In this document: in pieces, positions 1-64,000 of the stretch
How the letters are laid out: each line of letters starts with the position of its first letter
How positions within the stretch are numbered: position 1 is the first letter of the stretch
From: an uncultured Bdellovibrionales bacterium
GTDB taxonomy: Bacteria > Bdellovibrionota > Bdellovibrionia > Bdellovibrionales > Bdellovibrionaceae
DNA: 64,000 bases
Assembly (NCBI GenBank): GCA_903926205.1
Contig: CAIYID010000050.1
Span: 1-64,000 of the forward strand
Direction: 5' to 3'
Notes under the pieces: generated by a model
Told to the model about the DNA's origin: nothing
Databases searched by the model: none
What the model saw: the letters and a program-made list of their open reading frames with translations, nothing else
Translations under genes and position numbers: made by a program

Positions 1-139
1 AGTACCGGAGGACCTTTAAAAAGCCCAACGATCCGCGTTAATGGGGGTGGTCAAATGATGCAATTGACCTGGTCAAACACTGAAATCGGGGTGGTCAAAC
101 CCGTGAAATTTGGGTGGTCAGATGCGGTGAAATCCGACA
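1..139. mobile_element. Putative IS21-family insertion sequence end
   Basis: Positions 48-139 contain four spaced copies of a TGGTCA-centred motif, most followed by a TGAAAT-like segment; the last copy ends in CCGACA at about 139. Multiple internal terminal repeats of this kind are typical of IS21-family ends. No istA or istB reading frame is visible; it would lie left of the window. The gene pieces found immediately to the right suggest that the element helped to rearrange this locus. The identification is by motif style only. Confidence 0.4.
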
Positions 140-304
140 ATCGGCCATAGAAGTGATCCAATCGTCCTTAGGGGCCCACGCAAAGACTTTCCATTTTCCA
201 CTTTGGTCTGAAATAAATCCAGATAGATAATCCAGTGACGAAGCCGCAAAGTCGGATGCACCTTCAATGACCCCTCGAATTGCCACTGAGGCCGCCAGAA
301 TCAC
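140..304 (-). pseudogene. N-terminal fragment of an unrecognised protein
   Basis: A minus-strand frame opens at a GTG codon near 304 and reads about 55 residues with a hydrophobic beginning and a later Trp-rich segment before running into the putative IS end near 139. It may be the 5' part of a gene interrupted by the insertion. The family is not recognised and the frame could also be accidental. The 305-535 stretch upstream is AT-rich and shows no gene. Confidence 0.2.
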
Positions 305-535
305 TGTCAGAAAAATAGAAAAAAAATGAAAAGATCATTTCAGAACTGATGTCTGTCAAAAAGCTGACTATTCCAACAAAAAAATTTTCCCTTTTTACTT
401 CAAAGATAGTTTTTTTGTTTTTCAAGACTTGGTTTGATTCCATTTTTTCATTTAACGATTAACAAGGATCAAAAACAACTTTTTACCAATTACCCATTAG
501 TTTAAAAATATTTTTTTGTGTATTATGTTTTGCAC

Positions 536-902
536 CTAAGCTTGGCCTTCCAAATTTGCTGTTGGAGCTCTCTCCATTTTTCCGATTTCTTGTTCGATGA
601 CTTGCAAAACCTTTTCAGGTGAGGTTTCAACCTTCAGATCACTAAGATCTTTATTTTTTTCCTTCACATTCAAGTGACCATAAATCTTCTCTACCATTTT
701 CATGATTTGGGTTACTTCATGCTCCGTAAGAAGATTAATCTGAACATCAAGATCTTCTCTTTTTTGAGCAAGGTCTTTCATATGATTTTGATTCGTTAAA
801 ATAAATATTGCGATCAAAATGGCCTCTAAGGTCAAGACGGCAGATAGAAGTGGATATGGAAATTCATCAAACTTCCAACCATCAGGAACCCATCCGGAAT
901 TA
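536..902 (-). pseudogene. DUF1003 membrane protein, 5'-truncated
   Basis: The minus-strand frame shows the second half of a DUF1003 protein: a hydrophobic helix, then the NQN-containing turn and a charged stretch with the family's 'DL/D-x-Q-x-N-L' pattern, followed by a C-terminal helix. The frame continues open upstream of its first ATG at 835, through a Pro-Tyr-Pro motif, to about 902. There it meets the broken end of an ABC ATPase gene. The N-terminal part, including the first membrane helix, is missing, so it is a gene remnant at a rearrangement junction. Confidence 0.6.
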
Positions 903-1382
903 GCACCTAGGGTCCATGATCAGTGCTCTTGCGATCGCGACTCGTTGTTCCTCTCCACCTGAAAGTTCTCTTGGAAGCCGGTTCAATTTTTCATTTAAAC
1001 CAACCTTTTCTAAAATAGACTTAGCAAGCTCAAGGCGATTTTTTTCTTGGCCATATTTTTTTGCTGGTAAGAGCACATTCTCTAAAACTGAAAGCTCCGC
1101 AATCAAATAGTTGAATTGAAAAACAAATCCAATTTTTTCATTTCGGAAATGGGCAATCTCTTTTCGCTTCATTTTACTTAAGTCCGAATTGTCGACCAGC
1201 ACTGAGCCACTCGAAACAGAATCAAGACCACTCAGCAGGTATAGCAGTGTACTCTTTCCTGATCCCGAACGGCCGGTAAGAGATAGAAATTGCCCGTCCG
1301 GAATTTCCATCGTTATATCCGTCAGTATTTGGGTGGCTGGGTGACCGATTCTCTTTCCCACTTTTGAAGACACAATAGACAT
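903..1382 (-). pseudogene. ABC transporter ATPase (LolD/MacB type), 3'-truncated
   Basis: The first 158 residues match an ABC ATPase of the lipoprotein-export/macrolide type: Walker A GRSGSGKST near residue 38, a Q-loop with FVFQF, and the signature LSGGEEQRVAIARAL. The frame then ends at the residues that should lead into Walker B, so the catalytic Glu, the D-loop and the H-loop are absent. The ATG overlaps the stop of the upstream FtsX fragment (TAATG), as expected for a LolCDE/MacB-type operon. The gene is broken at the junction with the DUF1003 remnant and cannot be a working ATPase. Confidence 0.75.
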
Positions 1383-1545
1383 TAGGCCGCCCCTCCACGA
1401 ATAATTTCAATAGGAGTGAACTTTGCGGCTGAACGAGCCGGAAGATAGCTTGCGACAAGAGCTGATAATATCGAAAGCAAAGTCGTTGCTAAAAACATAG
1501 ATCTCATTAGAAAAATGTCGTTTTCTGAGCATAGAAAGGCTGATC
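1382..1545 (-). pseudogene. FtsX-family permease, C-terminal fragment
   Basis: A minus-strand frame upstream of the ABC ATPase encodes about 50 residues: a hydrophobic helix followed by the 'SYLPARSAAKFTPIEIIRGG' tail that closes LolC/LolE/MacB-type FtsX permeases. The stop codon overlaps the ATPase ATG. The rest of the permease is absent; around 1545 the sequence changes to an OmpA-domain gene on the other strand. With the ATPase fragment this is the relic of one ABC operon. Confidence 0.6.
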
Positions 1546-1830
1546 TTGAAAAGAAATCTTGGAAAAATCTTTTTTCAACGATTAACTAAAGAGGTCGTGA
1601 TTGAGGGACATACTGATTCGACAGGTTCGAAGGAACTCAATGAGAGACTCTCACAAGAGCGAGCGGAGTCTATTGAAAAATACCTTGTCGCAAATAGTTT
1701 GATTCCCGATGAAAAAATCAGCGCTAAAGGGCTTGGCGATTCAAAACCAATTTCTACAAATAAAACACCTGAGGGTCGTTCTCAGAACCGTCGCGTGGAT
1801 GTGATTATTACCGGTGTTGATGTTCAATGA
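1546..1830 (+). pseudogene. OmpA-like peptidoglycan-binding domain, N-terminally truncated
   Basis: The 94-residue frame carries the C-terminal two thirds of an OmpA/MotB domain. The EGHTDSTG motif near residue 20, the Asn-x3-Ser-x2-Arg helix, and the closing N-R-R-V-D-V strand are all visible. The normal first strand of the domain and any signal peptide or barrel are missing, and the only start is a TTG without a ribosome binding site. The stop overlaps the ATG of pldA by ATGA, so this gene was once the upstream member of that operon. It is probably a remnant created by the same rearrangement as its left neighbours. Confidence 0.6.
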
Positions 1831-2648
1831 ATCAACTCAGGGGAGTGATATTGCTACTGCTTATGTTAGCGGTATTACTCTCTTTCGATCTTTTTGCTAA
1901 TGAGGTGATTCCAGAATCCCTGCCCTCAACCGTCACCGCGGAAAATGTGTATCGATTCGACCAAGAAAATTCAAAATTTAGTTTTACAAAATTTGAACCA
2001 ACCTATCTTGTTTACGGTGAGCCTCTAACAAAACTACAGTTTAGCTTTAAATATCAGTTGTTCGTTGATGAAGAAATATTTTTTGGATACGCACAATTAA
2101 TATTCTGGGATCTTGGCGCAGCGTCCAGCCCCATTGTCGACGTAAACTATGCACCAAATTTATTTTACCAATGGGAATTTAACAGAGCATTTTTAAAATC
2201 AATAGATATTAGCCCTTTTGGTCATGTTTCTAATGGTCGTTATGGTGCTGATTCTCGAGGCTACAATATCGCTTATTTGCAAGTGAACGCCTTAGCGTCC
2301 TTGTTTAACAATACACTCAGTGTCTCTGCTCGGTTGTCCAAATTATATGATATTGAAGATACAAATTCAGACATAACTGAGTTTATAAGTCCCTTAGAGT
2401 TAAAAATACTTTTGACAGAATTTTTCCCCCGCGTTTTCGACCGTGGAGAATTGTATTTTCGTATTTTCCCAGGAGGATCTTACGGACAATATTGGGATCA
2501 GGGAGGCCAAGAAATCGGGTTGAGCTTCCGTCCCAGTGGAATAAAAATAATTCCTGCATTTTTTGTTCAGTATTATGGTGGCTTCGCGGAAAGTTTATTG
2601 TTTTATAAGAGACAAGAAAGTCTTACTCGTTTCGGAGTTATTTTCTAA
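1827..2648 (+). CDS. pldA: Outer-membrane phospholipase A (PldA/OMPLA family)
   Basis: The 273-residue protein begins with a signal peptide and continues as a 12-strand-barrel type sequence. Family marks are the early EPTYLVYG stretch, KFQ/SFKYQLF-like strands, a FGY-x-Q-L-x-FWDL segment, and the active-site region H-V-S-N-G-R followed by GADSRGYN, matching the catalytic His/Ser and later Asn of OMPLA. The enzyme hydrolyses outer-membrane phospholipids in a calcium-dependent way. The length fits the family. It starts inside the stop of an OmpA-domain fragment, so it has probably lost its original promoter context. Confidence 0.8.
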   Translation: MNQLRGVILLLLMLAVLLSFDLFANEVIPESLPSTVTAENVYRFDQENSKFSFTKFEPTYLVYGEPLTKLQFSFKYQLFVDEEIFFGYAQLIFWDLGAASSPIVDVNYAPNLFYQWEFNRAFLKSIDISPFGHVSNGRYGADSRGYNIAYLQVNALASLFNNTLSVSARLSKLYDIEDTNSDITEFISPLELKILLTEFFPRVFDRGELYFRIFPGGSYGQYWDQGGQEIGLSFRPSGIKIIPAFFVQYYGGFAESLLFYKRQESLTRFGVIF

Positions 2649-2891
2649 CTCAAATTCAAAATTATAATTACAAGTAGTTAGTCTAAAGAATTGCACAGCG
2701 CAATGTCGCGCTTCATGAGTTTGATTCATGTTCATTTTTTGAAGGTCAAAGGAGTTGCGAGAAACTTTTCTAGGGGAGTTTTTACCCAAGACAGACTTGA
2801 TATTCTCTCAGAAAGGTTTTGTCACATTTGACAGTTTGGCGCACAAGTTGCTTGGTCTATCTGCAAACAACCATTCCTAATGGAGGAAAAA

Positions 2892-3578
2892 ATGAAAAAA
2901 AATTATCCGTCTTTAATGTTGATCCCACTCGCTTGTGTGTGTTTAGCGGTGACCGCGTGCAAGCCAAACAATTCAAATGACTCATCACCAGCAGCGGCTA
3001 TTTCACCGCATGAGTCTTCAACCACGCCAGAAGCGACGCCCGTTACTGTCACATCAATTCCAAGTTCTGGTAACCCAGTAGCAACAGCTGGCGTTACGAA
3101 TAAATCATTTGCAGCAGGTCCTGCTCAAGCGGGCAGTCCTGTACTGACTTATGCTGAAATTATTGCAGCATATCCCGTATTGGCGGGCCATGCGACATAT
3201 TTAGCTGGAATTGATAGTGTTATTCAAACTGATGCGCCAGGATTTGATCTATATTCCGGCGGAGTGTTGGTAATGACTTTACATTACAATTCAACAACTC
3301 ATGTGCTGACTGTAATAAATAGTACGCAACCGTTCACTGCAGATGCGATCACTTATGCAGTTAGTTCTGTCGTCCCTCCTCAAGGAGCAGCGGTTCAATC
3401 GATCACATTTGAAATGTCCGATTGTGTACAGCCACCACCTGTACAAAACCCTAAAGACAAAGTTCCTGTGACCCCTCCACCAGTGTGTGCTGCAATTCTA
3501 GGTGTTATTGAAATGCAACAAGTAACACAACAACAACAACAAGATTGTAAAACTGGCAAAGACTGTAAAGCACCATAA
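2892..3578 (+). CDS. Putative lipoprotein, unknown function
   Basis: The ATG at 2892 is preferred over the in-frame ATG at 2880 because GGAGG lies just upstream. The 228-residue product has a lipoprotein signal peptide with the lipobox LAVTAC, then a Ser/Thr/Pro/Ala-rich linker, a compact central part, and a C-terminal region with Pro runs, paired cysteines and a Gln-rich tract (about residues 211-217). It is probably anchored in the outer membrane. No family is recognised. A strong terminator follows directly. Confidence 0.65.
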   Translation: MKKNYPSLMLIPLACVCLAVTACKPNNSNDSSPAAAISPHESSTTPEATPVTVTSIPSSGNPVATAGVTNKSFAAGPAQAGSPVLTYAEIIAAYPVLAGHATYLAGIDSVIQTDAPGFDLYSGGVLVMTLHYNSTTHVLTVINSTQPFTADAITYAVSSVVPPQGAAVQSITFEMSDCVQPPPVQNPKDKVPVTPPPVCAAILGVIEMQQVTQQQQQDCKTGKDCKAP

Positions 3579-3598
3579 ATTTTCAAATAAAGAAGATC

Positions 3599-3628
3599 AA
3601 AAGCAGGCAATGATTATTGCCTGCTTTT
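3599..3628 (+). terminator. Rho-independent terminator
   Basis: A perfect 13-bp stem (AAAAGCAGGCAAT and its complement) with a GATT loop ends in TTTT. It lies 20 nt after the stop of the preceding lipoprotein gene and its symmetric A/T flanks could work in both directions. Confidence 0.85.
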
Positions 3629-3660
3629 ACTGACCTAAAAAAAACACCGAGGAAAGCAAA

Positions 3661-4467
3661 GTGAAACAGACTTTAACAAAATCGATTCTTTTTTTTACGA
3701 ACCTTATTTTATTTATGGGGTGTTCGCCAAAAGACAATGGAACTGTAGACTCTTCATTGTCTCGGGTGAAAGCAAAAATCTCGCTCAGGGATGTTTCGTC
3801 AGGTAATTGCATGAACCTCGAAAAACTGATGAGTTTTATGCAGGACCTGAGGTTTATATATCCAGCTGAAATTATGATCACTGATTTAAAGGCAATGGTG
3901 CCACTTTCGGAATCACAGTTGGAATATTTTTCCTTTGCGAGTTTCGCTTTAAAAAGTGCAAAAGGGAATCAATTAGGTCTATTTTCACAAGTGCAACAAT
4001 CTGATTGCCAAACTATTCGGATTCATTCCACCTCGGATGATATTTTAACTTTCACAATTGTTGAATCTTCAGACCGTCATTTGAAGTTCAAGCTGGTGGA
4101 CTCTTTTGGCGAGGATATTCCTCCCGATTTGAGGAAGTCCCTTTATGAGAGAAATCAACCTTATGAATACACATTTGATATGACTTCAGAAACCAGTTTT
4201 ATTTGCACAGAAAAATATCGAACGGTGAATCTTCTTTGCGAAGCGAGTCCTCCTGCTGATTTTACGATAACAAAAAATGTAGCATGGGGAGAATTAGACT
4301 CTGAATTACCAGATCATTTTCAAATAGAGCCCAACTATTTGGCCAAAGTCTTAGCCGCAATAAATGGAACTCCGGCAGAGACGACAGAACCCGGAATTTT
4401 GACTCTCAAGCAAATACAAGACATCATGGCCACGCCAATCCGCAGTGATATTCAAATCTGCAGATGA
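3661..4467 (+). CDS. Putative lipoprotein, unknown function
   Basis: The frame opens with GTG at 3661, behind GAGGAAAG at a suitable distance, and encodes 268 residues. The N-terminus is a lipoprotein signal peptide with lipobox FMGC followed by Ser-Pro-Lys. The mature part is mixed alpha/beta with four or five scattered cysteines and has no motif I can name. It lies between a strong terminator and the convergent S8 protease gene, so it is probably its own transcription unit. Confidence 0.6.
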   Translation: MKQTLTKSILFFTNLILFMGCSPKDNGTVDSSLSRVKAKISLRDVSSGNCMNLEKLMSFMQDLRFIYPAEIMITDLKAMVPLSESQLEYFSFASFALKSAKGNQLGLFSQVQQSDCQTIRIHSTSDDILTFTIVESSDRHLKFKLVDSFGEDIPPDLRKSLYERNQPYEYTFDMTSETSFICTEKYRTVNLLCEASPPADFTITKNVAWGELDSELPDHFQIEPNYLAKVLAAINGTPAETTEPGILTLKQIQDIMATPIRSDIQICR

Positions 4468-4506
4468 CGTGACCCACTCTTTATGTTGAATACGTTCTCT
4501 TCTAAC

Positions 4507-5982
4507 TTAAGGACAAATAATCCCAGCGCTGGAGAGAGCTGCATTCACTGCACTCAATGCGTTGATTCTTCCTCCTGACAATATTTTTCCAGCCATACTT
4601 GGAACTTTGTCCACGGAATTTTCAATGATAGTCATCACCTGTTGGGCGGTAAGTTTTGGATTTGCCGCCTTTACTAATACCGAAAGTCCGGTGACGAGCG
4701 GGGTGGCCATTGAAGTTCCACTCATGAGTTCGTAGCTGAAATTCGTGATAGTCGACAAGATTGAGACACCAGGTGCTGCGACCAAAACTTGATTAACTCC
4801 ATAGTTAGAGAAAGTCGCAAGATGATCTTGAGCATCTGAAGCAGCAACTGGAAAAACATTCGTATTGGTATAGGAAGCTGGATACCAAGGTTGCGAGTCA
4901 ATATTAACTCCGAGACCATTGGCATCTCCATTCCCTGCCGCAACAACAAATAAAATTCCTGCGGCTTCAGCCCGAGCAACGGCTTGTTGCAAGGCCATCG
5001 AAGTGCCGGTCGATCCCCAACTGTTATTAATCGCAAAAACCTTTTTTTGAATGGCATAATCAATTCCTAGTATTGCATTCGAGGTGGAACCAGTTCCAGT
5101 ATCACCAATAAATTTGAGTGACATCAATTTTACCACAGGTGCTATGCCATAGGTTCCGGTGTTATTCGCACCGGTCGCGCCGATGATTCCTGCCACATGA
5201 CTTCCGTGCGGAGCCGTGGTGGTACTGATTGGATTCGAATTTTTGCTCGCAAAGTTCCAGCCATAGATGTCGTCGATGTATCCATTGGCATCGTCATCTA
5301 GACCATTGACTGTTTCATTGGGATTTTTCCACATATTGTCTTTCAAATCAGGATGAGTGTAATCGATTCCTGAATCCAATACGGCCACCACGATATTTGG
5401 TGAACCTTGGGTGAGACTCCAAGCCGCTGGCGCATTGACTGTCTGCAAAGCCCACTGACTCGAAATATTGGCAACACTGCTGGCAGTAATTGCCGCTGAA
5501 TTCACAGAAGGACTCAAAGTTGAACTCAAGGTCGAGGGAACTTGGTTGCCGATGGGATAGATCGGATAATCAGGCTCCACATACTCAACATCTGTTTGTG
5601 TGTTGAGGTTTTCGATAAACTGTTTTCGATTATCTTCAGTCATCACTAGTTTTAATGAAAAGGAATTGTTCGCAATCATTTGGGCCTCGATGCCTTTAAC
5701 TTGATATCTGCGAACGGCGTTTCCACTAGGGACAAGACTTCCAGAATGAGGGCCTCCTTCTTTGAATTTAACTATAAAATTTTGAAATTTAGGATCAAGA
5801 GTTGAGTGAACTGGAATGGCTGTAGACCTGAGAATTTGCTGATTTTGAGTCAAGATTTTGCAGACTGATACCGGGGGAACTGCGGGGTTTGCCTGTGCTT
5901 GATTTCCTGAAGTTTGAGTTGGTTGATTTTTTGCACATCCTGTTAATGCTAAGATCGTAAGTCCGAGAAGAATTCGTTTCAT
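4507..5982 (-). CDS. Secreted subtilisin-like serine protease (S8), lipoprotein
   Basis: The 491-residue protein starts with a lipoprotein signal (lipobox LTGC). An I9-type inhibitor prodomain follows (about residues 67-145, ending YVEPDYPIYPIG). The S8 catalytic domain contains all the expected residues: Asp in VAVLDSGIDYTHPDL, His in HGSHVAGIIGA, the oxyanion Asn in VAAGNGDANG, and Ser in SGTSMATPLVTG. It should be an active endopeptidase attached to the envelope or released after prodomain cleavage. Its own GGAGG-like site lies upstream (near 5990). It is one of three secreted hydrolases in this part of the window. Confidence 0.9.
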   Translation of the reverse strand: MKRILLGLTILALTGCAKNQPTQTSGNQAQANPAVPPVSVCKILTQNQQILRSTAIPVHSTLDPKFQNFIVKFKEGGPHSGSLVPSGNAVRRYQVKGIEAQMIANNSFSLKLVMTEDNRKQFIENLNTQTDVEYVEPDYPIYPIGNQVPSTLSSTLSPSVNSAAITASSVANISSQWALQTVNAPAAWSLTQGSPNIVVAVLDSGIDYTHPDLKDNMWKNPNETVNGLDDDANGYIDDIYGWNFASKNSNPISTTTAPHGSHVAGIIGATGANNTGTYGIAPVVKLMSLKFIGDTGTGSTSNAILGIDYAIQKKVFAINNSWGSTGTSMALQQAVARAEAAGILFVVAAGNGDANGLGVNIDSQPWYPASYTNTNVFPVAASDAQDHLATFSNYGVNQVLVAAPGVSILSTITNFSYELMSGTSMATPLVTGLSVLVKAANPKLTAQQVMTIIENSVDKVPSMAGKILSGGRINALSAVNAALSSAGIICP

Positions 5983-6175
5983 CTTTACCTCCGTTAGTTC
6001 ATTTAGTATGAAGTGGAGGTAAAAATATTAGCTATAAAATTTTATAAAAAATTAACTCTTTTTACTTTAAATCCATCCTGAAGAGTGTGACGAAATATTT
6101 CCCGCGTTAATCCATGAGCGTTAACAGTCCAGCGTTAGAACTTCAGCGTCAATTTTTTAAAGAAAAACTGACGTT

Positions 6176-7477
6176 CTACAAACTTTGTTGCAAGAGAGCA
6201 TTGGCAATTTTACTCAAAATACTTCCGCGCTGTGAAGCCAGTTTTGCTTTTGCTGCAAATAAATCTGGAAGAGAAGAGGTGTTATCCCAAGTGTCCGGTA
6301 AACCACTGTCCTCATAGACAACAGGTTTCATTCCCAGAGGGAAAGTCCACAAGAAATCAGGCCGAACATTTTCTTTGTACCATTCTCCACCGACAATATT
6401 GTAATTTTCATCTAATTCTAAATCATAAATAAAAGATTCCGCGTGAGTGACTCTTCCGTTGCTAGGTCCTACTTGTGGACGCACAAGTGCTGGGTGAAAG
6501 ACATCCATCATTATTCCTACAACGTAACGTGTTTTCTGACTGCGATGACTTTTAAATTTGTCTGCAGTTAAATTTTGAATCGGTTCCACTGAAGCTTGAA
6601 GGGAATGTGAACTCTCAAGAGTTCGAGGATTAAAGTAACTGTAATTATATCCACTCACAGGATAATTCCAAACTTCGGAGCCAGGACTTGAATCCATGAT
6701 AAAACTATTTTTTAAAACACCAATTTTGTTTGTGATCACAATGTGCCAGGTCATTGGATTAGAATCTAAGCAGGCTTCATTCATTGGACGTCCGTAAGGA
6801 TCTATGACAATGGGATTTTCTTCACATCGATGGCCGATAACAGTTGTCGGAAGAATGGCCTGCGCCCACAGATAAGTCTCCAAGGCTTCAATATCATCTG
6901 GATAAAATTCAATTTTATATTTTCCTGTAACATCTGTTACAACAACCGAATGTTGCGGTTCTTTGATTCCCATTGAAACGGCTGCCGCCCACCCATGACA
7001 AAGGCCGGTCCATGTAGGCACGTATTTGTATCTGTCGTAGATCGACTTCCCAGGTTGCCACATAATTCTAGTGAGTGTCCAGTTTGAGTCCCCAATTAAA
7101 AGGTCATATTTTTCAGAAGGCGAAAGCTTATTTAGAGCTCCAGCTTGCACATAAATATCAGACGGATTTGCTTGAAATGAATTGAAATTGTCGATGAAAC
7201 TTCTTGATTGAGGAAAACTTCGATCTCCGAATCGAGCGCCAAGAATTCCTTGATGCACAGGCCAGTAGGGGCCCGACCAAAGCGGAGCGTTCACAGTTCC
7301 CCGAGTCAAACCTCTTGAACTCAAGTCATTAATGTTCGAGCTCACAAGACCACTGGGAAAAAAATTTTGAAAATTATCACCAACTAAAGGCTCCGAAAGT
7401 GAATGTTCTGCTCCTCCTTGAGCAAAAGAAAAAGAGCAAACACTCAAACAAAACAACAACGCAAATAAATTATTCAC
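6176..7477 (-). CDS. Secreted transglutaminase-elicitor-like protein
   Basis: I start the gene at GTG 7477, which has GGAG upstream and leaves a clean signal peptide ending SFSFAQ. The longer frame from 7522 would add 15 unlikely residues. The roughly 433-residue protein contains W-T-G-L-C-H-G-W-A, where the Cys-His-Gly-Trp core resembles the active-site segment of the oomycete transglutaminase elicitor family, plus several Trp- and Pro-rich segments typical of that family. If so, it would crosslink or modify proteins outside the cell. The assignment rests on this one motif and overall character. Confidence 0.55.
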   Translation of the reverse strand: MNNLFALLFCLSVCSFSFAQGGAEHSLSEPLVGDNFQNFFPSGLVSSNINDLSSRGLTRGTVNAPLWSGPYWPVHQGILGARFGDRSFPQSRSFIDNFNSFQANPSDIYVQAGALNKLSPSEKYDLLIGDSNWTLTRIMWQPGKSIYDRYKYVPTWTGLCHGWAAAVSMGIKEPQHSVVVTDVTGKYKIEFYPDDIEALETYLWAQAILPTTVIGHRCEENPIVIDPYGRPMNEACLDSNPMTWHIVITNKIGVLKNSFIMDSSPGSEVWNYPVSGYNYSYFNPRTLESSHSLQASVEPIQNLTADKFKSHRSQKTRYVVGIMMDVFHPALVRPQVGPSNGRVTHAESFIYDLELDENYNIVGGEWYKENVRPDFLWTFPLGMKPVVYEDSGLPDTWDNTSSLPDLFAAKAKLASQRGSILSKIANALLQQSL

Positions 7478-7597
7478 TGCATTCTCCACTGAAAATAAAT
7501 ACCCGTGATTTTGAATTTGCATTTCCTGTGCCGGAAGTTTGTCTTTGCCAAATGAATCAGAGTCTTAAAGGAGGAGACTTCCCGCCTAATCTTTAAG

Positions 7598-7624
7598 AGG
7601 AACGGGGAAAAATTCCCGGTTCCT
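7598..7624. repeat. GC-rich hairpin between convergently ordered genes
   Basis: A 12-bp arm (AGGAACGGGGAA) pairs with its near-perfect complement after a 3-nt loop, with one mismatch. It sits downstream of the M20 peptidase and upstream of the transglutaminase-like gene, both on the minus strand. It lacks a T-run, so it may be an mRNA-stabilising or REP-like element and not a classic terminator. A doubled GTCCAGGCAC word lies nearby. Confidence 0.45.
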
Positions 7625-7740
7625 CAGGAAGGGCATCCAGGCACGTCCAGGCACTTTGCACAAAAGTTCTTCTTGCTGGGCAAATTGCACAATAACTTCG
7701 AGAGGTGACCGGTACCCTCGAAAAGCCTGAATGAGCATCT

Positions 7741-9138
7741 TCACTTTTTTTCGAAGGAGGATAAGAAATGAATGAGTGACTTCACGCAGTTCTTCCAAAC
7801 TTCCAAGCTCATGCTTTCGTTTTCTGAATGAGCATAAGTAGAAGGATCGCAGACTCCAATTAAAAGCGCTGGAGCACCGCCGAGCGCTTCACTAAAGGTT
7901 TGCACGAAGGGAATTGATCCTCCACAGCCAATTTTTACAGGAGGTTGATTCCAACCTTTCTCAAGTGCCTGCTCCATTTGTTTAAAAGCAGGATGATCTG
8001 TTTTAGTTTTCCACCAATTTCCGAGCGACACATCATTGATTTCTACTTTGAAACCAAAAATATTTTGTTTCTCGATGTGATTCTTTATCAGAGCGAAGGC
8101 TTTCTCTGTCTCGATGTTTGGTACTGTTCGTAAGCCGATTCTTGCCCAGGCTGAGGACACAATAATATTCCCTGCTTGAGTCTGGGAACTGGCCTGCATG
8201 CAGTTCACGGAAAAAGAAGGCCGAAACCAAAGAGACTCGAGAATTTCATGATTTTGACAACGTAACTTTGTGTGTTCGAGGACTCCGGCCTCTTGGCGAA
8301 ATTTATCTTCACGGAAGGGGAGTGTAGAGATTTTTTTTCGATCTTCATCACTTAAAGGCTGAACCATTTTTTTTATTTCAGGAATATTTATTTCGCCGGA
8401 GTCATCGACTAAAGTGGCTAAAATTTTAGCTAAGGCCATGGCCGCATCTGGCAAGGGGCCACCGAGCAAACCGGAGTGGACAGGTTGTTTCAGGGCTTTG
8501 ACCTCGATGGACATTGAGATTAAACCACGAAGAGAAACCGTGAGGCCGGGTGTTTTTTCATCGTAGTTATCGGCATCCGTAATTACGATGGCATCGGCTT
8601 GAATGAGCTTTTTATTTTTCGCAATAAAGGCATCAAGACCATCAGAGCCACACTCTTCTTCGCCTTCCACCAAGACCTTGACGTTCACAGGCAGGGCGCC
8701 TGTACTTTTTAAAAGAGAATCGATAGCTGCCAAATTTGCGATCAAGCCACCCTTGTCGTCGGCACTGCCTCGAGCAAAAAGCCGTCCTTCGCGTTCGCTC
8801 AAATCGAAAGGTGAGGATTTCCATTTTTCTAAACTTCCAGGAGGTTGAACATCGTAGTGACCATACAGCAACACGGTCGATTGACCTGGAGCGTTTAACC
8901 AGTCTCCATAAATATAGGGTCGATCAGGATGTTCGCTCACAAAAGATTGAATATTTTCTAAACCAATTTTTGAAAAAAGTTTTTGAACTTCTTTCCCGCA
9001 CTCAGCCACTTTTTTTTGATCGAAGCCAGTAAAGCTAACGCTGGGGATCGAGACTAAATGTTTCAACTCCTGAATGTATTTTTCAAAGTTTGTTTGGAAA
9101 TAATCTAACGCGGCTGAGGTTTTTTGTGGTGTACTCAT
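7741..9138 (-). CDS. M20-family metallopeptidase (dipeptidase/CNDP-like)
   Basis: The 465-residue cytoplasmic protein has the complete M20 zinc site: GHYDVQPP with the first His and the Asp two residues later, S-A-D-D-K-G-G for the bridging Asp, VEGEEECGS for the catalytic and ligand Glu pair, TDADN, and a C-terminal His in AHSEN. It lacks a signal peptide. Such enzymes hydrolyse dipeptides or acylated amino acids, which fits use of peptides produced by the nearby secreted proteases. A lid/dimerisation domain occupies roughly residues 205-360. Substrate cannot be fixed from sequence. Confidence 0.9.
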   Translation of the reverse strand: MSTPQKTSAALDYFQTNFEKYIQELKHLVSIPSVSFTGFDQKKVAECGKEVQKLFSKIGLENIQSFVSEHPDRPYIYGDWLNAPGQSTVLLYGHYDVQPPGSLEKWKSSPFDLSEREGRLFARGSADDKGGLIANLAAIDSLLKSTGALPVNVKVLVEGEEECGSDGLDAFIAKNKKLIQADAIVITDADNYDEKTPGLTVSLRGLISMSIEVKALKQPVHSGLLGGPLPDAAMALAKILATLVDDSGEINIPEIKKMVQPLSDEDRKKISTLPFREDKFRQEAGVLEHTKLRCQNHEILESLWFRPSFSVNCMQASSQTQAGNIIVSSAWARIGLRTVPNIETEKAFALIKNHIEKQNIFGFKVEINDVSLGNWWKTKTDHPAFKQMEQALEKGWNQPPVKIGCGGSIPFVQTFSEALGGAPALLIGVCDPSTYAHSENESMSLEVWKNCVKSLIHFLSSFEKK

Positions 9139-9312
9139 CTTTAATCCATCCTTCTGCTGCTTAACGATTCCTTGACTTTAAGTTGATGATTTTCAGCGTC
9201 TTATCAATTTATTGTCAATCAAACTGTTGGTCTTGACTCAGTGGTGCTATCGCTCATATTTAAAAATAGTTAATGTTTTATCACGAGATAATTTGTTGGA
9301 GTGACATTAGAA

Positions 9313-11808
9313 ATGACCGAACTAGAAAATAAACCAGCTCATCATTTGGAGAAAAAAAGTGCAATAGATTGGCTCATTGGTGGCGGAAGCATGGGGGACT
9401 TGATCCGTGCAAAGGATTGGTCCGAAACTTCGATCGGGCCCCGTGAAATCTGGCCCCATACTTTGCGCGTGGCTTCGAACTTGATTTTATCCAGTCGATT
9501 TCCCATGGTCATTCTTTGGGGAAAAGATTTAGAATTAATTTACAACGATGGTTATCGGGTCATTGCGGGGAATAAGCATCCTCAAGCATTAGGAAGCACA
9601 CTTCGTGAGGTATGGCCAGAGGTTTGGGAGTTTAGCAAACCTATTTTTGAGAAGGTCATGCAAGAAGGGCTGGATTTTCATTTCGAAGATCAGCCGTTTC
9701 GGATCAATCGCAATACTCATCCAGAGGACTCTTTTTTTACGCTCTCGTTTAGCCCCATTCGAACAGAGCTAGGAGAGATTGGTGGAGTCTTTGTAACACT
9801 CTATGAAACAACTTCAAGGGTCTTCACAGAAAAACAATTGAGAGAAAATATTGCACGCTACGAATTACTCACGAACACCATGTCGCAAGGGCTATTATGC
9901 CTGGACTCATCGGGGAAAATAATTTTGATTAATTCTGCGGCGGAACGAATCCTAGGAAGAACTGAAAAAGAATTTTTAGATCATACTTTAACCGAAGCTG
10001 TGCCTCACATCATCCAAGAAGACGGTTCCTCGCTTCCAGGCTCAGACTATCCGTCCATGAAAGCTTTCCGGAGTGGTCAGCCGGTGAAGGACGTTGTGTG
10101 TGGAGTTCTCAATTCGAAGGAAAACGCCTATCGTTGGATTAATATTAGTGCGGTGCCATTTTTTCGACCTGGTGATGAAAAGCCTAATGAAGTTTATAGT
10201 GTTTTTGAGGACATCACTGAGCGCAAATTCGTCGCAGATCGCTTGAACGAGAGTCAAACACTTTTGAGCAGTGTCATTGAGAGTACGCATTCTCATATTT
10301 TTGTTTTTGATTCTCAATATCGCTTTAGACTTGTCAATGATGCAATTTCTGCATTTTTCGAAATTCCTAAGGAAAAATTGCTCGGTAAAACAGTTTATGA
10401 TATTTTTCCAAAGGCCATTGCAGAGAGCATTTCTGTTACAAATACTCACATTATGAAAACTGGAGAATCAATTTCTATTGAAGAGACTATCGCAAACAAG
10501 AGCGGCAAAGTGAGCAGCTTTATGACTTCAAAGTTTCCTCTGCGGGACAAGTATGGAAAAATTATCGGGGTGGGTGGTGTCGCTTCTGATATTACAGCGC
10601 GCAAGCGTGCTGAAGAGGCCGCGCAGGAAGCCCGAACGGCTGCTGAGAGTGCGAATCATAGCAAGGATCTTTTTCTTTCCACGCTTTCCCATGAGTTGCG
10701 GACTCCGCTCACTGCGATCTTGAGCTGGGCGCAAATTTTAAGGAGCGGAAGACTTGATCCTTCAAAATTCGGCATGGGCCTTCAAACAATTGAAGAGTCT
10801 GCTCAAGCCCAGAACCAACTAATCAGTGATCTTTTAGATATTTCAAGAATTGGCTCGGGCAAGATTTTTATGGAGCTTCAGGACACTGAATTGACAGAGG
10901 TCGTTGCGAAGGCGATCAAAACAGTGCGAGCCTCGGCAGAGAAAAAAACGATTCAGATGATAGAACAACTTGGCTCTGAGCCAATTTTTGTATCTGGCGA
11001 TGCGGGAAGGTTGAAACAGATTGTTTGGAATCTTCTTACAAACTCGATCAAATTCACGCCTCCTGGCGGAAGAATTGCGGTTACTATTGAAATTGTTGAT
11101 GAGTCCTCAGGTCAGAAGGCGCGCATTTCTGTTGTTGATTCAGGCAAAGGTATCTCTGCCAATTATCTTCCTCACGTTTTTGAACAGTTTTCTCAAGCAG
11201 ATTCTTCCAGCACGCGAAGCCATGGTGGTTTAGGTCTTGGTTTGGCCATTGTTCAAAATCTGGTGAAACTTCATCATGGTACGGTCAAGGCAGAGAGCGA
11301 AGGTGAAGGAAAAGGTTCGACGTTCACGGTGTCTTTGCCCTTGAGTGCTGAATCTATTTCCAGAACCGCGAATGAGGTTTTGATGGCAAGGAAGGCCTTT
11401 ACCGAGAGACTTGCGGATCAAACGACTTTGTTAGGGGTTCGTATCTTGTTGGTGGATGATGAAGAGAGTACGCTCAATTCAATCAAAGAAATACTTTCGT
11501 CTTTTGGTGCACAGGTGCTCTTGGCCTCATCAGTGCCGGAGGCAATGGCTGAATTTGAAAAAAACTCTCCGGATTTGATCGTGAGTGACATTGCGATGCC
11601 ACTTGAAGACGGTTATAGTTTGATTCGAAAAATCAGAAATCGCAATGATGAAAAGGGGCGATTGACTCCCGCAGTCGCGTTGACGGCCTATGCTGATTCA
11701 GAAACTAAGCAGAAGGCTTTGTCCGCAGGTTTTCAAGCTCATATTGCAAAGCCCGTTGACGCTGACGACCTCGTGCAGACGATTCTAAAAATGAAGAAGA
11801 CTCACTGA
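9313..11808 (+). CDS. Soluble hybrid histidine kinase (PAS x3, HisKA, HATPase, receiver)
   Basis: ATG 9313 follows TTGGAG at a good distance; the in-frame GTG at 9301 directly abuts that site and is less likely. The roughly 831-residue protein has no membrane helices. It contains an N-terminal PAS-like sensor (about 30-175), two further PAS domains (about 180-310 and 315-440), a dimerisation domain with phosphorylatable His in SHELRTPL near residue 460, an ATPase domain with the N-box NLLTNSIKF and G-boxes DSGKGI and GLGLGL, and a C-terminal receiver with Asp in IVSDIAMP near 759. It would sense a cytoplasmic cue. The output partner is not encoded next to it. Confidence 0.88.
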   Translation: MTELENKPAHHLEKKSAIDWLIGGGSMGDLIRAKDWSETSIGPREIWPHTLRVASNLILSSRFPMVILWGKDLELIYNDGYRVIAGNKHPQALGSTLREVWPEVWEFSKPIFEKVMQEGLDFHFEDQPFRINRNTHPEDSFFTLSFSPIRTELGEIGGVFVTLYETTSRVFTEKQLRENIARYELLTNTMSQGLLCLDSSGKIILINSAAERILGRTEKEFLDHTLTEAVPHIIQEDGSSLPGSDYPSMKAFRSGQPVKDVVCGVLNSKENAYRWINISAVPFFRPGDEKPNEVYSVFEDITERKFVADRLNESQTLLSSVIESTHSHIFVFDSQYRFRLVNDAISAFFEIPKEKLLGKTVYDIFPKAIAESISVTNTHIMKTGESISIEETIANKSGKVSSFMTSKFPLRDKYGKIIGVGGVASDITARKRAEEAAQEARTAAESANHSKDLFLSTLSHELRTPLTAILSWAQILRSGRLDPSKFGMGLQTIEESAQAQNQLISDLLDISRIGSGKIFMELQDTELTEVVAKAIKTVRASAEKKTIQMIEQLGSEPIFVSGDAGRLKQIVWNLLTNSIKFTPPGGRIAVTIEIVDESSGQKARISVVDSGKGISANYLPHVFEQFSQADSSSTRSHGGLGLGLAIVQNLVKLHHGTVKAESEGEGKGSTFTVSLPLSAESISRTANEVLMARKAFTERLADQTTLLGVRILLVDDEESTLNSIKEILSSFGAQVLLASSVPEAMAEFEKNSPDLIVSDIAMPLEDGYSLIRKIRNRNDEKGRLTPAVALTAYADSETKQKALSAGFQAHIAKPVDADDLVQTILKMKKTH

Positions 11809-11933
11809 GCTAGAGCGCCTTCCTTAAGAGAGGGATAATATGTTGTGAGAGTTTTTCCACACGCGCATTTTTTTCAACTTCGCGATGAATTACCCTTATC
11901 CTTGTTTTGTGTGTCGGGACTAGTGAGGTTATT

Positions 11934-12773
11934 TTAGTCATACTTCTTCTTGAACTCGGTAACTGCATCCACAAAATCTTGAGACATCACTCCGATACTT
12001 GCCTTTTCAGAAGAGTAAGAAGTAGAGACTTCGCCGTGCTCTCTTGTTGCTATGGCTAGAAGAAGACCCGCTGAAGTGAAAAGCGGGCCGCCCGAACCAC
12101 CTTGGCTCATGGAGCAATCGTGTCCGTAAGTCCCACTGTAAACAGTATTTGCGTAAATTCCATGATTAAATCTTTCTTTGATGGAGCAATTTTCTTCAGC
12201 GCCGGCTGTTTCACTGTGCTTAAAGTTATTTGAATATCCTGAATAATTGACCAGAATGGGTGAAGAGATATTTTCTATATTTTCAAGACTCATAAATCCC
12301 AATTTGTCTCCAATGGGCGAATCCAAATGAATGACGGCCCAGTCATTAGCAAAATGTCGATTGGGGTTTGTGGTGCCGACTTTGATCGCTTGCGAATGAG
12401 CTCGTGCTGTGTAGGCGCCCTGATTGTAGCTAGCTTGAAAGGTGACATCAATTAATTGTCCATTATTGAGCACGCAATGAGCCGCAGTCACTGCAATACT
12501 CCGGCCCACCAGGGTGGCCGTGCAAAGTTGAACGCTGTCATCATTATACTGATGATAAAGTCTCCCGATGCTCGACCAAGGAAAAGCTTTGCTTGTCATT
12601 GGTATTCGTTTGTCTTTTCCGGAAGCGTCTAGGAAAACGGCTTTTGCAGGTTCTTGCCCAAAACTCAGAGTTTGATTGGAGGTCTCAGGATTCCCGCTAG
12701 TACACGCAAGCAGAATTAAAGCTATCAACGACGAGAACCAAAATGATTTTAGTTTTATAGAATTCATTTTCAC
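11934..12773 (-). CDS. Trypsin-like serine protease (S1), lipoprotein
   Basis: The 279-residue product has a lipoprotein signal peptide (lipobox LLAC, Thr-Ser-Gly after the Cys). The S1 fold shows an intact triad: His in TAAHCVL, Asp in NDWAVIHLD, and Ser in QGGSGGPLF. Paired cysteines around the His loop and before the Ser loop are in place for disulfides. It should act in the envelope or outside the cell. It is transcribed away from the hybrid kinase and has no operon partners. Confidence 0.88.
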   Translation of the reverse strand: MKMNSIKLKSFWFSSLIALILLACTSGNPETSNQTLSFGQEPAKAVFLDASGKDKRIPMTSKAFPWSSIGRLYHQYNDDSVQLCTATLVGRSIAVTAAHCVLNNGQLIDVTFQASYNQGAYTARAHSQAIKVGTTNPNRHFANDWAVIHLDSPIGDKLGFMSLENIENISSPILVNYSGYSNNFKHSETAGAEENCSIKERFNHGIYANTVYSGTYGHDCSMSQGGSGGPLFTSAGLLLAIATREHGEVSTSYSSEKASIGVMSQDFVDAVTEFKKKYD

Positions 12774-13269
12774 TGCTCGCTTTTTTAATGTTTAAATGTT
12801 CGAGTCTGCAAATTCTCATGCATTTCTCAAATCTCAATCATTTTTCAAACATTGTGTCATTGTAAATAGATGGAATGAAAATTTCTTCTGTTATAATTTT
12901 TGATAGATAAAGTTTGCAAACTTGTTTTTCTTTGGCTCTAGCTACAGGCTATAAGGCTGTATTTAGCCACTCTGGGTACGAGTCTCTATCCACTCGGTAC
13001 TTTTTTAAAATCGACTCTAATGCAAAAAACTAAAAAGCCAATTTTTGGCATAAACACAAAAACTACTCTCGTAAATAACTTTATCCCGCAGAGACCGTAG
13101 AAAAGTTCTACAGCGAAAAGCCATCAACTGTCAGAATAATAACAGGCGAAATTTTATTTCTGATCGAGTACATTACGACCCGTTAATAAAAAATAGATTA
13201 TTCTTTTGCTTTGATGATTGGTCTGATGAGCAACAAGAAATCACAAATTTAAATAACGGAGATCTCTTC
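12774..13269. other. 496-nt intergenic region
   Basis: No reading frame with gene character is visible. The left part must carry the promoter of the S1 protease (minus) and the right part the leader and promoter of the large secreted protein (plus); AAATAACGGAGA before the ATG at 13270 is its ribosome binding site. A terminator-like hairpin lies in the middle (described separately), and a short GTAGAA/TTCTAC hairpin is at about 13095-13110. Confidence 0.6.
12975..13006 (+). terminator. Orphan terminator-like hairpin
   Basis: GTACGAGT pairs with ACTCGGTAC (one bulged base) over an 8-nt loop and is followed by TTTTTT. No plus-strand gene ends nearby; the closest upstream gene is on the minus strand. 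It could end a small RNA begun within 12790-12950, or act as an attenuator in the leader of the next gene. Confidence 0.45.
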
Positions 13270-15765
13270 ATGAAAAAGCATGATCCAGTAACAAGACATC
13301 TATTACGGTATTTTCTTTCAATCGCGATGATTGCCTCATCGACGCCATCATTCGCTGGTGGCGGCAATGGCCATGGTCCTGGCGGAGGCGGAGGACATGT
13401 TCCTGCTCCAGGCAGTCCTGATGGCACTGATACTGACGGTGGCGGCCACGGCGGCGGAGGCGGAGGACATAGTCCAGCGCCAGCGCCGGCTCCTGAACCG
13501 GCACCTGCGCCAGCACCAGCACCTGCTCCCGCACCAGCGCCAGCGCCAGTGGCGGGTCCAACTCAAGAGCAAATCAATGCGGCAAATGCTGCTGGCCAAC
13601 AACAAGGAAATGCAGCTGGTACTCGTGAAGCACAAGAGCGCGCTCCTTCTGAGGGCAAAGATCAAGGCTTCCGCAAAGGTCGTGGCGAAGGTTTTGAACG
13701 CTGCGAACGTGAAGAGCGGGACCGTGCTCATGATTCTGGTCTTCGATATGGTTTTGAAGAAGGTAGAGCTGAAGGCGGCCCCTTGGGCGCAGATAAAGGT
13801 CGACAAGACGGCCAAGCTCAAGGACAAAGTGATGGAAATACGAACGGTTTGCAACGAGCGGATAATGACTCGCGAGCGGCATCAGCCGGTCCTGGTCGTG
13901 ATCAAGGTGTTTCTGAAGGCAATACTTCGGACGCATCAGCGCGTGGAAATACTGACGGTATAGCCGCTGGTGACAGCGATGCTTTGTCAGATGCTCAAGC
14001 AACTTATTATCCTCGAGCTCGTGCTGATTACAGAAATCAACGAGTGAATGAAGCGGTTCAAACTCAAGATGGTTTCAATAACAAAGAGTCTCAGACCTTG
14101 GCTCAAAATAAATCGGTGACGCAATTCCTCACGATGGCGTCTTTGAAATCCCTCGTGAGTGCTTTCATGGGAACAAAACCTGAGGGTGGCGGCGACCGTG
14201 GCGGCGACCGTGGTGGCAACAGTGATGCTCATGGATCAGCAGCTCCTGATCATCGCTTTGCAACTCCGACACAAACTTTCCCATCCACACAGGAACAAGA
14301 AGCGTATAAAAATTCATACATGTCATCTTATGATAATGGCTTCACTGGCACATACGGAAATTTATTTAAACAGGCATTTGATAATGCTAGCCGTGATGGT
14401 CAACGTGAAGGTTGTGATGAGGCTCGTCATCGCGATTACAGAGAGGCTTATGCAGAAGGTCGTCGTGAAGGTCATCGACGTGGTTATGAAGAAGCATACA
14501 ACACAAACTACGCTGCCTACAAAAAAGCTAACTACGATGCCTCTTACCCAGTAGCCTCTGACAATGCTTACCGAAATAGCTACCAAGGTTACTATGCTCA
14601 ACATTTCGAAGAAGCGCGTTCAGCCGCTTACGCTGGCCAAGTTAGAGCTTTGTACGATGCGGCTTTCACAAGTGCTCACGATCAAACCTATGCAGCGAAA
14701 TCTCCTGCTTATCAACAATCTGCTTACCAAAAAGGTTTAGCTGATGAAGCCGCAGATTTTGCTGCTCGTCCAGTTCGCTTAACAGGAGCTCAAGCCACAG
14801 AAACAATCGTTAATGGAGTGTTTGAACCTGGCGAAGCTTTGCGAGTTCAACTGTCTATGCGTAACTTTGCAGACGGAGCTCTTTCTGGTAAAGATGTGAA
14901 AGTGAAATTGGAAGCTTTGGATTCTCGCTCAGCAGTGATTTCAATTGCCGAAGAATCTTTGCTACAAGATTTGAAAGCAAAAAGCGTAACAACAGTTGGT
15001 CAAACACTTGAATTCCGCATGAACGAAAATACAGTCAATCATGCATCTAAGTTCCGTGTGACTTTGTCTTACCAAGGACGCAATGTCGGTCAGCAAATCA
15101 TCAGTGTTGATACTAGTTACATGGTGGATATCGCTTTTGCAGAAAGTCCAGAACTCAGCGAAGGCGTTCAAACGACATTAAAAGTTCGCGTTCGCAATCA
15201 GTCAAATCAACCGACCGATGCCGGTTTAGCCGTGACCCTGAGCTCAAAGCCTGAGTCTATGGAAGTACTAAAACCAACAATTACAGTTGGTGTCTTGAAT
15301 CCTGGTGAAGTGAAAGTTTTAGAATTCCCAGTGATTGATCACGCTCACGGTGCTGTTGTTCAAGTTCCAATGGCGTTCTCCGCAACTTTGGGAACTGGTC
15401 GCCGAGTGGGAATGAATGATTTAGAGCAAAACATTGCTTTGAAAAATGATTACGTCATTCAAACGACAAGTAACCTTTCTGGTTTGCGATCAAACAGTGT
15501 GACTCGGGTTTCTTACTCGATCCGCAATGTGTCTTCGCGCTTGTTACTGAAAAGTTTGCAGCTCAAGATTAGTGTTGCAGGACCAAACAGCAAAAACTTT
15601 GTTGTAGTAGGCCCAAATCCACAATTCTTGGAACCATTGCTTCAAGGTCAGACATTGAGTTTCGGTGTTCCGGTCTTGTCTCAGGCGTCAAATAGCGGTG
15701 GTACACTGCAATTAGAAGTTCAAGAAGACGGTCGCACAGTCATCATTAACCAAACAGACTTTTAA
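13270..15765 (+). CDS. Large secreted repetitive protein, unknown function
   Basis: The 831-residue protein has a signal peptide ending near SFAGG. A Gly/His-rich stretch and an Ala-Pro dipeptide tract follow (about residues 70-95). A long region (about 100-500) has two types of four-residue periodicity: Gly every fourth residue with charged residues between, and later Tyr/Ala every fourth residue with Asp, Glu, Arg and His. The last 300 residues look like tandem Ig-like, CARDB-type beta domains. The pattern suggests an exposed fibrous or adhesive envelope protein. A lipoprotein gene follows 29 nt downstream. No known family is recognised. Confidence 0.7.
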   Translation: MKKHDPVTRHLLRYFLSIAMIASSTPSFAGGGNGHGPGGGGGHVPAPGSPDGTDTDGGGHGGGGGGHSPAPAPAPEPAPAPAPAPAPAPAPAPVAGPTQEQINAANAAGQQQGNAAGTREAQERAPSEGKDQGFRKGRGEGFERCEREERDRAHDSGLRYGFEEGRAEGGPLGADKGRQDGQAQGQSDGNTNGLQRADNDSRAASAGPGRDQGVSEGNTSDASARGNTDGIAAGDSDALSDAQATYYPRARADYRNQRVNEAVQTQDGFNNKESQTLAQNKSVTQFLTMASLKSLVSAFMGTKPEGGGDRGGDRGGNSDAHGSAAPDHRFATPTQTFPSTQEQEAYKNSYMSSYDNGFTGTYGNLFKQAFDNASRDGQREGCDEARHRDYREAYAEGRREGHRRGYEEAYNTNYAAYKKANYDASYPVASDNAYRNSYQGYYAQHFEEARSAAYAGQVRALYDAAFTSAHDQTYAAKSPAYQQSAYQKGLADEAADFAARPVRLTGAQATETIVNGVFEPGEALRVQLSMRNFADGALSGKDVKVKLEALDSRSAVISIAEESLLQDLKAKSVTTVGQTLEFRMNENTVNHASKFRVTLSYQGRNVGQQIISVDTSYMVDIAFAESPELSEGVQTTLKVRVRNQSNQPTDAGLAVTLSSKPESMEVLKPTITVGVLNPGEVKVLEFPVIDHAHGAVVQVPMAFSATLGTGRRVGMNDLEQNIALKNDYVIQTTSNLSGLRSNSVTRVSYSIRNVSSRLLLKSLQLKISVAGPNSKNFVVVGPNPQFLEPLLQGQTLSFGVPVLSQASNSGGTLQLEVQEDGRTVIINQTDF

Positions 15766-15794
15766 CTGTAACTGAAATATAAAGAGGATAATTT

Positions 15795-16316
15795 ATGAAT
15801 ATCACTAAAAAAATACAGATGATTCTTTTAGCGGGATTTGGCATGATGGCAGTGGCTTGCGGCGGGAAAATTCCCTCCGCTTACCAAGGAAACTTTCAAG
15901 ACAACACCGCCAACGTAAAACTGACTTTGGGCGGAAGCGATGCTACGGCTACTTTTGCAGACGGTCGTGTCTTGCGAACTAAAGCTGATGATTTGAGCTT
16001 TGATGCTTTATCTCAAGGTAAAGCTGGTGTTTATGTTCGTGCAAACTCAGCTGACGGTAGTAAAATTGATATCGTATGGTCAAATCCAGATTTGACTTCG
16101 AAACAAAGTAATGCGGCTTCGAATTATATTTGGTTCGACCGTGCCGAGTTGATCATGGCAACTTTGGATGCAAAAGCTAGCCAACCGGTTCAAAACATTA
16201 AACTCGTTCATTGCCTTGATGGTAAAGTGGAATTTTTTAGCGATAATCAGCAAATCGAGTGGGGCTGTCCAGCTAGCGCTCAATCTATTGAAGCCGTTCG
16301 CGTGAGCGGTAAATAG
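15795..16316 (+). CDS. Small lipoprotein, partner of the preceding repetitive protein
   Basis: The ATG follows AGAGGATA. The 173-residue product has a lipoprotein signal peptide with lipobox VAC-GGK. The mature part is beta-rich, with an N-terminal 'AYQGNFQD' segment and two cysteines near the C-terminus (CLDG and WGCP) that could form a disulfide. The short gap to the upstream gene and the terminator directly after it define a two-gene operon. It may anchor or assemble the repetitive protein at the outer membrane (inference). Confidence 0.65.
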   Translation: MNITKKIQMILLAGFGMMAVACGGKIPSAYQGNFQDNTANVKLTLGGSDATATFADGRVLRTKADDLSFDALSQGKAGVYVRANSADGSKIDIVWSNPDLTSKQSNAASNYIWFDRAELIMATLDAKASQPVQNIKLVHCLDGKVEFFSDNQQIEWGCPASAQSIEAVRVSGK

Positions 16317-16368
16317 ATTCTGATATGAACCACTGGCCAAGCATAAACAAGGCCGATTCGAAAATTGA

Positions 16369-16413
16369 AGTGCCGAGTGCGAGACTTAACCTCGCCTCGG
16401 CACTCAGTTTTTT
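16369..16413. terminator. Bidirectional rho-independent terminator
   Basis: AGTGCCGAG pairs with CTCGGCACT, with an inner GCGAG/CTCGC stem, over a short loop; TTTTTT follows on the plus strand. It separates the plus-strand lipoprotein gene from the convergent minus-strand operon. Confidence 0.85.
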
Positions 16414-16447
16414 AGCTGAGTCTTCGGCCAGACTTCGAACCGAAGTC

Positions 16448-17251
16448 CTACTCCATAACAACTTTGATTCGAAACCAACGAAGCGCTCGGTGATAGATCG
16501 AAGGCGTTGAGGCCTGATCTGATTCAGCAAAAAGATCCTGATATTCATCCAGTAATTTCCGCGTGAGGGGATGATGGCTGAGAGCCGGGCTCTTCAGCAA
16601 AGTGAGAAGATTTTGAGGATTGATCACCTTGGTTAAAAGTAGCATCTCCGTGAACTCTAGCAAATAGAGTGGATACTTTTGCCAGAGCGGATTTTTAAGA
16701 GTTTCGAACACCACTTCATCTAAGTATTCATAGCGTTTCGTTGGATCATCGGCTTTTCGGCCAATGGCAAAACGAATAAGTTCCGCACCACGTTCATTCA
16801 CCCAGAGCTCTTGGGTAAGGACGGTCTGAATAAAGCTGATGGCCCCTGGCCCTCGATCAAGAACGAGTCGTTCCGCCAAGGAAACCGCCGTCGGCTTCTT
16901 GCTCCACTCCGGAAGGCTGAGCACTTGCAAGGCTAACGCCGAATTGGCTATTTTTTTTTGGAGAATCATTTCAAAAAGTTTTTCGGAGTGAGGAGAGTCG
17001 GCGAGAATTGGATCAGCCAGAACTGTTTTTACAAGGTTATTGTAAACTTCCTGCAAAGATTCAGGCTCTCTTAATTTTACTTTTGTCGAGCGAAGAGTTT
17101 GCATGGCTTCTGTGATTCGCTCTTCCGCCCTTGGTTGACTGATGTTATTAGCAATGATGTTTGCTGACGCCTTATTATCAGCGTTAGCTGAGACGACAAA
17201 GACAAAATTTAAAATCAGGGTAGCGAGGAAGGGACTTTTCATAAACTCCAA
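16448..17251 (-). CDS. Predicted periplasmic alpha-helical protein, unknown
   Basis: The 267-residue protein begins with a signal peptide (hydrophobic core then SANAD). The mature part is almost wholly helical, with repeated 'LLEF/LLLTK/LLKSPAL'-like segments that resemble an irregular helical repeat. No motif is recognised. Its ATG (MEFMKS; the second Met is an alternative) lies 11 nt after the preceding gene in a four-gene minus-strand operon with a ferredoxin and a TauE permease, next to the magnetosome genes. A magnetosome-related role is possible but only by position. Confidence 0.6.
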   Translation of the reverse strand: MEFMKSPFLATLILNFVFVVSANADNKASANIIANNISQPRAEERITEAMQTLRSTKVKLREPESLQEVYNNLVKTVLADPILADSPHSEKLFEMILQKKIANSALALQVLSLPEWSKKPTAVSLAERLVLDRGPGAISFIQTVLTQELWVNERGAELIRFAIGRKADDPTKRYEYLDEVVFETLKNPLWQKYPLYLLEFTEMLLLTKVINPQNLLTLLKSPALSHHPLTRKLLDEYQDLFAESDQASTPSIYHRALRWFRIKVVME

Positions 17252-17262
17252 TCAAGATCTCA

Positions 17263-17877
17263 TTAGCCTCTCAAAATAGAAAGTATCTGATGAAGTAAAT
17301 CGATATAGTCTCTTCCAAAGAAGATGAGTGGAATGGTAAGCACACAAATAAAGAAAAAAGTAAGAAGTGTCCAAGTTTTAGTCCAGGTTTTTCGATACCA
17401 GGATTGGGAAAAGGAAAGCATCCAAGCTTGTAAAACGAAAAAAACAAGAATCCAAGCGATCTCGGTGTAGAAAAAATTAGCAAGATTGGGATTCGTTCGC
17501 ACGCGCTCAAAATTTTGGCCGACCTCTGTGCTTGTGAAAAGCGTGAGGGTTTTTTGCCCCATGGGTTGCTGTACAAATTTTTCGCATTGGCGCACCTGAT
17601 TGTCGGTCAAAGGAGCGATCACGCCCTCAGTGAGTGGCGTGCCTTCCGCCGGCAAGTTTTGCGTTGTTGTTAGGTCTTGCTTCGCAGGAACGGCGTCTTG
17701 CTCCGACGGGGGAATGGCTTGGGTGGTGAGTTCTTTGTTTGTCGGAGCAATGACTGGAGCGGAAGCAACAGGCGTGGCCGCCGTCGTTGCGTGAGCTGGC
17801 GCGGTGGCTGTAGCGGGAGCTGTAACTGTAGCAACGGGTGTCGCCTGAGCAGCAGGAGTTGGCTTCAAAGTGGGCAT
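17263..17877 (-). CDS. Membrane protein with Ala/Pro/Thr-rich N-terminus
   Basis: The 204 residues divide into a low-complexity Ala/Pro/Thr/Val-rich half (about 1-85), a short region with a cysteine (Q-V-R-Q-C-E-K), and two membrane helices (about 138-158 and 167-190). The start codon abuts the TauE stop (TAAATG), with GGAGG inside the end of the TauE gene, so translation is coupled. The function is unknown. Such low-complexity tails are seen on several magnetosome membrane proteins, including two others in this window. Confidence 0.6.
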   Translation of the reverse strand: MPTLKPTPAAQATPVATVTAPATATAPAHATTAATPVASAPVIAPTNKELTTQAIPPSEQDAVPAKQDLTTTQNLPAEGTPLTEGVIAPLTDNQVRQCEKFVQQPMGQKTLTLFTSTEVGQNFERVRTNPNLANFFYTEIAWILVFFVLQAWMLSFSQSWYRKTWTKTWTLLTFFFICVLTIPLIFFGRDYIDLLHQILSILRG

Positions 17878-18696
17878 TTAAGGGCCTCCAAAAATAGATG
17901 TGTACAACATATGAATTGCGACGACCGTAACAACGGCCGCGAGAATTGTGCGAATTCCTTTATCTGAAATTTTTGATGACAAACCAGCGCCAATTATAGC
18001 GCCAAGAATAGTGCCAATCCCGATGGCCATCATAAAATCTAAACTGACATGTCCCATCAGAATGAAAATAAGTGTTCCGATGGTCGAAGAGATAAATAAA
18101 ATAAAATGAGAGGTCGCCACCGCGACGTGAGGAGGAACTCGCAACAAAGTAATGAGAAAGGGCACATGAATAACTCCGCCCCCAATGCCGAGCAAATTAG
18201 AAAGAAAACCAATAATAAAAGTACCAATGACTCCAACTTCGATGTTGGTGGAGTATTTGATTGTTTTTCCATTGGCCATTGTGAGGGACATTTTATCTTT
18301 CAGTACAACATGACTGGTGTTAAAGACCCAGTCGCGCATGGAGTGTAAGTAATAGGCGAGGAAAAAAAGAAAAAGACTAAAAGCTAAAGAAAAACCAGTG
18401 GCCGTGTATTGTCTCACGATGAAGGGGCCAACCGTTGCCCCCGGTAAAGCCGCCAAGGCTAGGCGCTTGGCAAAATTAAAATCAATTTTTTTTTGCATGG
18501 CATAGAGAAACGAACCAGCCATCGTATTCATAGAAATGACGCCAAGAGAAGTGCCGATGGCATCTTGAGGGCTAAATTTAAAGAGGATCATCAGAAGGGG
18601 GACGTGCAGCCAGCCACTGCCGACGCCAATAATGGTGCCAAGGGCGCCGATAACTAGGCCCAAAGTTAAGAGGGCGAGTCCCACAGTCAGTGTCAT
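17878..18696 (-). CDS. TauE/SafE-family membrane permease
   Basis: The true start is ATG 18696, overlapping the ferredoxin stop as ATGA; a longer frame from 18735 would run deep into that gene. The roughly 272-residue protein has 7-8 membrane helices in two homologous halves, each with the family's G-x-G-x-G/LxxP motif (GVGSGWLHVPLLM and GIGGGVIHVPFLI). TauE/SafE proteins move anions such as sulfite or sulfonates. In alphaproteobacterial magnetosome clusters this domain is the C-terminal half of MamO. Here the MamO-like pseudoprotease lacks it and this separate gene may supply it. A separate tauE-type gene is also reported, as I recall, in Desulfovibrio magneticus. Confidence 0.85.
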   Translation of the reverse strand: MTLTVGLALLTLGLVIGALGTIIGVGSGWLHVPLLMILFKFSPQDAIGTSLGVISMNTMAGSFLYAMQKKIDFNFAKRLALAALPGATVGPFIVRQYTATGFSLAFSLFLFFLAYYLHSMRDWVFNTSHVVLKDKMSLTMANGKTIKYSTNIEVGVIGTFIIGFLSNLLGIGGGVIHVPFLITLLRVPPHVAVATSHFILFISSTIGTLIFILMGHVSLDFMMAIGIGTILGAIIGAGLSSKISDKGIRTILAAVVTVVAIHMLYTSIFGGP

Positions 18697-19106
18697 TTTT
18701 TTACTTCTTTCATCGAAATAGCGCTGTTGGGACAAATGTTAAAGCAACTTCGACAGCCAAGACAAGAAGATACGTCCACTTCACAGTGCCCGCCGAAAAA
18801 TCCCTTATTAAAGTCTAGGGCAAAAGCTTCGGTGCAATTGGGTAAACAGTTGCGACAGCCGACGCAAATACTTTCATCAATAAAGGCCACAAGTTTCATA
18901 TTTTTTTTAACGGATCGACCGTTATTTTTACCATTGCTATCGAAGATCGCTCCTCGAGAGCAGAGACCAAAGCAAGTGCCACAGCCTTCGCATTTATCAG
19001 GATCAATGGAATGTTGTAGTTTTTTTTCGCCAGTGATGGCTCCAGACGGACATTTGCGGGCGCAGAGAGTACAACCAATACACTCTTTGCTAATTGTATA
19101 TTTCAT
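18693..19106 (-). CDS. Four-cluster [4Fe-4S] ferredoxin-like protein
   Basis: The 137-residue protein contains four complete C-x2-C-x2-C-x3-C motifs (CIGCTLCARKC, CEGCGTCFGLC, CVGCRNCLPNC, CLGCRSCFNIC), i.e. two fused bacterial ferredoxin modules joined by a basic linker (about residues 62-72). It should carry four [4Fe-4S] clusters and act as a low-potential electron carrier in the cytoplasm. It is first in the minus-strand operon with TauE, 213 nt from the divergent magnetosome operon. Fe-S proteins of this type are part of the 'mad' gene set of deltaproteobacterial magnetotactic bacteria. The exact mad number cannot be assigned by eye. Confidence 0.85.
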   Translation of the reverse strand: MKYTISKECIGCTLCARKCPSGAITGEKKLQHSIDPDKCEGCGTCFGLCSRGAIFDSNGKNNGRSVKKNMKLVAFIDESICVGCRNCLPNCTEAFALDFNKGFFGGHCEVDVSSCLGCRSCFNICPNSAISMKEVKK

Positions 19107-19319
19107 AACTATAAAACCTCGACAAAGTGGGTCTGGCTCAATTTTTTTCTCAATTTTTTTTGATCTTGTTCATATTTTTTTAGGATGACAAGCTCAAAAG
19201 TTCTATCTTCATAACATAACAAATGAAAACGGCGATACAAAAGTACAGGATATTATCAGTGATGTTCTAATGTTTGTTGCGGAAATCAAAATTGTGTAAA
19301 GTCTTCATGAGGTTTAAAA

Positions 19320-19913
19320 GTGAAAATCATCTTGAGATTTGTGTTATTTAGCACATCAGGCTTTTCCTGGAAAAGACTAATATTAAGTAGTGTCGTTTTG
19401 TTTTTTTCCAAAGGAGTTTTGGCTGGAGCTCCTCATGATTGTATTTGTCCTTTTGATGGGACGATACTTGAAAATCCCGGTTCCTTGAGCTGTGGGCAGA
19501 TCAAATGTCCTATTTGCGGTGAACATCATATGCACAGGGCGATTTATATAGGAATGCCTCAAGTGAATATGAATGCAGGCCCGGCGCTTCCCATTGTTGC
19601 GCCAGTGATTCCCGTCGCGGTGATGACTCCAGTGGTGCCAACACAAGTTGCTGCTACAGTTCCTCCGACGGCAGATCCTATGTCTCCGCAGACAATCACA
19701 TACACAAACACCATCTCTGGAGTGATCGAAGTGAAGTGTGCTCGCTGTCACAACGGTCCCTTACGTAATCTGATGACTTATGAGAAGGTAAAACCTTATG
19801 TCGACAACGGGTTATTGAAATTGTTGGTCCAATTGGGCGGGCCGATGAATCGTTTTGCAGGTAATGATGCTCAGCTGATTATTGATTGGGCCCAAAACGG
19901 AGCTTTAAAATAA
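19320..19913 (+). CDS. Mono-heme c-type cytochrome-like protein with Cys-rich N-terminal domain
   Basis: The 197-residue protein starts (GTG, behind GAGG) with a signal/anchor helix. A Cys-rich module follows (CICPFDG, C-G-Q-I-K-C-P-I-C-G, then HH), then a Pro/Val/Ala linker (about 85-130) and a C-terminal cytochrome domain with one CARCH heme site near residue 141 and a Met in GGPMNRF that could be the axial ligand. It is the first gene of the plus-strand magnetosome operon. The N-terminal module resembles the zinc-ribbon parts of the proteins at 28.3-29.1 kb. A periplasmic or magnetosome-lumen electron transfer role is likely. Confidence 0.7.
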   Translation: MKIILRFVLFSTSGFSWKRLILSSVVLFFSKGVLAGAPHDCICPFDGTILENPGSLSCGQIKCPICGEHHMHRAIYIGMPQVNMNAGPALPIVAPVIPVAVMTPVVPTQVAATVPPTADPMSPQTITYTNTISGVIEVKCARCHNGPLRNLMTYEKVKPYVDNGLLKLLVQLGGPMNRFAGNDAQLIIDWAQNGALK

Positions 19914-19939
19914 GTAACACTTGAGATGAGGAGTATTTT

Positions 19940-20146
19940 ATGGGAATTATAGCGGGCTTTAAAGAGATGAGCCTCAAGCGGAAAATCAATTTAGGTGTGG
20001 GAATATTCGCCTTAGCCAACGGGATTTATGGTGTTTATGACGAGTATTTCAATGTGATTGATTTTTTAAAAGGCGCGGGGCCCTTGATACTTATTCTGAT
20101 CGGCATCGTGATGCTTTTAGCGGGCCTGACAAAGAAGTTGAGTTAG
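19940..20146 (+). CDS. mamI: MamI-like magnetosome membrane protein (first copy)
   Basis: The 68-residue protein has two membrane helices separated by an acidic turn: 'LGVGIFALANGIYGV', then the YFNVIDFLKGAGPL segment, then 'LILIGIVMLLAG'. This matches the MamI pattern (G-x-W/Y-G, aromatic turn, L-x-G-x-x-P-L, second helix). MamI is needed for vesicle formation in Magnetospirillum. It follows the cytochrome gene by 26 nt and is followed after 2 nt by a second MamI-like gene. Confidence 0.75.
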   Translation: MGIIAGFKEMSLKRKINLGVGIFALANGIYGVYDEYFNVIDFLKGAGPLILILIGIVMLLAGLTKKLS

Positions 20147-20148
20147 CC

Positions 20149-20343
20149 ATGATTCACATCGTTTCGGGCTTAACTCTATTGGGTCTAGGGATTTGGGGCG
20201 TTGTCGATCAGTGGTATTACATCGTTGATTTGTTTAGTGGCGCGGGCCCGGTGGCGTTGGTGCTATTTGGGGCTTTTGCAATATGGGTATCGATAATGAG
20301 TGAAAATAATGAAAACAAAAATGTTGAAAAAGGAAAATTATGA
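20149..20343 (+). CDS. mamI: MamI-like magnetosome membrane protein (second copy)
   Basis: The 64-residue protein repeats the MamI design: 'GLTLLGLGIWGVVDQWYYI', a D-L-F-S-G-A-G-P-V turn and a second hydrophobic helix, then a short charged tail. It is a diverged tandem duplicate of the preceding gene. The stop overlaps the mamA start (ATGA), so it is translationally coupled to MamA. Confidence 0.75.
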   Translation: MIHIVSGLTLLGLGIWGVVDQWYYIVDLFSGAGPVALVLFGAFAIWVSIMSENNENKNVEKGKL

Positions 20344-21110
20344 CAAACGAAAGAAAAAAAGAAGTTAAAAATTCAGTGGTTGATGTGAATCTCAGCATGG
20401 AAGAAAAATCAGACAAAGGCGTATCAGTGAAAGGATCTGGCTCCGCGAAAGAGGGCTCTTTTGATAAAAATTCATTCTTGGTGGGTTTTGATTATGTGAT
20501 GCACGCGACGATGGTCGTGAGTGGTAAGCTTTTGTCCGGAGCAGTGAATGCTTACAATAATGTTTTTTCTATCGATGAAAAAGAGAAAAGCCAAATTCAT
20601 GAAAATTTAGGTAAAAAATATTATAAAAGAGGCGAATATGCCAAAGCCGCAGAAGCGCTTGAATTAGCGGTTGAAGAGGGGCGTGGCACTCTACAAGTGA
20701 ATTATCTTTTGGGAAAAGCTTATTTTCAATCCAACCAATTGGACAAAGCCATTCAATGTTTTGAAAAAACGCTAAGTATGGCTCCTGGAAACAAAGATGC
20801 TCTTTATCAATTAGGCTCGACGTATTTAAAAGCAAAGAATTTCGATAAAGCCATCGAAGTTCTTAACGAAGCTTCTTTAGCTAACCCCGCGAGCGGCGAA
20901 ATTTTTTACAAAATTGGTATTGCTCATGATCGCAAAGGTGAGAACGACCAAGCCATCGCATCTTTCAAAAAAGCCACTGAGCTAGAGCCTGAAGTGGCTA
21001 AATATTATCAGCATCTGGGTTTTTCATTGCAAAGTTCAGGCGATGCGACCGAAGCGGGCAAGTGTTTCAAAAAGGTTTTAGAACTTGAAGCTAACGAGGA
21101 TTTAGAATAA
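20340..21110 (+). CDS. mamA: Magnetosome-associated TPR protein MamA
   Basis: The 256-residue protein has five tetratricopeptide repeats (about residues 80-252) with the usual W/Y-LG-Y/F-A-P spacing (for example 'LGKAYFQSNQLDKAIQCFEKTL'-type units). They are preceded by an 80-residue Lys/Ser-rich N-terminal extension not present in Magnetospirillum MamA. MamA coats the cytoplasmic face of the magnetosome and serves as a protein scaffold. It sits between MamI and MamQ, and its stop overlaps the mamQ start (TAATG). Confidence 0.85.
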   Translation: MTNERKKEVKNSVVDVNLSMEEKSDKGVSVKGSGSAKEGSFDKNSFLVGFDYVMHATMVVSGKLLSGAVNAYNNVFSIDEKEKSQIHENLGKKYYKRGEYAKAAEALELAVEEGRGTLQVNYLLGKAYFQSNQLDKAIQCFEKTLSMAPGNKDALYQLGSTYLKAKNFDKAIEVLNEASLANPASGEIFYKIGIAHDRKGENDQAIASFKKATELEPEVAKYYQHLGFSLQSSGDATEAGKCFKKVLELEANEDLE

Positions 21111-21841
21111 TGGGCGACCGAGCGACCAATATTATTAGAAATATAGCAGGAAGAAAAGCCGAAGGAGGTCCTAAAACGGGCCCTTCAAAAAACCCTTATG
21201 AAGGATTCTACGGAGTCCTTTGGACTTTGGGTTATTATCTCCGCAAAGGCTGGGTGATTGTCCTTTGTAGCGTGATCGGTTTGGTTTCGGTTTATTACTA
21301 CAATCATTTGTATGTCATGGAATGGAATGCGATTCGCGACGGGTCGTCCATCCTTGTTTATCAGCAAATGCGAAGAGATCTAAATAAGAATATTGAGCGC
21401 GTGACCTCTGCCTTTATCCTTCACGAAAAAGATATTTTTCAAAATGTGGCGGAAGCCAAATCCGAGATGCTCGGAATGTCTCCGGAAATGAAAAAAACTT
21501 TGGCGGATAAAGTTGGTCAGGTTTCAAAAAGCGATAAAAATGTCGGTCATCTTATGGGGCAATTTTTCGGTTTAGCTGAACAATATCCAGATTTGAAATT
21601 CAGTGCTGAGTTTCATTACGTAGTGCAAGCACTGATGGAGACCGAGAAATCCATTGCGGCCGCTCGAGTGGCTTACAATATGTCGGTGAATAATTATTTG
21701 ACCGTTTTAGAGACTTGTCCCGGAAATATCTTTGCCTTTATTTTTAGATATAAACCATTGCCTTATTTTGATGCAAATAAAGAGAACACAGAGTTTTCGG
21801 CGATGTTCGAGTCTCTGAAAGAAAGACCGCTGGATAAATAA
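21110..21841 (+). CDS. mamQ: MamQ, LemA-family magnetosome membrane protein
   Basis: The 243 residues contain a basic N-terminus, one membrane helix (about 46-62), and a LemA-type helical domain. That domain has the conserved N-terminal R-R-D-L-x-x-N/I stretch, E-K-D-I-F region, 'FGLAEQYPDLKFSAEFH', the E-x-x-I-A-x-A-R-x-x-YN helix, and a C-terminal P-x-N-I-F-A. MamQ is one of the few proteins essential for magnetosome vesicle formation. The MamA-MamQ-(x)-MamB order matches other magnetosome clusters. Confidence 0.88.
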   Translation: MGDRATNIIRNIAGRKAEGGPKTGPSKNPYEGFYGVLWTLGYYLRKGWVIVLCSVIGLVSVYYYNHLYVMEWNAIRDGSSILVYQQMRRDLNKNIERVTSAFILHEKDIFQNVAEAKSEMLGMSPEMKKTLADKVGQVSKSDKNVGHLMGQFFGLAEQYPDLKFSAEFHYVVQALMETEKSIAAARVAYNMSVNNYLTVLETCPGNIFAFIFRYKPLPYFDANKENTEFSAMFESLKERPLDK

Positions 21842-21868
21842 AGCGATGAGTAAAGGGAGTAGAGTCGA

Positions 21869-22339
21869 GTGTTAAATTTTTTTGAGAGCGCAGAAAATCG
21901 TCTAAAGATCATTTTATTTATGGCCTTTACGATTTTGTGTATTCTTATTGCTGTTTTGAGCGATTATAATTTTGCGACCGGCTCTGGAAATCTTACAATG
22001 ATTCTGTTTGTGATCGCGCAGGCCTATTTACCGGCGCGACGGCTCAGAATTTTTTTCATGCTCAAAGACGATGCTTTTTTCGGGATTTTTCTCCGAGTTC
22101 ATTGTTGGTTGAACACCTTGGCCTTCGTTTGGTCTTGCGTTCATTGTTATGCAACTCATTGGCATAATACCTACTTGTGGATTGCGTTGGGGTTGATGGG
22201 ATGGCTGACTTTTGGAGGAATGATTTTGCGATTTAGATATCCTCCAGCCATCGGTAAGGGCCTTTATTTTCTGCACACGCAAACCATTGTGTTTGTCATC
22301 ATGTGTTTGTGTCTTTTGAAAGGACATTATGTATTTTGA
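21869..22339 (+). CDS. Membrane protein resembling a heme-b/ferric-reductase-type cytochrome
   Basis: The frame starts at GTG 21869 behind AAGGGAG. The 156-residue protein has four or five membrane helices with histidines placed in or at the ends of helices (RVHCWLN; SCVHCYATHWH; YFLHTQT; KGHYVF). This spacing resembles the heme-ligating pairs of cytochrome b561/ferric reductase-like domains. No exact family is recognised. Lying between MamQ and MamB, it is a good candidate for moving electrons across the magnetosome membrane, for example to set the Fe(II)/Fe(III) ratio (inference). Confidence 0.6.
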   Translation: MLNFFESAENRLKIILFMAFTILCILIAVLSDYNFATGSGNLTMILFVIAQAYLPARRLRIFFMLKDDAFFGIFLRVHCWLNTLAFVWSCVHCYATHWHNTYLWIALGLMGWLTFGGMILRFRYPPAIGKGLYFLHTQTIVFVIMCLCLLKGHYVF

Positions 22340-22381
22340 AGTTTTAAATTTAATTTATAATAACAAAGGTAAAGGACTTTT

Positions 22382-22495
22382 ATGATTATACTTTTACTGC
22401 TTATCGGAGTTGGTGTTGGCCTGTACATGGTTTACAAAAAACAGGTTGAAATTGAAAAACTACTTAAAGAAGAGTCTAAGGATAAGACTGAATAA
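22382..22495 (+). CDS. 37-residue single-helix membrane peptide
   Basis: A short ORF with an AAAGGA ribosome binding site 7 nt upstream starts at ATG 22382. It encodes one membrane helix (IILLLLIGVGVGLYMVY) followed by a charged tail ending K-D-K-T-E. It fills the gap between the heme-b-like protein and MamB in the same operon. Its size and layout resemble small subunit or assembly peptides. Some magnetosome clusters have a small gene (mamR) here, but no sequence similarity can be claimed. Confidence 0.55.
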   Translation: MIILLLLIGVGVGLYMVYKKQVEIEKLLKEESKDKTE

Positions 22496-22555
22496 TTTAA
22501 GAGTTTGAGCTCGTTAGGTTTGAGAAAATAATGGATTATTAAGAGAGGTTGTCAA

Positions 22556-23506
22556 GTGGATGACACGCAAAAGCCTGATGGAAAAGTCAGCCAGAGTTGT
22601 GATGATGCCAGAAAAAATGGCCCCAATGCTCGCTGTGCAAAATGTCTTACCAATGTAACGGCATACAATGTCGTAGGTAATGCATTTCTAATTGTGATTA
22701 AAGCCTATCTTGGTATTGTTGGAGGTTCGAAAGCCCTTTTTGCTGATGCTATTCATTCTTTGGGCGATTTACTTGCCAGTTTTATGATGTATATCGCGCT
22801 CAAAGTGGCGGACAAACCCAAGAGCAAAAACTACGCCTACGGACGAGGTAAAGTTGAATATATTTCAGCTCTGATTATCTCCTTCTTTTTAGTCGTGCTT
22901 GGAATTTATATTTTTATTGATGCGGCCAAGGACATTTACGTGGGTCGCTTCACGGCTCCGCATTTAGTGACGGCTTGGGGCGCTCTTATTTCAATTGTCG
23001 TGAATGAGTTAATGTCCAGACAGGCCTCGTGTGTGGGCACTTTATATAATAAACCTTCGATCATAGCGGTGGCTTTAGAAAGCCGCGTGGATACTTGGTC
23101 GTCAGCGGCGGTGCTCGCTGGAATCGTGGGCGCGAAAATTTCCTATCCGATTATTGACTCGATTGCGGCTGTTCTGGTGGCGATTATTATTTTAAAATCA
23201 GCGGCGGACATGTTGATTGAGTCCACTCGAAAACTTTTAGATATCTCAATGGATGTCGATAATCTTGATAAAATTAAAGCCGTCGTTTCGGCGACCACGG
23301 GTGTTCTTGGAATCAAAAATATTCGGACTCGAGAACTAGGTTCCACCTTTGAAGTGGATATCACCGTTTTTGTCGATAAAGATTTAAGAGTGGATCAATT
23401 TCCAGAAATTAAAGAAAACATTGTTGAGGCTGTGCATTCCAAACTCGATTTCGGGGGCGAAGTGATTGTTCATTTTAAACCGTTTGTAGGGGAAAATCAT
23501 GAGTAA
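22556..23506 (+). CDS. mamB: MamB, cation diffusion facilitator
   Basis: The 316-residue protein starts at GTG 22556 behind GAGAGG. It has a Cys-containing N-terminus, six membrane helices and a C-terminal cytoplasmic ferredoxin-like metal domain (about 225-316). The transport site is intact: H67-x3-D71 in helix 2 (FADAIHSLGD) and E175-x3-D179 in helix 5. Segments such as VNELM, SCVG, and the R-x-D-x-x-SSAAV stretch agree with MamB more than MamM, as does its position after MamQ. MamB brings iron into the vesicle and is needed for its formation. The stop overlaps the next gene by 8 nt. Confidence 0.85.
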   Translation: MDDTQKPDGKVSQSCDDARKNGPNARCAKCLTNVTAYNVVGNAFLIVIKAYLGIVGGSKALFADAIHSLGDLLASFMMYIALKVADKPKSKNYAYGRGKVEYISALIISFFLVVLGIYIFIDAAKDIYVGRFTAPHLVTAWGALISIVVNELMSRQASCVGTLYNKPSIIAVALESRVDTWSSAAVLAGIVGAKISYPIIDSIAAVLVAIIILKSAADMLIESTRKLLDISMDVDNLDKIKAVVSATTGVLGIKNIRTRELGSTFEVDITVFVDKDLRVDQFPEIKENIVEAVHSKLDFGGEVIVHFKPFVGENHE

Positions 23507-24794
23507 GAATCAAGAAGGTCGCGAGATTAAAGGTGATGCTTTTTGCAGAAAAGAATTACGACCACTCCTAGTTTTATTGGTGGCTGTACTTTTGGTGACA
23601 TTGGGTTGGATCACCTACCATGAAATCAAAATGAAGCAAGATCCTGTTTACGCGGCCGAATATCACACTCGCATTCATCATCCGGGAGTGACCGATACGA
23701 CCACTAACCCTCTTGGCCAAGCCAAAAATGCGGTTATCCCTTTAATGGCACAGGGGCAAACCGTGGCCGCCGCTGCCGCCGGGGGAATTCCTCCGATCAA
23801 GCTCGGCGATATGGTGACCCATCCTAATTTTGGACAGGATTGCACGAAATGTCATGAAGTGACCGGTCCTAAAAGTCGAAGTCAAATTGCGGGTGGAAAA
23901 ATTCTTTTAACAGCAAATCAGCCTCATCCTTACTGGGGTCCTTGCACGCTTTGTCATACGGTTGTGGATTCGAAGGGAACTCCTGTCGCTTTCACGGCGA
24001 TCGATCCTCGAAGTATTCTGGGTCTTGAATTAACAGAGGCCGATGCCACTTTAACAACGAAATTAGATTTGCCTGATAAAAAAGGACCAATCATTACTAA
24101 AGTTTTAGCCGGTGGCCTGGGTGGTGAGTTGGGTTTTGAAGTGGGCGATATGTTTTACATGGTTAACAATCGCAAGATCGAAACTATTCCTGAATTTGAA
24201 CGCGCTCTTGGTGCTTTCGAAGCCGGAGATGTTGTGCGCGTGACCGTTTGGCGGCAACGAAGAGAAAAAATATTTAGATTCAGTCTGCCGGATGTGGTGG
24301 CGCAAGTGGGCTTGGGTGCTCCTAACGGACAAGATCTGATGAAAACGCCGACGGCGATTGCTATCGCGCAAATTGATCCTAATGCGGCAGTGGCAGATGC
24401 GCCTCTTCCAGCAACGGTCATTGCTGTCGCAGCGATGGGACAAGATGTGAATGCCACAATTTCGACAGATTTTGGTAGTTCGCCTTATTTTATCGTGGTG
24501 GATTTAAATAAAAATAATTTTAAAGTGATTCAAAATGCTGGTGGTACCGGCAAAATCTTGGTGAATGATCTTCTTGATATGGGAGTTGATGCGGTTGTTT
24601 GCGGACACATCGGTCGAACTCCCGCCGACAGCATGATCGAGCTGGGTATTAAAATGTATCCAGGTGTCACTGGAGATGTAAAAGGTGCGATCACCGCATT
24701 TAAACAAGGATCTTTAAAAGAGGCTAACGGTGGGGTGACTCCTGATACAACACCTGTTGGTCCGGGACTGTCTGGTCGAAGGAGAACCCTTTGA
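23499..24794 (+). CDS. mamP: MamP-like protein: magnetochrome x2, PDZ, NifX-type domain
   Basis: The 431-residue protein has an N-terminal membrane anchor (about 24-44) and an Ala/Gly linker. Two magnetochrome motifs follow (CTKCH near 115 and CTLCH near 149, each preceded by an HP-x pair), then a PDZ domain (about 170-262). A C-terminal domain (about 300-410) matches the NifX/NifB 'dinitrogenase iron-molybdenum cofactor' fold, with V-I-A-V-A-A-M-G, 'SSPYFIVVD', and 'GVDAVVCGHIG'. MamP oxidises iron for magnetite growth. The extra iron-cofactor-type domain is not part of Magnetospirillum MamP. It is coupled to the next gene by a 4-nt overlap. Confidence 0.8.
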   Translation: MSKNQEGREIKGDAFCRKELRPLLVLLVAVLLVTLGWITYHEIKMKQDPVYAAEYHTRIHHPGVTDTTTNPLGQAKNAVIPLMAQGQTVAAAAAGGIPPIKLGDMVTHPNFGQDCTKCHEVTGPKSRSQIAGGKILLTANQPHPYWGPCTLCHTVVDSKGTPVAFTAIDPRSILGLELTEADATLTTKLDLPDKKGPIITKVLAGGLGGELGFEVGDMFYMVNNRKIETIPEFERALGAFEAGDVVRVTVWRQRREKIFRFSLPDVVAQVGLGAPNGQDLMKTPTAIAIAQIDPNAAVADAPLPATVIAVAAMGQDVNATISTDFGSSPYFIVVDLNKNNFKVIQNAGGTGKILVNDLLDMGVDAVVCGHIGRTPADSMIELGIKMYPGVTGDVKGAITAFKQGSLKEANGGVTPDTTPVGPGLSGRRRTL

Positions 24795-26416
24795 AAAACG
24801 ATAATTCACTTTCAAGTAGTCCATGGTCTAATTTTGATCTCAGAACCGTCGTGATTATTGGGTTAACAATGGCGGTGGTTATTTGGACGCTTCTCTATGT
24901 CATTGATAAGCCAAATCCCAAACGGCAGGAAGAGGCTCCCATCAACATCGCGCTGAATCAGCCCGCGGCAGATCCGAATCAAGCGGCACCTGTTGCTCTT
25001 GCAAATAACGGAGCTTTTTTAGGAGCGGATCTTGAAGATATCACGCCGGATTTAATGACTCGATTTAAAATTACGGCGGATCGTGGAGTCTATGTTCGGA
25101 AGGTGCTGAATGATTCACCAGCGGAATTAGCCGATTTACGCCGAGCTGACATCATCAATAGTGTGGATGGAATAAAAATTGATGACACCGCGGAGCTAGC
25201 GAATTTTCTTCAGAGCAAAAAAGCGGGAGAGCGAATCAAAATCAGGATATTACGAAATAACAAAAAACAATCTTTGAGTATCACACTGACGGCCAAGGCC
25301 GATAAAACTAAAATTAAAATCAAATCAAAATTAGCCGCAGCAGCGCCCCTTGATGGAGATGCTTGGCTTGGATTAGATGTTCAATCTTTGGACGCGGTGA
25401 TGGTTCGTCAATTGCGACTGCCGAATTCAAGAGGTGTCGTGATCTCTCATGTGGTGGTGGCTTCTCCTGCGGCTCAAAGCGGTCTTGTTCGAGGGGATGT
25501 TGTTCGTACCATTGATAAGATGCCCGTGAACGATCGCATTGGGTTTGCTGAAATTATGGCCAATAAAAATCCTGGTGACATTGTTCAACTTGATATTTTT
25601 AGAAATGGTTTTCAGCAAGATGTGGCAGTGACAGCCGGAGTGATGCCGGTGGATCAAGCCAATGAACCTCCTCCTGCCTTGCCAGGAGCTGATATCGAAG
25701 TGGAAGTTTCTTGGTTAGGTTTGACGGTGGTCCCTATTGATCCTTTGGAGGCTAAAGAGTTGGGACTTCCTGCTGGAACAAAAGGTTTGGCAGTGGATGG
25801 ACTCAGCATAGGGCCTGCTTTTGATGCAGGTTTTCAGGTCGGTGATATTATCATGGCCATCAACGGAATGCCGACAGCTTCGCTCCGTCAATTCAAAGAA
25901 GCGACGGAGGGTGCCCGTGGCGCCATGGTTGATGTTTGGCGCGGCGGTCGGCATCGCTTTGTTACAATTGCAGCTCCCGGACTTGATCGTCAGGGAAATC
26001 AACTTCCCAATTCAGCGGCGGCATCTCAGATTGCTAAGATCCTGCCTGTGGATAATGGCATGAGGTACATTGCTATTGGAGCGATGGGCGATAAAGTGAG
26101 TGTTCAGGTTTCTCCGGTCTTTCCGAAAAGTCCTTACTTTATTATTGTGGATTTAAAAACGGGCAAGTTTAACCCCATCCTCAATCCCAATGCGGAAGCG
26201 ACGGGTATTGTTGCAGCGAAATGGCTGATGCAAAATCATATCGATGCCGTGATCATTGGGCGAATCGGTCCTCGTGCTTTTGATGAACTCAATGCCGCTA
26301 AAATTCCCGTTTATGCTGGAGTCTTGGGAAGTGTGAGTGAAGTGGTGCAAGCTTTTCGCGAAGGTCAGCTTAAACCAAGTGTGACCGTGTTAGGTTCCAC
26401 ATTGAAAACTAAATAA
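24791..26416 (+). CDS. Membrane-anchored triple-PDZ protein with NifX-type C-terminus (MamE C-terminal-like)
   Basis: The TTG start at 24791 has AAGGAG at the correct distance. The 541-residue protein has one membrane anchor (about 13-37) and three PDZ domains (about 75-175, 195-290 and 305-395), each with the GVxVxxVxxxSPA- or G-L-A-type core. A C-terminal NifX-type domain (about 415-525; Y-I-A-I-G-A-M-G, 'SPYFIIVD', 'DAVIIGRIG') follows. There is no protease domain and no heme motif. The layout recalls the separate C-terminal half of the split MamE of Desulfovibrio magneticus. It shares the NifX-like domain with its upstream neighbour, so the two probably arose by duplication or fusion. Confidence 0.75.
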   Translation: MKNDNSLSSSPWSNFDLRTVVIIGLTMAVVIWTLLYVIDKPNPKRQEEAPINIALNQPAADPNQAAPVALANNGAFLGADLEDITPDLMTRFKITADRGVYVRKVLNDSPAELADLRRADIINSVDGIKIDDTAELANFLQSKKAGERIKIRILRNNKKQSLSITLTAKADKTKIKIKSKLAAAAPLDGDAWLGLDVQSLDAVMVRQLRLPNSRGVVISHVVVASPAAQSGLVRGDVVRTIDKMPVNDRIGFAEIMANKNPGDIVQLDIFRNGFQQDVAVTAGVMPVDQANEPPPALPGADIEVEVSWLGLTVVPIDPLEAKELGLPAGTKGLAVDGLSIGPAFDAGFQVGDIIMAINGMPTASLRQFKEATEGARGAMVDVWRGGRHRFVTIAAPGLDRQGNQLPNSAAASQIAKILPVDNGMRYIAIGAMGDKVSVQVSPVFPKSPYFIIVDLKTGKFNPILNPNAEATGIVAAKWLMQNHIDAVIIGRIGPRAFDELNAAKIPVYAGVLGSVSEVVQAFREGQLKPSVTVLGSTLKTK

Positions 26417-26426
26417 TGAGGTAAGT

Positions 26427-27275
26427 TTGTTTCCGTTGGTGGGTTTTAGTATTCTAAGTTTTTTTGTGACGATGCTGGCGGCAACGCCGGCATCTGCGCA
26501 AGCGGCAGCTTTGCCGCCAGCGACAGTTTCACCGCAAGTCAGGGGGCCTGCGCAAATTACAGAGCCCGCGCAAGGAGTTGCTCCCGCCGTACAGGTTTTA
26601 CCTGCAAAACCAGGAGTGACTCGTGGACCTCGGGCTATTGAGCTGAAAATCAAAGAAGCCGTAGCGGCGATCAGGCCTGCCACTGTGAACTTGAAGGCCC
26701 TTCGGCAAATGCCCAACGGGAGTTTCGTTCAAAGTATTGGTTCGGGAATTTTAATTTCTGAAGCTGGGTATATTTTAACCAATGAACACGTGGTTGGTAC
26801 TTCTAATAATATCGAAGTCAATTTGTGGAGAGCCAACGGCAAAAAATATAAAGCTCGAATTGTGGGCGTTGATAAAAAATTAGATTTGGCTTTGCTGCGA
26901 ATTAGAAGTCGTAACGGAGAGCTTTTTTCCGCCGCGAGAGTGAATGAACTTGCAAAACCGCGTTCGGGTGATCGTGTGATTGCCATTGGTAACCCTTTTG
27001 GGCTCTCGCACACTGTGACCAGTGGTATTGTTGGGAGCACGGGGCGGACCTTAGCCGTTGGCGAAATTGTCTATGAGGGATTGATTCAAGTTGATGCTCC
27101 GATCAATCAAGGAAATAGCGGTGGCCCCTTGGTGAATTTTAACGGAGACGTGATTGGTATTAATTCAGCAGTTTTAGCGGAAGATCCCAAAAAAGGTAAT
27201 TTTGTCGGACAGGGTTTTGCCATACCGATTGATGTGGCGATGGATTTTGCTCGTCAGTTTGCAAGGCTCAAATGA
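26427..27275 (+). CDS. mamE: MamE-type HtrA/DegP serine protease domain
   Basis: The TTG start at 26427 follows GAGG. The 282 residues have a signal/anchor helix, a Pro/Ala/Val linker (about 30-65), and a trypsin-like HtrA domain with intact triad: H121 (NEHVVG), D153 (KLDLALLRI) and S231 (GNSGGPL). It ends right after the protease domain, without PDZ or magnetochrome parts. Those parts are on the two proteins encoded just upstream, so MamE is split into separate polypeptides. MamE activity starts biomineralisation maturation in Magnetospirillum. Confidence 0.85.
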   Translation: MFPLVGFSILSFFVTMLAATPASAQAAALPPATVSPQVRGPAQITEPAQGVAPAVQVLPAKPGVTRGPRAIELKIKEAVAAIRPATVNLKALRQMPNGSFVQSIGSGILISEAGYILTNEHVVGTSNNIEVNLWRANGKKYKARIVGVDKKLDLALLRIRSRNGELFSAARVNELAKPRSGDRVIAIGNPFGLSHTVTSGIVGSTGRTLAVGEIVYEGLIQVDAPINQGNSGGPLVNFNGDVIGINSAVLAEDPKKGNFVGQGFAIPIDVAMDFARQFARLK

Positions 27276-27299
27276 CATTATTTGGAGAGTTTGATTATT

Positions 27300-28301
27300 A
27301 TGACTGAAAATAACGAAAAAAATAATAGTCCTAGAAAAACTCATTTGCGAGAGCAAATTAAAAAAGGATTGACTGGAATTTTAGTCATTAAATTATTGTT
27401 CGGCATGGCGGTGGGTATTTACCTTCTTAAAAAAGTCTGGCCGAGCAAGGCACCTCAAGCGCAAACAACCATTGTCGGCGAAGGGGAATTCGGACCTCGT
27501 GGTCAACAGCAAATAGAGCCACAATTTGAGCCAAGAGTTGAACCCAGAATAGAACCCAGAGTGGAAGTGAATGGCGTTTTAGAGCCCCGCTTAGAAGGGG
27601 CTGGGGCTGCGGTCCAAGTTCCGGTACCAGTGATCGATGAGACCACCGATAGCCTCAGTGATATTGTGGGTAAAGTTCGGCCTGCGGTTGTTAAAGTGAT
27701 TGTGGTACCGACGGAAAACTTAAAAGCACCAGAGACCGGAATCAAAATGGGCGATCCTTTTTGGATCGATAACAATCAAGCCGTGGGCTCAGGCGTGATC
27801 ATCAATGAAAAAGGTTTATTTTTAACCACGAAGCATGTCGTCGGTAACAACAATAATCTACAAGTGACTTTATATCATGCCGGACAAAAACAATACACGG
27901 CCAGAGTGGTGGCTCGAGATCCTGATTCTCCGCTGGTTTTGTGTAAAATAAGAGCGCCAGCGGGGCAAAAATTTTCCTTTGCAAAAATGGGAGACTCTGA
28001 TCGCCTTCACACGGGTGATGTAATTTTGGCGATCGGGAGCCCTTTTTCTCTTTCAGGCACGGTGACATCCGGGATTATCAGCGGCAAAAAAGATGTCGTG
28101 GTCGAAGGCGCTACGGTACAAAATGCGATTGTGCTCGATGCTAGTATTAACGATGGTAATGCCGGCGGCCCCTTGGTCAATGTGGATGGCGATGTGATCG
28201 GAATTACTTTTGCTTCTTATGTTCAAGAGGGAAGTTTTACAGGTCTTGGATTTGCGGTTCCGATTAATTTTGCTAAAGAAATGTGGGCGAAAACTCCATA
28301 G
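27300..28301 (+). CDS. mamO: MamO-like pseudoprotease
   Basis: ATG 27300 is preferred over the earlier in-frame start at 27282. The roughly 333-residue protein has an anchor helix (about 25-42), a Pro/Glu-rich linker with four P-R/Q-x-E-like repeats, and a trypsin fold in which His179 (TKHVVG) remains. The Asp position is Pro211 (DSPLVLCKI) and the Ser position is Ala288 (GNAGGPL). It therefore cannot cleave by the normal mechanism, as is established for MamO, which binds metal and promotes nucleation. The TauE domain of alphaproteobacterial MamO is absent. Confidence 0.8.
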   Translation: MTENNEKNNSPRKTHLREQIKKGLTGILVIKLLFGMAVGIYLLKKVWPSKAPQAQTTIVGEGEFGPRGQQQIEPQFEPRVEPRIEPRVEVNGVLEPRLEGAGAAVQVPVPVIDETTDSLSDIVGKVRPAVVKVIVVPTENLKAPETGIKMGDPFWIDNNQAVGSGVIINEKGLFLTTKHVVGNNNNLQVTLYHAGQKQYTARVVARDPDSPLVLCKIRAPAGQKFSFAKMGDSDRLHTGDVILAIGSPFSLSGTVTSGIISGKKDVVVEGATVQNAIVLDASINDGNAGGPLVNVDGDVIGITFASYVQEGSFTGLGFAVPINFAKEMWAKTP

Positions 28302-28311
28302 GAGGTAGAAG

Positions 28312-28641
28312 TTGAGTAAAGAAAAAGCGAGTTTATGGATCATAGTGGTGTTTATCGTCATTCTTTTGAGCACGGCTCTTTATGTGGCCATCAATGGTTA
28401 CGATAAATGGAAAGGTGATATGAAAACAGCAGTGGCGTATTCCCTGATCGCCAACACGGATCCGACAACCCAAGTGATTCAACCTGTTCCGGTGGCGAAA
28501 AAAAATGCCGTTCCAAATAAAAAATCGGGGCAATTTGAGTGCCCAGTTCATGGAGCGACAGGACTTCCAGACTACGATTCGCAAGGAGATCCCGTTTGTC
28601 AGATTTGTGGACGAAAAATGGACATGACTCATTTTAAATAA
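28312..28641 (+). CDS. Small membrane protein with CxxxG/CxxC module
   Basis: The TTG start at 28312 has a full AGGAGG site. The 109-residue protein has one N-terminal membrane helix (about 8-27), a linker, and a C-terminal module E-C-P-V-H-G...V-C-Q-I-C-G-R-K-M. This module resembles a treble-clef or rubredoxin-like metal site and not a heme site, as no CxxCH is present. It lies 10 nt after mamO and is similar in design to the next gene. It may bind iron or another metal on the magnetosome membrane (inference). Confidence 0.65.
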   Translation: MSKEKASLWIIVVFIVILLSTALYVAINGYDKWKGDMKTAVAYSLIANTDPTTQVIQPVPVAKKNAVPNKKSGQFECPVHGATGLPDYDSQGDPVCQICGRKMDMTHFK

Positions 28642-28705
28642 AGACTGAGTTTAAGCTAAAAAGAGCTCTTAAATAGAGCGCAAGACGCAGGGTGAAAAAA
28701 GTTTT

Positions 28706-29068
28706 ATGAATGAAACAAAAGAAGAACAAATAAAACTGTGGATGTTTATTGGATTAGGGGCGGGGCTTATTATCGGAGCTTTGCTTTTTGTGTTATCCGG
28801 AAGCAAAAAAACGGTTGATGCCGATGATCTTCGAGGAAAAGTCGATAAGGTCGCTTTTGTAAAACCAGTTCTTGGATCTAAGGGAAGTGTTTATTGTCCG
28901 GTGGATCACACCCATGGATTTCCGGTCTGTTCGACTTGTAAGAAAATCATGCAACCCATTGGTAACGGACTTTATGTTTGCCCTGAATGTGGAAAAGTAG
29001 GCATTCCCACTTGTCCTAAATGTGGTGGTTTGATGGAAGCAGATAAGCCTGAGGTCGCTGGGCCTTAG
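28706..29068 (+). CDS. Small membrane protein with tandem CxxC zinc-ribbon-like motifs
   Basis: The 120-residue protein has one membrane helix (about 12-30) and a Cys-rich C-terminal half. That half contains YCPVDHTHG, CSTC, CPEC and CPKC: seven cysteines forming two zinc-ribbon or rubredoxin-type sites. It is likely a diverged, enlarged relative of the 28312 product and of the N-terminal module of the cytochrome at 19.3 kb. Three such modules in one operon suggest a shared metal-handling role. No established family is recognised. Confidence 0.65.
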   Translation: MNETKEEQIKLWMFIGLGAGLIIGALLFVLSGSKKTVDADDLRGKVDKVAFVKPVLGSKGSVYCPVDHTHGFPVCSTCKKIMQPIGNGLYVCPECGKVGIPTCPKCGGLMEADKPEVAGP

Positions 29069-29172
29069 CTAGCTAACAAGTTGAGAGCGCGAAGCTAAGA
29101 AAATGAATGAAAGTGCATGATCAAATATGATCGAAAAGTACAGAGGAGCGAGCGAATGAAGGAGATAAAAAA

Positions 29173-29433
29173 ATGATAAAAAAGCTATTGTATCTTTTCG
29201 GCATTCTTTGCTTGGTTCTTTTTGTTTATCAAAACAGTGCCCATGTGGCAGTGGAATTTCTAGTGGGTAAGTTTTATTTACGTTCCGTTTTTTTGATGCT
29301 GATTTGTTTTGTAGGAGGTTTTTTAACAGGATATTACTTTGTCTTCCGAAAAGAAGAAATTCTGTTACGAAAAATTCGCCAACTGAGGAATGAATTAGAA
29401 GAAATACGAAGTCAGTTTCATGATGAAGAGTAA
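29173..29433 (+). CDS. mamL: MamL-like magnetosome membrane protein
   Basis: The 86-residue protein has two membrane helices with the LapA-like layout ('LVLFVYQNSAHVAVEFL', then 'LICFVGGFLTGYYF') and a charged, coiled-coil tail. This matches MamL, which is essential for vesicle formation. The gene directly precedes the MamM-type CDF gene, reproducing the mamL-mamM order of other clusters. The tail is more acidic than the basic tail of Magnetospirillum MamL. Confidence 0.75.
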   Translation: MIKKLLYLFGILCLVLFVYQNSAHVAVEFLVGKFYLRSVFLMLICFVGGFLTGYYFVFRKEEILLRKIRQLRNELEEIRSQFHDEE

Positions 29434-29498
29434 GTGATAGGTTGATTGATTTGTTGGTGGGTTGATGCGAATTGGTTTTAGCAAGTGGAGTTTAACTA

Positions 29499-30368
29499 AT
29501 GAAATATTCTGATTGTGATGATTGTGCGATAAGAATTGCTTGGATCGGTGTCTTTACCAGCATGATTTTAGCTTTGCTAAAATATTATATCGGTTGGGTC
29601 GGGGGCTCCGCAGGCGTTATGGCCGGCGCGATTCATTCCACGACTTGCATGATCTCCTCGGGGTCTATTTTATTTGCGCATGCCTTTTCAAAAAAAGATG
29701 CGGATGATCGCTTTCATTATGGTTATGGCAAAGTGGAATTCGTGCTTTCGGCCGTTGTAAGTCTTTCAATTTTAATCATTCTTTCTTTGTTCTTGATCTC
29801 AAATTTACGGGTTTTGATGACCGAAGTTCATCATATTCCTCACGTCACAACGGTGGTCATTGCGGCGGCTTCAATTATTATTAATGAAACCCTTTATCGA
29901 CATTTTATCTGCGCGGGAAAGCAAACCAACAGTTCGGCAGTCACTGCGGCGGCCTGGGCCGTGCGCTCGGATGCATTGACTTCGCTTGTGGTGCTGATTG
30001 GGGTTATCGGGGCCAGCTTAAATATTAAGCACTTGGACCCTGTGATCGCCATTGGAATCTCAATCATTTTGTTTAAAACTGTGGGCACAAATCTTATTAA
30101 CTCTGCGAGAAGTTTAATGGATTATTCGGCCGATGATTCATTAGCTCGTCGTATTAAGCCTTTGATGGCAACACTGCCCTCGGTTCTTCTTGTAAAGCAT
30201 ATTAAAACCAGGCCCATGGGCCAACATACTAAAGTGGATATTGAGCTCCAGGTGGCTCCTTCTTTGACAGTCAGTGAGATCAGTCAAATTGAAAGTGATG
30301 TCATTAAACTCATCAAGAAAAACGAAAAGAAAATCGGCGATATTTCAGTTGATTTTTTTGACCACTAG
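29499..30368 (+). CDS. mamM: MamM-type cation diffusion facilitator with altered metal site
   Basis: The 289-residue CDF has a short Cys-containing N-terminus (C-D-D-C), six helices and a C-terminal metal domain. The helix-2 motif is GAIHSTTC, so H46 remains but the Asp four residues later is Cys50. In helix 5 the pair is A154-x3-D158, so one ligand is lost. YGKVEF and L-D-P agree with MamM; the N-E-T-L-Y-R and S-D-A-L-T segments are closer to MamB. The MamM name rests mainly on position after MamL. It could be a transport-altered partner that forms a heterodimer with MamB. Confidence 0.7.
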   Translation: MKYSDCDDCAIRIAWIGVFTSMILALLKYYIGWVGGSAGVMAGAIHSTTCMISSGSILFAHAFSKKDADDRFHYGYGKVEFVLSAVVSLSILIILSLFLISNLRVLMTEVHHIPHVTTVVIAAASIIINETLYRHFICAGKQTNSSAVTAAAWAVRSDALTSLVVLIGVIGASLNIKHLDPVIAIGISIILFKTVGTNLINSARSLMDYSADDSLARRIKPLMATLPSVLLVKHIKTRPMGQHTKVDIELQVAPSLTVSEISQIESDVIKLIKKNEKKIGDISVDFFDH

Positions 30369-30443
30369 CGATATCAAAAGCCTGCCTTAAAAAATCTTAA
30401 AAGAAGTTTAAGAATTTTCTCGATTCAAGGTGCGGGAGTAGGA

Positions 30444-30917
30444 ATGGCTGATTGTAAACTATGTGAATACAAAGGTTATTGCTCGCCCGTTTGTATGTTG
30501 CATCGAAGACATGCAAACATTTCAAGCAAAAAAGAAATGAAAAAAGAGCGAATGTTGGCCAACATGGATAAAACCAAAGCCACAAAGCTGCTCGAACGCG
30601 AAAAAAAGAAAGAATTATTTGAAGGCACTGGTCTTGCGGCAATGACGGGCGCAGCCCTGGGATATTGCGGAGGGCAGGGGAGTGTTCTATTAATGGGTGG
30701 TGTGGTAGCGGCCCATGTGGTGGCGGCGCCGTTAGTTCTAGGTGCGACTTTGGCGGGAACTGGAATTGCCGTTGCAATGAATTTAAAAAAGTTCACTAGA
30801 AAAAACGATGAAAGAGAAGCAGCGAGAGCGGCGAAAAATAAGTCAAAAAATAAGTCCAAGAGCTCTCAAAAACTTCTTTCTGTTTTTAGTGAGCATTTAG
30901 ACAACGATCATTATTAA
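30444..30917 (+). CDS. Gly-rich membrane protein with N-terminal Cys cluster
   Basis: The 157-residue protein begins with a Cys-rich segment (DCKLCEYKGYCSPVC) that could bind a metal or an Fe-S cluster. A Lys/Arg-rich helix, two Gly/Ala-rich membrane helices (about 62-105), and a basic Lys/Ser-rich tail follow. Gly-rich membrane helices occur in crystal-shaping magnetosome proteins such as MamD and Mms6, but no direct similarity is evident. It follows mamM in the same operon. Confidence 0.55.
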   Translation: MADCKLCEYKGYCSPVCMLHRRHANISSKKEMKKERMLANMDKTKATKLLEREKKKELFEGTGLAAMTGAALGYCGGQGSVLLMGGVVAAHVVAAPLVLGATLAGTGIAVAMNLKKFTRKNDEREAARAAKNKSKNKSKSSQKLLSVFSEHLDNDHY

Positions 30918-30954
30918 ATCCAATTTTGTTACTATTTAACGAAAGGTGAATATC

Positions 30955-31281
30955 ATGGCAGGCTCGAGTGTAGATTTTGAAAAAGAAGCTGCGACTTTTG
31001 GAGACAAAACCAAGGCTAAACCTAAAGAAGTGAATTTAGAAAAAGATTTTAACACTGAGGAAGTTCTTTTGATCAGTGCGAAAACCTTAGCTGGCGTGGG
31101 CGTTGGATTTATTACCGTGGTTCTTGGAACTACTGGTATCGGAGCCATCCTTGAGTCGACCTTGATTCCGACTGTATTGACTAAAACAGCCGGAGCATTA
31201 GCTGGTGGCGCACTAGGTTTATCAAAAGGGATCAATGATTCCCGAAAAAGCCGTCGTCGTAAATACACTTTGCCTTGTTAA
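30955..31281 (+). CDS. Gly-rich two-helix membrane protein
   Basis: ATG 30955 has AAAGG at a good distance and is preferred over the GTG at 30946. The roughly 108-residue protein has a charged N-terminal third, two Gly/Ala/Thr-rich membrane helices (about 44-65 and 72-92), and a basic tail ending in Cys. It resembles the preceding gene in its second half, so the two may be paralogs. It ends the first mam operon; degraded genes follow. Confidence 0.55.
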   Translation: MAGSSVDFEKEAATFGDKTKAKPKEVNLEKDFNTEEVLLISAKTLAGVGVGFITVVLGTTGIGAILESTLIPTVLTKTAGALAGGALGLSKGINDSRKSRRRKYTLPC

Positions 31282-31380
31282 TCGTTTTTCAATCGATAAC
31301 GAGTTTTTGGCCCTGAGCCGATTTTTTCTAGCAGGCCCTTTTCAAAGGCCTGCGCGATTTCTCGCCAAGCGGGTTATCCT
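31278..31380 (-). pseudogene. C-terminal fragment of a winged-helix-type protein
   Basis: A minus-strand frame ending at 31278 reads roughly 33 residues with W-R-E-I-A-Q-A-F-E-K-G-L-L-E-K-I-G-S-G-P-like winged-helix wing character ('GLLEKIGSGPKTRYRL'). There is no start and the upstream part is absent. It looks like the tail of a decayed regulator or Fic-type protein. The fragment is short and the call is tentative. Confidence 0.3.
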
Positions 31381-31450
31381 AGGTAAGATAATTAAAACTC
31401 AGATAGAAACCTAAATTTAACAAATACATACACTGTATGTACAATTGGTT

Positions 31451-31680
31451 ATGAAGTTTGACTGGGATCCTAAAAAAGCTGAACTCAACATTAAGAAATA
31501 CATCCCTATGCGAGCAAATTAAAAAAGAGCGTCACCATTCGTCTGGATACTGATGTCATCGAGTATTTAAAGCTCTGGGTGAAAAAACAAGTACCCCCTA
31601 TCAAACGCTGGCTAATGACTTTTTAAGGAACTGCAAAGAAGAAAAACTTGCGCCTAAGACGGTCTGGAAGAAGTCGTCGT
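31451..31680 (+). pseudogene. Degraded BrnT-BrnA toxin-antitoxin pair
   Basis: ATG 31451 opens a 23-codon frame starting M-K-F-D-W-D-P-K-K-A-E-L-N, the typical BrnT toxin N-terminus, which then stops early. From 31521 a second segment reads K-S-V-T-I-R-L-D-T-D-V-I-E-Y and, after a frameshift near 31570, F-K-A-L-G-E-K-T-S-T-P-Y-Q-T-L-A-N-D-F-L, the typical BrnA antitoxin. Most of the toxin and the join are missing, so the pair is a relic. It lies inside the magnetosome region, and fills most of the 408-nt gap between genes. Confidence 0.65.
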
Positions 31681-31689
31681 AGTTCCCTA

Positions 31690-32520
31690 CTAGCTCTTCT
31701 TGGATTCTTGTGCTCTCAGTAGAAGTTCCGCTTCTTGATCGGTGAGTTTTTGAAAGCTCTCTTCATAAATGCGCTGAGCTTCGTCTTGAGCGCTTTTAAG
31801 TTCTTCCTTAATGGTCAGTTGTCGAGCTTTATAATTTTCTTCCATTTTGTGTAAGGCAACTGTGATCTCATCTCTTTTGGTTTCTAAAAATGAAACGGCG
31901 AAGCGAAGCTTAGATTCTTGATCTTTAAGTCTTTCCACCTGTCCTTCAGTTTCGCCAATGAGATGTTTTTTTATTTCCTCGTTACTCATCGTTTTTAGTT
32001 TTTCGATCTCAGAAGTCAGGTCATTTTTTTGTATTTGCAGGCTTAAAATCGTCTGCGAAAGATTGGAATGTTCTGCTTGCGCCTCGGAGAGAGCTTTATT
32101 TGCCGAAGCGGCCGCTGACGTTGCGAGGTCTAAGGCCGCCTTGTTCGCAGAAGCCGTGGCGGCAGAGGCGGCGAGAGCTATGGCTTTGTCGTCAACAGCA
32201 CTGGATGCTTTCGGAGATAAAGGATTTTTTTGTAACCCCAAATTCAAAGTAGCAGGTAAGGTCGAGTGACGATAAAAATGTAAGGAGAAACCACCGGCTA
32301 AATATCCAACAACAAATAAAACCAACAAAAGAAAAATATTCTGACTTTTCCCAGGGGGTTCTGATGGAGGAAGAGTGGGCGACGGGTTGGCCGCTGGAGT
32401 GTGAGAATTGACTTTTGTTGCAGAGCCTGTGGTGTTTTTTTTTGCCGCTGTGGCGAGCGAAGAAAATTGTGGAGTCAAAAAAAACGAAAGAATAATAAAT
32501 AAGAAGATCCCAATTTTCAT
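31690..32520 (-). CDS. Membrane-anchored coiled-coil protein
   Basis: I place the start at ATG 32520, where a signal-peptide-like helix begins; the frame upstream to 32625 has no such character. The roughly 276-residue protein has that N-terminal helix, a Pro/Ser/Thr linker, a second membrane helix (about 62-82), an Ala-rich heptad region and a long coiled coil to the C-terminus. It is the only minus-strand gene between 19.3 and 37.0 kb and is transcribed toward the BrnTA relic. A structural role is likely; no family is recognised. Confidence 0.55.
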   Translation of the reverse strand: MKIGIFLFIILSFFLTPQFSSLATAAKKNTTGSATKVNSHTPAANPSPTLPPSEPPGKSQNIFLLLVLFVVGYLAGGFSLHFYRHSTLPATLNLGLQKNPLSPKASSAVDDKAIALAASAATASANKAALDLATSAAASANKALSEAQAEHSNLSQTILSLQIQKNDLTSEIEKLKTMSNEEIKKHLIGETEGQVERLKDQESKLRFAVSFLETKRDEITVALHKMEENYKARQLTIKEELKSAQDEAQRIYEESFQKLTDQEAELLLRAQESKKS

Positions 32521-32703
32521 GTGAGTATGATCTGATGATAAAGACAAAGTTTTCAAGAAAGTTGTGGTGTTATTTCTTTTTGACGCTAAGCAAAGACTTT
32601 GGCTGATTCTTGGCGAAAATGCCAAAATACAAGAGTCAATCTGAGAATAGAAAGTCTTGCAATTGAAAATCTGACAACTGTAAGGCTTAAGCCTGAGGAC
32701 ATT

Positions 32704-33306
32704 GTGAATAAAAAAAAATTAAATGAGTACTCAAGTTTTATCACGAAAGCCTTAACTGATTTTGTGGCCTCTATTCCAGAATCAAAATTATCTAAGGCGA
32801 GAGACCCAATTGTGGAATCTGAAATTTTAATCGCTAAGGCTTCGTGGAAATCAGCAACGGTTTCAGGAGGGCTTGCTCTTGTGCCGGGCCCCTATGGCAT
32901 GGCCACGGTGGTTCCAGATATGATTGCTGTTTGGAAGGTTCAAGGGCAGTTGATCGCTGATATTGCTGCAGTCTATGGTAAGACGGAGCATTTGAACCAA
33001 GAGACTTTGCTTTATTGTCTTTTCAAAAATACAGAGAGTGCTCTTTTTAAAGATATTTTTGTCCGTGTCGGGGAAAAGTTTTTGGTGAAGCGAATGACGC
33101 TGCAATACATGGAAGAGCTGCTCGTTGAGTTGGGTTTCCGAGTCACCCAAAAAGTGGTAGGTAAGGCTCTTGGACGCTGGATATTATTTATTGGTGCTGC
33201 GGCTGTTGCCTGGTACACAAAACGAGAGACTCGGCAAGCAGGTGAAGCAGCCAAAGAATTTTTCTCAGTCGAGATTGAGGAAATCGAAATTGGGGAACTG
33301 AAGTAA
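32704..33306 (+). CDS. EcsC-like membrane-associated protein
   Basis: GTG 32704 has GAGGA just upstream. The longer frame from TTG 32599 has no ribosome binding site and runs into the promoter area of the opposite gene. The roughly 200-residue protein has a helical N-terminus and a hydrophobic Gly/Pro stretch (SGGLALVPGPYGMATVVPDM) followed by W-K-V-Q-G-Q-L-I-A-D-I-A, as in EcsC or DUF697-type proteins. A C-terminal membrane helix (about 163-178) and an acidic tail follow. It starts a new plus-strand operon leading to mamK. Confidence 0.5.
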   Translation: MNKKKLNEYSSFITKALTDFVASIPESKLSKARDPIVESEILIAKASWKSATVSGGLALVPGPYGMATVVPDMIAVWKVQGQLIADIAAVYGKTEHLNQETLLYCLFKNTESALFKDIFVRVGEKFLVKRMTLQYMEELLVELGFRVTQKVVGKALGRWILFIGAAAVAWYTKRETRQAGEAAKEFFSVEIEEIEIGELK

Positions 33307-33330
33307 TTAAAAATAAGGCTCAGAGAAAAA

Positions 33331-34056
33331 ATGGAAAAAAAAGTAGAAAGCTTCAAAGAACTGCTTTATGAAATCGCCTCTAAATCAGGTCAACTGCTCA
33401 GTCAGGGTAAGCAAGTGGCGGCTCGGTTTAAAGAGCTTCGTGACTCTGTCCCAGAGATGATTCGTTCAGGTTTGGTGTTTTATAGTTTTTTGACATTGAG
33501 CACCTTTATTCTCAGGTTTGGCTCTCTCGAGCAAAAGTTACCCAGCCGTGAAAAAATCAGACAAAAATTTCGCAATGTCGTTCCGGAAGATATTGCTGAT
33601 AAGTTGACGGATTTAATGATTGACCAGAAACATGGTCCCTCAACTTTTCAGATCAAGAAAATGTGCGAGGGGCTCTGTCACGGTTTACCTTTAGAGCGTA
33701 AGCAGGAGTTATTAAGGCTGCTGATTGCTTTTTTGAGGACCGAGGCGGGGATGGAGATTCAAGAACTCGAGGGGCTAACTTGGATTGCGATGAATCTTGG
33801 CATTGGGAAAGAAGCCTTTGATGAACTGCTACGAGGAATTGCTCCCAACGCAGAGGTCGTGAATAAAGAATCCTTTTATGAGATCCTTGGAATTGACAGA
33901 GCTGCTTCTCAGAAAGAAATTCGACGAGCCTATCTTCGATTAGCATCTGAGTGTCATCCAGATCGATTCGCGATGAAAAGCAGTGATGAGCAGCTTGCGG
34001 CTCATAATAATTTCATTAAGATCAGCAAAGCCTTTCAGTACCTCAAGAGACGTTAG
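33331..34056 (+). CDS. J-domain (DnaJ-like) protein with TerB/DjlA-like helical domain
   Basis: The 241-residue protein ends with a J domain (about 178-241) containing Y-E-I-L-G-I, the helix-II basic face and the essential HPD tripeptide (ECHPDRF). The first 170 residues are helical and resemble the TerB-like acidic domain found before the J domain in DjlA proteins, with one hydrophobic segment near 45-60. It would recruit an Hsp70 (DnaK). Its place between the EcsC-like gene and mamK suggests chaperoning of magnetosome filament or membrane proteins (inference). Confidence 0.75.
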   Translation: MEKKVESFKELLYEIASKSGQLLSQGKQVAARFKELRDSVPEMIRSGLVFYSFLTLSTFILRFGSLEQKLPSREKIRQKFRNVVPEDIADKLTDLMIDQKHGPSTFQIKKMCEGLCHGLPLERKQELLRLLIAFLRTEAGMEIQELEGLTWIAMNLGIGKEAFDELLRGIAPNAEVVNKESFYEILGIDRAASQKEIRRAYLRLASECHPDRFAMKSSDEQLAAHNNFIKISKAFQYLKRR

Positions 34057-34216
34057 TAAAGAATAGACATGTTTAAGACTATATAACGCATTGCGCCCAA
34101 TGCTAGCCTGCATGGATTAAGTTTTACTTTCCTCAGGCATTACTATTGAATATTTATTGGAGATAGCGCCAGATTTTGTTTCTTATTTTTTTGTTTTTTA
34201 GCAATTGAGGTTAGTT

Positions 34217-34729
34217 ATGGAAAATTCAATCGAACTTGAAAATGAAACAATTAAAGACCTGCATCACGATGTTTTGGGCGATATCGCAGCGACCACGAGT
34301 AAGGCTTTTGGTTTTATGGCGAATGCTTTTGATAATGCCGTTGCGAAACTAAATAAACAAATCAGAGGCATTGATACGGCCCATATTACCAAAGTCTGCG
34401 TTGATGCAAAAAATGACATTGTATCGAATGTCCGCCATAGCGAGGTCTGTTCGACAGCTTGTTCTGGTGTATTTTCAAATTTACAAAACGCGATAAAATC
34501 CATGTTTTTCGGAACGCCCCTTGGAGTGACCGTCGCCCAATTGGTGAATGGTGAGATCACAGAAGAAGATCCTCAACTGAGAGAATATTATATGAGTCTC
34601 GGTATGGATATTGTGAAGTTCACACGAGAGGCCAGCGCGGCAAAAAATAGCGAAAATTTAGTCATTATTAAAACTTCAAATTATAGATTTTCACAAGTGA
34701 GACACAGCAATGACGACAGACAGCAGTGA
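34217..34729 (+). CDS. Unknown soluble protein upstream of mamK
   Basis: ATG 34217 follows TGAGGT; the earlier in-frame start at 34205 is less likely. The roughly 170-residue protein is mostly helical, with two cysteines close together (SEVCSTACSG) and a moderately hydrophobic segment 'FFGTPLGVTVAQL'. No family is recognised. Its 3' end overlaps mamK by 20 nt, so the two are translationally linked and the product may assist MamK. Confidence 0.6.
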   Translation: MENSIELENETIKDLHHDVLGDIAATTSKAFGFMANAFDNAVAKLNKQIRGIDTAHITKVCVDAKNDIVSNVRHSEVCSTACSGVFSNLQNAIKSMFFGTPLGVTVAQLVNGEITEEDPQLREYYMSLGMDIVKFTREASAAKNSENLVIIKTSNYRFSQVRHSNDDRQQ

Positions 34730-35855
34730 TAACGATAAGAATATTCTCGAAAAACTGATTGGTGGAATTAAAGAAGCTGTTGATGTTAACAGCACGGACA
34801 AGCTTCTTGAAAAAGTCAGTGTACTTCAAGAGTCTGAAAAGCTCGTTGATGAGAAAAAAACTGAGACTTCAGCAAAGAGTCCTGTTGGCTTAGACGTTGG
34901 CACCAGTCGCATTGTGGGTTTAAGGATTGTTGATAATCAACTTGTTCCTAATGATCAGCTCAATGCCTTTTTTACGATTCCTCCCTCCATATTTGCCAAA
35001 GACATGCTCAATAAAAATAAAATCCAACATGTTGAGCTTGAAAATGGCCAATTGGCAGTTCTGAGCTATGGCGCGCAGGAGTTTGGTAATATTTTTAACG
35101 GTGAAATTCGTCGGCCAATGAGTCACGGTCTTTTAAAAGCCGAAGAACCTGAAGCTATTCAGATCATCAAAGAAATCATCAAACTCGCAGTAGGTAAGCC
35201 GAAAGAAATTGGTACGAGCTTATGCTTTGGTGTTCCGGCTCCTAAGGCCGGCTTTGAGAGCGATCTTATTTTCCATGAATCCATGATCAAACGCTATTTG
35301 GTGGGTTTAGGTTACAAAGCCAAAAGTATCACTGAAGGCATGGCCATTGTTCTTTCTGAGCTTTCCCGGGATAATTTTACGGGCATTGGTATCAGCATGG
35401 GTGGCGGAATGTGCAATGTTTGTTTCTCTTTTTTATCAGTGCCGATCATCGTGTTTAGTGTTTCTAAGGGCGGTGATGATATTGATTTGAATGTTTCTCG
35501 GGTGGTGAATGAAACGCGCAATCGTGTGCGAGTAATGAAAGAAGAGTCCCTCGATCTTTCGCGCGCACCTCGAAATAAAATTGAAAACGCTTTTGAAATT
35601 TATTATGAAGATTTGATTTTAAGTGTTTTGACTCAATTGAATGCCGTGCTTTCACAGGCGCAAAATATGCCTAAACTTCATCAGGCGATACCTATTGTTT
35701 TGGCGGGCGGTACGTGTATGCCTATTGGTTTCAAAATGAAATTTGAGAAAATTTTGAAACAAGTGACTTTGCCAATTCAAATTTCAGAAGTTCGTATGGC
35801 GACGGATCCGATGAGAGCCACTGCCAAGGGCGCTTTGATCAATGCAGGAGTTTAA
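34710..35855 (+). CDS. mamK: MamK, actin-like magnetosome filament protein
   Basis: The 381-residue protein has an N-terminal extension of about 55 residues. The actin/MreB fold follows, with phosphate-1 motif LDVGTSRIVGL (about 58-68), phosphate-2 motif IGISMGGGMCNV, and adenosine motif VLAGGTCMPIGF. This matches MamK, which forms dynamic filaments that hold the magnetosome chain in line. Its operon also encodes a PilZ-like protein and a MinD-type ATPase directly downstream (TAATG overlap). It is the most canonical of three actin-like proteins in the window. Confidence 0.85.
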   Translation: MTTDSSDNDKNILEKLIGGIKEAVDVNSTDKLLEKVSVLQESEKLVDEKKTETSAKSPVGLDVGTSRIVGLRIVDNQLVPNDQLNAFFTIPPSIFAKDMLNKNKIQHVELENGQLAVLSYGAQEFGNIFNGEIRRPMSHGLLKAEEPEAIQIIKEIIKLAVGKPKEIGTSLCFGVPAPKAGFESDLIFHESMIKRYLVGLGYKAKSITEGMAIVLSELSRDNFTGIGISMGGGMCNVCFSFLSVPIIVFSVSKGGDDIDLNVSRVVNETRNRVRVMKEESLDLSRAPRNKIENAFEIYYEDLILSVLTQLNAVLSQAQNMPKLHQAIPIVLAGGTCMPIGFKMKFEKILKQVTLPIQISEVRMATDPMRATAKGALINAGV

Positions 35856-36151
35856 TGCTAATCCTTGATGATAAAAGAAAAGATCTACGAATTGAGTCGG
35901 TAAAGGCGCAATTCGAGTTTGAAGGCCAAGTCTTCAATATCCAAAACATCTCGAGGGATGCTTTGTTGTTTTCAAATATTTACGGATTTACTCCGAGTTT
36001 GTTGGAGCGGTTAACGGCAGGTCCTTTCGAATTCTCCTTGGTCGACTCACTCAATGGGAGCAAGCTCAAGCTCTGGGGTCGAGTCGTTCGCTGTCTTGAG
36101 GTTGGAGAGGTGATTTGTGGTATTGCCGTTTCTTTCGGGTTTGACCAATAA
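35855..36151 (+). CDS. PilZ-like c-di-GMP-binding domain protein
   Basis: The 98-residue protein is a small beta barrel with an R-K-D-L-R element near the N-terminus (PilZ R-x3-R) and N-I-S-R-D-A in place of the usual (D/N)-x-S-x-x-G, so the final Gly is Ala. It may bind c-di-GMP weakly or be a degenerate PilZ adaptor. The start overlaps the mamK stop and its 3' end overlaps the next gene by 35 nt. Its tie to MamK suggests second-messenger control of chain position (inference). Confidence 0.6.
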   Translation: MLILDDKRKDLRIESVKAQFEFEGQVFNIQNISRDALLFSNIYGFTPSLLERLTAGPFEFSLVDSLNGSKLKLWGRVVRCLEVGEVICGIAVSFGFDQ

Positions 36152-37031
36152 AAAACAAGTAAAAAGAGTGATTGCCATTGGCGGCTCAAAGGGCGGCATT
36201 GGCAAAACTGTGGTTTCTGTCAACTTAGCGCTTGCGCTTTCTCGGATTGGAAAATCCGTCGTCATTTTTGATGCTGATTTAGGTAATGCCAATTGCCACA
36301 CACTGCTTGGTGTTCGACGAATTGAAAAATCTCTCGATGATTATTTATTAGGTAAGGCTTCGATGGAAGAGATGACCGTCACCACGCCTTTTCCGAATCT
36401 AAAGCTCATTTGTGGAGCTTCAAGTAAAGCGGATCAACTTTTACGTGATCCTGCTCAAAAAGCGCGACTTTTTGGGGATTTATCGGCTTTGACTTATGAT
36501 TTCGTTCTTTTTGATTTAGGTGCTGGCGTTGGCGATGAGATGCTGGAGTTATACAATCTTGCGGATGAAAAGATCATGGTGGCAACGTCGCAGTTCACCG
36601 CTTTGCAAAATGCTTACTCCTTTGTAAAATCTGCTTACCTGCTTGAAATTAAAAGTCGACCACATTTAAACATACTCCTTAGCAACGTTGGAGAAGATCC
36701 AATAAAGTTAAGAAATCTCATGCAGCAGTTATCAGATTCCTCTTCAGAAAAAGCGGAGTATGCAGCTGTCATGAAGCGACAAAGATTTAGCATTATTGGA
36801 AATATGATGAATAATCAGAATGACCTCAATATTATTCATAAGCTCAGTTCTATTGTAAAAGAATATTTGGGTTTAGAAACTCAATTCCTCGGCGCTCTCG
36901 CTCAAAGCACGGAGGTTCAATCGTCCATTAATAAATTGACGCCTTTTCTCGAGTTGTTTCCGAATTGTGAAAACAGTCAAGAGCTGCGAACCATCGCCAT
37001 CAAAATCAACAGTCAGCAAGAAGCGGGTTAG
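36117..37031 (+). CDS. MinD/FleN-type ParA-superfamily ATPase
   Basis: The frame starts at GTG 36117. The 304-residue protein has a deviant Walker A (GGSKGGIGKTVVSVNLA near 25), a switch I region with FDADLGNAN, and a switch II FDLGAGVGDE in place of the ParA DTPP. This pattern is typical of FleN/YlxH/MinD-like regulators. It lacks an obvious C-terminal membrane-binding helix. These ATPases place flagella, pili and organelles. In the MamK operon it probably positions the magnetosome chain or couples it to the cell pole. Confidence 0.82.
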   Translation: MVLPFLSGLTNKKQVKRVIAIGGSKGGIGKTVVSVNLALALSRIGKSVVIFDADLGNANCHTLLGVRRIEKSLDDYLLGKASMEEMTVTTPFPNLKLICGASSKADQLLRDPAQKARLFGDLSALTYDFVLFDLGAGVGDEMLELYNLADEKIMVATSQFTALQNAYSFVKSAYLLEIKSRPHLNILLSNVGEDPIKLRNLMQQLSDSSSEKAEYAAVMKRQRFSIIGNMMNNQNDLNIIHKLSSIVKEYLGLETQFLGALAQSTEVQSSINKLTPFLELFPNCENSQELRTIAIKINSQQEAG

Positions 37032-37356
37032 AAGCTGGCTCCTTTTCGTGATGATAGCTTTTTTTGTTCGAAACCTATAGCGAATTTTATCTGGCCTCAT
37101 AAATCGCGAAGGCACTCAAATTTCATTTGAAACTTATTGCCGCGACTTCAACTTTGGTTAGCGTACTAACCAAAGTTTCTTAATTCTTAAAGAAAAATAG
37201 AGACTTTTTGTTTGTACGCAAAAAAAGAAAAGTCGAGTCAGTGAATGGCGGTAAATCACAAGATGGTTTCTCGACTTATGAAAACTCATCGTTAGTCACG
37301 GGCGTTGGCACGGAGGATGACAATCATCACCACGAAAGGGAGGTGATTCGTTGAGG
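37032..37356. other. 325-nt convergent intergenic region
   Basis: The gap lies between the end of the mamK operon (plus) and the end of the sulfate transport operon (minus). It contains the hairpin listed separately and AT-rich DNA on both sides. I see no reading frame with gene character. Confidence 0.6.
37150..37177. terminator. Hairpin terminator candidate
   Basis: A perfect 12-bp inverted repeat (AACTTTGGTTAG and complement) around a CGTA loop is followed by TCTTAATTCTT, a weak T-tract. Its place between two convergent operons supports a terminator role. Confidence 0.7.
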
Positions 37357-38451
37357 CTAAGTTCTCTGAAACACCTTGAGCTGTGAGGGAATAATTCGGA
37401 CTTGCAAACCTTCCGTGAGTTGACGTTTCTGAACTTCGGCTCTTGAGAGCTCCACTTCAAAACTTTGCGGGAGCCCGCTGTCTTCAAGATTTTCAATCGC
37501 AGATAATTCAAGTCGTGAGGTCGCACCAAAAGAGAGAATTCGGTCAATCTGGGCGAGCACTCCATCAGAGTTTTTATTTTCGCCTTCAATGGCTGGAACA
37601 ATATCCAATTCGTGAGGGCGCGCAAAGGCCACCACGGGAGTGCCCGGAGCCAAACCTGTGTCTAAGCCGTGCTTGAGATTTTGGTCTCCAACTTGAATAT
37701 TTGTGCCTTCGACACGTCCGTGGAAAAAATTCACATTGCCTAAAAAGCCGTAAACAAAAGGGGTGGCCGGGTGATCATAGACTTCATCAGGATTACCGAT
37801 TTGCTCCACTTTCCCGTGGTTCATTAAGACCACGCGATCCGAAACTTCGAGAGCTTCTTCTTGATCGTGGGTAACGAGAATCGAGGTGATATGTAATTCG
37901 TCATGAAGTTTGCGTAACCAACGTCGTAATTCTTTCCGCACTTTGGCATCGAGGGCACCAAAAGGTTCGTCGAGCAATAAGACTTTGGGCTCCACCGCTA
38001 AGGCGCGCGCCAACGCAATTCGCTGTCGCTGCCCACCAGAAAGCTGAGAAGGAAATCGATCGTGGAGCCAATCTAGTTGCACCAGATTAAGTAAGTCGTG
38101 CACCTTTTTGTTGATTTGCTCTTTGCTGGGACGCTCTTTTTTATTTTTTACGCGTAGGCCGAAAGCGACATTTTCAAAAACTGTCATATGCCGAAAAAGA
38201 GCATAATGCTGAAAAACAAAACCCACTTGACGTTCACGAACATGAGTCTCTGAGGCATCATCACCTTCCAAAAGCACGTGACCCTGATCGGCTGTTTCCA
38301 GGCCAGCGATAATTCGAAGAAGAGTTGTTTTGCCACAGCCCGAGGGTCCCAGCAAAGTGACAAGCTCTCCAGTGGGAAAGCTTAATGACACATCATCAAG
38401 AGCGATAAAGTCTCCGAAAGTTTTGCGAATATTTTTAACTTCAATACTCAT
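37357..38451 (-). CDS. cysA: Sulfate/thiosulfate ABC importer ATPase CysA
   Basis: The 364-residue protein has Walker [10 protein letters not shown], signature [15 protein letters not shown], Walker [12 protein letters not shown] and the switch His in [11 protein letters not shown]-terminal TOBE-type regulatory domain follows (about 240-364). The F-G-A-T-S-R-x-E-L segment there is typical of CysA. It energises sulfate and thiosulfate uptake by CysT and CysW. It is the last gene of the minus-strand order cysP-cysT-cysW-cysA. Confidence 0.9.
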
Positions 38452-38472
38452 AAGAGTCCTTCATTGTTTGGT

Positions 38473-39363
38473 TCATAAATCAGTCTCGTTGTTTGCTTCC
38501 ATGCTGAGGGGCTTGGACTCAGTTTCTAAACGAAGATGCCATTCAATATAAGTTTTTATCGCCAGAGTGAGTAAAGCTAAAAGAGCTAAAATAGAAGCCA
38601 TCGCAAAGGCCGCCGCAAAGTTATATTCATTGTAGAGGATCTCGACGTGCAAGGGAATGGTGTTAGTGTAGCCTCGGATATGACCCGACACCACGGACAC
38701 AGCGCCAAATTCACCCATGGCTCGCGCGTTACAGAGAATCACTCCATAAAGCAGGCCCCATTTAATATTGGGAAGTGTGACTTTCCAAAGAGTTTGCCAG
38801 CCGTTGGCTCCTAAGACGGTGGCGGCTTCTTCCTCTTCGCGGCCTTGAGCTTCCATCAGGGGAATGAGCTCTCTAGCGACGAGTGGGAAAGTTACAAAGA
38901 GGGTTGCAAGTACAATTCCTGGAACGGCAAAAATAATTTTAATATTGTGCTCAGCGAGCCCACGACCGAGCCAGCCTTGGGCTCCAAAAACCAGAACATA
39001 AACCAAACCGGCAATTACCGGAGAGACTGAGAACGGCAAATCAATTAAAGTAATAAGAAGCTGCTTCCATTTAAAATCAAATTTTGTGATGGCCCAAGCT
39101 GCGGCCACTCCAAAAACCAAATTTAGAGGAACGGCTATCAGCGCGACTGTTAAACTGAGTTTTATCGCGGTCAAGGCATCTGGTTCGAAGATGGCCTTGA
39201 GGTAAACCTCCCAGCCCTTGTGAAGTGCTTGCGCGAAAACTGAAATGAGAGGCAAGAGCAAAAAAAATCCAAAAAAACTAAGAGACAAAAATAAAAGAAG
39301 TCCCTTCACCCATCGGGGCTCTCGGGTGGCCGCGTTTTTTTCAAACCTTGAAGCTCGTTTCAT
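38473..39363 (-). CDS. cysW: Sulfate ABC importer permease CysW
   Basis: The 296-residue membrane protein has six helices and the EAA loop E-E-E-A-A[10 protein letters not shown] that contacts CysA. The '[15 protein letters not shown]' stretch and the [17 protein letters not shown]-type segment are characteristic of CysW. Its start overlaps the cysT stop by ATGA. Confidence 0.9.
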
Positions 39364-40226
39364 AAGTTTCTACCCGTGCGCTTCGCGGTCCACGCTTGCA
39401 AACCATTGATGAGTAATAAAAGTAAAAGCGAAATAAAAAGCATGACGACAGCAATGGCCGTAGCGCCGGCGGTGTCGTATTGTTCCAGTTTGGTGATAAT
39501 GATCAAAGGAGTGATTTCTGAAACCAGAGGAATATTGCCTGCAATAAAAATAACAGAACCATATTCTCCGACGGAGCGGGCAAAGGCTAAGGCAAAGCCT
39601 GTTAAGATGGCGGGGAACAAAGTCGGAAGGATCACAAAACGAAAAGTCTGCCAGCGAGTGGCGCCGAGGCTAGAGGCTGCTTCTTCATATTCCAGTTCAA
39701 GATCTTCTAAAATGGGTTGAACGGTGCGAACAACAAAGGGCAGCCCAATAAATATTAAGGCCATTAAGATACCCAAAGGGGTGAAGGCAACTTTGAGGCC
39801 AAGAGGCTCGAGGTAACGTCCAACCCACCCATTTTTTGAATAAAGAGAGGCTAGTGCGATTCCCGTGACGGCGGTGGGGAGCGCAAAAGGTAAATCAATC
39901 AAAGAATCCACTAATTTTTTTCCGAAGAAATTGTAGCGCACTAAAACCCAAGCGAGCATCAGGCCAAAAATAGAATTAATGAGGCCTGCCATAAGCGCAG
40001 CGCCAAAGCTTAAACGATAGGAAGCCAACAACCGCGGAGCGGTGACTGTTTCCCAAAAAGCAGAGGCGTTCAAGGTGCTGGCTTTGAGAACCACTGCGGA
40101 CAAGGGAATAAGAACAATCAAAGCCAGATAGACGAGCGTGAAGCCCAGCGAAAGACCGAAGCCTGGAAATAATTGATTATTCCGAGTGGGTTTTCGAATT
40201 CTGAGCATGGTTTCGTTGGGCTTCAT
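39360..40226 (-). CDS. cysT: Sulfate ABC importer permease CysT (CysU)
   Basis: The 288-residue membrane protein has six helices, the EAA loop [15 protein letters not shown], and the '[15 protein letters not shown]' and '[17 protein letters not shown]' segments diagnostic for CysT/CysU. It forms the channel with CysW. A 48-nt gap separates it from the binding-protein gene upstream. Confidence 0.9.
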
Positions 40227-40274
40227 GGGAATATTTTTCGTTTTTAAAAATGTTATTGCAAAGTTAATGTGCTG

Positions 40275-41288
40275 CTATTTTATGATGATTTCGTCAAAAA
40301 TACCGCCATCATTGAAGTGGGTTTTTTGCGCTTTTTTCCAACCGCCGAAGACTTTATCAATGGTGATCAGTTTAACTTTGGCAAATTGCTTGGTGTATTT
40401 TGCGGCGATTTGAGTGTCGCGAGGACGGTAGTAGTGCTTGCCCGCAATTTCTTGACCCTCTTTTGAATAGAGATATTTCAAGTAAGCCGTCGCTACTTTC
40501 CGAGTGCCTTTTTTATCCACCACTGTGTCTACGAGGGAAACAGAGGGCTCCGCGAGGATCGAAAGTGAAGGAGTGATGATTTCATATTTTTCAGGGCCGA
40601 GTTCTTTGACGGCAAGGTAAGCTTCGTTCTCCCATGAAATTAAAACGTCTCCGATACCGCGCTCAGTAAAAGTCGTGGTTGCGCCGCGGGCCCCAGAATC
40701 TAAAACTTTCACGTTAGCAAAAAGCTTTTTCACGAAATCTTTTGCCGTCGCCTCGGTGCCATCTTTTTGTTTAAGAGCATAAGCCCAAGCCGCGAGATAA
40801 TTCCAACGGGCTCCGCCAGAGGTTTTTGGATTGGGAGTAATCACTTCAATTCCAGGTTTTACAAGATCATTCCAATCTTTGATGCCCTTGGGGTTTCCCT
40901 TGCGAACAAGAAAAACAATCGTTGAGGTGTAAGGAGCCGAGTTGAATTTAAGGCGCTTTTGCCAGTCTTTTTTTACCAAGTTTTTTTCTTGAAGAATGTC
41001 GATATCATAAGCCAGCGCCAGCGTGACGACGTCGGCCTCAAGGCCATCAAGGACCGCTCGGGCTTGTTTGCCAGAACCGCCGTGGGACTGTTTTACGAGA
41101 ACCACTTCGCCTGTAGTTTTCTTCCAATATTCAATAAAGGATGTATTAAATTCTTGATAAAGTTCACGTGTGGGATCGTAGGAAACATTTAAAAGTTCAG
41201 CGTCTGCAAGGCAGGGAGGAGAAAAACTGATGGTAGCGCCAAAACTCAGTAGCGAAGTTATTAATATCGTTGAAATTTTTAATTTCAC
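40275..41288 (-). CDS. sbp: Periplasmic sulfate-binding protein
   Basis: GTG 41288 has AAGGAG 5 nt upstream and leaves a proper signal peptide; the longer frame from 41357 is rejected. The roughly 337-residue protein has the family's N-terminal [15 protein letters not shown] and [11 protein letters not shown], followed by 'ADVVTLAL' and '[18 protein letters not shown]'. It binds sulfate (or thiosulfate; Sbp and CysP cannot be told apart here) for the CysTWA importer. It is first in the operon. Confidence 0.9.
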
Positions 41289-41440
41289 AAGGGCTCCTTT
41301 TTTGAAATCTTTATGGAGCTCATAAGCTATTATATTTGTGACAAAAGAAGAAAACATTATTGAATGAAGTGTAAATGTGCGTCATGTTAAAGCCTGACTA
41401 TTTAATATTGTTTCAGAACGCGTCGCAGGATATGCTTATG

Positions 41441-41461
41441 CTTGAGCTTGAGCTTGAGCTT
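41441..41461. repeat. CTTGAG hexanucleotide repeat (3.5 units)
   Basis: Three exact CTTGAG units and a half unit lie 17 nt before the ATG of a small membrane protein gene, just upstream of its GGAGG. Length changes by slippage here could alter promoter or leader spacing. Confidence 0.6.
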
Positions 41462-41477
41462 AAAAAGGGAGGCTTAT

Positions 41478-41645
41478 ATGAATTCATTTTTAGGTTTCGT
41501 TGGTGGGGTCGTTATCATTGCTGGAGGATTTTACATTCTTAGCAAAACTGGATTACTTGAAAAAGCGGGGACGACTTTGGAAGAAGTTTGCTCCAACATG
41601 GTTTCTTCATTCAAAGAAGGTTACCAACAAGGCGGAGAAGTTTAG
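41478..41645 (+). CDS. 55-residue membrane protein
   Basis: ATG 41478 has GGAGG at the right distance; the track-length frame from 41442 would translate the hexamer repeat and is unlikely. The product has one Gly/Ile-rich membrane helix (FVGGVVIIAGGFYIL) followed by an amphipathic segment with one Cys. Unknown function. It lies 93 nt before the ParA gene and may be co-transcribed with it, making it a possible membrane anchor for that system (inference). Confidence 0.55.
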   Translation: MNSFLGFVGGVVIIAGGFYILSKTGLLEKAGTTLEEVCSNMVSSFKEGYQQGGEV

Positions 41646-41738
41646 TAGTCTAGTCTTGGACATCTTTTAAATTTAGTTTTGCATTTACCTTCTAGAAACA
41701 TAAAAATATTTTCAGCTCTAGGGATGGGGGATAATGTA

Positions 41739-42635
41739 ATGAAAACGATTGCTATACAAAGTATTAAAGGTGGCACAGCCAAGACAACGACGTCGGTTCA
41801 TCTGGCGTCCGGGATATTAGAACAGGAGCCTGAGGCGAGGATTCTGTTGATAGACTCTGATCAACAATCAAGTCTCAGAACCTATTTTCGAATTTCAACC
41901 AAAGAAAATAGCGCGGACTTGAGCGAGTTTTTATTAGAAAATCGACCCTATCAGGATTGCGTTATTCCCGTTGAATTCGGTGCTGAAAATAAAAGAAAAA
42001 AAATCGACGTTATTATTTCCAACAAACGGATAGCAGACGCAGAGATGAAACTCTTTGTACTGCCACGTCGGGAAGAGTTGCTTCGCCTGCGTTTTAAGCA
42101 ACAAAATCTTGCGGCAAATTATGATTATGTCATTTTTGATTGTCCTCCGACTTTGAACTTAGTGACTTATAATGTGCTCTTGGCGAGTGACTATTTTATT
42201 ATTCCTTGTTCGATGGATATGTTCTCAGTGGTCGGCGTGAAATCGGTCATTGAGAACCTGGATGCCGTGGCTCAAGTCTTTGATGTTCGTCCCAAAGTTT
42301 TGGGCGTGCTCCCAACGATTTATGACGGTCGAAATAATTTTAATAAAGAAATGCTTGAGCAGATCAAGGTGGTGTTTGCTCACCTTGGAGTCTTTGAGCC
42401 CATTCGTATCGACGTAAAAATCAAGCGAGCGCAGATTAAAAATATGAGTGTCTTTGAGTATGATTCTGAGTGCAATGCTGCAAAAGATTACGGACAATTT
42501 GCGATAGCTGTGCTTTCCGCCTTGAACCAAGATCAGGTGCAAAGTTCGAAGACTCAAGCTGTTAGCTCCGGGTCTTTTAATCGAGCACCAGCCGAGGTTC
42601 ACTCCGAGGTTCGTTCGCTCAGAGGTTCACTGTGA
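41739..42635 (+). CDS. ParA-family ATPase
   Basis: ATG 41739 follows GGGGGAT; the earlier start at 41679 adds a non-conserved leader. The roughly 298-residue protein has a deviant Walker A (SIKGGTAKTTTSVHLA), where Ala replaces the usual Gly/V before the catalytic Lys. Walker A' is LLIDSDQQSS and Walker B DYVIFDCPPTL, as in Soj/ParA. Such ATPases segregate plasmids or chromosomes and position organelles, including carboxysomes and magnetosomes (McdA). It is coupled to the next gene by a GTGA overlap. Its setting between magnetosome blocks favours organelle positioning. Confidence 0.82.
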   Translation: MKTIAIQSIKGGTAKTTTSVHLASGILEQEPEARILLIDSDQQSSLRTYFRISTKENSADLSEFLLENRPYQDCVIPVEFGAENKRKKIDVIISNKRIADAEMKLFVLPRREELLRLRFKQQNLAANYDYVIFDCPPTLNLVTYNVLLASDYFIIPCSMDMFSVVGVKSVIENLDAVAQVFDVRPKVLGVLPTIYDGRNNFNKEMLEQIKVVFAHLGVFEPIRIDVKIKRAQIKNMSVFEYDSECNAAKDYGQFAIAVLSALNQDQVQSSKTQAVSSGSFNRAPAEVHSEVRSLRGSL

Positions 42636-43384
42636 CTAGCAAAAAAGCGAGTTCCAAGAAAAGAATCAACGATGGTGACGATATTCGCTCACTCCTCGCT
42701 TTTGAAATGAATCACAGCGAATTTAATAAGGTTGAACTTCTTCAAGGTACTTCTGCACCAACGAAATTAACAACGCCTGCTCCTGCGACGACGTCCGCTC
42801 CTGCGCCAGTGGCGGAACCTGTTCGTGTAACAGCACCGACGAGGCCCGCACCAGCGCAGGTGGTGGCACCTGTTCGCGTAACGACGCTAGTTCCGGCTCC
42901 TGCTCAAGTTCAAGTGCGCACGGCAACTCCTGCGCCGGTTCAGGCTCCTGTTTGCGCTTCAACTTCGCTCCAAATGACATCGTCGATGGAAATGGTGGTT
43001 GAAGAAAGATCAGCACCTCGAAAACAAGTGACGTCCGTTGCTGTAAAAGTGGTACCGGTCCCCGTTCCTGTGAAAGCTCCGCTTTCTGTGAGCCAAATGT
43101 CCGTTCCTAGCGCTCAGCGCGTAACTGTACAGCCGGCGGAAATCGTGTTAAGTCGGGTGGAGCAACACAAAGAAAGTGGCACTATAAAGCTTCGTTTTCA
43201 CAATCCAACTTTAAAAGAAGTGAGCGCGAGAGTGCAAACTCCATTGCCTCCCATGCAAGTCTGGATGTTGAACCTTTCAGGTAAACGCTTGCAGCAACTT
43301 AATTTCGTAAAAGGGCAAGCTTTTACGATGACAGTGAAGCCCCACGCTTTAATGAATATTGAAATTATTTTTGCAAATTGTTAG
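42632..43384 (+). CDS. Ala/Pro/Val-rich protein coupled to ParA, possible adaptor
   Basis: The GTG start overlaps the parA stop. The 250-residue protein has a Lys/Arg-rich N-terminus followed by an acidic short helix (DDIRSLLAFEM), a long Pro/Ala/Val/Thr low-complexity region (about 40-165) and a compact beta-rich C-terminal domain of about 75 residues. ParA ATPases are usually stimulated by a basic N-terminal peptide of their partner, which this protein has. It may link ParA to the magnetosome, as McdB does for carboxysomes. No homology to ParB or McdB is evident. Confidence 0.6.
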   Translation: MTSKKASSKKRINDGDDIRSLLAFEMNHSEFNKVELLQGTSAPTKLTTPAPATTSAPAPVAEPVRVTAPTRPAPAQVVAPVRVTTLVPAPAQVQVRTATPAPVQAPVCASTSLQMTSSMEMVVEERSAPRKQVTSVAVKVVPVPVPVKAPLSVSQMSVPSAQRVTVQPAEIVLSRVEQHKESGTIKLRFHNPTLKEVSARVQTPLPPMQVWMLNLSGKRLQQLNFVKGQAFTMTVKPHALMNIEIIFANC

Positions 43385-43608
43385 GTGGCTGGCTGGCGCT
43401 ATTTGTAAATTGTTGGTTGTCTCTCTCGTGTGATGATGGCTAGAGCTTCTTATGTTGGTAGGTAAGTTCTCACTTAGAGCTTTTTTTCGTCGGAGAGTTC
43501 TACTAAGTCCTAATACGCCAACAAGTCCGACTGCCGGAGAGCTTCGTCGTTCAGCTTCAATAGTCATTCATCTCACCCGATCCCTTTTTTTGCACCTCCT
43601 CACTCATT

Positions 43609-44202
43609 ATGAGTATCGGTCGCCAAAAAAATTTTTTCAAAATCAAGTCACAACATCGCTATTCCTATGGCGGAGTCCTAAGGAACAAAAGGCTCGGGAG
43701 AGGCCAGAGGCCGCTCCCCACGCGCGAGCCCATTCACGTTGTTTTCAAAATTAACAAGAATCATTATTTAACTAAAAGTCTTCGCTCGCCAAAGTGCTTT
43801 GCGCTGATTCAACGACTGCTGAAAAAATATTCAATTCGTTTTTTTGTCAAAGTGGAGCAAGCTTCGATTCAACACGATCATCTTCATTTACTCCTGCGAG
43901 CGCCCAGGCGATGTCAAATTCACCACTTTTTCAGAGTGTTTGCCGGGCAAATTTCGCAGCAACTGCAGGCCGTGATCGAGGCCCCCTCACAAAGGGTGAC
44001 CGGTACCCCCGAGAAAAGTGAAAGGAAGAAAAGTCTTTGGAAGTACAGGCCTTTTTCACGAGTGGTAAAAAGTTATCGGGCTTACAAGATCGTAAGAGAC
44101 TATATTCAACTCAACGAACAGGAAGCTTTGGGGAAAATCTCATACCAAAAAAATCGATTACGAGGGCTTTCCAGTGGTGATTGGACTATTTTGTGGACTT
44201 AA
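43609..44202 (+). CDS. REP-associated Y1 (HUH) transposase
   Basis: The 197-residue protein has the HUH metal site in a Q-H-D-H-L-H-L-L-L segment near residue 88 and a catalytic Tyr in the 'AYKIVRDYI' helix. 'HVVFKINKNHYL' at the start and 'WKYRPFSRVVKS' later are typical of the TnpA-REP/IS200-related family. The N-terminal R/K-rich part is longer than usual. No flanking REP pair is evident, so it may be a domesticated single-copy gene. It marks a break between the ParA genes and an unrelated transporter. Confidence 0.8.
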   Translation: MSIGRQKNFFKIKSQHRYSYGGVLRNKRLGRGQRPLPTREPIHVVFKINKNHYLTKSLRSPKCFALIQRLLKKYSIRFFVKVEQASIQHDHLHLLLRAPRRCQIHHFFRVFAGQISQQLQAVIEAPSQRVTGTPEKSERKKSLWKYRPFSRVVKSYRAYKIVRDYIQLNEQEALGKISYQKNRLRGLSSGDWTILWT

Positions 44203-44221
44203 ATAAAAAGGAAGACAGGTG

Positions 44222-44459
44222 CGCCACTACTCCTTCGCGGGACCCCGTCTCTGTGGAGTTTTGTGCTGCCGGATTAGGCTCATCATTGATCATTCCATTG
44301 AAAACAAATATTCAGACAGAAGATGCATTTCCCATACGGGTTCGAGTTCCTAAGGGTACCTGTGGCCTTGAAAAAGAGAGCGAAGCCTTGATAGATCAAA
44401 TTTTGGCTTGGGACGTGACACTTTTTGAAAAAGATTCCTGCGGCCCCCTCGCGTGGTAA
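44222..44459 (+). pseudogene. MazF/PemK-type toxin, C-terminal remnant
   Basis: The frame (open from 44181) contains the second half of a PemK/MazF toxin. A strand reads SSLIIPLKTNIQ, then F-P-I-R-V-R-V-P-K-G, then G-L-E-K-E-S-E-A-L-I-D-Q-I-L-A-W-D, and ends with a G-P-L turn. The N-terminal strand and catalytic Arg region are missing, and no antitoxin gene is visible. The frame start overlaps the transposase end by 22 nt. It is a decayed toxin gene beside a transposase. Confidence 0.6.
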
Positions 44460-44499
44460 TCGCTAGAGTCCTAATCTTTGTTCGCAAGAAAAACAGCAA

Positions 44500-45915
44500 C
44501 TAGTTCTTGTTCCCAGGTGAGTTCTCACTCAGCCCTAAGGCGGCCAACAGACTAAGTATTGAAAGCCCGGTCAGATAAAGCCCGGGAGCTGAAACACTTT
44601 GATAATTTTTAAATAACCAGGTGGCAAGGAAAGGGGAGAGTCCCCCGAAAATGCTGAGCGAAACGTTGTAGCTAATTCCGATTGAGCTATAGAGCAAGCG
44701 AGGCGGAAACATCTCAACCAGGGTGGCGGGTATCGGTCCCAGAAACGCACTCATAAGGACCGTGAAGCAAAGTTGCGCGAAGATGACTGAAAAAAGAGAG
44801 CCATCCGCTGCCACCATCGTTAAAAGAGGCCAAGACAACAAGGCCATTCCGGCAGCGCTTGTTACCAGAAGTGACTTACGCCCCCACTCATCAGAAAGGC
44901 GTCCCATAATCGGGATTAAACCAATAAGAAGAATCATCGAAAGAGTATTGATCACCATGATGTGATCCATGTGCGGATGAATGTAGCGACTTAAAAAGGT
45001 CGGCCACCAAACAAAAATTAAATAAAAGCCACCACCAACGAGGACCACCAAAGTGGAAGCATGAAAAATTGTCCCTGGCACGAGTTGTAAAGCATCGCGA
45101 ACTGGGTTTTCGTCAAGTTTCCCTTCGGCTTGCATCTGTTCAAAGACGGGAGTTTCAGTCAGCTCTTTTCTCATCCAGAGCCCTGCGATGCCGATGAGAA
45201 TTCCCGCAAGAAATGGTAATCTCCAGCCCCAGTCGGCCACAGCCTCAGCTCCAATAATAGAGTTAAGCGCGACCGCGCTCAAGGCTCCTAAGGTCATGCC
45301 CCCGTAGCAACTGGCAAAGGTCCAACTTCCAAAATAACCTCGTTGATTGGCTGGAGCCGTTTCGGCAACAAAGGCAATGGAGCCCACCAATTCACCTCCA
45401 ACAGAGAGTCCTTGAACGACTCGGAGGAGGATCAGAAGCACGGGCGCTAAGGTTCCAATCTGATCATAAGTGGGCAGCAAGCCAATAAGAAAAGTGGGCA
45501 CCGCCATCAACATCACAGAAAGTTGAAGGGCACTTTTTCGCCCGAATTGATCTCCGATGTAGCCAAAAAAAATTCCACCTAAAGGACGCGCGAGAAAAGC
45601 AGCGGCAAAAGCACCAAAGGCGCCCAAAAGAGAAGTGAGTGGGTCATCAGAAGGGAAAAACAAGAAACCGATGACAGGTGCAAAAAAACCAAAAACGGCA
45701 AAATCGTACCACTCAAGAACATTACCAACGATGCCACCGAGCATATTCTTTGATAAATTTTGATCTCGAACGATTTTCGCCAATTTTTTAAGTCGCGCCA
45801 CCTTTGTTTTGCGATGAGAGATGATTCCAACTAAGAGAGTTGACATCTCTTTAGCGGCTTCTTGCTCAGCTTTGGTTTTAGGGGGAGGGTTCTCACCCGA
45901 ACTCAGGCGACTCAT
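44500..45915 (-). CDS. MFS transporter, metabolite:H+ symporter (MHS) family
   Basis: The 471-residue protein has 12 membrane helices. Family marks are VGNVLEWYDFAVFGFFAP in helix 1, the loop 2-3 motif GYIGDQFGRKSAL, RVVQGLSVGGE in helix 4, and G-R-L-S-D-E-W-G-R-K in the second half. It has a long basic N-terminus. Relatives import organic acids, proline/betaine or shikimate with protons (ProP, ShiA, KgtP). The substrate cannot be fixed. It is a single-gene unit that separates the two magnetosome blocks. Confidence 0.88.
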   Translation of the reverse strand: MSRLSSGENPPPKTKAEQEAAKEMSTLLVGIISHRKTKVARLKKLAKIVRDQNLSKNMLGGIVGNVLEWYDFAVFGFFAPVIGFLFFPSDDPLTSLLGAFGAFAAAFLARPLGGIFFGYIGDQFGRKSALQLSVMLMAVPTFLIGLLPTYDQIGTLAPVLLILLRVVQGLSVGGELVGSIAFVAETAPANQRGYFGSWTFASCYGGMTLGALSAVALNSIIGAEAVADWGWRLPFLAGILIGIAGLWMRKELTETPVFEQMQAEGKLDENPVRDALQLVPGTIFHASTLVVLVGGGFYLIFVWWPTFLSRYIHPHMDHIMVINTLSMILLIGLIPIMGRLSDEWGRKSLLVTSAAGMALLSWPLLTMVAADGSLFSVIFAQLCFTVLMSAFLGPIPATLVEMFPPRLLYSSIGISYNVSLSIFGGLSPFLATWLFKNYQSVSAPGLYLTGLSILSLLAALGLSENSPGNKN

Positions 45916-46086
45916 AAAAAGGGGCTTTCTTTGGTAAGGATTTTCTGATCGTTCAATTATGATCTGTCCAGGCCATCGGAGGCAATGTCTTGCGAGGGCG
46001 AGTCTGGCCTAAGTCGAGTCAAGCAAGGAAAACCAACTTAAACATGATTCAAAACCATTGATTTTAAAAAGTGCTTAGATCATATT

Positions 46087-46188
46087 GCCAACTTCTATAT
46101 GCCAATTTTTATGTGCCAATCTTTACAGACTAATTTCTACAGATCTATATCTTTTCTACATACAATTTCTTCCTACCAACTTCTACAG
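46087..46188. repeat. 14-nt imperfect tandem repeats upstream of feoB
   Basis: Four units in strict 14-nt phase (46087, 46101, 46115, 46129; consensus GCCAAtttcTAcag) are followed by three more degenerate or off-phase units ending at 46188, 3 nt before the feoB ribosome binding site region. The spacing, about 1.3 helix turns, and position suggest a cluster of regulator sites or a leader RNA structure controlling iron uptake. Confidence 0.6.
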
Positions 46189-46200
46189 AAGGAGTGGTGA

Positions 46201-48198
46201 ATGTCCGAAAATTCACGCCAGAGCTTAAATGAAAATTTACGAAAGAACTCACGTATAGTCATTGTCGGAAATATGAACGTTGGTAAAACCACTTTGTTCA
46301 ATTATTTTTGTGGTTCTCGCACGAAAAGCGTTAATTTTCCTGGAAGCACAGTGGCGGTTTCCGTGGGTACCGTTCGTGGTTTATCTGTTGATCTTATTGA
46401 TACGCCGGGCTCGCTTTCGATTTTTGGCAGCAATGAAGATGAGCAAGTTTTTAGAAATATTCTTTTTGCTCCCGCACCTCATGCGCAACCTTCTGGGGCG
46501 ATCTTGGTGGCCGATGCTAAAAATTTGAAGCGTTCTTTAGCACTCGCCTTGCAATACATAGAATACGGGATACCTCTTCTGCTCGACCTGAATATGATTG
46601 ATGAAGCCGATTCTCGCGGAATTTCAATTGATACAGACGCGCTGGCTGAAATTTTGGGGATCGATGTTTTCACTTCTGTAGCGACTGAAGGTCGAGGCTT
46701 GAGTGAGATTAAAGCTAAGTTGGAAGAATTGCGACTCCCGCAGAATTTGGTGACTTATCCTCCTCGAGTGGAAGAGTATATCGATCTGACGGCCAAACTT
46801 TTGGTTTCCAAAAAGGCCGATAGTAAAATAAAATCTGTTCGCGCCATTGCCATTTTGCTTTTGACTGAAGATAAGGGCATTGAGTCGCTCTTAGAGAAAA
46901 GTTTTGGCGAGGGCACGCTGGCTCAGCTCAATGATTTGGCGGACCAATATCGACGGGCGGAAACCACCCCGTTGAATACGACGCTGGCGGCGCTGTACAA
47001 TAAAACGGCAGAAGCGATCGTAAAAAAAGTTCAGGAGGTCGAGCCTTCGGCAAAAAATCCCTCGATTGAAAAGTTTAGCCGCTGGTGCACGACGCCTAAG
47101 ACCGGGGTTCCAATTGCTTTTTTTGTCGCGTGTTTAATGTATTTATTTGTGGGCTCTTTTGGTGCCACTTATCTTGTGGATGCCGTTCACGGTCAGTTTT
47201 TTGATGGCTTACTGATGCCTTGGCTAAAAAATTTATTGGCTCCTTTGCCTAATGAATTTATTCGAGACATGTTTATCGATCCTGATTTTGGAATTTTTCC
47301 AATGGGATTATTTTTAGCGGCAGGCTTGGTTTTTCCTGTTCTCCTCTGCTTTTATTTCTTTTTCGGTTTTTTAGAAGACTCTGGTTATTTGCCCAGGCTT
47401 TCTGTTTTGCTCGATAAGGTCTTTCGCAAAATTGGACTTAACGGGAAGGGCGTTTTACCGATTGTTATGGGCTTTTCGTGCATCACTATGGCGATTCTCA
47501 CGGCCCGCATGCTGGATAGCCGTAAACAAAGAATGATCGCAACGCTGGTGCTTATTTTAGGAGTCCCTTGCGCTCCCATGTTTGGAATTATGTTTGTGAT
47601 TCTCGGACGATTGCCAGTTTCTGCGGCATTGACGATTTTAGGGATTATTGTTTTTCAAATATTTCTGATGGGTTTTTTGGCTAATAAGCTGATGCCGGGG
47701 AAGCGGGCGGCTCTTCTTATGGAGCTTCCACCCATGCGCTGGCCGAAGCCAGGTAAGGTCATTAAGAATGCCTTTTTGCGAAGCTACTTTTTTATGAAAG
47801 AGGCCGTTCCGGTATTTGTGGCGGCGTCGATTTTTGTTTTTGTCTTTGATCGTTTGGGGGGCTTAAGCGTTGCTGCGAAGGCTTTGAATCCTGTGGTGGT
47901 GAAGCTTCTTGGTCTTCCTGAAGAGAGCGTCACGGTTTTTATTAAAACGATCATCCGCAAAGAAAGTGGAATTGCAACCTTGCAACATTATAGCTCCAAA
48001 TATTCAAATCTTCAGATGGTGGTGAACCTCCTGATGATGTTGTTGCTCATGCCTTGTATTAATTCGATGGTTGTGATTATAAAAGAACAAGGTAAAAAAA
48101 CAGGGATGCTAATGATTGGCGCCGTGACAGGTTACGCGCTATTGCTGGGAACGATTTTGAATCATATCTGCCGAATTTTTAATATCACTTTTATGTAA
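46201..48198 (+). CDS. feoB: Ferrous iron transporter FeoB
   Basis: ATG 46201 has GAAGGAG upstream. The 665-residue protein has an N-terminal GTPase domain (G1 GNMNVGKTT near 22, G2 region T-x-V, G3 DTPGS, G4 NMID), a helical spacer, and membrane gate regions with the 'FFFGFLEDSGYLPRL', 'GFSCITMAILTAR' and C-terminal 'IIRKESGIATL' signatures. It imports Fe(II) through the inner membrane. It is somewhat shorter than usual because the C-terminal tail is missing. feoB genes (e.g. mad17-type) are regular members of magnetosome clusters, so this copy is probably dedicated to magnetosome iron. Confidence 0.92.
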   Translation: MSENSRQSLNENLRKNSRIVIVGNMNVGKTTLFNYFCGSRTKSVNFPGSTVAVSVGTVRGLSVDLIDTPGSLSIFGSNEDEQVFRNILFAPAPHAQPSGAILVADAKNLKRSLALALQYIEYGIPLLLDLNMIDEADSRGISIDTDALAEILGIDVFTSVATEGRGLSEIKAKLEELRLPQNLVTYPPRVEEYIDLTAKLLVSKKADSKIKSVRAIAILLLTEDKGIESLLEKSFGEGTLAQLNDLADQYRRAETTPLNTTLAALYNKTAEAIVKKVQEVEPSAKNPSIEKFSRWCTTPKTGVPIAFFVACLMYLFVGSFGATYLVDAVHGQFFDGLLMPWLKNLLAPLPNEFIRDMFIDPDFGIFPMGLFLAAGLVFPVLLCFYFFFGFLEDSGYLPRLSVLLDKVFRKIGLNGKGVLPIVMGFSCITMAILTARMLDSRKQRMIATLVLILGVPCAPMFGIMFVILGRLPVSAALTILGIIVFQIFLMGFLANKLMPGKRAALLMELPPMRWPKPGKVIKNAFLRSYFFMKEAVPVFVAASIFVFVFDRLGGLSVAAKALNPVVVKLLGLPEESVTVFIKTIIRKESGIATLQHYSSKYSNLQMVVNLLMMLLLMPCINSMVVIIKEQGKKTGMLMIGAVTGYALLLGTILNHICRIFNITFM

Positions 48199-48219
48199 AA
48201 TTTTAGGCAAGGAGGAGCT

Positions 48220-48876
48220 ATGTTTCCGAATGAACGACAAGATGAAATTCTCGAGGCCATCTGGACAGCTTCTGAAAAAAAAGAGTACTCTCTTGAAGAG
48301 ATAAAAAAAGCCTGTGTCATTGACATTTCTGACGTGGATATCACGGCTTTGGTTGACGGTGGCCTGCTGATAAAAAGCGGGGATAAAATTTTATTTTCTA
48401 TGGAAGGTAAAGCTTTTGCCCAAGGGGTGATTCGTCGCCATCGATTGGCGGAAGTTCTTGTTCATAGTATTCTCAAGCTCAAGAATGCTCAAATGGAAGA
48501 AATTGCTTGCAAAGTGGAGCACACTCTTTTGCCAGAAATTGAGCAGTCGATTTGTACCTTGCTGGGGCATCCGGAGCGCGCTCCCGATGGATCTTTGATT
48601 CCGCTCGGTGCCTGCTGTGGTCAAAAGCTGCGAACAGTGGATACCATGGTGACAAGTTTGAGCGAATTAAAAGCCGGGGAGAATGCAAAAGTGATGTATA
48701 TTCGTCCTTCGGATCACTCTCAGCTTCATCAGCTTTTGTCTTTTGGACTAAGCCCCGGTGTTATTTTAAATGTTCACCAGACGTCTCCGGCGGTCTGCAT
48801 TAAATTTGAAAATACCGAACTGGCATTAGATAAAGAGACCGCAACGAATATTTTTGTTTTACGAACGAAGACTTAA
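48220..48876 (+). CDS. DtxR/IdeR-type iron regulator with FeoA-like C-terminus
   Basis: GGAGG precedes ATG 48220. The 218-residue protein has a helix-turn-helix N-terminal domain (about 1-70), a dimerisation domain with the metal motifs R-H-R-L-A-E and C97-K-V-E100-H101 as in DtxR, the 'LGHPERAPDGSLIP' turn, and an SH3/FeoA-like domain (about 145-215). It lies 21 nt after feoB and so likely represses or tunes the feoB operon with Fe(II) or Mn(II) as corepressor. The ancillary ligand set appears complete by eye. Confidence 0.85.
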   Translation: MFPNERQDEILEAIWTASEKKEYSLEEIKKACVIDISDVDITALVDGGLLIKSGDKILFSMEGKAFAQGVIRRHRLAEVLVHSILKLKNAQMEEIACKVEHTLLPEIEQSICTLLGHPERAPDGSLIPLGACCGQKLRTVDTMVTSLSELKAGENAKVMYIRPSDHSQLHQLLSFGLSPGVILNVHQTSPAVCIKFENTELALDKETATNIFVLRTKT

Positions 48877-48883
48877 CTAAATC

Positions 48884-49168
48884 TTAAGTCGCTTTTTTGC
48901 GCTTAGCATTTGTGCTAGGCTCTACTTTAATCTCTGCGTCGTCATCGGATTCAGTTACATTGTCAGAGTCCTTGTCTTTTTGACTATTTTTAAACAATGC
49001 GTTCGATCCTTGCATTTTTTTAAGGCCTGAAACAATTGCTGCAATGCCAAAGATTAACAATAAAAGAGGAACAACTCCTTTAAAGATATCCATAAATATA
49101 AACCACCACTTAACAAAACCCCAAACACTTAACAACAGCGCAACAACCCCGAATAATATACCGTACAT
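48884..49168 (-). CDS. mamI: MamI-like magnetosome membrane protein (third copy)
   Basis: ATG 49168 has AAAGGA upstream and gives the standard MamI beginning M-Y-G-I-L-F-G; ATG 49204 is an alternative with GGGAG. The 94-residue protein has the two helices and the turn W-W-F-I-F-M-D-I-F-K-G-V-V-P-L of MamI, plus a Lys/Asp/Glu-rich tail of about 45 residues not present in the other copies. It faces away from the coiled-coil operon and converges on the DtxR gene. Confidence 0.7.
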   Translation of the reverse strand: MYGILFGVVALLLSVWGFVKWWFIFMDIFKGVVPLLLLIFGIAAIVSGLKKMQGSNALFKNSQKDKDSDNVTESDDDAEIKVEPSTNAKRKKAT

Positions 49169-49378
49169 CTGTGTGTTCCTTTTTATGTAGTTTCTGATCT
49201 GCATTAATATGCTCCCACAAATAAACTTTTGGTGGCAAGCGAATTTCAGGAAGACAGTCAAAAGTGGGGATGAAAACTTCCATCTGTTGGCCTCTTGTTT
49301 GTATTGACATGATGTCGAGACCTCACTCTAATTATAGGGTTACAGTCACAGTGAGCTAGACTTAAGGAGCGGAATCAA

Positions 49379-50803
49379 ATGAAACAAGGAAATCAGGATA
49401 GCGAAAACTTTGAGAGTGAAACCGAGGGCGTCGTTCGTGCGACTAATGAAATGGCAAAAAAAATGGTGGAAGCCATGGTGAGTGGGAGTGCTCTTTTTAT
49501 GAAGGGTGCCGGAAAGTCCTTGGGCTGCATGGGCTCTGGTTTGAAAAGCCTGGCTGAAGGGACGAAACGTCTCACGGGAGTGACCTCACGAGAGATGAAG
49601 GGTGTTTTTACCGGCGGCCTTCGAAAAAAACAGGGGCTCAATAGGTCGGAAGTTAAAGCGCGAATTGCCACTCTTGAAAATGATATTCGGGAGTCTTATC
49701 TGAAGGTTGGGAAAATTGGCTCTGGCATTGAAAACAAAGAGCAGCTTTTCGAAGTTCCTGAAATTCGAGAGCTCATTGAGAAAATCAAGACTTATGAAAA
49801 CCAAGCCAATGCTCTGAAAAAATATTTACTCAAACTCGATGCCGCAGAAAAACAACATGTGGCCGCAGAGACCGTTCCTTTTGAGGATGGGGAAGCCGGT
49901 TTTGATAAAGTTAAAAAAAGAACAAAGCATGCCATCGAAGAGGCCTTGCGAAAAGCCAAATTTTCTTTGCAGTCGGATGCCATTATTTTCCGAAAAGCGC
50001 TTTATGATTTGCTCGATGATGAGATTGAAATTAAAAGATTGGCCGTCAGCGAATTAGGTAAAATGGGCGACAAACACGCCTGTGGCGCTCTGAAAGAGGC
50101 CCTTGAATTCGGAGACTCGCAATTGCAGGCAGAGATTATTAACTCCTTGGTTCGCTTAGAAGACCGAGACACTTTTACTATTTGCAAACAGTTCATCAAG
50201 CACGATTATGCTCCAGTTCGCACCGCTTGTGTGCGCGGACTTTACAAATCTGGTCGTAACGATTCAGTTCCTTATTTCATTGAAGCGCTGAAAGATGAAA
50301 ACGTCGAAGTCCGAAACTCTGGCGCGATGTTCCTCGGTTGGTGTGAAGCTCAGGGGGCAGTGCCGGCGCTTTTGCAAGCGGCCAGTGACTCTGACAAGCG
50401 CGTTCGCAAGAGTGCGATTTTATCACTTTCAAACATTCGTGATACGACGGCGGTGTTACCTCTGATTCGACTTCTGGATACGGACGATGAAGTTTTGCAA
50501 AAAGCGACACTCACTGCGATTGAAAGAATTGCGGGCTTTGCGGTTTCCTTCAAAGGCGGAGAGAAAGCCGAAAGAGTCCGAAGCGTCGAAGAACTCAAAG
50601 AATGGTGGCTTGCGAAGCTTTACGAGGGCTCAGAGTCTAAGACGGAGCCTGCATCCGCAGGCGTCCAGATGAATCTACAACCACGATCGCAAACAATTCC
50701 CACAGAGCCAGCGGCCAATTCAGAATCCGAGGTTACAGAGGAATCGAAACCACAGTCTCGTAAACGTCACCGCAATACGAATAAAGGTGGGGAGTCAGTC
50801 TAA
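49379..50803 (+). CDS. HEAT-repeat protein
   Basis: The 474-residue protein has an N-terminal region with Met/Gly/Lys-rich amphipathic helices (about 20-85), a short coiled coil (about 88-150), and then five or six HEAT/PBS-lyase repeats (about 200-400; for example 'VRTACVRGLYKSGRNDSVPY' and 'VRKSAILSLSNIRD'). A Ser/Pro/Arg tail closes it. HEAT repeats serve as protein scaffolds. It opens a nine-gene, tightly coupled plus-strand operon that ends with the kinase at 61.4 kb. The N-terminal amphipathic part might bind membrane. Confidence 0.75.
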   Translation: MKQGNQDSENFESETEGVVRATNEMAKKMVEAMVSGSALFMKGAGKSLGCMGSGLKSLAEGTKRLTGVTSREMKGVFTGGLRKKQGLNRSEVKARIATLENDIRESYLKVGKIGSGIENKEQLFEVPEIRELIEKIKTYENQANALKKYLLKLDAAEKQHVAAETVPFEDGEAGFDKVKKRTKHAIEEALRKAKFSLQSDAIIFRKALYDLLDDEIEIKRLAVSELGKMGDKHACGALKEALEFGDSQLQAEIINSLVRLEDRDTFTICKQFIKHDYAPVRTACVRGLYKSGRNDSVPYFIEALKDENVEVRNSGAMFLGWCEAQGAVPALLQAASDSDKRVRKSAILSLSNIRDTTAVLPLIRLLDTDDEVLQKATLTAIERIAGFAVSFKGGEKAERVRSVEELKEWWLAKLYEGSESKTEPASAGVQMNLQPRSQTIPTEPAANSESEVTEESKPQSRKRHRNTNKGGESV

Positions 50804-51819
50804 TGAACGGCATTCAAAATCTGAAATCCAAAATTCCCTTTGTTAAACGAAAAAAAACCGATGTGATCGCGCACTGTGAAGAATCGCTCGGTCAGGTCAT
50901 GACGAAAATTGAAGCCGAGGCTTCATTGAGCGAAGTACGAGAAGATTATGAACTCGTGATGAGTCATCTTTTATTCCTCGCAGACACCGAGCGAGACACT
51001 CGTCTTCACGCACGCATTCGCAATGTGCAGTCAGCGTTTAAAAATGCAAAGGGCTTGACTGAAAAGAAAGCCTTCTTGCAGGTCGAGATCTCGCGCATAC
51101 TTTCTCATCTTTCAAATCTAAAATTTAATCAGACTGAAGCACCAATTTTAGAGACCGCTCCGGCCGAAGAAAGTCTTTCTGAAGTTCTTTTAGACAAACA
51201 GCAAGAAGAGGAACAGGCGGCGTTTGAGTCTTCATCCTATAGCACAGAAGCTGGTGTTTTTATGGAAACACCAAAGCTTTTGCAACGCTTGCAAGATCTT
51301 CAAGATCGCACGGTTTTTTGCGCTCAAGAAATTGAGAAAGTCACACTTGAGAATCAGACCTTGTTTGAAGGCAACAAAGTGCTTCAGCAAGAGTACAGTC
51401 AAACCACTCAAGCTCATGTTGAATCGAAAGAATCTTTTCGTGTTTTGCAAAATAAAGTGGCTACTGCACAGATTGAATGCAATCGATTACTTTTAGAAGT
51501 GCAATTCTTAACTTCTGAAAGAGCGGGTGTTTTACAAAATCTTGAAAATGAGTACAGTGGTTTAATGAATATGGCGAAACGCTACAAAGATCTTCAACGG
51601 GGCTATGATCTTGCAAAAGATGAGACCGGTGTTTACGAAGATTTGCTCACGCAAGTTGATTCGCTCTTAGGACGCACTCGCCACGAAAATAAAGTTTTGA
51701 TTGAAAAAACCTCTGACTCCGAAAAAACCATGGAAAATCTTATCGGCGAATTAAGAACCATTATAAAAAAGGGAAAAGTGCAATTTTATTCCCAATTAGA
51801 GAGTGAGTCTAAAACATGA
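50803..51819 (+). CDS. Coiled-coil protein, magnetosome scaffold candidate
   Basis: The start overlaps the stop of the HEAT gene (TAATG). The 338 residues are mostly helical: an N-terminal domain to about 110, an acidic linker (about 110-150), and a long heptad coiled coil (about 155-330). No enzymatic motif is seen. Deltaproteobacterial magnetosome clusters contain a similar run of coiled-coil genes (mad23-mad26) beside an actin-like gene. The exact counterpart needs a profile search. Confidence 0.65.
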   Translation: MNGIQNLKSKIPFVKRKKTDVIAHCEESLGQVMTKIEAEASLSEVREDYELVMSHLLFLADTERDTRLHARIRNVQSAFKNAKGLTEKKAFLQVEISRILSHLSNLKFNQTEAPILETAPAEESLSEVLLDKQQEEEQAAFESSSYSTEAGVFMETPKLLQRLQDLQDRTVFCAQEIEKVTLENQTLFEGNKVLQQEYSQTTQAHVESKESFRVLQNKVATAQIECNRLLLEVQFLTSERAGVLQNLENEYSGLMNMAKRYKDLQRGYDLAKDETGVYEDLLTQVDSLLGRTRHENKVLIEKTSDSEKTMENLIGELRTIIKKGKVQFYSQLESESKT

Positions 51820-52370
51820 AGACCGAAGCGATAAATAAAAAAGACAAAACTCAGGAAACTCCTCGATTTAGTTTAGCAAAAATAAAAGAGGGCTTAAAAG
51901 AGCTCACACTCATTCAAACTGGAGATTTAACTAAAGTCTCCGGTGAGGCCATTCAAGAGAACATTCAAAATACCTTGTCAGCGATTCGCGTTTTAGAAGC
52001 GCAGCTCAAAGACACCACCGAAGTGAATTCCGCTCTTCGACTGGAGTCGAAAGGTCGCGACTCCGAAATCACGACGCTCAAACGAACCAATGAGGATCTT
52101 CAATTCAGGTTGAAAGAGTTAGAAAAAGTGACTCCTCACGTGGGCGATTTGGAAGAGCGAATGGATATCGCGGTTGAAAAAATCGAAGAATATAAAACAC
52201 GTTATGAGCACGAAAAAATCAAAGCGAAAGAAATGGCCGCGCAGCTTGATTTCTTAAGTCAAAAATTAAAAAAGACCGAAGAAGAGCGCGACGATGCCTA
52301 CAAAGAAGTCGTTTTGTTGATGAATAAAATGGAGCCCGTCGTAGCGGCGAAGGGAACAGAGAATGGATAA
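51816..52370 (+). CDS. Coiled-coil protein
   Basis: The start overlaps the preceding stop by ATGA. The 184-residue protein is a charged coiled coil over most of its length (about 45-175), with an N-terminal Lys-rich segment. It is too short and simple to classify, but the overlap on both sides (8 nt into the next gene) shows strict co-translation with its coiled-coil neighbours. Confidence 0.6.
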   Translation: MKTEAINKKDKTQETPRFSLAKIKEGLKELTLIQTGDLTKVSGEAIQENIQNTLSAIRVLEAQLKDTTEVNSALRLESKGRDSEITTLKRTNEDLQFRLKELEKVTPHVGDLEERMDIAVEKIEEYKTRYEHEKIKAKEMAAQLDFLSQKLKKTEEERDDAYKEVVLLMNKMEPVVAAKGTENG

Positions 52371-53127
52371 CTCTTCAGGATTGAAAAAAAAGCTCAGCGA
52401 GAACTGGGATCAAATCAAGAATAAATACCCCGTGGTTTCTCGGGCGGAGGCCGTGGCTGATGATCCGATCAAGGTAGACTTTCTTCAAAGCATTGATGGG
52501 ATAAAAAGCGCTGAAGAAATCGGACGGTTTTTTACCTTGAGTTCTAGTGAGTCTCAGATGATTTTTACGGATCTGATGAACTTGGGCGCCATTCGTTTTC
52601 TTGAAGACAGTGAGCGACTCGGTTATCTCAAAAATCATGCAAATGAGTTGGAGCGAAATCTGACTTTTCTTCGTTCAGAACGTGAACGCCTCAGAGGCGA
52701 ATCCTTGTATTTATCAAAACAAATTCGCGAAAAAACTGATGAAACTGAAAAATATAAAACTCGTTTGCCGGAGTTAGCAGAAACTCTGAAGGAGTTGACC
52801 GATAATCTTGGTTCACAGCAATCGAGATCAGCTCAACTTTGGGAAGAAAATTCTGAACTTTTTGGCGTGGCTAAGGACGTTAAACATAAAACGGCGGTGA
52901 TTTACGAGGGTCTCGGAAAGTTGGAGCATGAACTACCGAGGGTTATAAAGAAAAAGTCAAAAATGGCGGAGAGGTTTAAGAAGACCGATGAAATGCGCCA
53001 TACAGGAATCGATAAGAATAAAGAAATTGAGAAAAAGCTTTTCGATTATCACGATGCCTTGAATGAGGTCCATGAGTACCTTGAAGACACCAAGTTGCGT
53101 GTAAAAAGTTTTTCAGACAATGATTAG
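52363..53127 (+). CDS. Coiled-coil protein with small N-terminal domain
   Basis: The 254-residue protein has a small helical N-terminal domain (about 20-85; D-P-I-K-V-D-F-L-Q-S-I-D-G, resembling a winged-helix 'DUF4388'-type unit) followed by a coiled coil to the end. It overlaps the preceding gene by 8 nt. The domain layout (small adaptor plus coil) fits a structural link in the filament system. Confidence 0.6.
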   Translation: MDNSSGLKKKLSENWDQIKNKYPVVSRAEAVADDPIKVDFLQSIDGIKSAEEIGRFFTLSSSESQMIFTDLMNLGAIRFLEDSERLGYLKNHANELERNLTFLRSERERLRGESLYLSKQIREKTDETEKYKTRLPELAETLKELTDNLGSQQSRSAQLWEENSELFGVAKDVKHKTAVIYEGLGKLEHELPRVIKKKSKMAERFKKTDEMRHTGIDKNKEIEKKLFDYHDALNEVHEYLEDTKLRVKSFSDND

Positions 53128-53162
53128 AGTTCAGATTAGTTGGATTTATTAAGTAGGAATTG

Positions 53163-55085
53163 ATGATGTCGATAGAGTATCCAATCATATTGAAAACTGT
53201 TTCTGGTCGAAAAGAGGCCCTCATACGGCAGCTTCGAACGGATATTTCAGTTTTGAATCGACAGTACAGCATTCTTCAAGAGGGTGCGTCTCTGCAAGAA
53301 TCACTCTGCAAAGACTTGGAATGGCTCATTCATCACGATATTGCCGATGAAATTAAGCTCGCTTTTTATAATCCCATTGATCCGACCATGGTATTTCTAG
53401 AGAAAAAATATAAAATAGGACTTTTCAATTCAGGGGTTTCGAGCACAGGCACTGAGACGGGACGTCCGTCGCAGAATCTGACTCAAGTTTCGATGCCGAG
53501 TCCCTATGAATTTGATGTTTTTGTTTATTTCAAAAAATCCTTTTTGTCTTTAGAGCCTGAAGAGCAAAGCCGAAGACTTAAAAAATTTAAGTTCGGTTGG
53601 TTTGATATGGCGAATATGGATCCAAGCATGGATATGGATTTTGAAGCATCGGATTTGTCGCTTGAGTCTGAATCTCTTGATGAATCGGCCGACCGGGCCG
53701 ACCAACAATCATTGGGTTCATCGTCGGAGTCTCCTTCGAGGATGATGCAAAGTTCAATCTTAGCTCAAACTCCAGCTTCGACATCAAAACAAATATCAGC
53801 GACGCAAGTGTCACCGCTGATGGCTCCTTTTATCGCGGAAAATCACAAACAGTTAATGATTGCTTCTTATACCGATTCTCGAAAACTCATTGGTGAGTTT
53901 ATAAAGATCTCCAGCGCCTTGAGTTTGCATCCGATGCAGTGGACTTACTCCGAGGGATTAAAAGCGCTCAGCCAAAATGAGTTGACTCAGGAAAGTCAAT
54001 TGATCGGGCAAAAACGATTTTCTCCTTGGGAGCTATTGGGTTCTATTCGTAGTGATTGTCAAAATGGTTTCCGAAAAAACACGCTTTATATTTTAGAAGA
54101 TTTTCATTATTACCTGACCCGAGAAAATCTTTCTGGTCAGGAATTTGCGGAAATGATTTCGATGATCAAGTCCCTCACGGAACCTTTGAAGCGAGCCGGT
54201 AGTTTTTTAGTCATACTGGCTCCGAATCATGACTTGCCGGCAGAAATTGCGCCGCTCTTTGAAACAATCAAGGGGGAAGCTGGAAAGAAATCCACGCCTC
54301 TGTTGGAACGTTATGGGCGGGATTTTACTAAACTGGTTTTGGAGAAAAAGATCAAACCGCTGGTTGGTCGAGATAATGAAATTCGCGAATGCTTGAAGAT
54401 TTTATCGCGCCTTGAGGGCAATAATCCACTTTTAGTTGGTAAAGCGGGAGTGGGCAAGACGGCTTTGGTTGAAGGGATGGCGACGAAAATCGTCAAAAAC
54501 GAAGTTCCAGAATCTTTTCGGAATAAAAGACTAATTGCACTGAATTTAAATGCGATGATCTCGGGAACGAAATACCGAGGAGAATTCGAAAAACGTCTCG
54601 AGGGAATACTTGAAGAAGTGATGTCGAATAAAGAGAGTATCATTATTTTTATTGATGAAATTCATACTCTCTTAGGAATGGGGAGCACCGAAGGTTCAGC
54701 GGGTGCCGAAAATGTTTTAAAACCTTATTTGGCGCGAGGAGATTTTCCCTGTATTGGCGCGACCACGTATGAAGAATACAAAAAGCATATTGAGCCCGAT
54801 CGTGCTTTAGCGCGAAGGTTTCAAATGGTTGATGTGGCGGAGCCTTCGGCGCAAGAAACCTATCAAATTTTACTGGGTATCAAAAATATTTACGAGAGCC
54901 ATCATCGGGTTAAAATTTCAAACGAAGCACTTGTGAAATGTGTTCAGGTTTCCGAAAATATACCGAATCAGTACTTTCCAGGTAAGGCGATTAAATTGCT
55001 CGATAGTGTGTGTTCTGCGGTCTCTTTTGCCGGCAAAGATCTTGTTGGCTCAGACAGTGTGGTTGAAGAATTTGAAAGACTTTAG
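53163..55085 (+). CDS. AAA+ ATPase with ClpA/ClpB D1-like module and degenerate N-terminal AAA-like domain
   Basis: ATG 53163 (or 53166) follows TAGGAA. The roughly 640-residue protein has a unique N-terminal part (1-165) and a Ser-rich linker (165-220). Next is a region (about 235-400) with 'ILEDFHYYL' and 'FLVILAPNHDLP', which resembles the degenerate N-terminal domain of Ycf46-type ATPases. A single ClpA/B D1-type AAA+ module (about 400-640) follows: Walker A GKAGVGKTAL, Walker B IIIFIDEIH, and A-L-A-R-R-F arginine fingers. Clp N-domain and D2 are absent. A disassembly or remodelling role for the neighbouring filaments is likely. Confidence 0.75.
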   Translation: MMSIEYPIILKTVSGRKEALIRQLRTDISVLNRQYSILQEGASLQESLCKDLEWLIHHDIADEIKLAFYNPIDPTMVFLEKKYKIGLFNSGVSSTGTETGRPSQNLTQVSMPSPYEFDVFVYFKKSFLSLEPEEQSRRLKKFKFGWFDMANMDPSMDMDFEASDLSLESESLDESADRADQQSLGSSSESPSRMMQSSILAQTPASTSKQISATQVSPLMAPFIAENHKQLMIASYTDSRKLIGEFIKISSALSLHPMQWTYSEGLKALSQNELTQESQLIGQKRFSPWELLGSIRSDCQNGFRKNTLYILEDFHYYLTRENLSGQEFAEMISMIKSLTEPLKRAGSFLVILAPNHDLPAEIAPLFETIKGEAGKKSTPLLERYGRDFTKLVLEKKIKPLVGRDNEIRECLKILSRLEGNNPLLVGKAGVGKTALVEGMATKIVKNEVPESFRNKRLIALNLNAMISGTKYRGEFEKRLEGILEEVMSNKESIIIFIDEIHTLLGMGSTEGSAGAENVLKPYLARGDFPCIGATTYEEYKKHIEPDRALARRFQMVDVAEPSAQETYQILLGIKNIYESHHRVKISNEALVKCVQVSENIPNQYFPGKAIKLLDSVCSAVSFAGKDLVGSDSVVEEFERL

Positions 55086-55097
55086 TGGGGGGAATTT

Positions 55098-57101
55098 GTG
55101 AAAGCTCGAAAAAAAATTCTAGTCGTTGATGTGGATCCTCAATTTTTGAAAGAGTTCAAAAATGAGCTAGGTCTTCAATATGAAGTGGAAAGTTGTAACA
55201 CGGGCAAGGCGGCTTTGGGCTTATTTAAAAAATATCATCCGCAAGTTCTTATTATTGATGAAGCGGTGGTAGACATGACGATTGTCGAAGTCTTGCAAGC
55301 CGCGGGCGAACATGTGGTGAAAATTATTACCACCAAAGCCTTGCCAGAAAATGAAATGATTTTTTCTTGCATAGACTCCAAACAAGCACATACCTGTTTT
55401 GTCAAACCTTTGAACTATTCAGAGTTAAAAAATGTGATTGAAAGAGTTTCCGCCTTTGACGGAGGTGCCCACTCTGCTGACGCCAATGTTGATCCTGTTT
55501 ACCAAAAAGTGTCGACGATCTTAGATAAAGTGAACGATGCGGAAATTCGCGAAAAAACGGCCAAGATTCAAATTGAAAAAGCCCGAAAGCTGGAAGAAGA
55601 AAGCTTGGCTCGTGTTCAATGGCTGGATCGCGATGTGAAGCAGTTTAAAGATAAAATCAAAGAGCTGGATAAAGAAATGTTAGCTTGGAGGGAAAAAGCC
55701 AAGCACATCGAAGATCAAAATGAAATCCTGGTGAAAGAAAAAGAAAAAATTCAAGATTCCTTGAAGGAAATTGAAATTCAAATTGAAGCAACCAGTGTTG
55801 CGACGGTGAAGGTCTCCCCCGATTTGAAAGGTGGCGGACGCGAAAAAATTGATGGAAAAAATGCCGTCTTGTTTGTGGATGATGAAGAGGACGTGAGAGG
55901 TCTCTGCGAGACTGTGTTCAGAACGGTCTTTAAGGTTTATGTCGCCGAAAGTGCCGATGCGGCGATGGCAAGTTTGCAGCAACATCCCGAGATCGCCCTG
56001 GTCGTTACCGATTTTAGAATGCCTAAAAAAACGGGAATCAACTTGGCGACGGAAGCTCGCAAGGCTTATCCTGATTTGCCTATTTTTCTTCTTACTGGTT
56101 ATGGGGAGATGGATTTAGCGATCAAAGCGATGAATGAAGGTGTTATTCAACAATATTACGCCAAACCTTTTGTGACGGATCAAATGATCGAAGCGATTCG
56201 CACCGCCATTGAAAAAAGTGAAGAAACAGTGGTGCAAAAAACTCTGGTTCAAGAGAAAAAAGCTCTGGTGGTTGATCGGATTCGAGAGCTAGTGGCTAAA
56301 GAAGAAAGTCTTCAATACAATTATTCAAAGCTTCGAGAAGAACACGGACGAACTCAAAAAATTCAGGAAAAAATGGCCAGTGATTTATCGCAGGCAAAAA
56401 CGGAAAGCGCGGAGCTGAGGGTTTCTGTAGGGAAAGAACGAGAAACGCTCAGAGTGGAAATGACAGAAAAGGCCCGTAAAGCTGACGCAGAAATTTCAAA
56501 AAAACTTGAAGAGGCTTCGCGGCTCATCGAAGTAGAAAAGCAAAAGAACAAAGATGAGCTCGTGCTGCTAGAGAAAAAATTCAAAGAAGATAAAGAAAAA
56601 GTCGAACAGCATCTAGAAGAAATGCGAAAACAAATGGCCAGCGAAAAACAGCTCGTTGAGCAACAAGTGCTAGAAGAACGCAAAAAGGGCGAAGCGGAGC
56701 TGGTGAAGATCAAAGAAAGCATCGCCAATATGAAAGCGAAAATCGAAGAAGATATTCGTAAAGAGCTTGAGGCCAAGAAAAAGGCTGTTGAGGCAGAGAT
56801 TGATGCGAAGAAAAAAGCGGTGGAAGCAGAGATTGAGGCTTTAAAGAAAACGGTGACGAAAGATCTAGATCGAGCCAATGCAGAGTTGCAACAGGCGACT
56901 CGTGAACTTCGGTCGAAAGACGAAGAATTACAGACCCGGGTACGGTCTTATGCAGAATTAGAAAAAGAAGTTCAACAAACGAAACTCGAAAAAAACAAGG
57001 CCCTTAAAGAATGTGAAGCAATGAAGGGGGAATATGAATTTATTGTTCAATCTCGTGCTTCTCTTGAGGCCGAAATAAATGAGCTCAAAGGAGTTAGATA
57101 A
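55098..57101 (+). CDS. Double-receiver coiled-coil protein
   Basis: GTG 55098 has GGGGGGAA upstream. The 667-residue protein has a divergent receiver (about 1-120; Asp in LIIDEAVVDM, Lys in VKPL) and a coiled coil (about 130-240). A canonical receiver (about 250-375) follows: FVDDEED, Asp in VVTDFRMP, Thr in LLTGYG, and Lys in AKPF. A very long Lys/Glu-rich coiled coil runs to about 665. No output domain is present. Phosphorylation could control coil assembly. The receiver-PAS-kinase at the operon end is the natural phosphodonor. Confidence 0.8.
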   Translation: MKARKKILVVDVDPQFLKEFKNELGLQYEVESCNTGKAALGLFKKYHPQVLIIDEAVVDMTIVEVLQAAGEHVVKIITTKALPENEMIFSCIDSKQAHTCFVKPLNYSELKNVIERVSAFDGGAHSADANVDPVYQKVSTILDKVNDAEIREKTAKIQIEKARKLEEESLARVQWLDRDVKQFKDKIKELDKEMLAWREKAKHIEDQNEILVKEKEKIQDSLKEIEIQIEATSVATVKVSPDLKGGGREKIDGKNAVLFVDDEEDVRGLCETVFRTVFKVYVAESADAAMASLQQHPEIALVVTDFRMPKKTGINLATEARKAYPDLPIFLLTGYGEMDLAIKAMNEGVIQQYYAKPFVTDQMIEAIRTAIEKSEETVVQKTLVQEKKALVVDRIRELVAKEESLQYNYSKLREEHGRTQKIQEKMASDLSQAKTESAELRVSVGKERETLRVEMTEKARKADAEISKKLEEASRLIEVEKQKNKDELVLLEKKFKEDKEKVEQHLEEMRKQMASEKQLVEQQVLEERKKGEAELVKIKESIANMKAKIEEDIRKELEAKKKAVEAEIDAKKKAVEAEIEALKKTVTKDLDRANAELQQATRELRSKDEELQTRVRSYAELEKEVQQTKLEKNKALKECEAMKGEYEFIVQSRASLEAEINELKGVR

Positions 57102-58306
57102 TGGCAGCAAATGATGTAACAATTCCAGTTGGCGGAGAACTGGGAACTTCGGCGAGTAAATTTTGTTGTGGTGATACGGTGCTCTTATTTTCTTCCGTTG
57201 TGGGCGACGCGCTCACGGAATCGATGGAAAATAGCTGGCGTCACATGAATCGCTCGGTGGATTCTCGGTGGATCAAAAATCTGGCAGTGTTTGATGATTC
57301 GCGAAATGCCTGGCGCTATGTCGGAGCGATGACCAGACGCTCGGAAAAAACGGATTGGTTTACTAACAAGGGTTTGATCTCAAATTACGATGATGCTTTT
57401 GTGGCGATCAAAGCGGGTCTTTTTTTGCTCTATTTGGAAATGGAAAAAAAGGGCCAAAAACTAGATAAGATTGGACTGGGTTTCGGGATCACCGTTCGGC
57501 ACGGTGAAAACGTGATTGAAAAGTTTTTTGCTTATATTAAAGATCATATGGTTGCTCGTGGTGATAAAAAATTTCTGATTATTAAAGCGAAGAACGTGGC
57601 ATTGAATGAAGTACGGGAAATTGAAATTCAATTGGATTTCTGTGTGATGCAGTACCAAGCCTATGGGGCTTACATGGCTTTGTTGTTTAGCAAGTACAAT
57701 ATGTCTGTTCATAATACTTATATTATTGATATTGGCCATGGCACTTGGATTAAACTTCCGGTCATAGATAACGAGGCCGAAATTGGTCTTTCAGATTCAT
57801 TCACCGAAGGCATTCACACGATCACGCGAAATATTAGTAATGTGATTTTTGAAAGCAGCGAACAAAAATTTAAAATACCAGAACAACGTCTGATGGAACG
57901 CCTTCCGACCAAGGATTATAAAATTGAAGTGCCCGGAGCGGGAGTTTTTGATTTTTCGAAATTACTGGAACAACAAACCACCATCGTGGCTCGTGATATC
58001 GGTGATCGGGTGGCGGCGGACATGGCAACCTTGTCGCAAAAAGGTCAAAGCATTGACTACTTTATTATCATTGGCGGTGGTGCCCATTTGCTTTTTGATA
58101 AAGTCAAAAAGAACATCGGTGATTATTTCGGATGGCCACAAGATGTCGTGGATCAAAGGGTTCTTGATTCGGCTTCGACCGGAGTTGATTCCCGGCACAT
58201 CAACTGTGTTGGGTTTATGCTTTTAGCCAGGGACCAAATTGCCATGGATAAAGGTGAAGATGTTCAACCCGGTTTTTCAATCACAAATATTGTAAAAGAA
58301 CTTTAA
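57101..58306 (+). CDS. Divergent ParM/Alp-like actin homolog (first)
   Basis: The start overlaps the preceding stop (TAATG). The 401-residue protein has an actin-type nucleotide fold of the ParM kind: phosphate-1 region V-G-G-E-L-G-T-S-A-S-K with Glu in place of the usual Asp, phosphate-2 motif IIDIGHGTWIKL, and adenosine motif FIIIGGGAHLLF. Its length and the 'FFAYIKDHMV' and 'FCVMQYQAYGAYMALL' segments set it apart from MamK. An actin-like gene (mad28) lies beside coiled-coil genes in other deltaproteobacterial clusters, so this is a candidate counterpart. Confidence 0.75.
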   Translation: MAANDVTIPVGGELGTSASKFCCGDTVLLFSSVVGDALTESMENSWRHMNRSVDSRWIKNLAVFDDSRNAWRYVGAMTRRSEKTDWFTNKGLISNYDDAFVAIKAGLFLLYLEMEKKGQKLDKIGLGFGITVRHGENVIEKFFAYIKDHMVARGDKKFLIIKAKNVALNEVREIEIQLDFCVMQYQAYGAYMALLFSKYNMSVHNTYIIDIGHGTWIKLPVIDNEAEIGLSDSFTEGIHTITRNISNVIFESSEQKFKIPEQRLMERLPTKDYKIEVPGAGVFDFSKLLEQQTTIVARDIGDRVAADMATLSQKGQSIDYFIIIGGGAHLLFDKVKKNIGDYFGWPQDVVDQRVLDSASTGVDSRHINCVGFMLLARDQIAMDKGEDVQPGFSITNIVKEL

Positions 58307-58330
58307 AGTCGATTTTTTTTGGAGGTTTAT

Positions 58331-58834
58331 ATGGAAGATACATCTTATCTCGTCATTGATTCAGAATTGGAAAGTTTGTTTTTACGTCTTGGGAAACAGC
58401 ATCCCGAAGGTTCGAAGGATGCCTTGAAAATTGTGCTCAAAACTTATTTAAAGTTGGCCGAAGGCAGTCGTCGAAGAGGCGTGGATCCTATTTTGAGTTT
58501 GCAAGAGCTCGTTGAGCGAATCACCTCAGGAGATTTGTATCGAACGACGAAAGACAAAATCGATCATTTGGATACTCTGCTGGAGAAAAAAGAGGATCAA
58601 GTCGAGCATCTAGAAAATTCAGCGGTGCTGGAAGAGATTCGCGAAATCAAAAACACCATTCGTAAGATGAGTGGAACTGCGAGTCGAGCGACTCAAACTT
58701 CTGGATTAAGTGAATTCAATCCCAGCGATGCCGCGAAGTTGATCACGGTGGAACAATCTGGTGAGATTAAAAAAGGGGAGAATTACCAAAACCTAAGAAA
58801 AAAAGGTAAACCCCACAAAAAAATAAATTTCTAA
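58331..58834 (+). CDS. Small helical protein between two actin genes
   Basis: ATG 58331 has GGAGG and is preferred over the in-frame TTG at 58319. The roughly 167-residue protein is helical in the first 90 residues, has a short coiled coil (about 75-115), and a basic Lys/Asn tail. It might be an adaptor for one of the flanking actins, comparable to the ParR of a ParM system, but it lacks a ribbon-helix-helix signature that I can see. Confidence 0.55.
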   Translation: MEDTSYLVIDSELESLFLRLGKQHPEGSKDALKIVLKTYLKLAEGSRRRGVDPILSLQELVERITSGDLYRTTKDKIDHLDTLLEKKEDQVEHLENSAVLEEIREIKNTIRKMSGTASRATQTSGLSEFNPSDAAKLITVEQSGEIKKGENYQNLRKKGKPHKKINF

Positions 58835-58870
58835 AATTGAAAACTCAAGTAACGTGGCGAAAGTTACGAC

Positions 58871-59896
58871 GTGAAAAAGATCTATATTGATCCTGGCGGA
58901 TTTTATACAAAAGTTTATGTTCTTGAACATGACCAGGCGACAGGTCATGTTCAATTTTTTGGAAGAAGTTTTTTTCCTTCAGCGGCAACATCGATCTTAA
59001 CTCTCCAGGAGCGGTCTCTCTGCTATGAGCACGAGGGCCGCATTTATCTTGTCGGCAGTGATTGCAATAATGCCCTTTGGGATCTCGATGACCTAAGTCC
59101 TGATGGCCTTAGGCATCGTGATTTAGTGGCGCGCTTGCTCGTGAGGAAAGCTCTTTTTGATTACACCGAGCCCGAAGAAGAAATCGACTTAAATATTCTC
59201 AGTGATGGCACAGTGAAAAGAGAAATCTTTGAAGACCTTGGTGCTGAGTTCACAGGACGTTTGGAACTTGCGGCTTACCGTGGTGACAAAAAAATTACTC
59301 GTTTCCTGAATGTTAAAGCACAGATTCTGGCCGCCAGTGAAGGAGTCTTAGGTTATATTCAAAAAATTAAAACAGATTTTTCTTCGGCGTTTCTGATTGA
59401 TATCGGCTACCGCTCGACAAAAATGTATGTGGTGACAGCGAAGCAGGGCGTTGAGAAATTCGCTTTTTGGGAATTCGGCACAAAATTTTATTCTGAGGCT
59501 ATTTTGCGTGCTCTAGAAAGTGAAGGCCTCCCCGCGACTGAACCTTATTGGTTGATGAAGCAAATTGAATTAGGGTGCCAGTCTTTGGACTTGCCTAATA
59601 TTCCTCCAGTCGGGGTTTCACTGATTATTGAAAATGCCCGATGGGATACGAATAAAGATTTTAGGAGACTCACGACAGATTTTATTACCGATTATTATAA
59701 TACCAATGCAAAATGGGTGGAGCTACTTGTGATTACTGGAGGCGGGGCGCTTTTTAATGGAGAGCTCCTTTCGACTTCCTTGTCTGAAATGGGCTATGAA
59801 TTTGATGATATTTACATTGATAAAAGCCCACTCTATACCCTGATTGAAGGGGTGGTTCAATTGGAGAGTGGTTCCAGAAAGGTTTCGTATGACTAA
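58871..59896 (+). CDS. Divergent ParM/Alp-like actin homolog (second)
   Basis: The frame starts at GTG 58871. The 341-residue protein has the phosphate-1 motif IYIDPGGFYTKVYV, phosphate-2 motif LIDIGYRSTKMYVV and adenosine motif VITGGGALFNGELL of a ParM-type actin. It differs from both MamK and the 57101 product and is the third actin-like protein here. The stop overlaps the following kinase gene by 8 nt, tying the filament to a two-component system. Confidence 0.75.
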   Translation: MKKIYIDPGGFYTKVYVLEHDQATGHVQFFGRSFFPSAATSILTLQERSLCYEHEGRIYLVGSDCNNALWDLDDLSPDGLRHRDLVARLLVRKALFDYTEPEEEIDLNILSDGTVKREIFEDLGAEFTGRLELAAYRGDKKITRFLNVKAQILAASEGVLGYIQKIKTDFSSAFLIDIGYRSTKMYVVTAKQGVEKFAFWEFGTKFYSEAILRALESEGLPATEPYWLMKQIELGCQSLDLPNIPPVGVSLIIENARWDTNKDFRRLTTDFITDYYNTNAKWVELLVITGGGALFNGELLSTSLSEMGYEFDDIYIDKSPLYTLIEGVVQLESGSRKVSYD

Positions 59897-61376
59897 AAAT
59901 AAAATTTTAATTATCGACGACGAAGAAGACATTCGCCTGACGTTGGAGGAACTTTTAGTTCGGACGGGATATCAAATTCAAGGTGCTGGTGACGGTATTG
60001 AAGGTCTAAAACTGCTAGAAACTTTTAAGCCGGAGTTAGTGATTACAGATTTAAAAATGCCGAACATGAGTGGTTCGGAATTTATATCAAAAGCAAAAAA
60101 TTTAGTTCCAAGCGTTGATGTGATCCTGATGACCGGTTATGGGGATAAAGAAATTGTAATCGAGTGTTTGCGCCAAGGGCTTTTTGATTATTTCGATAAA
60201 CCATTCAACTATCAAAAGATGGTCCTTTCGGTAAAAAAATGTTTTGAGCTCCGAAAAATAAAAAAAGAATTAAGTGATGAAAAAAACTTCACTGAAAATA
60301 TCCTCAATAATTTGCATGAGATTGTCATCGCCATTGATAATCAAGGAAAAATTTCTTATATCAATTCCGTCACTATCAATTTGTTAGGTTTTAAAGCTGA
60401 AGAGCTTATCGGTCAGTCACTTTTGTTGTTGATACCTGATTATGATTCCTTCAATGCGGTGGCGGAGTCGAAAGAGTCAATTGAGCAGGATCTCCTTTGT
60501 GCTGTCAAAGGGGGTGGCGAGAAAATTCCTATGACTTTGATAGTTGCAGATTTTATCGACAATGCGGGATTGAAAAAGGGCAAGGTCTTAGTCGGTCGAG
60601 ATGTTCGTGAACTCCGAAAATTACAATTGTTGACCTATCAAACAGAAAAATTAGCTTCCGTGGGCACCTTAGCCGCTGGGATTGCTCATGAATTAAATAG
60701 TCCCTTAGCTGTTGTTTTAGGCTATGCCACTGAAATTCAAAAAATTATTAAGGAGTCTGATTATAATCCTCAAAAAAATGAAGATGTAATAAGCTATCTT
60801 GGAATGATTCACAAATCAGCGACAAGGATGAAAGTGATCGTCAGTAATCTGCTCACGCTATCGAGAAAAAGCGAGCACACCGATCCTCATGAACTCAATA
60901 TTAATGAGTTGATCAAAGAAGCTTTTGCTTTTCATAAAACGAGTTTTGAAGAAAAAAATATCGATGTTGGTTTCTTTCTTTCGGAGAGCCTTTATAAATC
61001 TTGGGGAGATCCCGATCAAATTCAGACTATTTTTATGAATCTTTTGGGTAATTCTGCAGATGCTTTTGGAGAAATCACCGACGAGCGAGAAAAGCGAGTT
61101 TCCTTCACGACTTCTAATGAAGTACTGATGGAAGAAGGTGTCGCGAAACCAGTACTGAAAATCATTTACGAAGACAATGCTTGTGGCATGAGTGAGTCCA
61201 CTGTTAAAAAATTATTTGACCCATTTTTTACGACTAAATCTGTAGGTAAGGGAACAGGTCTTGGGATGTCGGTCACGCTTGCCGCAATTAAGGCTCACAA
61301 AGGCACTGTTTCGGTGGAAAGTGAACTTGGCAAGGGTGTGAAGTTCACAATCCATTTACCAGCTGTCACCGAGTAG
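59889..61376 (+). CDS. Receiver-PAS-histidine kinase
   Basis: ATG 59889 has AGAAAGG upstream and overlaps the actin stop. The roughly 495-residue cytoplasmic protein has an N-terminal receiver (Asp in LVITDLKMP, Lys in DKPF), a PAS domain (about 140-250), a HisKA-type dimerisation helix with the His in IAHELNSPL near 270, and an ATPase domain (N-box NLLGNSADAF, G-box GLGMSVTLA). It may phosphorylate the double-receiver coiled-coil protein of the same operon. Its own receiver could receive input from the hybrid kinase at 9.3 kb (inference). Confidence 0.88.
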   Translation: MTKNKILIIDDEEDIRLTLEELLVRTGYQIQGAGDGIEGLKLLETFKPELVITDLKMPNMSGSEFISKAKNLVPSVDVILMTGYGDKEIVIECLRQGLFDYFDKPFNYQKMVLSVKKCFELRKIKKELSDEKNFTENILNNLHEIVIAIDNQGKISYINSVTINLLGFKAEELIGQSLLLLIPDYDSFNAVAESKESIEQDLLCAVKGGGEKIPMTLIVADFIDNAGLKKGKVLVGRDVRELRKLQLLTYQTEKLASVGTLAAGIAHELNSPLAVVLGYATEIQKIIKESDYNPQKNEDVISYLGMIHKSATRMKVIVSNLLTLSRKSEHTDPHELNINELIKEAFAFHKTSFEEKNIDVGFFLSESLYKSWGDPDQIQTIFMNLLGNSADAFGEITDEREKRVSFTTSNEVLMEEGVAKPVLKIIYEDNACGMSESTVKKLFDPFFTTKSVGKGTGLGMSVTLAAIKAHKGTVSVESELGKGVKFTIHLPAVTE

Positions 61377-61437
61377 TGATAGGCAAAAGCCCCAGAAAAG
61401 AAGCGCTTCGACTAATGCATTTAACTTTAATTTCGCC

Positions 61438-62256
61438 TTAGCCGATCCAAAGTCCTTCGATGCGAATTTGCAGGCCTTCATTCGTTTTATTGATATAATT
61501 AACTAAACCGCTATGACGCCATTGAAGCATGCACATCTTGGGTTGGAAAAAATATCTCATACCGATTTTGATTTCGGTGCGCGTTTCCTTAATGATTCCT
61601 TCATAGGCTTCAGCGATATAGTAACCTAAATCCTTGAAGCCTTTTTCGCGAGGAGCGAGGGGTCCAGTCACACACCAAACGATCACACCAGTGCGAGCAT
61701 CTACTTCCATAGCAACGCCGCAATGAGTGATCGGACAACCACAGGACATACCGAGCGGTCGACCGATCAAAATATCTCCGACCTGAATATTCATTTCTCG
61801 AGTGAGCATCGGATTATGAGGGATCATCACTTCGCGAGGTCCTGGATCTTCTGGAAAATGCTCTAAATAAAAATCAAATTCTCGACCGAGGCTGTCTTTC
61901 CACGCATCGCTTGCTGAAAGATTGAGCGCAGAATCTGAGGAGGTGGATTTGCAACTAACACCACAGCTTTGACAAGAGCTCTCTTTAGCTAAAAGACTGG
62001 TGTTGACTGGGTTAGGGCTAACGCTGAAGTTTCCGTAAGTCTGGCTGGAGCTCGGCGCGGTGCTATTTGCGTTGAAGCCAGCGGCGTTGCTCGCGGCCTT
62101 ACTTGAAACTTTGTTGCTGGAAAGATGAATGCAACGTTTGATGAGCTCTGGGCGCGCGGCGATTTGCGGAGTGAAATCTTCGCAGCTCCGATATCCACAC
62201 AAGCCACAGTTAAGTCCAGGTAAATTTACTTCGGTGATGGTGGTTGAATTACTCAT
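61438..62256 (-). CDS. Fe-S protein with N-terminal C-x2-C-x4-C domain
   Basis: The 272-residue protein begins with a Fis-type [4Fe-4S] domain (L-N-C-G-L-C-G-Y-R-S-C, then C-I-H-L; pattern C-x2-C-x4-C...C). A Ser/Ala/Asn-rich linker with CQSC/C follows, then a C-terminal domain with C-G-C-P-I-T-H-C (about 185) and 'VIPHNP'-like segments. The start overlaps the cysteine desulfurase stop by ATGA. It may receive sulfur or clusters from that enzyme. Similar Fe-S domains occur in corrinoid/CO-dehydrogenase-linked and electron-bifurcating complexes, but no enzyme family is assigned. Confidence 0.6.
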   Translation of the reverse strand: MSNSTTITEVNLPGLNCGLCGYRSCEDFTPQIAARPELIKRCIHLSSNKVSSKAASNAAGFNANSTAPSSSQTYGNFSVSPNPVNTSLLAKESSCQSCGVSCKSTSSDSALNLSASDAWKDSLGREFDFYLEHFPEDPGPREVMIPHNPMLTREMNIQVGDILIGRPLGMSCGCPITHCGVAMEVDARTGVIVWCVTGPLAPREKGFKDLGYYIAEAYEGIIKETRTEIKIGMRYFFQPKMCMLQWRHSGLVNYINKTNEGLQIRIEGLWIG

Positions 62257-63461
62257 GAGTGTCCTCGTTTCTGAAAATTAGTATTCGTTGGATGAAAATT
62301 GGTTTTAATTGATCTTAATTGAGCCGTTGCTTTCGGTAGAACCTCGAGAAAATGATCAACGTCGGCGTCCGTATTGAAGCGTCCCAGCGTCACACGGAGG
62401 GAACCTCGCGCTTGAATCGGGTTCATTCCCATGGCCATTAAGACAGAAGAAGGTTCATCGGCATGACTGGCGCTGCAGGCACTGCCAGAGGAAACCGCAA
62501 TTTGAAATTCATCGAGCGTGAGCAAAAGTCGGATGGCTTCGCCTTCTTGCCCTTGAAAGCCAAAACAAAGATGTCCAGGTAATCTTCGATAAGGATCGCC
62601 GATCAAATAGGCATTAGGAATATTGGTGGTGACGGATTCAATAATACGATCACGAAATCTCACAAGCCGCGAAGCCTCTTCGGCCATTTCTTGCTTCGCA
62701 AGTTCTGCCGCGAATCCCATTCCGACGATTCCTGCCACATTTTCCGTTGAAGATCGAAGGCCGCGTTCTTGACCGCCACCGAGAATTAAAGGAGAAAGCT
62801 TTAATTCTTTTCGAACAAAAAGAGCGCCAACTCCTTTGGGGCCATTGAATTTATGAGCAGACAGTGAAAGTAGATCAATGGGTTGTGAGGCCAAATTAAA
62901 AGGAATTTTTCCAACGGCTTGGACGGCATCAGTATGAAAAAGCGCACCGTGCTCGTGGGTGATTCGTCCGAGCTCTGTAATGGGTTGCAAAGTTCCCACC
63001 ACGTTGTTAGCGGCCATGATGCTCACCAATTTTGTATTTTTTCTTAAAGCTTTTACCAATTCCGAAGGCTCAACAAAACCCTCTGAATTAACGGGAAGAA
63101 AACTCACTTCCACTCGGTGATTGGACTTTTGTCGTTTGAGAGCCTGACAGGTTTCTGCCACAGCCGGATGCTCAAATTGACTTGTGATAATATGATAATC
63201 GCTTTCCCGCTCAGCACAGACTCCCATTAGAGCTAAGTTGGCCGCTTCGGTACCACTTCCCGTGAAATAGATTTCCTCAGGACTTGCTCGGAGCAGGCTT
63301 GCAACTTGTGCTCGGGCTTTTTCAACCGCTTCGCGAGCCATCCTTCCGGTGCGGTGGAGGCTCGACGGATTTCCGTAACATTCAAGTAAGGCCGTGTGCA
63401 TTTCACGGATCACTCGAGGGTCAAGGGGAGTGGTGGCGGCGTTATCAAAATAGCTTTGCAT
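62253..63461 (-). CDS. nifS: Cysteine desulfurase (NifS/IscS family)
   Basis: The 402-residue PLP enzyme has the N-terminal Y-F-D-N-A-A-T-T-P-L-D-P, GTEAANLAL, PLP-Lys in LSAHKFNGPKGVG, and the catalytic Cys in S-S-G-S-A-C-S-A (class I loop). It supplies sulfur from cysteine for Fe-S clusters. It lies in an operon between a GTPase and an Fe-S protein, overlapping both. nifS or iscS cannot be separated from the sequence; the context looks like a specialised system. Confidence 0.9.
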   Translation of the reverse strand: MQSYFDNAATTPLDPRVIREMHTALLECYGNPSSLHRTGRMAREAVEKARAQVASLLRASPEEIYFTGSGTEAANLALMGVCAERESDYHIITSQFEHPAVAETCQALKRQKSNHRVEVSFLPVNSEGFVEPSELVKALRKNTKLVSIMAANNVVGTLQPITELGRITHEHGALFHTDAVQAVGKIPFNLASQPIDLLSLSAHKFNGPKGVGALFVRKELKLSPLILGGGQERGLRSSTENVAGIVGMGFAAELAKQEMAEEASRLVRFRDRIIESVTTNIPNAYLIGDPYRRLPGHLCFGFQGQEGEAIRLLLTLDEFQIAVSSGSACSASHADEPSSVLMAMGMNPIQARGSLRVTLGRFNTDADVDHFLEVLPKATAQLRSIKTNFHPTNTNFQKRGHS

Positions 63462-64000
63462 TATTCACCACGATAAAATGTTTGTTGATCTAAAGGTCTG
63501 ACCACTCCAAAATGAGCCTGCCAGCCAACTTCTTTTTTACCTACACAAATGGTGCAAGTGCCCACGGGCGGAGTTCCTCGCAAAAACATTCGCTCCGGTG
63601 CCGGTGGTGTTGCGAGCACGCGTTCAACCAGTGGGTCAATGCCAATTCCTTGAAGAGCATTCACTTCGTGAATGCGAACTTTCGGAGCCACATCTTGAAT
63701 GCGAGCACGGAAAACTTCGCGCTCCGCCTGAGAAACTCGATCAATTTTTGTAACGACCGCGATATCAGCCAGTGAGAGCATCGGGCCGACTTTAAGCGGT
63801 AAGTTCATGCCGCTCGTCGCTTCAAGGACCACCATGCCTAAACCGCCATCCACATAAGGCGCGCAGCGCAGGCAAAGGCCTGCCGTTTCGACCAAGAGCA
63901 CTTGGCAATTTTCTTTTTTTGCCCAGAGCATCGCATCGCCTAAAACCATCACGCCACAATGGTCAGGGCAGAGTTCGCCAGAATAAGTTTTCTTAGTGGG
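63461..64000 (-). CDS. HypB/G3E-type GTPase, 5' end beyond window
   Basis: The frame stays open from 63461 to the window edge, so the start, Walker A and any N-terminal part lie outside. The visible 179 residues contain C-P-D-H-C-G, V-E-T-A-G-L-C-L-R-C with a Cys pair, a switch-type ADIAVVTKID (G4 TKID), and a C-terminal C-T-I-C. The G4 motif and Cys-rich nature suggest a HypB-, CooC- or UreG-like metallochaperone GTPase. Its stop overlaps the nifS start (TAATG). The identity is tentative because the N-terminus is missing. Confidence 0.55.
   Translation of the reverse strand, partial: PTKKTYSGELCPDHCGVMVLGDAMLWAKKENCQVLLVETAGLCLRCAPYVDGGLGMVVLEATSGMNLPLKVGPMLSLADIAVVTKIDRVSQAEREVFRARIQDVAPKVRIHEVNALQGIGIDPLVERVLATPPAPERMFLRGTPPVGTCTICVGKKEVGWQAHFGVVRPLDQQTFYRGE

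Follow-up and report, generated by a model that had tools for sequence, protein, structure and literature searches.

The closest described counterparts of the locus analyzed here are the FmpA and FmpB proteins of Desulfovibrio magneticus RS-1. In that species DMR_41100, which encodes an N-terminal magnetochrome region, a PDZ domain, and a C-terminal NifX/NifB domain, was renamed FmpB (Rahn-Lee 2015; PMC4287615), and its neighbor with three PDZ domains is FmpA (PMC4287615), also designated MamE-Cter (DMR_41090). An Fe-Mo domain has been reported on both FmpA and FmpB (Russell 2025; PMC12748827), early-stage magnetosomes are enriched in both proteins, and crystals were fewer, smaller, and misshapen in mutants predicted to lack the Fe-Mo domain of either one (PMC12748827). 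MamP is a second point of comparison, and its magnetochromes lie C-terminal to the PDZ domain (PMC3971196). The superfamily to which the NifX-type domain belongs includes proteins that bind NifB-co or FeMo-co: H121 of the His-Phe-Gly (HFG) motif is the key FeMo-co ligand in NafY (PMC8496260), and H35 of NifX ligates NifB-co (PMC13128457).

The fmpB-type gene and its neighbors

The window, a stretch of 64,000 nucleotides from an uncultured Bdellovibrionales bacterium, contains an open reading frame at 23499-24794 (+ strand, as are all features below unless stated) that starts with ATG and encodes 431 amino acids. A membrane helix was predicted near the N-terminus (residues 21-41; 23559-23621) from a hydrophobic run and an AF2 helix at residues 13-47. 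The first magnetochrome (residues 99-121; 23793-23861), with CTKCH at 115-119 and H108, fell below the detection level of Pfam and was recognized by eye. The second (residues 135-156; 23901-23966), with CTLCH at 149-153 and H143, was detected with the Pfam MCR model (PF18509; 37.6 bits, cut-off 30.4). These are followed by a PDZ core (residues 198-252; 24090-24254), which scored 27.3 bits against a cut-off of 27 (PDZ_6, PF17820) and matched HtrA/DegQ PDZ domains in Foldseek searches, and by a NifX-fold tail (residues 305-412; 24411-24734). The C-terminal NifX-type domain proposed in the initial annotation was borne out by Pfam, in which Nitro_FeMo-Co (PF02579) matched residues 319-402 with 60.6 bits (gathering threshold 26.3; E=1.9e-16). 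The full-length AF2 model had low confidence in the heme part and served only for the PDZ domain and the tail.

This gene is one of only two open reading frames of at least 70 amino acids in the window that contain any CxxCH motif, and its product was the sole match to the magnetochrome model found in the genome. Both CxxCH motifs, H108, and H143 were invariant across nine relatives. The two histidines, located 7 and 6 residues upstream of their respective CxxCH motifs, are the candidate sixth heme ligands. Heme attachment is plausible because the genome contains two cytochrome c assembly-type genes. The side on which heme would be attached indicates that the N-terminus is presumably cytoplasmic and the remainder of the protein lumenal.

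The magnetochrome-PDZ portion had been likened to MamP. Both CxxCH motifs and the PDZ domain were confirmed, and the protein shares with MamP a membrane anchor, tandem magnetochromes, and a single PDZ domain. However, identity with MamP was rejected: the score against the NCBIfam MamP model (NF040965) was 38.8 bits, compared with an equivalog cut-off of 300, the magnetochromes (99-156) precede the PDZ domain (198-252), the reverse of the order in MamP, and MamP has no NifX tail. The domain content is that of RS-1 FmpB, as is the position beside a multi-PDZ fmpA gene in a magnetosome gene cluster. The gene at 23499-24794 can be assigned as the fmpB of a magnetosome gene cluster in Bdellovibrionota, and its probable orthology to DMR_41100, a protein from a different phylum, is drawn from the published description and from gene context. 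The fusion of magnetochrome, PDZ, and NifX-type tail, which the initial annotation did not associate with Magnetospirillum MamP, is an architecture already known from RS-1 FmpB (PMC4287615) and from the later account of FmpA and FmpB (PMC12748827).

The next gene (24791-26416), which the initial annotation did not mention, bears the same NifX-fold tail (26105-26359; Nitro_FeMo-Co at residues 439-523, E=4.1e-16). Pfam searches and an alignment with eight relatives indicated that its product has a membrane helix and three PDZ domains. It matches FmpA of RS-1 in its three PDZ domains and Fe-Mo domain and, unlike FmpB, FmpA has no magnetochrome.

The pair is part of a cluster in the order TPR, LemA, cation diffusion facilitator (CDF), fmpB, fmpA, two trypsin-like genes, and CDF. 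The first three were a mamA-type TPR protein (20340-21110; Pfam TPR), a mamQ-type LemA protein (21110-21841; profile searches), and a mamB/mamM-type CDF protein (22556-23506) that overlaps the start of fmpB and scored 239.7 bits against NCBIfam MamB, under the cut-off of 350. Downstream of fmpA, profile searches identified two mamE/mamO-type trypsin-like proteins (26427-27275 and 27282-28301), the first without PDZ or magnetochrome domains, followed by the further CDF gene at 29499. A CxxCH scan found no such motif in the MamE/MamO-type proteins of the cluster. Only two copies of PF02579 were present in the genome, both in the fmpB-fmpA pair, and no nitrogenase-type protein (PF00148) was found anywhere in that genome. 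The domain occurred in just 21 of the 359 genomes of the phylum. This scarcity, together with the location of both copies in the pair, indicates that the domain is apparently tied to the magnetosome cluster in this organism.

Other genes of the region were also recorded. A TauE/SafE sulfite exporter (17878-18735, - strand) and a ferredoxin containing several [4Fe-4S] motifs (18693-19106, - strand) are oriented divergently to the magnetosome genes; in RS-1, mutants in TauE are non-magnetic (PMC4287615). An actin-like protein (34710-35855; Pfam Volactin, E=4.8e-71) could represent the actin-like magnetosome gene of the group. The segment 46201-48876, within the magnetosome region, encodes a FeoB-type ferrous iron transporter and, after it, a protein with iron-dependent repressor and FeoA domains.

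Fold and ligand position of the tail

A tail model built from 24 magnetosomal tails was predicted with high confidence (AF2 pLDDT 92, pTM 0.85). In Foldseek searches the first matches were TM1290 (1rdu), PH0822, ORP, TM1816, and MTH1175, followed by NifX and NafY; the structures matched included 1rdu, 2yx6, 2wfb (ORP), 1p90 (NafY), and 9ian, in which NifX is complexed with NifEN. The query-normalized TM-scores were 0.62 to NifX (9ian_F) and 0.68 to NafY (1p90), so that the structural comparison with NifX and NafY that had been proposed was favorable. The Pfam E-value, the model confidence, and the Foldseek matches ruled out a chance match, and by both profile score and fold the tail belongs to the Nitro_FeMo-Co superfamily.

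NifX and NafY have the same fold as the FmpB tail, but the tail lacks the HFG cofactor histidine, is probably extracytoplasmic, and is fused to hemes. The nearest solved relatives, by sequence or by fold, were IssA/MTH1175/TM1290 and ORP (1rdu, 1eo1, 2wfb), which unlike FmpB are stand-alone proteins without heme or PDZ domains. The best sequence matches were TM1290 and MTH1175. In a FastTree phylogeny the magnetosomal tails grouped with Arg-type proteins, TM1290, and MTH1175 (SH-like support 0.94) and away from NifB, although with about 100 positions this is weak evidence and the group includes four divergent sequences from Magnetococcia.

The position of the HFG motif reads DFG in the window FmpB tail, which thus lacks the histidine of the NifX/NafY/NifB cofactor-binding group. 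None of 32 magnetosomal tails had histidine in the ligand column, and two had arginine; in 30 non-magnetosomal domains the column contained histidine in 67% and arginine in 33%. The HFG motif itself was absent from all 30 magnetosomal domains aligned with these. Only one Asn and one Leu were invariant in the 24 magnetosomal tails, with one Tyr nearly so; invariant His, Cys, Asp, or Glu residues were absent. The tail accordingly has the fold that had been expected of it, but not a conserved metal-contact region. Because the cofactor-binding histidine is absent throughout the magnetosomal tails, the name "dinitrogenase Fe-Mo domain" is misleading for them.

Distribution of the pair and related fusions

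Adjacent fmpB and fmpA genes with tails on both were found in ten genomes from at least two phyla (the window genome, G327, G328, G115, G119, G120, G121, G369, G370, and G407). Two of these, G369 and G407, are from another phylum than the window, one represented by 46 genomes in the set. Wherever the flanks could be read fully, the pair had a CDF gene on one side and trypsin-like genes on the other. A search among Nitrospinota was empty and carries no weight either way. Identity to the window FmpB was 63% in G327 and G328, and about 24-30% in the other genomes measured. Over the two genes (23499-26416), FmpB and FmpA were 63-65% identical to their counterparts at L033 and L034, in genomes related to the window genome at the phylum level only. 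No full FmpB was found in the family and order relatives searched. This similarity to phylum-level relatives, together with the lack of a full FmpB in closer ones, suggests horizontal transfer of the cluster.

Whether the tail is a general feature of magnetochrome proteins was addressed by a survey of Magnetococcia, which led us to reject the idea. Magnetochrome matches were present in 48 of the 48 Magnetococcia genomes, but among the magnetochrome matches listed, none was on the same contig as a PF02579 match other than in G456, with more than 400 kb separating the two. Thirty proteins with at least two CxxCH motifs had no match to the tail.

Several genomes encoded an FmpB with two tandem tails, and in two of them (L036 and L038) the fmpB gene also contained four CxxCH motifs. 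For the tandem FmpB proteins, the FastTree phylogeny placed the second tail with the tail of single-tail FmpB proteins (support 0.81, modest) and the first with FmpA tails (0.77, modest).

Tails were also found in other fusions. A YeeE/YedE-type Sulf_transp permease (PF04143) was joined to two magnetochrome motifs, a PDZ domain, and two NifX-fold tails in G118 (L008, 1117-3804, - strand; 896 amino acids) and in G119 (L019, 97-2826; 910 amino acids), and to a PDZ domain and two tails without magnetochrome in G115 (L099, 3916-6309; 798 amino acids). In G119 a LemA/MamQ-type gene directly follows the fusion (L063, 10309-10944). CDF proteins of approximately 390-400 amino acids with a C-terminal Nitro_FeMo-Co domain were encoded in G369 (L056), G115 (L088), and G121 (L101), each of which also has FmpB. 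G369 had, in addition, a second magnetosome-like cluster with trypsin-like, CDF, and LemA genes (L065, 3707-11536), which encodes a 732-amino acid protein that lacks CxxCH and has two domains each of the PDZ and NifX-fold types. No publication on fusions of Sulf_transp with the FmpB module was found in the open-licence literature, and neither tandem tails nor CDF-tail fusions are named in the FmpA/FmpB literature cited here. The tandem tails and the Sulf_transp-FmpB fusions are apparently undescribed.

Possible roles of FmpB and its tail

The explanation that we favor, with a probability of roughly 0.7 for the whole, builds on the observed domain content, operon position, NifX fold, and loss of the ligand histidine. 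FmpB would be produced together with its partner FmpA and anchored in the magnetosome membrane, with two hemes, the PDZ domain, and the tail in the lumen. The hemes may exchange electrons with iron and thereby tune the balance of Fe(II) and Fe(III) during early crystal growth, in line with proposals made for other magnetochrome proteins. A scaffold formed by the PDZ domain and the tail could bring FmpB together with FmpA and the MamE/MamO-type proteins where the crystal is nascent. As a repurposed domain of the NifX superfamily, the tail would most likely recognize a partner protein or a mineral or iron surface, rather than holding a FeMo-co-like cluster by means of the canonical histidine. 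The RS-1 alleles fit a role for the tail, with tail function and protein stability confounded in them: they are truncations or frameshifts, and their phenotype may thus reflect loss of the protein rather than of the tail.

An alternative, which we consider unlikely, is that the tail is IssA-like: lacking precise ligands, it would act as a nucleation site or holder for a mineral precursor, an anionic polymer of iron(-sulfide) or ferric nature, that the hemes then convert. Pyrococcus IssA, which stores thioferrate, belongs to this domain family; Fe and S bind to its domain in isolation, and MTH1175 falls into the IssA clade (PMC5524996); the sequence matches to TM1290 and MTH1175 and the grouping of the tails with such proteins point in the same direction, as do the sulfur transporters located beside the module (TauE) or fused to it (Sulf_transp). 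However, the acidic residues stressed as conserved in IssA (PMC5524996) have no invariant counterpart in the magnetosomal tails, and in place of the long cationic C-terminus of IssA, rich in Gly and aromatic residues (PMC5524996), the window protein ends in GPGLSGRRRTL, where the basic portion is only the short SGRRRTL. Nor did other Bdellovibrionota yield a greigite cluster. An extension of this alternative, in which FmpA and FmpB tails would be IssA-like scaffolds for an iron(-sulfur) mineral precursor and sulfur permeases (fused in three genomes as Sulf_transp, next to the cluster as TauE) would provide its sulfur, with magnetosome growth thus proceeding by way of a sulfur-containing iron precursor, has the slightest probability of the ideas considered here.

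The least supported of the three readings, and a very improbable one, is that of the initial annotation, in which the tail genuinely carries an iron cofactor or Fe-S cluster and passes iron clusters on to the growing crystal: it is consistent with the NifX fold and with cofactor binding elsewhere in the superfamily, but the sequences give it no support, with the ligand histidine missing from every one of the 32 magnetosomal tails, none of Cys, His, Asp, or Glu invariant, no nitrogenase-type protein found in the genome, and a predicted lumenal location apart from cytoplasmic cluster assembly.

The gene pair described here is the FmpB-FmpA module of non-Alphaproteobacterial magnetotactic bacteria. 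The data presented above extend this module to further Bdellovibrionota and to another phylum, and the tandem tails and sulfur-permease fusions provide new and concrete places in which the function of the tail may be tested.

Follow-up and report, generated by a model that had tools for sequence, protein, structure and literature searches.

A conserved ten-gene operon with two ParM/Alp-type actins and a one-ring AAA+ protein in the magnetosome gene cluster of an uncultured Bdellovibrionales bacterium: a candidate chain-organizing system

The locus raises the question of how magnetosomes are aligned in bacteria without MamK. In a 2026 paper (PMC13200544) the Bdellovibrionota magnetosome clusters are reported with mad28 and 5-10 contiguous two-component genes nearby and without mamK; MamK-less alignment is stated to be open and Mad28 is suggested as the replacement. 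Mad28 is reported to give a partial rescue of chains in a mamK mutant (PMC13200544, PMC10653835). The window, which is the whole stretch of 64,000 nucleotides analysed, belongs to contig C50 (74,685 bp) of a 3.34 Mb genome that is 99.96% complete and whose phylum we infer to be Bdellovibrionota. Profile matches across the window placed an operon at 49379-61376 within a magnetosome gene cluster. The other genes assigned in the cluster were as follows.

20340..30368, plus strand: mamAB-like set of MamA, MamQ, Mad2, MamB, a MamP/E/O-type protein and a MamM-like protein (NCBIfam matches to MamA, MamQ, MamB, MamE and MamP, mostly below the curated cut-offs)
33331-34056: J-domain protein of the same cluster
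34710..35855, plus strand: Mad28 orthologue, a volactin-family actin and the third actin of the cluster (PF25216, E 5e-71)
36117..37031, plus strand: Mad29-type ParA/MinD ATPase (domain matches)
46201..48876, plus strand: FeoB (Mad17) and DtxR/FeoA (Mad30) (domain matches)
48884..49261, minus strand: MamI, divergent neighbour of the operon (NF040963, 59.4 bits against a curated cut-off of 80)

The operon is comprised of ten tightly packed ORFs, all on the plus strand.

49304..49332, plus strand: promoter-like TTGACA-N17-TCTAAT, read directly upstream of Mad23 (11 of 12 consensus bases)
49379..50803, plus strand: Mad23, HEAT-repeat protein, chain scaffold (HEAT_2, E 7e-25)
50803..51819, plus strand: cc1, coiled-coil protein, Mad24/25-type by position
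51816..52370, plus strand: cc2, coiled-coil protein, Mad25-type by position
52363..53127, plus strand: cc3, coiled-coil protein, Mad26-type by position (N-terminal part conserved, 38-69% identity in relatives)
53160..55085, plus strand: AAA+ protein, novel N-terminal half of about 390 aa and one ClpA/B D1-type AAA module (AAA and AAA_lid_9 matches)
55098..57101, plus strand: REC1-coil-REC2-long coil protein (two Response_reg stretches)
57101..58306, plus strand: actA, ParM/Alp-type actin (MreB-like_C match above cut-off)
58319..58834, plus strand: small adaptor-like protein (from alignment; start probably ATG 58331)
58871..59896, plus strand: actB, second ParM/Alp-type actin, a faster-evolving paralogue of actA (nucleotide-binding motif residues conserved)
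59889..61376, plus strand: REC-PAS-HisKA-HATPase kinase (domain matches; start ATG 59889)

The nine junctions measured, in order, -1, -4, -8, +32, +12, -1, +12, +36 and -8 nt, the last with the kinase start taken as ATG 59889. Five of them are overlaps and the widest gap is 36 nt, which bears out the mostly overlapping ends given in the preliminary description. That description had counted nine genes; its coordinates and contents held, with every listed gene type (HEAT repeat, coiled coils, AAA+, double receiver, two actins, small protein and receiver-kinase) found on the same strand, but the count is ten, as in its own list. The putative promoter was rejected by a promoter scanner on account of a C at base 2 of the -10 element.

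All of cc1-cc3 were predicted to contain coiled coil and the REC protein to contain long coils, by scores that are approximate. Each of 19 genomes from a magnetotactic family of Nitrospirota had a Mad23 orthologue. In Nitrospirota the volactin-family actin lies between Mad23 and the ParA-type (Mad29) gene. In one of these genomes, G383, the row reads MamQ, two genes that are coiled-coil in relatives, one further gene, Mad23, four small genes, the volactin-family actin, a small gene and a ParA-type ATPase. This agrees with the published mad23-26/28/29 content (PMC9840458) and mad28-mad29 neighbourhood (PMC9376291), so the volactin-family actin is taken as Mad28 and the Mad28 of the window is the gene at 34710. 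The front of the operon is likewise a Mad23 HEAT orthologue followed by small coiled-coil genes, an arrangement found only alongside mam genes in Bdellovibrionota and in the part of the other phyla that was covered. Judged by sequence and position, Mad23 and cc1-cc3 correspond to the mad23-26 module, the known chain module. The resemblance to a mad23-28 region noted earlier therefore stands for the front end but not for the two actins, which fall outside that set since Mad28 is the third actin. Around Mad23 the Nitrospirota loci read had no AAA+, REC-coil, actA, adaptor or actB gene, and MamK was present; they share with the window Mad23, the small coiled-coil genes, the volactin-family Mad28 and the ParA-type Mad29.

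In Solidesulfovibrio magneticus RS-1, the subchains into which Mad23, Mad25 and Mad26 link the magnetosomes are held at the curved side by Mad28 and distributed by MamK (PMC12748827). The Mad20/23/25/26-MamK-Mad28 module of RS-1 resembles the operon in the Mad23 HEAT protein and coiled-coil partners heading it, the linked actin and the magnetosome cluster around it. Unlike that module, the operon has no MamK, lies apart from Mad28, and adds the AAA+ protein, the REC-coil protein, two ParM-type actins and the adaptor-like protein.

MreB-like_C was matched in all eight actA orthologues and Alp7A_like_C in four of them. ActA is the best conserved protein of the operon (85-91% identity in the closest group, 64-68% elsewhere). 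Its phosphate-1 loop carries Glu where most actins carry Asp, so its ATP turnover may be unusual. ActB alone had no Pfam match; MreB-like_C was found in three of its eight orthologues, and profile comparison paired it with actA (probability 91, E 1e-6). The ParM/Alp family signs (MreB-like_C, Alp7A_C and ParM domains, nucleotide motifs) were therefore present in the pair, more weakly in actB. PDB profile searches with actA and actB gave no relevant match. Neither actin could be assigned to Mad28 (volactin type), as no PF25216 match or profile similarity was found. The MamK model NF040964 did not match actA or actB and gave 20 bits with Mad28, none of the three exceeding 20.4, while a true Nitrospirota MamK scored 469 bits. 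The actA/actB pair is a concrete candidate for replacing the missing MamK.

The small protein (171 aa) has a conserved helical N-terminal part with a strand-helix-helix-like pattern in the alignment, a linker, and a basic C-terminal tail that is conserved and has Phe as its last residue. Profile searches gave no Pfam match and no relevant PDB relative. By inspection its architecture recalls ParR.

The AAA module carries Walker A and B, a Tyr pore loop (TKYRGEFE) and RRF, all invariant among the aligned orthologues. The first AAA ring of ClpB/ClpC (Hsp100) has the same Tyr pore loop; unlike those proteins the operon's AAA+ protein has one ring only and a new N-terminal half. The single D1-type module scored 326 bits against the cut-off of 1232 for two-ring ClpB/Hsp100 proteins. 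A degenerate second AAA domain in the N-terminal half is unsupported, as the mid-part of this half showed no similarity to the protein's own AAA module in profile comparison. No relatives are known for the N-terminal half of about 390 aa. In the 39 relatives searched the AAA part was matched by ClpB/ClpA-like proteins only, and full-length homologues were confined to magnetosome-type clusters in the genomes searched; in the phylum of G371 (58 genomes) the full-length protein occurred in G371 alone. On viral contigs the AAA+ query matched a ClpB-like module only, and neither Mad23 nor actA was found.

REC1 is degenerate in several relatives, its phospho-acceptor being replaced by Thr, Glu or Ser in three of six sequences. 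Except in G369, where it is lost, REC2 is canonical in the sequences compared. The parts of a phosphorelay are present in the operon as a HisKA/HATPase kinase and a receiver with phospho-Asp (REC2), REC1 not being conserved. Arrays with related kinases adjoin the operon in two genomes of Bdellovibrionota and in that of LJ_bin-0460; in family f12 the kinase is not adjacent to the core. As REC1 is not consistently intact and the kinases are not always adjacent, phosphorelay control of the operon products is presumed.

The order was looked for in other genomes, as the preliminary description had proposed. In G326 (Kiruna3_bin-3974, genus CAIRTR01) and G327 (LJ_bin-4497) the first nine genes recur in unchanged order, and two-component arrays come next. 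Family f12 genomes have AAA-actA-small-actB-X-Mad28, with ParA next in most and Mad23-26 nearby or elsewhere. AAA-REC-actA-small-actB was found in G370 (nXX_bin1), which is assigned to phylum UBA10199 (PMC7602337), and actA-small-actB lies beside Mad28, MamI and FeoAB in G489. G369 and G371 have parts of the operon, actA included, with Mad23 clusters. The core AAA-actA-adaptor-actB is thus shared by several families. It spans no fewer than three phyla, since G370 and G371 come from two distinct small phyla (46 and 58 genomes), neither of them the 368-genome phylum of the window. Between the window's genome (G000), G326 and G327 synonymous sites were saturated (pS 0.7-0.9) and nonsynonymous change was low. 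pN was lowest in actA (0.06-0.09) and highest in actB, REC, cc1 and cc2. The retention of one order despite saturated synonymous sites, with limited amino-acid change, points to conservation beyond chance.

Of the 368 Bdellovibrionota genomes eight carry actA, and Mad2 was found in seven of these eight and in no other (hypergeometric 5e-14, relatedness ignored). These seven carry mamA/Q/B/E-type (mamAB-like) genes. The eighth is 84% complete and has a fragmented cluster that retains MamI-, Mad26- and Mad28-type genes. No cluster was detected in the remaining 360, and actA was in none of them. In UBA10199 actA was found in two of 46 genomes, and it was absent from 11 Acidobacteria, Nitrospirota and archaeal genomes holding the volactin-family actin only. 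The operon is strictly linked to magnetosome genes in the groups tested, those just named, with Nitrospirota covered by one whole genome. The earlier idea of a magnetosome-linked cytoskeletal gene set is upheld by the recurring order and by this co-occurrence. An operon common in non-magnetotactic relatives, which would have spoken against it, was not seen in these groups, as actA tracks Mad2 and is absent elsewhere.

The AAA+ and two-component genes had been called striking additions. AAA+ and REC-coil genes are indeed absent beside Mad23 in the Nitrospirota loci read, but they are standard in clusters of the Bdellovibrionota type. Either the AAA+ protein or the kinase may correspond to a gene that already bears the name mad27 elsewhere; Mad27 is described only as having an ATPase domain (PMC9840458) and is about 508 aa in FSS-1 (PMC7951924). 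Two-component arrays near such clusters are already published (PMC13200544). G326 is the Kiruna3_bin-3974 drawn in Figure 5 of that paper, and the figure very likely draws these genes already; the main-text passages searched make no mention of further actins or AAA+.

With slightly better than even confidence, the operon is read as a chain-organizing machine in a MamK-less group. Mad23 and the three coiled-coil proteins would link magnetosomes into a chain, as their homologues do in RS-1. ActA and actB, as ATP-binding ParM/Alp-type actins, would build a filament responsible for chain spacing, movement or partitioning, as suggested by magnetosome linkage, conservation and actin family. The small protein would be a dedicated adaptor between the actins and the scaffold. 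An Hsp100-like AAA+ ring would then pull subunits of the filament or adaptor, its presumed substrates, so that the structure is dismantled and recycled; such remodelling is suggested by the neighbourhood and the pore-loop conservation. REC2 and the kinase would set when or where dismantling occurs, a presumed direction of signalling for which gene content is the evidence. The operon offers actA, actB, the adaptor and the AAA+ protein, which travel with the magnetosome cluster, as candidates for the alignment problem left open in PMC13200544. If true, ParM-type actins would have an organelle role and a bacterial actin a dedicated AAA+ partner. A bolder version is tentative and held to be doubtful, namely that MamK-less magnetotactic bacteria recruited a plasmid-segregation-type actin pair and its adaptor to build and partition the organelle chain, which a one-ring Hsp100-type AAA+ protein under two-component control dismantles. 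Organelles would on this view be served by a bacterial cytoskeleton that is regulated and driven by an unfoldase.

Set against the chain-organizing machine is the possibility that Mad28 suffices as the stand-in for MamK. ActA and actB would then have another magnetosome-linked job, such as chain segregation at division or curved-cell shaping, which would suit the segregation role of the ParM/Alp family and the ParA-type ATPases within the same clusters. The presence of Mad28 in these clusters and its partial rescue of the mamK mutant are in keeping with this. However, actA is better conserved than Mad28 between the genomes compared (87 vs 69% identity) and was never found without the cluster, and this reading is considered rather unlikely. 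The AAA+ protein could also serve other magnetosome proteins as a chaperone or unfoldase. With the REC-coil protein and kinase it would form a signalling or protein-quality unit of operon-mates not acting on filaments. The ClpB/ClpC D1-like module and the J-domain protein of the cluster agree with such a unit, yet the AAA+ gene directly adjoins the actin trio in f12 genomes even where the Mad23-26 and REC genes are elsewhere, and the proposal is judged improbable.

A plasmid or chromosome ParMRC-type partition system sitting by chance in the cluster is very improbable. The Pfam domain set of actA/actB and the small neighbouring protein do resemble ParM-ParR. Unlike ParMRC, the operon has two actins and is magnetosome-linked, a search found no iteron array or centromere-like repeats (parC), the 360 Bdellovibrionota genomes without a detected cluster have no actA, and the repeat transposases on the contig are this genome's own.

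The RpoB of the window's genome is 96% identical to that of its genus mate, 84-85% within the family and 64% to G326, while actA is 87% identical to that of G326. The actA and AAA trees group the window with G326 and G327 with full support and the RpoB tree disagrees. Copies of the contig's repeat transposase were found on other contigs of the genome (75-86%), in the same genus (57-60%) and in G326 (about 26%); misbinning of the contig is unlikely, as the copies are close in its own genome and genus and distant in G326. On a native contig this conflict between trees indicates that the operon and cluster reached the genome by horizontal transfer, and the synonymous saturation suggests that this happened long ago.

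Comparison with genome Kiruna3_bin-3974 (G326, Bdellovibrionota) showed that the magnetosome cluster (window 20340-61376) has evidently been horizontally transferred, because identity between the two was 87% for the operon actin gene actA and only 64% for RpoB (loci L241, own, and L238, G326), and the actA and RpoB trees were in conflict with full support. Genome G489 of UBA10199 suggests mosaic transfer between phyla, judging from sequence identity. The C-terminal 174 amino acids of its Mad28 (L229:11088-11612) were 87% identical to those of window Mad28, the third actin of the window cluster (76% for Mad28 of G326), despite an actA only 66% identical to window actA.

Two apparent REP-associated-type transposases were located on the contig, one of them within the magnetosome cluster. 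Several copies were present elsewhere in the same genome (75-86%).

Window 43609-44202: apparent REP-associated-type transposase
Contig CAIYID010000050.1, 72308-72874: apparent REP-associated-type transposase

The cluster also encodes a J-domain protein (window 33331-34056), with homologues near the clusters of relatives. It may work together with the Hsp100-like AAA+ protein.

An inverted repeat of terminator-like appearance was visible in the operon.

Window 58923-58954: perfect 12-bp inverted repeat, then a T run, within the start of actB

Mad28 (window 34710-35855; compare loci L070-L080 and L124) falls in the Pfam Volactin family, which is named after an archaeal Haloferax actin. Close relatives were found in Acidobacteria and an archaeon, where the stretches examined around them contained no cluster genes. 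At L071, L074 and L077 they formed tandem pairs.

Further actin genes were observed in other genomes. Genome G094 (Bdellovibrionota) encodes a second actA-like gene (L042:4883-6937; 684 amino acids, 36% identity) with a long C-terminal extension, near a cluster gene similar to that of the J-domain protein. In nXX_bin1 (UBA10199; L066:9920-13554) the actA-actB core is adjoined by two different Mad28-type actins and a small receiver.
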